Shown here one piece after another: positions 1 through 21,955 of a DNA stretch of 21,955 bases. Numbering within the stretch: position 1 is the first letter of the stretch; every line of letters starts with the position of its first letter. The notes beneath the pieces are model-generated. The model saw only the letters and a program-made list of their open reading frames with translations. It was not told the origin of the DNA and did not search any database. The stretch is from positions 1 through 21,955 of the IMG/VR virus record IMGVR_UViG_3300037225_000132, one strand, 5' to 3'. A program made the position numbers and the translations under genes. The DNA comes from a virus.

Positions 1-18
1 AAAGAGAAAACCGAATAA
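1..18 (+). CDS. 3' end of a plus-strand gene (partial)
   Basis: Reading frame 1 of the plus strand gives Lys-Glu-Lys-Thr-Glu and then TAA at 16-18. It is followed within 7 bases by a plus-strand intrinsic terminator. The pairing of a stop codon with a correctly oriented terminator suggests the tail of a gene entering from the left, convergent with the endolysin gene. Only five codons are visible, so no function can be given and the frame could be chance. Confidence 0.35.
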   Translation, partial: KEKTE

Positions 19-24
19 CTGCCG

Positions 25-53
25 CCCCGCCCCAACCGGCGGGGTTTTTATTT
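25..53 (+). terminator. Rho-independent terminator, plus strand
   Basis: A perfect 7-bp GC stem (25-31 with 38-44) with loop CCAACC is followed by TTTTTATTT at 45-53. The T-run is on the plus strand, so it ends transcription coming from the left. On the minus strand the stem has no downstream T-run, so it is not a canonical terminator for the long late operon. The T-run overlaps the stop codon of the endolysin gene (48-50). Confidence 0.8.
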
Positions 54-839
54 ATTCACAATCGGGAAAAACTGCTTATACCACGGCAATGATTCAATCT
101 TTAGCAGCCTGGCGTCCAGTGACTCTAGTGTCAGTTCTGATTCCACCGGTGGTGTAACTACCACTGGTGCCATTCCAAAAAACGCCAGCATCTCATCTTG
201 AGTCCCATTGAAATAATCCAAATCAACCGGCCCGGTGATTCCCTCTTGCCGGCCCGTGCCGCCCTCATATTGCCACACCTGCCAGTTTAACCAATCAGCA
301 GGCAAGCGGATGTCAGCCGAGTAGTTTGTCCAGCTTGCAACCCACAGCAGCCAGTGTGACCAGTTGTAGGTTCGAAGCGTCCAAACATTCCAGTAATCGG
401 CGCGGGTATAAATACCTGGCGTGATTCCCGTTGCTTTTTCTACCCCGTCTAGCCAACCCCACAGCCAGGCGCTATGAGTTAAAGCATTTGGAGGTAAAAC
501 GTTAATTTGTTTTTTTGATCCATCCGGTTGAATTTCCGTATAAGCGATATTTTCCACGTCCAAGAAAATCTGTATTGGTTTGACTGGCAGGCTGTTCCAA
601 ATTTCCAGGAAATGCGCCAGTTGCGGCTCGTAATGCAGGTTGGGCTGAAAGAAAAAATAAATCGCAAATGGCACCTTGTACTTTATGGCATTGGCAACAT
701 GCTCGAAAAACAAACTATCCGTGAAATCAGCCTGGCCAGCCCGGATAATGACGCCAATCCCCAAATCGTGCAGTTTTTGCCAGTCTATATTTTTCGTTGG
801 TTGACACCAACTGATATCAATAATTTTAGGATACGTCAT
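48..839 (-). CDS. Endolysin, GH25 lysozyme (N-acetylmuramidase)
   Basis: Predicted to cut the MurNAc-GlcNAc bond of peptidoglycan for host lysis. The 263-aa protein starts with the GH25 strand KIIDIS (Asp8) and has GVIIRAGQA near residues 29-37. The family's catalytic acidic pair is in FLDVEN (Asp94, Glu96). Later GH25 signatures follow: WLLWVASW, WQVWQYEG and VDLDYFNG. The GH25 fold ends near residue 222. A Pro-rich linker (VVVTPPVES) then leads to a short tail of about 30 residues that may bind the wall; its family is not recognised. There is no signal peptide, so export would need a holin. The ATG at 839 has a GAGG site four bases upstream and lies 9 bases after the fibre gene. It is the last gene of the late block, with the holin candidates about 17 kb upstream at the other end. 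Confidence 0.93.
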   Translation of the reverse strand: MTYPKIIDISWCQPTKNIDWQKLHDLGIGVIIRAGQADFTDSLFFEHVANAIKYKVPFAIYFFFQPNLHYEPQLAHFLEIWNSLPVKPIQIFLDVENIAYTEIQPDGSKKQINVLPPNALTHSAWLWGWLDGVEKATGITPGIYTRADYWNVWTLRTYNWSHWLLWVASWTNYSADIRLPADWLNWQVWQYEGGTGRQEGITGPVDLDYFNGTQDEMLAFFGMAPVVVTPPVESELTLESLDARLLKIESLPWYKQFFPIVNK

Positions 840-848
840 ATTGCCTCA

Positions 849-1508
849 TTAGCTGCTGGTTATGGCTTCCCAGGTCGGAGTCGTACTGTTTGTGCAAAAG
901 TATAACTTCCCCGAGTACGCTACGATTTCATAGAGTAGACCCGCCGGGCGGCTGCCTGCCGTTGCGTGTTTCGGGTCGCTGGCTGCCAGGCGAGGAACTT
1001 TCTTACTCGAAAAGTGATACGCCCGCCACTTTGCGAGGCTGGTTGAAAAGACCAACATTACCAATTCTGAACTGTTCGACAGGATGAAGTCAGCCGCCCC
1101 CGCGCACAGGATATTCCCCGTGTTGTGTTTGAAGGTGATTTGGTTGGTGTCGCCAGCCTGCGCTATAAACAATACAAACCCGTCCGGTGTGGTTGTCGCC
1201 GTGATGGTATCCAAGTCATCCGCCGCGCCGGTCTGGGGGAGAATCAAGTGAAAGTTATTCGTTGGCTGAGAGGCCACGCCACTAGAAATAGTTATGGTGC
1301 TGCCAGCCGATAGCCTGAGATTGCCGTCATCCGCCAGGGCGATAGCGAGCCGGGTTTTCAGGTCTGTTTTTGACCCGGCGGGGTCTGTCCCCAACTCGGT
1401 CTCGATGTTGGTAATGTCGGTGTACGCCGTGTTGATGTCCGCCGCCTTCGGGTAATCGACACTGGCGACTTTTGCGGTAAACGTGGTTACTGCTGCTGGA
1501 TAGGTCAT
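849..1508 (-). CDS. Tail fibre or baseplate-type structural protein
   Basis: A 219-aa protein. The start chosen is ATG 1508 because it overlaps the stop of the upstream tail gene as ATGA and has GGAG nine bases upstream; an in-frame TTG at 1523 is less likely. Residues of roughly 15-60 (VDYPKAADINTAYTDITNIETELG and onward) match the pattern often seen at the start of phage fibre or baseplate appendages: a short region that positions a helix, followed by a beta-rich domain. The rest is Ser/Thr/Gly-rich and beta-like. Its place between the tail-tip protein and the lysin supports a host-contact or tail-tip role. The assignment rests on position and composition, not on a named family. Confidence 0.6.
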   Translation of the reverse strand: MTYPAAVTTFTAKVASVDYPKAADINTAYTDITNIETELGTDPAGSKTDLKTRLAIALADDGNLRLSAGSTITISSGVASQPTNNFHLILPQTGAADDLDTITATTTPDGFVLFIAQAGDTNQITFKHNTGNILCAGAADFILSNSSELVMLVFSTSLAKWRAYHFSSKKVPRLAASDPKHATAGSRPAGLLYEIVAYSGKLYFCTNSTTPTWEAITSS

Positions 1509-4042
1509 GGTGTATAACTCCAAATTACAATGTCAGTTGAGCCGTCCCCGCCAGGGGGTCGGATATAGACTTTCTTGATTTGCCATTGGCAGGTCGACAG
1601 AATTTCGCCGACCCGGATTGAAATATTCAGGTAGCGGCTTTCGGTCGCCTGTAAATCAGGCGTAATCTTATAATCGGGAGCGCCTGAATTTCCGTGAGTA
1701 TCGTTATAGGTTTGAGAAAGGGGTACGATGTCACCGTCCCAGCGATAGGTCAGTGCCCAATCCTCAGCCCCGAACCAGGATAGAAGCGCGTCTAATCCAG
1801 GGATTAGTGTAGCCGGAGTTGTGTTATCCCATCGGGGCTGTGGGTTTATTTCGTATCCGTGCAGTGCCGAGTTGTAACCTTCTACCCCGTGCGGAGAGCG
1901 TGAGCATACCCCGCTTAGAAATTCCCAGTCAAGCATAACCTGCCCGACTTCGCTTGTGGGGCCAGTGTAATCTATCTGAAAGACGAACTTAAAGTAAGTG
2001 TCAATCCCTAACAGGTCTGGTCTGGCGTCAATCTCCATTACCCCGTTATCCAGGTAGCGCAGGAACGTTTGATCGTATCTGTTGTCTTGGTTGCAAATAT
2101 CGTCCCAATAGCCGGAAACTTTATTCCCCTTATATTCCAGCACAGACTCAACTGGAGGCGGGACTGGCGGGTCAACCGGCGGAATAACCGGGTCTATCAC
2201 GGGTATCCATGGCAGGAACGGGTCGTAAGGATCGTTTGCAATTGTGCTGCCATCGGTCAAGCGTGGAATTAATACCACGTTCGTTTTTACAGATTGCCCG
2301 GTCGGTATGTTGTTCCAAGAATGTGTAATCTGCCCAACGTGATACACACCGTCAATCCCTAATTTGGAACTGGTGAAGTGAATTTTATCAAGCAGATCAA
2401 ACGAGTATTGCAGCTCCGGGCGTTGTTCGATGGTTATCTCGATTGTGCGGCGTGGGGAGCGCAGAAAATCATAAATCATCTTTGTAAACGCCTCGCCGTG
2501 ATTGATGTCTTGCAGCCAGGGCGAATCAAGCACAAACAGGGTGTCGCCGTTTGTGGGTGTGCGGGTGTCAGTTGTAGACTTGCCAACGATAATTAAGGAT
2601 GTTACGCAAATCACGAAATTGTAAATGTTGTGAATGGAAATTGAATATGTGGAATCATTGACAATTATCGTGACAGGGATAGCCCAATAAGAATCGGGGT
2701 AGACCTGCATTCCCGTTCCGCCCGAATTGGCCTTGATAATCAATGAGGACAGGTGAGCGCCCACAATATTCGAATAACTCCCGGTAATAACCTCAGTGGC
2801 TTGCCCGGCAATATCAACCACTCCGCTTTGGAAAATGATTGCTTCGTCCCCGTCCTGGGTAGACGGTGCTGTATATGGGTAACTTGCCGTAACCTGCCTC
2901 GTGGTAATCTTGCGCCCGACAAGAATGAGTTTTGTCAGGTAAACTTGCGGGCCTATGGTGCTATGGAATGTGAGTTTTATCTGTTTATTATTGATGGAAT
3001 TGACGGTAAGCGATATGAGCGACCCCCATTCATGCCCGCCCGGCCCGTAGACAACCGCCGAATCATCAAGGGCGCTGTTTGCGCCAGCTTGCGCCAGCCG
3101 GACATCGACAAAACCAGAATAATTAAACGTCATGTAGGTATAGCCGTTGTTTGTCCCCTGGCCTACGATAATCATTGGACCGGACAATTGGAACGCAATT
3201 TCTTCATCGCCCTTTTGTAATTTGGTAATATTTGCCTGGACTGCCGAGCGCAAATTCTCCCAGGCGGTAGAACGCCGGATCGTTTTGAGACATTGCGCCT
3301 GGTCAATCTCGATTGTCGGCATGCTGGAATGACCACGGGAATAAAACTTTATCGCTCCCCGGTTATCAGCGAAAACTTGACCGAGAGAAGCGGCCGCCAA
3401 ATCCTGCAGAACGTTCAGGGCGTTAAGTTTATTTACGTCAAACGAGGTTATACGTTGATCCTCTGTGTCGATCACCGCCCCAAAATCATTCGTAAATTGC
3501 GACTGCGCCAGGGTGTCGGTTATCGCATTGCGAACGGATGCCATGTATGCAGTTGGCAAGGTACAGTTTCGGTCAAGCAAAGTCATACTATCCCGAATGA
3601 CTAACTCCACCGTATTGCTATCGCTGATTGCCGGGATGTCATAGATAATGCCAGCCATCACCGGCCACATGGTTTTAGTTGCCAGGTCTTTGACGTAATA
3701 ACGAAATTTTCTCCCCGGTAGAAGTTTGCCGTAAAGCGCCCCGCTGATGTTGTCAGGGTCAAACCTGCCGCTTGAATTGTTGAGGGTGATTGTCCCTTGT
3801 GCCGGCTGGATTTTCTCAAACCCGCCGCCGTTGGGGGTAACGAGGAAAGCGCACCCCCGGATAATCTGAGGGATATCAATTATATATTCAGCTTCGTTGC
3901 TTTCAAACGTGCCGTCGTTGTTCCAATCGACTAGAAATATGTGCTGAATTGACCCCGCTGGATTTGCGCCGTCAACATCATAAATCCGGGTAGCGTCGTC
4001 ATAGAGGTAATCAGCATCATTCCATTTTGCACCGACTGTCAC
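1505..4042 (-). CDS. Large tail-tip / tail hub protein with C-terminal appendage domain
   Basis: An 845-aa protein directly after the tape measure gene, where siphoviruses encode the distal tail and tail-associated proteins. The first ~330 residues contain tail-hub-like features: a beta-rich start, IQPAQGTITLNNSSGRFDP, a 'LPGRKFRYYV' strand, and later a region with VLQDLAAASLGQVFADNRG, which is typical of phage tail proteins that bind the tube end. The middle (about 330-600) is beta-rich. A Pro-rich hinge (PVIPPVDPPVPPPVES, about residues 618-635) leads to a ~205-aa C-terminal domain rich in Trp, Tyr and Asp that looks like a carbohydrate-binding or adhesion module. It overlaps the tape measure stop by ATGA and the fibre start by ATGA, so the three are translationally coupled. 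The exact family is not certain. Confidence 0.72.
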   Translation of the reverse strand: MTVGAKWNDADYLYDDATRIYDVDGANPAGSIQHIFLVDWNNDGTFESNEAEYIIDIPQIIRGCAFLVTPNGGGFEKIQPAQGTITLNNSSGRFDPDNISGALYGKLLPGRKFRYYVKDLATKTMWPVMAGIIYDIPAISDSNTVELVIRDSMTLLDRNCTLPTAYMASVRNAITDTLAQSQFTNDFGAVIDTEDQRITSFDVNKLNALNVLQDLAAASLGQVFADNRGAIKFYSRGHSSMPTIEIDQAQCLKTIRRSTAWENLRSAVQANITKLQKGDEEIAFQLSGPMIIVGQGTNNGYTYMTFNYSGFVDVRLAQAGANSALDDSAVVYGPGGHEWGSLISLTVNSINNKQIKLTFHSTIGPQVYLTKLILVGRKITTRQVTASYPYTAPSTQDGDEAIIFQSGVVDIAGQATEVITGSYSNIVGAHLSSLIIKANSGGTGMQVYPDSYWAIPVTIIVNDSTYSISIHNIYNFVICVTSLIIVGKSTTDTRTPTNGDTLFVLDSPWLQDINHGEAFTKMIYDFLRSPRRTIEITIEQRPELQYSFDLLDKIHFTSSKLGIDGVYHVGQITHSWNNIPTGQSVKTNVVLIPRLTDGSTIANDPYDPFLPWIPVIDPVIPPVDPPVPPPVESVLEYKGNKVSGYWDDICNQDNRYDQTFLRYLDNGVMEIDARPDLLGIDTYFKFVFQIDYTGPTSEVGQVMLDWEFLSGVCSRSPHGVEGYNSALHGYEINPQPRWDNTTPATLIPGLDALLSWFGAEDWALTYRWDGDIVPLSQTYNDTHGNSGAPDYKITPDLQATESRYLNISIRVGEILSTCQWQIKKVYIRPPGGDGSTDIVIWSYTP

Positions 4043-4890
4043 CGCTGCCGCCTTTGCGCCTGTATAATTGCCGCCCCAAGTATTTCAAGTTGATCAGCGG
4101 TCGGGGTAGTCAGGCTGGAATAATTGACGTTGACAACGGTTGAGGGGGTGTAGTTTGCATTTGGACCGGGGGCGGTTAATCCTAAGTTTCGAGCACCACC
4201 CCCGCCGCCCACAGAGGGAACGACGGGTGCAGTAGCGCCGCCGCCGAGTAGACCCCAATCATTGGCAGTCTTGACTAACTGTTGTCCTACGCCGGGAACG
4301 TTGCCAAATAGACCGTACCCTATCAAAAGGAGTAATTGCTTAAATTCCTTCATGTTGATAAGAACATAAAGCGCCGTGAGTGCTGCAACCACCGCCGTTA
4401 TTGGAGCGACTACCGCGCCAAACCCAACCGCCAGGCCAGGGAGAAGCATCTGGAGCGTACCGACCACAGTGATGACCTGACCGACCACGGTAACCAGTGG
4501 ACCAGCCACCGCTAGAACTCCCACAATGGTTATGATTGTCTGCTGGGTTCCCAGGTCTAATTTTGCAAACCAATCGACGGCTTTAGCCAGGCCGTCTACC
4601 AGTTTCAATAATCCGGGCAGGGCGGCGTTTATGATTGGCAAGAACGCCATTGCCAAATTAGTCTTGACCTTCTCCAGGCCATCCGCAACGGGCTTCAATG
4701 CCGCTGCCACTTCTTTATTCCCCTTAACCAATGCAATCAAACCAACAACGGGGAGAGTAAAAGCGGCGGTCATTCGCATACCGAGCGAAGATATTTTCTC
4801 CCCCATCTCACGCAAATTCATCGTTATATTTTTGGTAACTGGGGTGAGATTATCTTTTCCAGTTAGAGTGATTACAACATCGTTAGACAT
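4039..4890 (-). CDS. Tape measure protein, unusually short
   Basis: At 283 aa it sits just after two tail-chaperone ORFs and before the tail-tip gene, the standard tape measure position. It has an N-terminal helical section (NLREMGEKISSLGMRM and onward) and long hydrophobic, helical membrane-like stretches at about 115-140, 150-165 and 170-195, as is typical of tape measures. The C-terminus is Gly- and Pro-rich (VGGGGGARN). The 'KNITMNLREMGEKISSLGMRMT' type start is common in phage tail length proteins. Most siphovirus tape measures are 600-2000 aa. If about 0.15 nm per residue holds, this one predicts a tail of only about 40 nm. Start ATG 4890 overlaps the preceding ORF by 8 bases, without a strong Shine-Dalgarno. 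Confidence 0.75.
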   Translation of the reverse strand: MSNDVVITLTGKDNLTPVTKNITMNLREMGEKISSLGMRMTAAFTLPVVGLIALVKGNKEVAAALKPVADGLEKVKTNLAMAFLPIINAALPGLLKLVDGLAKAVDWFAKLDLGTQQTIITIVGVLAVAGPLVTVVGQVITVVGTLQMLLPGLAVGFGAVVAPITAVVAALTALYVLINMKEFKQLLLLIGYGLFGNVPGVGQQLVKTANDWGLLGGGATAPVVPSVGGGGGARNLGLTAPGPNANYTPSTVVNVNYSSLTTPTADQLEILGAAIIQAQRRQR

Positions 4891-5164
4891 TCTTTTTCGG
4901 TCCCGATTGTCGTGCTTCTAAAAGTGCCATGATCCGGTAATACCATTCAGCGGGCATGTCCTCAACTTTCCAGGGCTTTATCCCAGCTTCCTGTGCAATC
5001 GCCAAATCCGATAACCAATGAGGAGCGCTCTTTCCCTTGTAAAACAGGGCGGCGATTATTAGGTTGCGCTCCTCATTGTAGGGATTATGGTTTGTCTCTG
5101 GAATTCTCGAAACAACTCCATAAAGCCAACTGGAAAATCGAGCGTCTCGCCAAAAGCAGCCCAT
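4883..5164 (-). CDS. Tail assembly chaperone, second frame (gpT-like extension)
   Basis: An open frame of 93 codons in the -1 frame relative to the preceding tail chaperone ORF, overlapping it by 106 bases. The informative part begins around NEERNLIIAALFYKG and continues to MPAEWYYRIMALLEARQ, an acidic/aromatic helical region like the C-terminal part of tail assembly chaperones. The ATG at 5164 has only a weak GAAGA upstream, so this is more likely expressed as a -1 frameshift extension of the 5059-5295 ORF than from its own start. The -1 frame is open from about 5200 down. No perfect X-XXY-YYZ slippery heptamer is visible. Confidence 0.55.
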   Translation of the reverse strand: MGCFWRDARFSSWLYGVVSRIPETNHNPYNEERNLIIAALFYKGKSAPHWLSDLAIAQEAGIKPWKVEDMPAEWYYRIMALLEARQSGPKKNV

Positions 5165-5295
5165 TCTTCGGGGGTGTAATGTATACCGTCCTCGTGTACT
5201 GCAAATTTGCCCATGAGGTCAAAGGCGACATCATTATCAAGACCTGCCCGCCTCACTTCTCCATAACTCAGAAATTGATCTTTTATGAATTTCAT
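5059..5295 (-). CDS. Tail assembly chaperone (gpG-like)
   Basis: A 78-aa acidic, helical protein located between the major tail protein and the tape measure, the fixed place of the gpG/gpGT chaperones that hold the tape measure during tail assembly. Its ATG (5295) overlaps the major tail protein stop by ATGA. It carries YTPEEWAAFGETLDFPVG, typical of the short helical chaperones. The assignment is mostly by position, size and the overlapping -1 frame downstream. Sequence similarity to a specific family was not testable here. Confidence 0.6.
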   Translation of the reverse strand: MKFIKDQFLSYGEVRRAGLDNDVAFDLMGKFAVHEDGIHYTPEEWAAFGETLDFPVGFMELFREFQRQTIIPTMRSAT

Positions 5296-6299
5296 ACCAG
5301 CGCCGCCAGTGTGTTTACGAGGATGAAGTAACCAAAAAAGTTCGCCGTTGCATTGTACCCGCCCTGGAACTCAACGGTCACAATGTTGTCACCGTTCTGA
5401 TCGCTGAAAGGCGGGAAAGCGGTGTACTTTCCGCAAAGGTTTATCTCTAAGGTCTTTTTTGTGTAAGTCCCGGTATTGCCATTGTCAATCGTAGACCCCT
5501 CATGCAAAATTCGGATTACCCGCGATATCAACGCCAGGAATTTGGCGTATTCAGCGGAACAGTTTGCATCATGTTCGTACGTCAAACGCAGGGTGAAACT
5601 CGGCTTTTTGGGAATTTGCACATGGAAATAATTTTCACCGTCGCCGGTTGCCTGTGGCACAAGGCCAGTCTGCCAGTTCAATTCGTAACCGATCAACGTC
5701 CCCTCTAACTGGGTATCGCCCAAATCGTCAACATCATCGACGTAGATTTTTGGGGCCAGGATTTCTTCAACCGGATCGCTCACCGATAGCGCCAGGACGG
5801 TAAACGACTGCCCGATCTTCTGCCTGCCGACCCATTTGGATGTTAGTTTTAGCGCCTCTTTGGGCGCCCAGGTGAGAGTGAATTCGGTCGGGAATGCGTA
5901 GTTCATCGCGGCGGCGGCATTGTTATCCCCGGCTTCGATGGTGAAAGTCTGAAAGGTGTTTGGCGCTGTTTGGTCAACATCGAATTCGTAAATGTGCCCG
6001 TCGCCGTCACCATCCGCTGCACCGTCTACGTCAAGTTGTACGCCAGCCGCCAGGACATACCCAAGTTGCTCAAACGTTGCCGGGCATTCTGGAAAATCGA
6101 GGGTTGCCATACGGTAAGGGATATAGGCCCGGTCGGTATCTACGATCAGCCCGACATTCTCCTCCGGCCTGACAACCGTTTCGCCGCCGTCGATTTGAGC
6201 GCCAGGGCCGCGCCAGATGGCAGAGGCAACGACGGCGGAGCCCGGCGCTTGTTGCTGCCCTAATTGGATCTTTCGTAATGGTACTGTTCCATAAGCCAT
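5292..6299 (-). CDS. Major tail tube protein
   Basis: A 335-aa beta-rich protein predicted to polymerise into the tail tube. It lies between the tail-terminator-like gene and the tail chaperones, the conserved position of the major tail protein in non-contractile phages. The sequence has a Gly/Asp-rich insert (VDGAADGDGDGHIYEF, near 92-107). It has alternating hydrophobic strands and a long C-terminal region (NLCGKYTAFPPFSDQNGDNI) as seen in tail tube proteins. GAGG lies about 6 bases before ATG 6299, inside the end of the upstream gene's spacer. Together with the tape measure it points to a siphovirus rather than a podovirus. Confidence 0.75.
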   Translation of the reverse strand: MAYGTVPLRKIQLGQQQAPGSAVVASAIWRGPGAQIDGGETVVRPEENVGLIVDTDRAYIPYRMATLDFPECPATFEQLGYVLAAGVQLDVDGAADGDGDGHIYEFDVDQTAPNTFQTFTIEAGDNNAAAAMNYAFPTEFTLTWAPKEALKLTSKWVGRQKIGQSFTVLALSVSDPVEEILAPKIYVDDVDDLGDTQLEGTLIGYELNWQTGLVPQATGDGENYFHVQIPKKPSFTLRLTYEHDANCSAEYAKFLALISRVIRILHEGSTIDNGNTGTYTKKTLEINLCGKYTAFPPFSDQNGDNIVTVEFQGGYNATANFFGYFILVNTLAALV

Positions 6300-6307
6300 G
6301 TTTTACC

Positions 6308-6724
6308 TCACCATGTAAATCGCAATTTAATTCCAGGAATGACAAACCGCCAGCCGACATAATCAATCCCGGCATAGTTGAACTGCATCCAGGTATATGA
6401 CGGGGGGCCGAAATTCTGAACCGTACCGTTCAGCGTTGGCTTTTTCAACAATGCCAGCGCAACCCGGTCAACGTAAGGAATAACTTCTTGATAGGATCGC
6501 TTCGAGTCCTGCCGGGCTACCATCACGTCCAGGGTCAGGGTATGCAGAGCTTTGACATCACCGACGCTTTGCTGTTCATATGTTCCCGAGTTGGGATAGC
6601 ACAAGGTAAACGGTTCGATGTTTTCAGAATCAGGTATTTGATCCTGAGCATCTCGGATACCGTCAACCGTACGCATAATCGCCTGCACCGCTTTGATTAC
6701 ATCCTCTAACGTTGGGTTAGCCAT
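6308..6724 (-). CDS. Tail completion / tail terminator-like protein
   Basis: A 138-aa protein between the head-tail connector and the major tail protein. It begins with a helix (PTLEDVIKAVQAIMRTV) and continues with a beta sheet region and VDRVALALLKKPTLNGTV, the helix-strand pattern of tail-terminator or minor tail proteins of the lambda gpU / HK97 gp10-neighbour type. AAGGA lies about 10 bases before its ATG (6724), which shares an A with the stop of the upstream connector gene (TAATG). The function is assigned by position and fold pattern. Confidence 0.55.
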   Translation of the reverse strand: MANPTLEDVIKAVQAIMRTVDGIRDAQDQIPDSENIEPFTLCYPNSGTYEQQSVGDVKALHTLTLDVMVARQDSKRSYQEVIPYVDRVALALLKKPTLNGTVQNFGPPSYTWMQFNYAGIDYVGWRFVIPGIKLRFTW

Positions 6725-7563
6725 TAGAGATAATTCCTTCGCAGAGGCGCGAGCATCTTTTTCACATCCGGATCAAGTTCAGGTATCTGAACCATCTGCT
6801 GGCCCATTTCAGCGGAGCCGGTTACGCCAAACGGAGCGTCTTTGCGCTTGAATAATCGCAGTGCCTGGAGGATGCACGCCTCATGCGCGAGCGGGTTGAC
6901 CGATACTGAGTATCCGAACTTGCCTGTGAGCTTTACGCCTTTTTTGGAAAGGGGGAAAAGCATCTGGGAATAAGGCGTAAGCTCAATCTTGGTATAAGGT
7001 TTACCGTCCAAACTTGCGTTATAGGGCATAAGGTCAAAGTCAGTCGCCGCCCATGCGCTGTAGGACTGGGCGCCGCCAATATCGGTCGCCAGGGTCGTCA
7101 GCGATACGATATCATCTGTGCGCAAGCAATCCTCATCTCCAGCCGTGTAATAGCGGTCTTCGTCGTTGGTATTCACCCAAAAGCGGCGCCCGGTTTCGTG
7201 ATCGATTAGTCGACTTATCGCCGTGATGACACTCTCAATTGTGGCATCATCGACCGTATCGCTCGTATCAATCAGGGTAATGGTTGCCCCGGCGCTTTCC
7301 TGAGTGGGTGCTGCCGTCAGGGTGATAACCGAATCGGTTGGTGGAACAGTTGTATCAATCAACCAGGTCGCATTATTTCCAGTCTGCCCGGCCCCAGAGA
7401 TACTCAGTATGCGGGCATCCCTGAACTTCATTAGCCGTTTGGCGCTGTCCGTGATGGTCTTACCGCTGTTGGAAAAGGTCAAGGTAGCAGCGGAATAAGA
7501 CCGCTGAGAGAAATAGCGGTCTTTGAATTCGCTTAAAGTGACATAACCGTTGACGATTGCCAT
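6724..7563 (-). CDS. Head-tail connector (gp6-like), with insert
   Basis: The start used is ATG 7563 (279 aa, MAIVNGYVTL), because it overlaps the stop of the preceding gene as TAATG; the open frame extends upstream but that part reads like a shadow of the neighbouring gene. Residues 1-20 (VTLSEFKDRY) and the later helix 'TIESVITAISRLIDHETGRRFW', with a YYTAGDEDCL section, match the DNA-packaging head-tail connector family (gp6-like) that closes the neck. The segment between (about 25-90), rich in Thr/Gly/Ser with beta-strand character, looks like an inserted small domain. The last helix (HEACILQALRLFKRKDAPFG) is also typical of the family. An ATACTCAGTAT dyad lies inside this gene (7400-7410), as does a second copy (6903-6913). 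Confidence 0.68.
   Translation of the reverse strand: MAIVNGYVTLSEFKDRYFSQRSYSAATLTFSNSGKTITDSAKRLMKFRDARILSISGAGQTGNNATWLIDTTVPPTDSVITLTAAPTQESAGATITLIDTSDTVDDATIESVITAISRLIDHETGRRFWVNTNDEDRYYTAGDEDCLRTDDIVSLTTLATDIGGAQSYSAWAATDFDLMPYNASLDGKPYTKIELTPYSQMLFPLSKKGVKLTGKFGYSVSVNPLAHEACILQALRLFKRKDAPFGVTGSAEMGQQMVQIPELDPDVKKMLAPLRRNYL
6903..6913. repeat. Dispersed dyad ATACT-S-AGTAT, copy 1 (coding)
   Basis: ATACTGAGTAT within the connector gene. One of four exact copies of the pattern ATACT-S-AGTAT. The simple expected number for this window is about 0.01. Confidence 0.65.
7400..7410. repeat. Dispersed dyad ATACT-S-AGTAT, copy 2 (coding)
   Basis: ATACTCAGTAT within the connector gene, embedded in GAGATACTCAGTATGC (7397-7412), which is identical over 16 bases to the terminase copy (17060-17075). 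Confidence 0.65.
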
Positions 7564-7931
7564 TATTCGAGCACCGTGAAATACAGCGCCCCGGCGCCGC
7601 CATTGCCACCCTGAGCAACAACGACTTTGAACTGACCAATTACGGGAATATGCTGTATGGCATCCGTGCCAACCACTCCCGTTGCACCGCACCCAGAGCC
7701 ACGGGGATATTTTACAAGGGTCGATGTTCCCGCGTCTGTCAAGGTCAGGATGGCTTTAGACTGAACGGAATTTTCAACGGTGATGGTCAAATCCCCGCCG
7801 GTTGCGATAGTTCCGGGGACGTACACAACCTCTTCCAGGTAGCCGTTTACGCCTACCTCAGATTGTTGGACGGTTGCAGCTCCGTTGGTATCGCAAACGA
7901 TTGGTAATTTTATGATTCGGAAAGCGCCCAT
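7563..7931 (-). CDS. Small head or decoration-type structural protein
   Basis: A 122-aa beta-rich protein. Its start ATG 7931 is one base after the stop of the 52-aa gene, with AAAGGA just upstream, and its stop overlaps the connector ATG (TAATG). It shows the pattern of Gly/Val/Thr strands with 'GYLEEVVYVPG' and 'GDLTITVENS', typical of small phage virion proteins between capsid and connector. It may be a head decoration or neck component; a specific family is not recognised. Confidence 0.5.
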   Translation of the reverse strand: MGAFRIIKLPIVCDTNGAATVQQSEVGVNGYLEEVVYVPGTIATGGDLTITVENSVQSKAILTLTDAGTSTLVKYPRGSGCGATGVVGTDAIQHIPVIGQFKVVVAQGGNGGAGALYFTVLE

Positions 7932-7932
7932 A

Positions 7933-8091
7933 TTATTTTCCTTTGGCGGGTGCCGGTTTCTTCTCGGGTTCTACCGCAACCAATTCAACGACGCCTTTTT
8001 TCAATAGCGCCTGAACCTCTTTTTCATCGGCAATCCAAACAACATCGCCGGCTTCGTAGCCTTCATGATCTTTTAGAAATTTGACTTTCAT
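7933..8091 (-). CDS. Small conserved phage protein, 52 aa
   Basis: A compact 52-codon ORF (begins MKVKFLKDHEGYEAGDVVWI, ends in a Lys/Pro/Ala-rich tail). The ATG at 8091 has AAAGGAT about 8 bases upstream and its stop is one base from the next ATG. Short proteins with 'MKVKFLK...Y.AGDVV.V' and an 'L.KKGV.E' ending are frequent in phage head operons, often with the size and fold of small beta proteins. No function is established. It lies directly downstream of a perfect 10-bp hairpin, so its translation or transcript ends may be controlled there. Confidence 0.72.
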   Translation of the reverse strand: MKVKFLKDHEGYEAGDVVWIADEKEVQALLKKGVVELVAVEPEKKPAPAKGK

Positions 8092-8107
8092 GGAATTTTA
8101 TCCTTTG

Positions 8108-8138
8108 GGCGTGCGGGCAAGGAGACAACCCGCACGCC
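8108..8138 (-). promoter_or_regulatory. Perfect 10-bp intergenic hairpin before a ribosome binding site
   Basis: GGCGTGCGGG (8108-8117) pairs without mismatch with CCCGCACGCC (8129-8138), loop 11 bases. On the minus strand the 3' arm ends two bases before the AAAGG ribosome binding site of the 52-aa gene. No T-run follows, so it is not a standard terminator. It may be an mRNA processing or stability element separating the beta-helix gene from downstream genes, or a site read at DNA level. Confidence 0.7.
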
Positions 8139-8155
8139 GAGAGAGTTGAAAAAGT

Positions 8156-9079
8156 TTAGACGTGCGTTGTTTCCACCGCGCCGGTCGTGCCGTTGACAAC
8201 ATAGTTCCCGATGACACGAGCCGCCGGGGAGTTGGTGACATCGAAGGCGTCGCCACCAGACACGAAGTTGTTGACATAGAACGCCAGGCCAGCCAAGCCG
8301 GTTTGAGCGGAATGATCAACCACACCATAGGAAGCACCATAGATGGTGTTCCTGCGCACCAGGGTGCCATCACTCAGGTAGGCATGGTTCAGGAAACCGG
8401 AAGTTGAGGCATAGATCATGCAATCCTCAACCAAACTTTGGTTGAAGTTTCCGCCAGCCGTGCCAACATTGATTCCAAGCGCCGGGGTTGCAGTGTCGCC
8501 GCCCACGTGACAATTGCGCAGGGTGATACCACCGCCGGTTACAATTTGCAGGCCGCCGGTTGTGCGATTGACAAAGGCAACATTTTCGAAAATCGAGCGG
8601 AAACAAATCGCCAGGTTCATCGCCCAGGCTGCGCCAGATCCGCCAAACTGCATGTTGAAAAGGTTCAATCCACGCACGCCGGTTGAAGCAACTGTGTCAG
8701 TGGTTGACGCTCCCTCAACACGAGCGATACCGGCCCCATTGCCGCGAGGATCAGCGCCAATCCCGATAATGTCGCAGTAATTCGGGAGAGCGGTCAGGGC
8801 GGAGTAAGCCGTCGCTGTACCCTGGACATAAATCCGGTTGCGAACATAAACGTTCGTTGCCGCCATTGCCAGGCGATAGGCTTCGGCTGCGGTGATAGCC
8901 GTCGAAAGCTCATCGAACGGTCTCAGCCAGGAACTGCCATAATAAGTCGACAAACCAACGATGTTATTGACGAAATATTCCCGGCCGGGATAATCGCCAG
9001 GGTATCCGTGTGCCGATCCACCATCAATCAGATCGGACAAGCGCGATACGCCTTTTTTCATGATATAGGGAGTGTTCAT
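8156..9079 (-). CDS. Right-handed beta-helix structural protein next to the capsid gene
   Basis: A 307-aa protein. Residues of about 130-300 show short repeating turns (GITLRNCHVGG, SLVEDCMIYAS, TLVRRNTIYGA, FYVNNFVSGG, ARVIGNYVV) with aligned N and hydrophobic residues, the hallmark of pectate-lyase-like beta-helix proteins. The N-terminal 60 residues (YPGREYFVNNIVG, then STAITAAEAYRLA) are a separate region. It follows the major capsid gene and has GGAG about 9 bases before ATG 9079. Beta-helices in phages are usually tailspikes or depolymerases at the tail; one placed directly behind the capsid suggests a head fibre or capsid decoration. No catalytic residues can be assigned. Function is inferred. 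Confidence 0.7.
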   Translation of the reverse strand: MNTPYIMKKGVSRLSDLIDGGSAHGYPGDYPGREYFVNNIVGLSTYYGSSWLRPFDELSTAITAAEAYRLAMAATNVYVRNRIYVQGTATAYSALTALPNYCDIIGIGADPRGNGAGIARVEGASTTDTVASTGVRGLNLFNMQFGGSGAAWAMNLAICFRSIFENVAFVNRTTGGLQIVTGGGITLRNCHVGGDTATPALGINVGTAGGNFNQSLVEDCMIYASTSGFLNHAYLSDGTLVRRNTIYGASYGVVDHSAQTGLAGLAFYVNNFVSGGDAFDVTNSPAARVIGNYVVNGTTGAVETTHV

Positions 9080-9092
9080 TTTGATTGTCTCC

Positions 9093-9116
9093 GGGGGAGG
9101 CTGTTACACCTCCCCC
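9093..9116 (-). promoter_or_regulatory. Perfect 8-bp hairpin between capsid and beta-helix genes
   Basis: GGGGGAGG (9093-9100) pairs exactly with CCTCCCCC (9109-9116), loop 8 bases. On the minus strand its 3' arm abuts the GGAG ribosome binding site of the beta-helix gene, and its 5' arm looks like a decoy Shine-Dalgarno. No T-run follows. It may protect the 3' end of the abundant capsid mRNA after processing, or reduce transcription of the next gene. Confidence 0.65.
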
Positions 9117-9152
9117 ATCTAACTTGATTTGAAAGAAACGATTTAGGCGAGA

Positions 9153-11435
9153 TTACACGCCCACGTTGTAGGTTTCGGCAGACGCATAAGCATCCCGATA
9201 ACCCAGGCCCCAGCGAGTGAGAGCAACCACTTCCCAGGAATCCGCATTGGCAATGCGGGTGGTTTCAATGGTCATCAGCCGCTTGTAGGCAATTTTCCAT
9301 TGATCCCAGCGGACGGCGATGATACCGCCTGTGGTGTTGTTGCCGACGGTCGTGAGATCAACTTTGCCGGCGGTGTTGGCCTTGCGGGATGGCTGCCGCC
9401 AGTGCATGAAGTAGGACTGGTTGATGGGGTAATTCCAGAGCCGGGCCAGGACGCCGCTTTCCATAGTCGCATTCGTCCAGACATCCTTTGTCTTGACGGT
9501 TGCCATCTTGAGCGAGGCGAAGTAGACATTCGGGTCAACGATAAACGCGCATTTTGCAACGTCGGCGGCGATACCATTCAAGCCCAGTTTGCGGACGGTT
9601 TCCAGGTAATCATCCTCGGACAGAGCGCCAGAAGCCGACCGCCCGTTGGCAATGCCGATCTTGCGGAAACCATTTGTCAGCAGAAACAGGGTAGTAGCTG
9701 CACCGGAATAGGTCGTGCCGCCAATATCGTTGATGTTGCTGGCAGCAGCGGTATCGCCATCAATGACAACATGCTCCATCTGTTCAGCGCCGGAAAGCTG
9801 GAGCTGGCGCCGGAGATTGGGAACGTAACCGATCAGGTTATCCTCGGTGAGTTCGCCGGAATAGATATCCCGCGCGCCCATTTTGCCGACCGTGATATTT
9901 TTGTTCAGGGTTCCAATCGTTGAGGCGGTCACGGTGGCGGCGGGGATATGCAGCGTAGAATCACCGGCGGCAACTTCGGCAACTTTATACCAGGTAGGAT
10001 CGGTGCTTTCCAAAGGCCAGGTCTCGGATGCATAACCGTCCGGGATGGTCTCGGATGGGATTTTCGCCACAACAGTGGGGGTTGACCGGATCGCCTCCCA
10101 AAGTTGATTGGAGTAGGCGGTGCCAACCCAATCCGAACCGATGTTCGTGTAAATATAGTTCGGGTCACCATCGTTGGTTTTGAAGGCGCCTTTGATGGCC
10201 TCATCAGTCAAGTCGAGGCCGATAGCGGCTTTCAGTGCGGCCTGAGCATAGGCTTTGGTGTACACGGATTCCTTGTTTCCGCCATCTCCACCCAGGCGGG
10301 CTACCTTCAGCGCCAGGGCTTTATAAGCTGAGACGCTTACCGGAGCCATTTTATCTGACTTGGCCGCGTGCAGACTGTTCTGGAGGCTGATCATCAATCC
10401 CAATTCAGCCGCGTCCAGGGCATCGTACTTGGCGGTATCGGCCCAATTGTTGACGCGGGGCATTCCACCTGGAAGGCGGAATTTGGAGGCCCATTCTTTG
10501 TTGATCTTATCGGCAGTCTCGGTGACCGCCTTATCAACGGCGGCCTTGATAGCCGTATCTTGCACGGCTCTCGCCTTTTCAGCCGCCTCTACTTCTTTAG
10601 CTTTGGCGGCGTCGCGTTCGTCCAATAACCTAATCAAATCTTTTTCGTCCATTGTAAACTCCTTATGCTTGGGTGATTGATTACCGGTGTTGGCCGCCGC
10701 AGCTCCCGCCGCCTCTGGGTCATCTGCCGGGATAACGGGCATTTGCATACCCGCATTTTCAAAGTGAGATTTCATAACGGGCATAGCGACGGCGTAATTG
10801 TTTGCAGGCTGCCGCTTGCCCTCTGCGTCGATCAGTGATAATTCACAAACCGGCCAACTCTGGATAAATCCATCTTTGGCAACTCTTACCAGGTGCGCAA
10901 TGCTGCCACTGGAGGCACGCGCTACACCGTTTTTAGCCGCGTCCCAAATGCGCTTCGCCAGGTCTTTGGTGCGGTCCAAAATCACCCGATACCAGTGGCC
11001 GTCCTTATCGGTGCGGGTGTACTTCGCCATGCCGATTTGCACCGGCTCGCCCATTGGCTTACCTTCGGGCGAATAGCCGTGATAATAAAACGCCGGAATG
11101 GTTTTGTAGACGTCCAAATAAGCCTGGGTGTTTTGATTGAAATACTGACCGTCCGTGTCCTTGCCATCCAAAGGGCCGCCAAAGGGCATACCGAGTACGT
11201 CCAATTCCCAATCGCCGGCGGCCTTGACCGTAAGTCCGAATGACTTTAGGGACTTTATTTCGATCTTGCCATCTTTCAGCATCTGGGCAGCCTCTTCGAT
11301 GGTCTTTGCCTTTCCGGTCAGGGTTGCATAGCACATTGCAATGGCAGACGGCTCATCTTGCCCACCGTCCATAACGGACTGCTTACATTTGTCCATATCC
11401 GCCCATTGGCTTTCGGGTAAATTGTCGTAGGGCAT
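9153..11435 (-). CDS. Prohead protease - scaffold - major capsid protein fusion
   Basis: Start ATG 11435 (760 aa) has AAGGAG four bases upstream; an in-frame TTG at 11465 lies inside a hairpin and is unlikely. Residues 7-45 are a small Cys-containing domain (MDKCKQSVMDGG...CYATL) found ahead of some phage proteases. Residues about 60-220 form a HK97-type (U35) prohead protease with the family's His in AFYYHG (H119), Ser in RASSGS (175/176) and acidic CELSLID (E198). Residues about 265-325 are a charged coiled coil, the scaffold-like delta region. From about 335 to 760 it is the HK97-fold capsid subunit. An internal ATG with a strong ribosome binding site is at codon 262. The protease, scaffold and capsid, normally separate genes, are thus in one frame. 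Confidence 0.85.
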   Translation of the reverse strand: MPYDNLPESQWADMDKCKQSVMDGGQDEPSAIAMCYATLTGKAKTIEEAAQMLKDGKIEIKSLKSFGLTVKAAGDWELDVLGMPFGGPLDGKDTDGQYFNQNTQAYLDVYKTIPAFYYHGYSPEGKPMGEPVQIGMAKYTRTDKDGHWYRVILDRTKDLAKRIWDAAKNGVARASSGSIAHLVRVAKDGFIQSWPVCELSLIDAEGKRQPANNYAVAMPVMKSHFENAGMQMPVIPADDPEAAGAAAANTGNQSPKHKEFTMDEKDLIRLLDERDAAKAKEVEAAEKARAVQDTAIKAAVDKAVTETADKINKEWASKFRLPGGMPRVNNWADTAKYDALDAAELGLMISLQNSLHAAKSDKMAPVSVSAYKALALKVARLGGDGGNKESVYTKAYAQAALKAAIGLDLTDEAIKGAFKTNDGDPNYIYTNIGSDWVGTAYSNQLWEAIRSTPTVVAKIPSETIPDGYASETWPLESTDPTWYKVAEVAAGDSTLHIPAATVTASTIGTLNKNITVGKMGARDIYSGELTEDNLIGYVPNLRRQLQLSGAEQMEHVVIDGDTAAASNINDIGGTTYSGAATTLFLLTNGFRKIGIANGRSASGALSEDDYLETVRKLGLNGIAADVAKCAFIVDPNVYFASLKMATVKTKDVWTNATMESGVLARLWNYPINQSYFMHWRQPSRKANTAGKVDLTTVGNNTTGGIIAVRWDQWKIAYKRLMTIETTRIANADSWEVVALTRWGLGYRDAYASAETYNVGV
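10650..10664 (-). promoter_or_regulatory. Internal ribosome binding site and start within the capsid fusion
   Basis: On the minus strand AAGGAG (plus positions 10659-10664) is followed by a 6-base spacer and ATG at 10652-10650, in frame with the fusion ORF at codon 262 (MDEKDLIRLL). Such a good site inside a coding region is unlikely to be incidental. It would yield a separate 499-aa scaffold plus capsid protein, leaving the protease version as the minority product, much as lambda makes Nu3 from within gene C. Confidence 0.78.
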
Positions 11436-11449
11436 AGAACTCCTTAAAC

Positions 11450-11492
11450 AAAAAAGCGCAAACAATTTTCCTTTTCAGGAATTTGTTTGCGC
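11450..11492 (-). terminator. Terminator-like hairpin in front of the capsid gene (attenuator candidate)
   Basis: Minus strand: GCGCAAACAA (11492-11483) pairs perfectly with TTGTTTGCGC (11465-11456). An inner TTCC/GGAA stem and loop TGAAAA complete the hairpin, and TTTTTT (11455-11450) follows. This is a canonical intrinsic terminator shape in the direction of the late genes. It ends 5 bases before the capsid ribosome binding site, leaving no room for a promoter between them, so it can only act as a leader attenuator or partial read-through terminator. Confidence 0.78.
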
Positions 11493-11590
11493 CCTAACTC
11501 ACCGGCCGGCGCGCTGACTGCTCGTCCTAGCGCGATCCCTCGCGTTATTCCATAGCAGGTTACTTGCACAATGTAAAATCAGTTTACATC
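11493..11590 (-). ncRNA. Structured leader of the capsid gene
   Basis: About 100 bases without ORF between the sponge-like gene and the terminator hairpin. In minus-strand order it holds: ATGTAAA/TTTACAT (11583-11589 with 11571-11577), CTGCT/AGCAG (11554-11558 with 11518-11522) enclosing CGCGA/TCGCG (11531-11535 with 11540-11544, four-base loop), and a GCGC-rich stretch able to pair with GGGCGC at the foot of the terminator. Several pairings exclude each other, as in attenuators or riboswitches. No known riboswitch class is recognised. Confidence 0.45.
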
Positions 11591-11591
11591 A

Positions 11592-11602
11592 ATACTCAGT
11601 AT
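11592..11602. repeat. Dispersed dyad ATACT-S-AGTAT, copy 3 (intergenic)
   Basis: ATACTCAGTAT, extended to the 13-bp perfect dyad AATACT-C-AGTATT (11591-11603), in the spacer before the capsid gene. It overlaps the -10 of a weak promoter candidate. Shares CAAATACTGAGTA with the copy at 18477. Confidence 0.7.
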
Positions 11603-11626
11603 TTGTCATGCTGTCATTATGTGCAA
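11598..11626 (-). promoter_or_regulatory. Weak promoter candidate overlapping the ATACT-S-AGTAT dyad
   Basis: Minus strand TTGCAC (plus 11621-11626) and AATACT (plus 11598-11603) are spaced by 17 bases, 3/6 and 4/6 matches to sigma-70 boxes. The -10 is half of the 13-bp dyad AATACT-G-AGTATT, so a repressor binding the dyad would block it. A transcript from here would have a ~155-nt leader before the capsid gene, ending in the terminator-like hairpin. Confidence 0.35.
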
Positions 11627-11628
11627 CA

Positions 11629-11829
11629 TTACGGTTTTGGAAAAACGATATTCGCTCTCACGAAACAATCTTTAGCTTCAAGCAGTTTACGCATACCCGC
11701 TGATTTTTCCGGGCCGTCTGGCAAGGTATCCTCAAGGTCATGCGCGAGGTCGTAAAACTTTTTGCTGATAGTCTGCAAACCTACCGGCAGGTGTTTGTAC
11801 TCGAAAAACTGAATGGTTGTACTTGGCAT
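11629..11829 (-). CDS. Acb2/Tad1 hairpin-family-like protein (candidate cyclic-nucleotide sponge)
   Basis: A 66-aa protein with an excellent ribosome binding site (AAGGAG, 6 bases before ATG 11829). Its pattern, FEYKHLPVGLQTISKKFYDLAH, then DTLPDGPEKSAGMRKLLEAKD and a final C-VRA, is the one I recall for small phage proteins annotated with the Acb2/Tad1 hairpin domain: an aromatic/His segment, a helix with LQ..S..F..LA, the turn LPDGPEK, and a second helix RKLLEAKD.aVRA. Members of this family that have been tested bind cyclic oligonucleotides or cyclic ADP-ribose molecules and blunt CBASS or Thoeris immunity. Others of this size have no tested function. The similarity is from memory, not from a search. 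It sits in the late operon between the Cys-rich peptide and the capsid leader. Confidence 0.62.
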   Translation of the reverse strand: MPSTTIQFFEYKHLPVGLQTISKKFYDLAHDLEDTLPDGPEKSAGMRKLLEAKDCFVRANIVFPKP

Positions 11830-11847
11830 TTTATTCTCCTTTTCTGT

Positions 11848-11958
11848 TTATTTCTCGTTGTACAGAATAGTACAAATCTCGTACAATTCACACGTATCAC
11901 AGCACTGACTATGATCTTTGCAATGCCATCGAAATAGCCGAGAAAGAAAGCGCCTCAT
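11848..11958 (-). CDS. Cys-rich 36-aa micro-protein
   Basis: ATG 11958 lies two bases after the stop of the 72-aa gene, with AAAGG about 7 bases upstream, and the stop is 18 bases before the next ATG. The peptide begins with a basic MRRFLSRLFRWH and continues with C13 and a Cys/His cluster (CKDHSQCCDTCELYEIC), which could bind zinc. Codon phase and spacing fit the surrounding gene chain. Repeated GTACAA words here are part of this coding frame. Family not recognised. Confidence 0.6.
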   Translation of the reverse strand: MRRFLSRLFRWHCKDHSQCCDTCELYEICTILYNEK

Positions 11959-11960
11959 AT

Positions 11961-12179
11961 TTACGCCTTTTCAATCCAGTGCCAGGTTGAGTCTCTCCAT
12001 GTTTCACTGAATTCGGTATTGATGTTCATAAAGATACCGCCACGTCCATCAATGGGAAGGGAAAGAACAAAAAGCGTAACCAGTCCCTTTTCAGCATTCT
12101 GAACATCAATGACAATAGCGGCTCTGTGAACCATTCCGCAAACAAAGTGAACCATTCGCCCAACTGTTAGACCATCCAT
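11961..12179 (-). CDS. Conserved small phage protein, 72 aa
   Basis: Starts ATG 12179, directly after the TAG of the gp10-like gene. The pattern MDGLTVGRMVHFV...HRAAIVIDV and a C-terminal TWHWIEKA is typical of a very widespread but uncharacterised small phage protein (VGR.VHYV ... HRPAIVV ... TWHWPE). It appears to be a small beta-barrel-like domain. Often found near head genes; role unknown. Confidence 0.7.
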   Translation of the reverse strand: MDGLTVGRMVHFVCGMVHRAAIVIDVQNAEKGLVTLFVLSLPIDGRGGIFMNINTEFSETWRDSTWHWIEKA

Positions 12180-12662
12180 CTAATTTAGTCCTACCTTTTT
12201 TAGCAATCTATTTATCCACGCCTGATAAATCTCGGTTATCTCTTTTTGTTTCGACAACGCCACGTCGAACAGTTTGCGCCAGCCAATGCGTGCCATTGCT
12301 TTAGCCTGTTTTTGCCCAATAACATGCTTTGCATAACTCGCCCTATTGCCAATCACTGTTGCCCAGCTCGCCGGCCGGCTACGAACATAAAACTGTTTGC
12401 CCAATACTTCAGACGACCCGGTGTTTTTGCTCTCGGATATTTGCATACCCGTTCCCCGGATGTAGTAAGGGACTGGGGGCATATTGGCGTCTGTCTCCAT
12501 CGGGTAAGATCGCAGACCCCGGGTATCGAGGATGAGGTTTGCTGATTCCTCGCCTGCCGCTTGCCAGGTGTCCTTGATTTCGTCTTTCAGCTCATCGAAC
12601 TTCTTTTCGAGTTTATCAAGGCCCTCGATTTTTATATGGATCGCAGTGTTTTCGTCTGCCAT
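12180..12662 (-). CDS. HK97 gp10-like / minor head-tail protein
   Basis: The 160-aa version from ATG 12662 is preferred: GAGG lies upstream and it shares TAATG with the MuF gene; the open frame extends 13 codons further. It has an N-terminal helix pair (IEGLDKLEKKFDELKDEIKDTW), a middle beta section and YVRSRPASWATVIGNRASYAKHVIG, then a C-terminal helix after GWRKL. This matches the gp10-like tail completion/minor virion family found next to MuF and capsid genes. A different position than the usual one (after connector) is noted. Confidence 0.6.
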   Translation of the reverse strand: MADENTAIHIKIEGLDKLEKKFDELKDEIKDTWQAAGEESANLILDTRGLRSYPMETDANMPPVPYYIRGTGMQISESKNTGSSEVLGKQFYVRSRPASWATVIGNRASYAKHVIGQKQAKAMARIGWRKLFDVALSKQKEITEIYQAWINRLLKKVGLN

Positions 12663-13480
12663 TAGATACCTCGTATATTGGTTGAACTGGCCTTCCAGCA
12701 CCGGCAGCGAACATGATACGGCGGGCGGTATATCGGTTGTCCGGTCTTTGGATTGGTTGCAAAACTGTCACCGTGTTTTACTTTCTTCCCGTTCAGCGGC
12801 CCGCACAACGGGCAAACCCGATCATCATTGTTCGTGTACCACGTATCAATTACCTGAACATCGGGATATTCTTTTACCAATCTATCCCCGGCGATATCCT
12901 GGCCGGCGGCATAGGCACTGGTTACCTCGGTCGTCGCAATCATCCCGGCGCGTTGTTCGTTGAACGGGAGAAGCGACCGAAGATCACCCATTGTCATACC
13001 GGGCGTTTCCACGAATTGAGCAACGGCGGATTGAACGGCTTGCAGACTGGTTGCGTCGACCTTGCTTATCAGTTGCCCGGCGTATTGCCTTGCCCAGTTT
13101 GCCGCCTCGCTATTGGTCAGTGTCCAATCGATGCCAATTGGGACATCTACCCCAAACAACGATACACCCGACCGGGCGGCTTGTTGAACCATTGCCAGAA
13201 GTTGCGCCTCAAAGAAGGCGTCGTTATCTTCGAGCGCCATTTGTATCCAGGCTGGATCAATGATTGCTTTGCGCCCGGTCAACATTTCGAGAATGCGGCG
13301 AAGATTGTTGAATTGGCGAACAAAGCGATATTTCAGCAGCCTTGTGAGACGTCTTTCAAGCCGCATCTTTTCCAGGTGTTTTGGCTCGCGTGGATCGCGC
13401 CCTGCCTTGATCGCCGTGGCAAGAACAGGAGAAGCCAGGGAGATGGCTCTTATAAGGTTTGCTTTGGCAAGTAGGGTCAT
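12662..13480 (-). CDS. MuF-like minor head protein (SPP1 gp7 type)
   Basis: A 272-aa protein that would join the portal vertex inside the head. The N-terminal 100 residues are basic and helical. The C-terminal MuF domain has the motif TTEVTSAYAAGQ (183-194), then DTWYTNNDDRVCPLCGPLNG (212-231) and PPYHVRCRC (253-261), with C223, C226, H256, C259 and C261 as likely metal ligands. ATG 13480 is preceded by AAAGGTGA, and its end couples to the gp10-like gene. Normally the portal gene is directly upstream; here micro-ORFs and two appendage-like genes are. Confidence 0.88.
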   Translation of the reverse strand: MTLLAKANLIRAISLASPVLATAIKAGRDPREPKHLEKMRLERRLTRLLKYRFVRQFNNLRRILEMLTGRKAIIDPAWIQMALEDNDAFFEAQLLAMVQQAARSGVSLFGVDVPIGIDWTLTNSEAANWARQYAGQLISKVDATSLQAVQSAVAQFVETPGMTMGDLRSLLPFNEQRAGMIATTEVTSAYAAGQDIAGDRLVKEYPDVQVIDTWYTNNDDRVCPLCGPLNGKKVKHGDSFATNPKTGQPIYRPPYHVRCRCWKASSTNIRGI

Positions 13481-13481
13481 T

Positions 13482-13520
13482 TCACCTTTGAGGGTTTTTC
13501 AAAACACGAATTCTTAACAT
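13482..13520 (-). CDS. 12-aa ORF with strong ribosome binding site
   Basis: AAGGAG (plus 13529-13534), 8 bases before ATG 13520, is one of the best sites in the window, yet the frame (MLRIRVLKNPQR) stops after 12 codons, one base before the MuF ATG (TGA-A-ATG). It may be a leader peptide that couples translation to MuF, or the start of a gene whose body was lost. Confidence 0.35.
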   Translation of the reverse strand: MLRIRVLKNPQR

Positions 13521-13647
13521 TTTATTATCTCCTTATTGTGTCAATCAACATAATCGGTCATAGTATCACCTTTAGCCACATCGTGCCCTGGTCGATCCCC
13601 GGACTGCATCGGTCACGAGGTGGAAAAATCATGTTTTACAAGTCCTG

Positions 13648-13746
13648 TTATCGAATGCGTGCATCGTCAATCATTTTCCTGACCGCCAGGTGCGCCAGAC
13701 AAAGGCGGAAAGCAACAGCCAAAACGACAACGGCGAGGTAGATCAT
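13648..13746 (-). CDS. 32-aa single-membrane-span micro-protein
   Basis: ATG 13746 follows GGTGAG and the stop of a 14-aa frame. The first 20 residues (MIYLAVVVLAVAFRLCLAHL) are hydrophobic with one Arg, a clear membrane span; the remaining 12 (AVRKMIDDARIR) are charged. It contains the Leu-Ala CTG-GCG pair in frame like the neighbouring genes, mildly supporting coding. It resembles small membrane peptides that phages use in lysis or regulation, but no family is recognised. Confidence 0.45.
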   Translation of the reverse strand: MIYLAVVVLAVAFRLCLAHLAVRKMIDDARIR

Positions 13747-13797
13747 AATCTCACCGTCCCTCGGTTTCGATCATTTTTGGATCGGTTTCAACCATGT

Positions 13798-15285
13798 TTA
13801 TCGGGCCAAACTAGCGTCAGCGTCAACAAAATATCGCACCCGTCTATGTACCTCACTGTTCCAAACCGCGGCAGCCGCAACAGCTAAAGTTCCGGGCGTT
13901 TTGCTCGCCTTTGAAACATAAACCTTTGATCCCATCAGTAAGGCGCGCCCACTTCCGTCAATATTTGCCCAATTGTCCACGCTTACAGCAACGTCGGGTA
14001 TATAAACCAGGTTTGCCACTCGACCACCACTACCTGCCCAACGCCAACCCCACTGTGCCTTGCCGTTGGGAGTATCAGCCTCACAGGCGACATCAGTGCC
14101 CTCGCCCTTATAACTCGCTTTGGTAAATATTTCCGCATCACCCGGCCACATTGCAATATAGGCCGCATAAATGTTTACGTCAACAGCCCATGTAATTGCA
14201 TGAGCAACACTCAAACCATTTGCAGGAGTCATTTCATAGGTGTGTACAATGTCCGCTATTTTGGTGGGCGTTATATCTGGATGTGTCAATGTTGTTGTCC
14301 TGACTATTTTGGCGCTTGCCGTACCACCAAAAAACACATTATTAGTCAGGGTTTTTCCTGCTCCGTCTACCGAAACAACGAGAGATACGTCGCTTTCATA
14401 TCCGTGTCCTGTACCAACAAAGACATTGGTTGATCCCCCAATAACAGGAACGCAATTAATAGCCATGTCCTGTTCTGATGTTGCGGCGCTCCAAATAGAA
14501 GCAACTTTTTTTAGAATTGAAAAGCCACTATCCGTTGCCACAGATGCCGCATTGGAATACCCAAATCCAGCACAATAGCCCCTGGCGGCAGAAGAACCAG
14601 TATTTTTGTATCCCGTTACCGTGACCCTGATTACATGCGCCCCTGCTGCTATGCCCTCCATGAGAGTTATTACGTCAGCGGCGGTATAGGCAAAACCATC
14701 AATCACTCGATCCGTGGGATTGAGACTACCGCCATTCGCAACTAACACGGTATTAGCTACTACAGCCGCATTAACTAAATCTTGAGCTGTAGAAAGGGCC
14801 GACGCTAGAGTATTATCACCGTCAATAGTCACCAGCAATATTCCGGCGTTTGATGCAGCCCCATGATGCATGTATAAGTTCGTCATTCCCGCCGGCGTTG
14901 TAAACTCACAATAGGCTCCCGCCGCTGTGGCATACCTATAATTTCCGCCGTAATATGTGGCGTTACTTCCAAGTGTACACGTTCCGCTTTTTGTTACGCT
15001 GCCATCCTCTTGATTTGTGCCAGCGCACCCCTTCCGGATTTCAGTGTCAGTCATTTTTCTAATGCCGGTAGAACCGGTTGGGGTTTGAAGAGCAAATCTT
15101 TGGGTGTGATATAACCTTCCTCCTATACCAACAGCCAGTATATATGTGTCAGCCGCCTCCTTGAATACGGCCACATCGGTTCCGAGCGAGGAAAACAAAT
15201 TTAATACAGCGGCATCGTGATCTACAGTAGCCGCCCCTCCCCCCAACACTCCCGCCGCTCTACAAGCCGCTAATGGATAGGGCAT
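13798..15285 (-). CDS. Appendage-type structural protein, 495 aa
   Basis: The start chosen is ATG 15285, with GGAGG six bases upstream and the previous stop just before it; the frame is open to 15381 but that section is a shadow. The protein is Ala/Gly/Thr/Ser-rich and beta-like, without charged helical domains: a Gly-rich N-terminus (ACRAAGVLGGGAATVDHD), a middle with TYYGGNYRYATAAGAY, and a long end section (NIYAAYIAMWPGDAEI, WRWAGSGGR). Such composition is usual for fibre, decoration or adhesion proteins. It sits between terminase and MuF, where the portal gene would be expected, which is odd. No family recognised. Confidence 0.5.
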   Translation of the reverse strand: MPYPLAACRAAGVLGGGAATVDHDAAVLNLFSSLGTDVAVFKEAADTYILAVGIGGRLYHTQRFALQTPTGSTGIRKMTDTEIRKGCAGTNQEDGSVTKSGTCTLGSNATYYGGNYRYATAAGAYCEFTTPAGMTNLYMHHGAASNAGILLVTIDGDNTLASALSTAQDLVNAAVVANTVLVANGGSLNPTDRVIDGFAYTAADVITLMEGIAAGAHVIRVTVTGYKNTGSSAARGYCAGFGYSNAASVATDSGFSILKKVASIWSAATSEQDMAINCVPVIGGSTNVFVGTGHGYESDVSLVVSVDGAGKTLTNNVFFGGTASAKIVRTTTLTHPDITPTKIADIVHTYEMTPANGLSVAHAITWAVDVNIYAAYIAMWPGDAEIFTKASYKGEGTDVACEADTPNGKAQWGWRWAGSGGRVANLVYIPDVAVSVDNWANIDGSGRALLMGSKVYVSKASKTPGTLAVAAAAVWNSEVHRRVRYFVDADASLAR

Positions 15286-15286
15286 G

Positions 15287-15853
15287 TTATGCCTCCGCGA
15301 ACCAGTTGCAAATGCCCGAAATAGCGCTCGCCACGCTGGTCGTGATCTGTAACTTCTTGTTGACCGTTGCCCCTTTGACATATCCCCGCGGGGTGAGCTG
15401 GACCGTTGAATTTGCGCCCATGTAAATCGAGAAGATGGTTGAGCCGCTCTCGGTGAGGATGTTGACCGTGCAGGCGGTAACCACCGACACGATAATATCC
15501 ATCGCCACGGCCTTGAGGCTGGCTCCGGGTGTGGCCGTCAAATCCACCGGCGTCGCGCTGCAATCTGCCGAGCTGAACGGCGTCCGAGTCACCGTCTGCA
15601 CCGGCCCGGCATCACTCGCCGGCTGGGTCGTCTGGTAGAACGTGCCCGTCACTGCCAGCGACCCGTTCAACTTTGTCCAGATAGCCGAAAGCCATCCCCG
15701 AACACCCGCCCCGCCCGCCGGCATCGCCGTAGGACTGGTAATATCTGTCCCGTTTTGCGCTGCCGCCGCCTTCGATGGATCAATTACAACACCATCCGCA
15801 TCCACCGGCACAACCGGTTGTGCATACTCGTTATTCGTCAAAAGTCTTGTCAT
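15287..15853 (-). CDS. Small structural protein, 188 aa
   Basis: ATG 15853 has AGGAGA about 7 bases upstream and lies after the terminase stop. N-terminal section PVVPVDADGVVIDPSKAAAA followed by a Gly/Ala/Thr-rich beta region (VNILTESGSTIFSIYMG, TVQLTPRGYVKG) resembles the end domains of phage fibre or head decoration proteins. Its stop is one base from the next ATG, so it pairs with the 495-aa gene. Function inferred from composition. Confidence 0.5.
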   Translation of the reverse strand: MTRLLTNNEYAQPVVPVDADGVVIDPSKAAAAQNGTDITSPTAMPAGGAGVRGWLSAIWTKLNGSLAVTGTFYQTTQPASDAGPVQTVTRTPFSSADCSATPVDLTATPGASLKAVAMDIIVSVVTACTVNILTESGSTIFSIYMGANSTVQLTPRGYVKGATVNKKLQITTSVASAISGICNWFAEA

Positions 15854-15874
15854 TTTATTGTCTCCTAAAATAGT

Positions 15875-17677
15875 TTACTGACCACGCCGCCGCCAGGTTA
15901 AATTTGTCGCGTAACGAACTGAGTCAATAGCATGATTCGCGCGATCCGGGTAGTCTGCAATCAGGTCACCGTCTACCGTACGCTCAAATTCGTAATCTAA
16001 GAACTCCTCAGCCGAATAGGGACACCGTTCGTTGTCAATTACAATCGCCTTGAGCGATGCCAGCCACTTCATGCTGTACTTGACGCTTTCAGGCCCCTTC
16101 TCCGCGCCACGAGCTGAAGCACCATACTCCCGGAAGTCTGCCACGCTCTTAGGTTCTGCACTATCACAAATCAAGGTATCCTCAGGTGTCACGCCCAGGC
16201 CCGCCTCAATCACCTTGCCTTTGGTATCTCTGATGCCATAAAGGACAGTGTATAAATCCCTATTGGACATCTTCCACGCCCGATATTCGCCAAAGACATA
16301 GAGTGTCATGCGTGCCGCGTCATAATGCACCCGTGAGTAGTGCGCCGGATCAGGGTAGAAGCCCCAGTCAAGTCCATGCGTCACCCGGTCGAATTGCGCT
16401 ATCTCTGCGTCTGTGATCTTGCGAATGACCACGTTCTCGAACACCTGGCCGCCGGTGCCATTAACGATACCCAGGTACTCGTGGTCATAAGCAGCCGGGT
16501 TGACGTTCTTGAGATGTTCCGCCTCTTCCAGGAACGTCTTACCAAGCCATTCCACGGGGACGGTCGTGTAATCGCTCTTATGCTGATACTGCGTTGCCTT
16601 GGGGATCTGGACGTACTTATTTGCCCAGTTCTGTGAGGTGCGCGGTGGGTTGAAGTTCTTGAAAATATAGGCTTCGTCACCACCCCTGATCACACTTTGC
16701 TCAATCGAGCGAACCTGCTCGGGACCATGAAAACTATCCAGCTCCTCAAACCACAAGATGCCGATATAGCCGAATACCGGTTTGATTGATTTGATTTTCA
16801 ACGGGTCATCGGCACCTCTGAAAAATATCCGCTGGCCAGTAGGCAAGTACTCTATTTCAAGTGGAGAGGTCGTACACTTAAACTTATCAGTCAAACCCAA
16901 CTCACCAATAGCCCATTGCAATTGGTTATAAACGCTATCTCGCAACGTGTTTGCAACCTGCCGGGTAGCAAGAGCATGAAGTTGAGGATTGTTGACCAAT
17001 AGATAAATTGTTACCAGGCTAACAAAGCTTGATTTTGTTGATCCCCGTCCCCCAAAGAAGAGATACTCAGTATGCCGATGCGCCCGGATGTCTCGGTAGA
17101 CATTGACGAACGCCGGTGCAATTGAATCAACGGGAATAGAAAGTGCAGCCGGTTCAGATTGTTCGGTTGGCGCCTTGTCCGCGAACAATTGGTTTGCTCG
17201 GCCAATCATTTCAAGCGCCTTTTGTGGGTCGTGAAACTCGATTTGAGGTCGGCCCTGCCGAGTGAAAGAAAGTTTCTTTACCAAATAGCCAAACTCTTTA
17301 AAGCGTTGCCAGTCAATGTCAACCATTTCAAGTTGAGTTTTTACTGTGCCGGTCGTCGGGTCAATGATCGGATTACCGTTTGTATCCAAAACATCAACTT
17401 GTTTGTAGATAAAAAACTCGCCGGCGTTCACCCGCGCCTGTTGAGCCAATCGAGTGAGGACCTCCTCCGCCGGCATCTGGATTTGTTTTATCTTTTCATT
17501 TATAGCCGCCTGAATATGGGGACGCTGTAAGATTTGATAGTCTGTGGTCGCAGCTCCCTTATAGTGTGCCCGGCGAGCCGCTTCATCGGCGTTCCAGGTC
17601 TCTACATACGCGTCAACAAACACGCTTTCCTTGCGTGTCAGTTTGTGCGGCGGAGAAGAGCCTGGTTCAAGCGTCAT
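15875..17677 (-). CDS. Terminase with fused small and large subunits
   Basis: A 600-aa DNA packaging enzyme. Residues about 10-165 resemble small terminase subunits: LTRKESVFVDAYVETWNADEAARRAHY (helix-turn-helix-like start) and an oligomerisation-type region ending MIGRANQLFADK. Residues about 185-600 are the large subunit. Its ATPase has Walker A GGRGSTKSS (209-217), Walker B ILWFEELD (307-314) and coupling motif KNFNPPRTSQNW (340-351). The nuclease has acidic residues D437 (HGLDWGFYPD), D505 (LICDSAEPK) and D585 (NHAIDSV). Genes are normally separate; here there is no stop or start between them and no internal Shine-Dalgarno was seen. An ATACTCAGTAT dyad lies within the coding region just before Walker A. 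Confidence 0.88.
   Translation of the reverse strand: MTLEPGSSPPHKLTRKESVFVDAYVETWNADEAARRAHYKGAATTDYQILQRPHIQAAINEKIKQIQMPAEEVLTRLAQQARVNAGEFFIYKQVDVLDTNGNPIIDPTTGTVKTQLEMVDIDWQRFKEFGYLVKKLSFTRQGRPQIEFHDPQKALEMIGRANQLFADKAPTEQSEPAALSIPVDSIAPAFVNVYRDIRAHRHTEYLFFGGRGSTKSSFVSLVTIYLLVNNPQLHALATRQVANTLRDSVYNQLQWAIGELGLTDKFKCTTSPLEIEYLPTGQRIFFRGADDPLKIKSIKPVFGYIGILWFEELDSFHGPEQVRSIEQSVIRGGDEAYIFKNFNPPRTSQNWANKYVQIPKATQYQHKSDYTTVPVEWLGKTFLEEAEHLKNVNPAAYDHEYLGIVNGTGGQVFENVVIRKITDAEIAQFDRVTHGLDWGFYPDPAHYSRVHYDAARMTLYVFGEYRAWKMSNRDLYTVLYGIRDTKGKVIEAGLGVTPEDTLICDSAEPKSVADFREYGASARGAEKGPESVKYSMKWLASLKAIVIDNERCPYSAEEFLDYEFERTVDGDLIADYPDRANHAIDSVRYATNLTWRRRGQ
17063..17073. repeat. Dispersed dyad ATACT-S-AGTAT, copy 4 (coding)
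   Basis: ATACTCAGTAT in the terminase gene, encoding HTEYL in a different reading frame from the connector copy (ILSIS). The shared word is therefore not explained by a shared peptide. Confidence 0.65.
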
Positions 17678-17691
17678 TCACTTGTCTGCCG

Positions 17692-18108
17692 CTATTGCTG
17701 CGGCCCTTGATTATTGACTTGTGCCGCCCTAACCACTTCCGCTGCAACTTTAGCCGCCTCCGCCACCGCTGTTCGCGCAACCTCCGCGGTTGATCGTTCG
17801 AAGGCCAGATCCCTGGAAGCAACGGAATTGCGCATATCATTTACCGCCTCCATAGACCGTGCGTCATGCTCTTGAAATTTAACCAAAAGCTGATTAATAG
17901 CGTTGACCACGGCAGAGTTCCGAGAGTCAAATTGATTACCCAATCCTAAGACGGTAGATTGGAAATCATTTGCCATTTTGGTAAACTTACTGACAATTCG
18001 CAAGAGAGCCGCAAATACCCCGCCGACAAGCGCCAGGGTGAATACAACGAAGATGGCTACAAAAACAGCCTGCTGCCATGCGGTATCAGGTAACGTTGGT
18101 ATGGTCAT
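17692..18108 (-). CDS. Membrane-anchored coiled-coil protein (138 aa)
   Basis: N-terminal membrane span (about 13-37, VFVAIFVVFTLALVGGVFAALL), followed by a long amphipathic helix of about 100 residues (SKFTKMANDFQSTVLG and onward, with Ala/Glu repeats). This is the outline of a membrane-tethered coiled coil and resembles some accessory holin or lysis-linked proteins, but also virion or injection proteins. It follows the 117-aa membrane protein with a 3-base gap and precedes terminase, so it is in the same transcript. Confidence 0.5.
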   Translation of the reverse strand: MTIPTLPDTAWQQAVFVAIFVVFTLALVGGVFAALLRIVSKFTKMANDFQSTVLGLGNQFDSRNSAVVNAINQLLVKFQEHDARSMEAVNDMRNSVASRDLAFERSTAEVARTAVAEAAKVAAEVVRAAQVNNQGPQQ

Positions 18109-18111
18109 GGT

Positions 18112-18465
18112 TCACTTATCCGCTGGAGGTTGCACCTGCACAAACCCAGAAGTATGCACCGTTGTGGTCAAATCAGACGCAGGTGGCTGTGCTTTTGCGG
18201 CAATGTCTCCGGCACCCTTATAGGCTCCGGTCGCCATAAATCCAGCCATCAGGCCGAAAATCACCGCCCAGAACCAGGAGGCAAAATCAATCATTGGCTG
18301 CACAGCATAGCGATAGCCAAGACCAATCACCAGGCCGACCACAAAGCCGGAGCCGGTCAGCCAATTCCCTTTTATGCCCCACTGTTTGAGATACGCAACG
18401 GCGGCGAAGATAATACCCGCCAAACCAACCAACTCTGCAAGTAACTTTACGATGTCCATTGTCAT
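18112..18465 (-). CDS. Holin-like membrane protein (117 aa)
   Basis: Three likely membrane spans: about 8-26 (LLAELVGLAGIIFAAVAYL), 37-54 (LTGSGFVVGLVIGLGYRY) and 62-82 (SWFWAVIFGLMAGFMATGAY), then a charged/Pro-rich cytoplasmic tail. This size and layout fit class I-type holins that make the hole for an unanchored endolysin such as the GH25 enzyme. ATG 18465 or 18459 (MDIV) may be used; AAAGGAT favours the second, nine bases upstream. The dyad copy at 18477 sits just before this site. It is far from the lysin gene in the window, though both lie in the same direction. Confidence 0.55.
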   Translation of the reverse strand: MTMDIVKLLAELVGLAGIIFAAVAYLKQWGIKGNWLTGSGFVVGLVIGLGYRYAVQPMIDFASWFWAVIFGLMAGFMATGAYKGAGDIAAKAQPPASDLTTTVHTSGFVQVQPPADK

Positions 18466-18476
18466 CTATCCTTTTG

Positions 18477-18486
18477 TACTCAGTAT
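18477..18486. repeat. Dispersed dyad near-copy TACTCAGTAT
   Basis: TACTCAGTAT at the stop of the HTH gene and just before the holin-like gene's ribosome binding site. One base short of the 11-bp dyad (G in place of the first A). Its flank CAAATACTGAGTA on the minus strand equals the copy at 11592. Confidence 0.5.
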
Positions 18487-18737
18487 TTGACTTCTATTAG
18501 GATAGACGAATCCCCCTCGTTTGTCGAGTTGTTAAAATCTGCATTTATGAGGCCAAGAGACACGGCAGTCGCAACCGTTGAAATAGTGTTCGCTTGCCCT
18601 AATTTACAACGTGCCTTTGAGACATACGCATAAACCGTGCGGACACAAATACCCAATTCACACGCGGTTTCTTTGAAAGACAACCCATTGGCCAGGCATT
18701 GAAGTGTTTGAGTCTCACGCGGTGATAGGTTGGGCAT
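18480..18737 (-). CDS. LuxR/GerE-type helix-turn-helix protein
   Basis: An 85-aa protein made almost entirely of the LuxR/GerE DNA-binding domain: LSPRETQTLQCLANGLSFKETACELGICVRTVYAYVSKARCKLG, i.e. the family's L(T/S)xRExxVL start, the turn and the recognition helix (VRTVYAYVSKARCKLG). No receiver or ligand-binding domain precedes it. ATG 18737 has no strong Shine-Dalgarno, so it may be coupled to a 35-aa frame upstream. Being the only visible regulator in the window, it may control late genes from the primase/holin junction. A stand-alone GerE-type domain is seen in sporulation and phage regulators. Confidence 0.85.
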   Translation of the reverse strand: MPNLSPRETQTLQCLANGLSFKETACELGICVRTVYAYVSKARCKLGQANTISTVATAVSLGLINADFNNSTNEGDSSILIEVKY

Positions 18738-18748
18738 ATTGGATGTTT

Positions 18749-18856
18749 TTAGATGGTTTTAGCAAGGTAAATGATTGCTTCTCGGTTTGAGAGGCCGTGT
18801 TTTTGGGTCAAAAGACCACATATTTTTTTATTCATTGTGTACCAAATAATGTTCAT
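18749..18856 (-). CDS. Possible 35-aa ORF before the HTH gene
   Basis: Frame from ATG 18856 to TAA 18749, 11 bases before the HTH gene ATG. GGGAG lies about 13 bases before the first ATG, a long spacing; a second in-frame ATG (MNKKICGL) has no site. The segment HGLSNREAIIYLAKTI resembles the beginning of a LuxR-type domain (LS.RE...L), so it may be a fragment of a duplicated HTH or a real leader peptide. Weak evidence. Confidence 0.3.
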   Translation of the reverse strand: MNIIWYTMNKKICGLLTQKHGLSNREAIIYLAKTI

Positions 18857-18900
18857 GTTTTAAAATAATCTCCCGTTTGCCTGTACAAAAATCTAAATTC

Positions 18901-19010
18901 GTGTATGGTAGTGTATGGTTGTGTACCCTCTATGCATTAATTAAATGTCTGAGACATATCGTATTTTTTATTTAATGTAAAATAGGTACATACCATACAC
19001 AACCATACAC
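18901..19010. repeat. Inverted iteron-like repeats with AT-rich core (replication origin candidate)
   Basis: GTGTATGGT repeats at 18901-18909 and 18911-18919 with a further GTGTACC, and their inverted copies ACCATACAC at 18992-19000 and 19002-19010. The arms (18901-18927 and 18985-19010) pair over about 26 bp with two mismatches and one indel. Units are 10 bp apart, one helical turn. The 57-base core is AT-rich and holds a perfect dyad ATGTCT-G-AGACAT (18945-18957). It lies 6 bases after the primase-helicase stop, a common place for an origin. An operator for the primase or a late-to-early junction is an alternative. Confidence 0.6.
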
Positions 19011-19016
19011 AAGAAA

Positions 19017-21050
19017 TCATTTGATCCTTACTCCTTGCCAAAAAAAGCCAGCGTTTTTTCGCACTCTAATAAATCCCAACCGTTTCCAATCTTCAATTCC
19101 CAAAGTTGTACTGGACTTAGCGCCATGTCCATTTTCAAAACACCACGTTCTATATTTTGCATAGAGAGTGCTTGCCATCGTTTCATAGCTGGAATCAACC
19201 TCACAGCATTCATCAACAAATATTTTTACGACATCATTTACTTCTTCAAATAGAGCGGTCGCCTTTGTAACACAAGAGGGAATATCAAAATATCCACGTC
19301 GCTGGAGTCGATCCAAACCAATCAACGCCCAATTTAGGATTGCAGCCCCCATATATTTAATGTGCTCTTTTACAAGCGGATCAGGTTTTACCTGAAGCGC
19401 CGGAAATTCGACAACCTTCACGCGGCGGAATAAACCGCTGGAGGCTTCTTTGATACGAGGTAATTCATTCATTGCCCATAATAATTTTGCATTGGAAGTA
19501 ATCGGTTCAGCATCCTTAAATTTCCGCTCCGTAATCACTTCTTCGCCGGAAATGAGAGCATTCAAAATATGTCCGCATGTTACAAAATCGGCGGGTTGCT
19601 CAGTTGAAAAAAGAAGGGTTTTACTGGGAAGATCAAACAATCCAAAACGACTGTTTTCCAATTGCGCCAGGCCCAATTGACCCGCCTTAGTTCCTAACAT
19701 TGCCCTCAATCCCTCAATAAATGTTGATTTTCCGCAACCCCGAGGGCCATATAACCAAACTGCTGTTTCGAGCTTGGTGTCAGTCGTTAAGGAATAACCA
19801 GCAAATTCCTGCAAAAATTCAGATGCTTCGAAGATCGTATTATCCAGAAAATCCATCCATAATTTATCATCGGCATAGGGACAAAAATCATAAGGAACAC
19901 CGCTCGAAATATAATCCTCTTTTTTGTGGTCAGCTAATTTTCGGGTTGAAATTGTCAGCGTCCCATTTTTACAAACGATCAAATCGGAGTTGGCATTCCA
20001 TAATTCGTTAGGCGTATTAACCTGCATCCTGGCAATTTCAAGCACTGATTTCACTTTAAACCAACTGGGTTTATAACCATCCCCTTTTGCATCTTGCATA
20101 ATGGCTAATATCTCAGCGCCTATCGTTTTCTCATTAACTGGAGACCAAATACCATTTTTATATTGTCGAAACTCAGCGAGGCCATAAATCGTATCAGGGA
20201 ATTTTTCAATCCATTCTGCTGACAGATCGTCATCTGTAGGGACCGTACCAGCGGGTTTATAGCGGCCCACACTGTGAGCGATTTTTTGAACATCTGCGAG
20301 CGGCAATGGCGGATCGCATAAATCTTTGTTTGTTTCGATCAGGGCCAATTCAATGGCATTCGTGAGCATCCCCCGGCGTCGCATAGCCCCAGCCATTTGA
20401 GTCAATGCAATGTTTCGCCCACCTGCTTTTATTTTTTTACTTGATTTGGATGTGTTGGCAGTTGCGGTTTTACCATTCTTGGGCAGCCGTTGCAATGCCC
20501 ACGCCGGTAAGAATGCGGGCGTCGTTGTCATTGGATCGCTTGACACTTCCCACTCGTATAATTTTCCGCTGATGTGTGAAGAAGGGGCAGCTACAATATA
20601 ACCGCCATCCCCCCGAACGTCGATTCCTTGACCAAAGAATGCACCTTTGCTATCGTTCTGAATATTCCGGCCTGGATGAGCGAATATAAGATGTTGACCG
20701 CCACCCCCAGTGATTGCCTCAACCGTGTTAGGCAATTTTCCATTTTGAGTTATTAAATCAAATAGAGTGTCATCCCCATTGTGTCGAGGATCAATATCTA
20801 AAGCAATAATCCCGGAGTTGGCGCCTGTAAGAATTCCAACATTAGCCCAGGGCCATTTTTTCCACCAACTATCTATAACACTTGGATCTGTTGAAGCATC
20901 ATTCAAACCGTGTTGAGTTAATGGATGTTTACCCGGCGCGGTGCATTGTGGACTTTGGCAGGTACATTTCCCTTTCTGGATAGAATTAAGGGGAATTACT
21001 TGCCACCCGAGACTTGCATACTGGAGGGCTGCGAAAAGGCAGGAAACCAT
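19017..21050 (-). CDS. Primase-polymerase / SF3 helicase (D5-like)
   Basis: A 677-aa replication protein. Residues 1-180 are a bifunctional primase-polymerase domain: zinc-type cluster C29, C31, C36 with GKHP, the catalytic DID (85-87), and GGGGQH (116-120, H120). Residues about 215-265 look like the PriCT-1 domain (RRRGMLTNAIELALIETN, IAHSVGRYK). From about 390 to 560 lies a D5/SF3-type ATPase: Walker A GPRGCGKST (435-443), KTLLFSTEQP (477-486), sensor-like LLWAMNELP (523-531) and GLFRRVKVVEF with the arginine finger. It could make primers and unwind DNA in one chain, as in many plasmids and phages. ATG 21050 is 3 bases after the stop of the 66-aa gene and lacks a strong Shine-Dalgarno, so it is probably coupled. 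Confidence 0.92.
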   Translation of the reverse strand: MVSCLFAALQYASLGWQVIPLNSIQKGKCTCQSPQCTAPGKHPLTQHGLNDASTDPSVIDSWWKKWPWANVGILTGANSGIIALDIDPRHNGDDTLFDLITQNGKLPNTVEAITGGGGQHLIFAHPGRNIQNDSKGAFFGQGIDVRGDGGYIVAAPSSHISGKLYEWEVSSDPMTTTPAFLPAWALQRLPKNGKTATANTSKSSKKIKAGGRNIALTQMAGAMRRRGMLTNAIELALIETNKDLCDPPLPLADVQKIAHSVGRYKPAGTVPTDDDLSAEWIEKFPDTIYGLAEFRQYKNGIWSPVNEKTIGAEILAIMQDAKGDGYKPSWFKVKSVLEIARMQVNTPNELWNANSDLIVCKNGTLTISTRKLADHKKEDYISSGVPYDFCPYADDKLWMDFLDNTIFEASEFLQEFAGYSLTTDTKLETAVWLYGPRGCGKSTFIEGLRAMLGTKAGQLGLAQLENSRFGLFDLPSKTLLFSTEQPADFVTCGHILNALISGEEVITERKFKDAEPITSNAKLLWAMNELPRIKEASSGLFRRVKVVEFPALQVKPDPLVKEHIKYMGAAILNWALIGLDRLQRRGYFDIPSCVTKATALFEEVNDVVKIFVDECCEVDSSYETMASTLYAKYRTWCFENGHGAKSSTTLGIEDWKRLGFIRVRKNAGFFWQGVRIK

Positions 21051-21053
21051 TTT

Positions 21054-21254
21054 TTAAAATGGACGCCGCATACGAACTCCAGAAGTTAATTGAGTAACAC
21101 GGACTTTCGCCCATGAAGGGACCTCTACAGGTAAAAACTCTCCAGGAATTGTTGCTCTAATGTATTCTTTCTCGTTTGGATGGTCCTTGAAATACTTTTT
21201 ATCCTTCTCTATGGCTAATTCAATAGGGTTAATTGTTTTCCTCATCGTTATCAT
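21054..21254 (-). CDS. 66-aa unknown protein before the primase
   Basis: ATG 21254 has AAGGAG five bases upstream. Highly charged: helix IELAIEKDKKYFKDH, NEKEYIRATI, a central VEVPSWAKVRV section and a basic C-terminus (GVRMRRPF). It could bind nucleic acid or the primase, but no family is recognised. It ends 3 bases before the primase start, so the two are an operon. Confidence 0.7.
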   Translation of the reverse strand: MITMRKTINPIELAIEKDKKYFKDHPNEKEYIRATIPGEFLPVEVPSWAKVRVTQLTSGVRMRRPF

Positions 21255-21267
21255 TTTTTCTCCTTAA

Positions 21268-21415
21268 ACGTTTTGCGCCTGTCTAACAGTCTCACGACTC
21301 CCTCTCACGGAAGGCGGATAGTTAAACAGGCGCAAAACGTGCGCAAAATATTTGATTGTGCAAAACAAGCGCAAGACTTCGCTCTTTAAAGCGAAATCCG
21401 CACAACCGTGAGAGG
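21268..21415 (-). promoter_or_regulatory. Structured leader with nested inverted repeats before the 66-aa/primase operon
   Basis: Stem 1: 21268-21287 with 21321-21340, 19 of 20 bases paired, loop 33 bases, its 3' arm reaching the ribosome binding site. Stem 2: 21379-21384 with 21390-21395, extendable to 9 bp with a G-U pair, nested in 21356-21361/21400-21405. Pseudoknot: 21301-21310, in the loop of stem 1, is the exact complement of 21406-21415 (10 bp). The GCGCAAAA word recurs at 21330 and 21341 (11-bp spacing). It may be a translation or transcription control RNA, or a protein-bound DNA site. Confidence 0.62.
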
Positions 21416-21422
21416 TGCAATT

Positions 21423-21431
21423 AGTATACCA
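21423..21431 (-). promoter_or_regulatory. Extended -10 promoter candidate
   Basis: Minus strand TGG-TATACT (TG one base before the -10), just after the VWA gene stop. No good -35 was found (best 3/6), consistent with an extended -10 type. It would start a transcript about 160 bases before the 66-aa gene, containing the structured leader. Confidence 0.5.
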
Positions 21432-21438
21432 CATGAAA

Positions 21439-21955
21439 TTAGCCTTTAAGTAATAATGTCTGAATACTTCCCGCCAATTCCATTGCTCTATCAGCAGTTA
21501 TACTCTCACCGCCAGTACATTTTGATAGTTTTTCTAAGAATGCTCTTCCGCCTTCAATATCATTTTCAGGGCCTACGTAAATTCCGAATATTTTGTTTTT
21601 GAATGTTTTGGCTTTTGCGAGCACCTCGTTTGCCGAGTCGGGAAGGCCGTCTGAAATCAAAATAAACTTCATCCCGTCCACGTCTGCCACTTTGACGAAG
21701 TTGAGTGCTTTCAACATATCTGTGCCACCACATAAAAAGGGTGCAATACCAGATGGGCAAAACTGGACGTCGCTTGAAAAGACAATTAGAGCGATCTTTC
21801 CTGGCAAGGTGGCTTGTAACTGGGTGAGCTCCTCTTGTGCTACATCGTATCTTGACTTGCCACCGCGCGAGTCGTTTGCGCCCATTGAGCCGCTCGTATC
21901 AATGATCACGATTGCATCACAGCTTAAAAACGATTCAGCTAAGCTTTTCCCACTG
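21439..21955 (-). CDS. VWA-domain protein (partial, continues past the window edge)
   Basis: The open frame runs to the right edge, so the GTG at 21909 is not a real start: residues SCDAIVIIDTSGSMG form the first strand and metal site of a von Willebrand A domain. Visible MIDAS parts are DTSGS, T in GGTDMLKAL and D in FILISDGLPD. These bind a divalent metal and mediate protein contacts. The domain ends with a helix near LAGSIQTLLLKG. About 170 residues are visible. VWA proteins in phage or neighbour context often pair with AAA ATPases or protein kinases; the upstream sequence outside the window would show the partner. Confidence 0.85.
   Translation of the reverse strand, partial: SGKSLAESFLSCDAIVIIDTSGSMGANDSRGGKSRYDVAQEELTQLQATLPGKIALIVFSSDVQFCPSGIAPFLCGGTDMLKALNFVKVADVDGMKFILISDGLPDSANEVLAKAKTFKNKIFGIYVGPENDIEGGRAFLEKLSKCTGGESITADRAMELAGSIQTLLLKG

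Follow-up and report, generated by a model that had tools for sequence, protein, structure and literature searches.

An 11-bp dyad dispersed over the late region of a tailed phage genome fragment: candidate operator or coincidence

The record IMGVR_UViG_3300037225_000132 is a linear fragment of 21,955 bases that derives from a tailed phage; the window analyzed here is the whole record. Nearly all genes in the fragment are encoded on the minus strand, in the order Prim-Pol primase, GerE-type HTH protein, holin, fused terminase, Mu-F-like head protein, phrog_1761 protein, protease/capsid region, neck protein, short tape measure, and endolysin (Table 1). The GerE-type gene, followed by the holin and terminase genes, is located directly before the late genes. 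The small and large terminase subunits form a single reading frame of 600 aa that encompasses the Pfam domains Terminase_2 (residues 13-172), Terminase_3 (204-403), and Terminase_3C (437-590). No portal gene was recognized in its usual place, between the terminase and the Mu-F-like head protein (12662-17677); the interval is occupied by two genes of unknown family (13798-15381 and 15287-15853). The protease/capsid gene produced no match in the family search and was assigned from its place in the gene order, together with a partial match (35% over 117 aa) to an L143 gene. The 66-aa phrog_1761 protein, which presumably resembles the anti-CBASS protein Acb2, has at least 578 related stretches in IMG/VR; searched by sequence against solved structures, it matched none. 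The tape-measure-like protein (4039-4890, minus strand) consists of merely 283 aa, so the tail would be short.

Two further repeat regions were detected. The segment 18901-19010, between the primase and HTH genes, has an AT-rich core of about 70 bases that is surrounded by GTGTATGGT in four copies, of which two are direct and two inverted; it is a candidate for a replication origin or an operator. Positions 21268-21340 form a near-perfect 20-base inverted repeat with a 33-base loop, next to three AAAC-GCGCA repeats. No RNA families were found in the window, and a snoRNA-like score (E 0.014, below the cut-off of the family) was treated as chance.

Table 1. Copies of the dyad and the surrounding features of the fragment
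Feature	Positions	Strand	Remark
Neck/head-tail adaptor gene	6724..7563	-	Holds copies 1 and 2
Copy 1, exact	6903..6913	.	In neck gene; codons for G-Y-S-V-S on minus strand
Copy 2, exact	7400..7410	.	In neck gene, other frame than copy 1 (I-L-S-I)
Protease/capsid-region gene	9153..11465	-	Downstream of copy 3
Intrinsic-terminator-like hairpin	11446..11495	-	Between copy 3 and protease/capsid gene
Weak sigma-70-like match ATGACA-17-TAAACT	11581..11609	-	Its spacer holds copy 3
Copy 3, exact	11592..11602	.	Spacer between 66-aa phrog_1761 gene and protease/capsid gene
66-aa phrog_1761 gene	11629-11829	-	E 8e-29
Fused small and large terminase (TerS-TerL) gene	15875..17677	-	Holds copy 4
Copy 4, exact	17063..17073	.	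In fused TerS-TerL gene; H-T-E-Y, just before GGRGSTKS
Holin-like gene	18112..18465	-	Right after near copy
Near copy GTACTCAGTAT	18476..18486	.	Overlaps HTH gene stop codon and holin gene leader
85-aa LuxR/GerE-type HTH protein	18480..18737	-	Candidate binder
Weak sigma-70-like match TCGACA-17-TATCCT	18499..18527	-	Near copy would fall at about +7 to +17
Prim-Pol primase gene	19017-21050	-

The dyad ATACT-S-AGTAT is represented by four exact copies, all at the coordinates given in the sequence-only reading, and by one near copy with a single mismatch (CAAATACTGAGTAC on the minus strand). The near copy, also reported in that reading, was confirmed, but its start is 18476 rather than 18477, the latter being the start of the 9-bp core TACTCAGTA. 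The copies spread over 11.6 kb (6903-18486) without regular spacing, and the center base on the transcribed-sense strand is G in four of the five. Two copies had been placed in coding regions, in different frames; actually, three of the exact ones are genic (two in the neck gene, at 6903 and 7400, and one in the terminase gene, at 17063), and they do occupy three different frames. The word described as common to copies 7400 and 17063 exists and is 17 bases long, not 16 (GCATACTGAGTATCTCT on the minus strand, comprising two overlapping 16-mers); by a hand estimate, the chance of finding so long a common flank within this set of copies is a few per cent. The 13-base flank CAAATACTGAGTA is indeed common to the copies at 11592 and 18476.

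Is this set larger than expected? Dinucleotide shuffles yielded 0.01 copies, in agreement with the initial estimate of about 0.01 per window. Codon-preserving shuffles, the control proposed at the outset, in which synonymous codons were permuted across all genes (with gene starts of our choice from the ORF list) and bases were permuted within spacers, gave a mean of 0.034 copies and a maximum of 2 in 5,000 shuffles, compared to the four observed. ATACT-S-AGTAT is the most repeated 11-mer of the window and by far its best-scoring dyad. To allow for the choice of the word after it had been seen, all dyads (arms 5-6, gap 0-8) were scored in 4,000 codon-preserving shuffles. The observed Poisson score of 8.5e-9 was reached in none of these; the best shuffle scored 1.2e-6, a gap of more than two orders of magnitude, and in no shuffle did the top-scoring dyad occur four times. 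From a rough extrapolation, we estimate the chance of such a dyad at about 3 in 10,000 per window, which is not negligible when many windows are scanned.

The excess over the dinucleotide, codon-preserving and all-dyad controls supports the interpretation of the dyad as an operator. The alternative is a coincidence noticed after the fact, that is, four independent chance occurrences, three of them from ordinary codons, among the many windows and word types inspected. The all-dyad result and the partly common flanks speak against a coincidence, whereas the frequency of repeats of this general kind is in its favor: a repeated 11-mer of any sequence reached 4 copies in 7 of 1,000 codon-preserving shuffles, and comparable dyad scores, attained by other dyads, were found in about 2 of 23 other records. 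One of these dyads, that of L023, resembles a classical operator in that its copies cluster within about 330 bases.

The encoded proteins allow a synonymous spelling of the word at only three places, H-T-E-Y in the terminase and I-L-S-I and G-Y-S-V-S in the neck protein, and all three carry it (single-site probabilities 0.022, 0.011, and 0.0017); this restates the above excess in terms of codons and is not independent evidence. Codon usage or a protein motif was rejected as the cause because the three frames differ and the codon shuffles fail to reproduce the copies. Most families of regulator sites include degenerate copies, unlike the family described here: at one, two and three mismatches, 1, 3 and 27 copies were observed vs 0.45, 4.5 and 35 expected, with no excess.

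The motif was absent from all seven terminase relatives and from a comparison panel of related and GerE-carrying records, including those with GerE proteins that resemble the one in the fragment. Of the two refuting outcomes named in the sequence-only reading, absence from relatives was therefore observed in the records that could be reached, whereas an equal count in codon shuffles was not. No phage record matched the window at the DNA level, and searches with the capsid, neck, tail, primase or HTH protein found no relatives; the two nearest relatives have little in common with it apart from the terminase, which is 75-78% identical at the protein level. Because no close relative was reachable, conservation was compared at the terminase copy only. 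At the aligned site in G001, the word is lost synonymously: G001 has ATACCGAATAC there, and its spelling of the unchanged residues is CATACCGAATAC. A bait built from the shared spacer flank retrieved 89 stretches in IMG/VR, and among the 80 records searched whole, there was no family of the word, with two copies in one record, about the chance level, and no more in any other. With no family in the seven relatives, the panel and these 80 records, a common phage motif was rejected. Two individual candidates were also rejected: in L055, a baited record carrying a neck-gene relative, the motif copy is located in an unrelated coding region, and L143, with the same order of head protein, phrog_1761 and protease genes, has neither the spacer nor a site there. 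A coincidence is favored by the mainly genic location of the copies, by the missing degenerate tail and by the failure to find the word in relatives, including its synonymous loss in the terminase.

The positions of the two spacer copies, together with the excess, favor a binding site. Copy 3 reads CAAATACTGAGTATT and lies in the spacer that precedes the protease/capsid gene. The near copy shares bases with the stop codon of the GerE-type gene and is located just 5' of the ribosome-binding site of the holin gene, some 10 bases ahead of the following start codon; the remaining copies are kilobases away. Both spacer copies overlap or adjoin weak promoter-like matches on the coding strand. Such matches are no more frequent in the window than expected from shuffles, and none was found at the three genic exact copies. 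The spacer before the protease/capsid gene, taken as a whole, folds better than 200 shuffles (z -3.4). Its terminator-like hairpin is strong, with a U-run, and is located directly before the ribosome-binding site, so transcripts from upstream have to pass through it.

The LuxR-type HTH protein suggested as a possible binder is encoded in the fragment (GerE PF00196, E 7e-10) and is the only candidate regulator recognized there. Its best families are GerE PF00196 and phrog_3282, a sigma factor family, and the nearest solved chain is FixJ (E 7e-4). Given its distance from FixJ, RcsB and GerE, a binding site or specificity can be neither transferred nor predicted. For binding by a GerE dimer, moreover, a dyad of 11 bp would be short, a point against the operator interpretation.

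By a narrow margin, we opt for the interpretation of the dyad as a dispersed operator for a phage-encoded regulator, with the GerE-type protein as the best candidate, which is plausible, although we stop short of calling it probable; the binder could instead be a repressor encoded outside the fragment. In the operator scenario, a dimeric regulator would bind the two ATACT arms at sites scattered over the late region. Binding at the two spacer copies, of which the near copy would lie at about +10 of one promoter-like match and copy 3 within the spacer of another, may modulate initiation, so that lysis/packaging and capsid genes would be timed together, and the copies in the terminase and neck genes might act as auxiliary sites (roadblock, looping or titration). 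Apart from the excess, this scenario draws on the partly common flanks (17 bases for 7400/17063 and 13 bases for 11592/18476), on the promoter-like matches at both spacer copies, and on the position of the near copy directly behind the GerE-type gene, before the holin and terminase, which corresponds to that of the Ltr-activated late promoter in Staphylococcus phage phi13 (PMC13123087). The genic location of three of the four exact copies with no promoter-like match there, the lack of excess of degenerate copies, the absence of the word from relatives and GerE-resembling records, the shuffle-level frequency of promoter-like matches, and the distance of the GerE-type protein from proteins of known specificity count against it. 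We give coincidence the same weight, as an equally plausible but not favored explanation; these weights are judgements and not computed values. A more specific scenario, in which the single-domain GerE-type protein is a global late regulator that acts via exact 11-bp dyads, some inside the terminase and neck coding sequences, as a symmetric, dimer-bound counterpart of stoperators, appears unlikely.

Two other functions were considered. The word could be read by something else altogether, such as packaging, host methylation or restriction, a nucleoid protein, or recombination, of which packaging, methylation and nucleoid-type sites had been raised in the sequence-only reading. Only the dispersal and symmetry of the word speak for these functions, and none of the three ideas gained specific support. 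Other phages showed no enrichment of the word, and its copies are irregularly spaced; in a literature search with five forms of the word, there was no phage operator, nor any published use, among the matches listed. Furthermore, for a methylation site, eleven specified bases would be long. We regard this group of functions as very unlikely. Alternatively, a prophage repressor bound at the genic copies could stop transcription of the late region during lysogeny, in the manner of stoperators. As in L5-clade phages (PMC6550527), the dispersed copies are found within genes as well as between them, and the prevalence of G as the center base on the transcribed-sense strand is compatible with such an elongation block. 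However, the word is symmetric and not asymmetric, there are five copies with no promoter-proximal cluster, and the fragment contains no recognizable repressor or integrase and no sign of lysogeny, which makes a block of this type quite unlikely.

If the word is bound, it would offer a ready-made assay for a poorly studied group of phage regulators, the small GerE-type proteins encoded before late genes, and would add to the cases in which structural genes of phages contain regulatory sites. Should it be a coincidence, it illustrates how a striking family of short words may come about, and that function is not proven by codon-preserving controls on their own.

Among known systems, operators of the CI/Cro type are short odd-centered dyads that are expected to bind a dimer, and they cluster within a few hundred bases around repressor promoters. 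ATACT-S-AGTAT has the same two-fold symmetry, but its copies are strewn over 11.6 kb of a fragment in which no repressor was recognized. The 85-aa protein has the same HTH as single-domain regulators of the NarL/FixJ/GerE group, from which it is too distant for a transfer of specificity. In Staphylococcus phage phi13, the Ltr gene precedes the late promoter that Ltr activates; four direct repeats, located upstream of where transcription starts, are potential binding sites (PMC13123087). The likeness to Ltr, and to the RinA and ArpU types, lies in a small HTH regulator gene that immediately precedes the late genes and has a repeated motif beside it (PMC13123087). In phi13, however, the four repeats are upstream of one promoter, whereas the dyads described here are single and scattered, with one near copy only where repeats of the Ltr type cluster upstream of the late start; the 85-aa protein is of the GerE/LuxR type, with no Ltr, RinA or ArpU family among the matches listed.

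The stoperators of mycobacteriophage L5, to which the dyad had been likened, are asymmetric sites for a monomeric repressor, number up to 30 per genome, and are oriented with transcription (PMC6550527, PMC9283540); the monomer that binds them has two DNA-binding domains (PMC9283540). An assignment to this family was not borne out: asymmetry defines stoperators (PMC9283540), and the word is a perfect odd-centered dyad. As for the other features of stoperators in cluster A phages (L5, Bxb1, Trixie, TipsytheTRex), the 21,955-base fragment has four exact copies and one near copy; in orientation, the word is symmetric save for the center base, which is G on the sense strand in four of the five; and no immunity repressor that would bind the sites and block elongation was recognized in the fragment. 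What the two have in common is that a short word of the repressor type recurs across a phage genome, both within genes and between them (PMC6550527).
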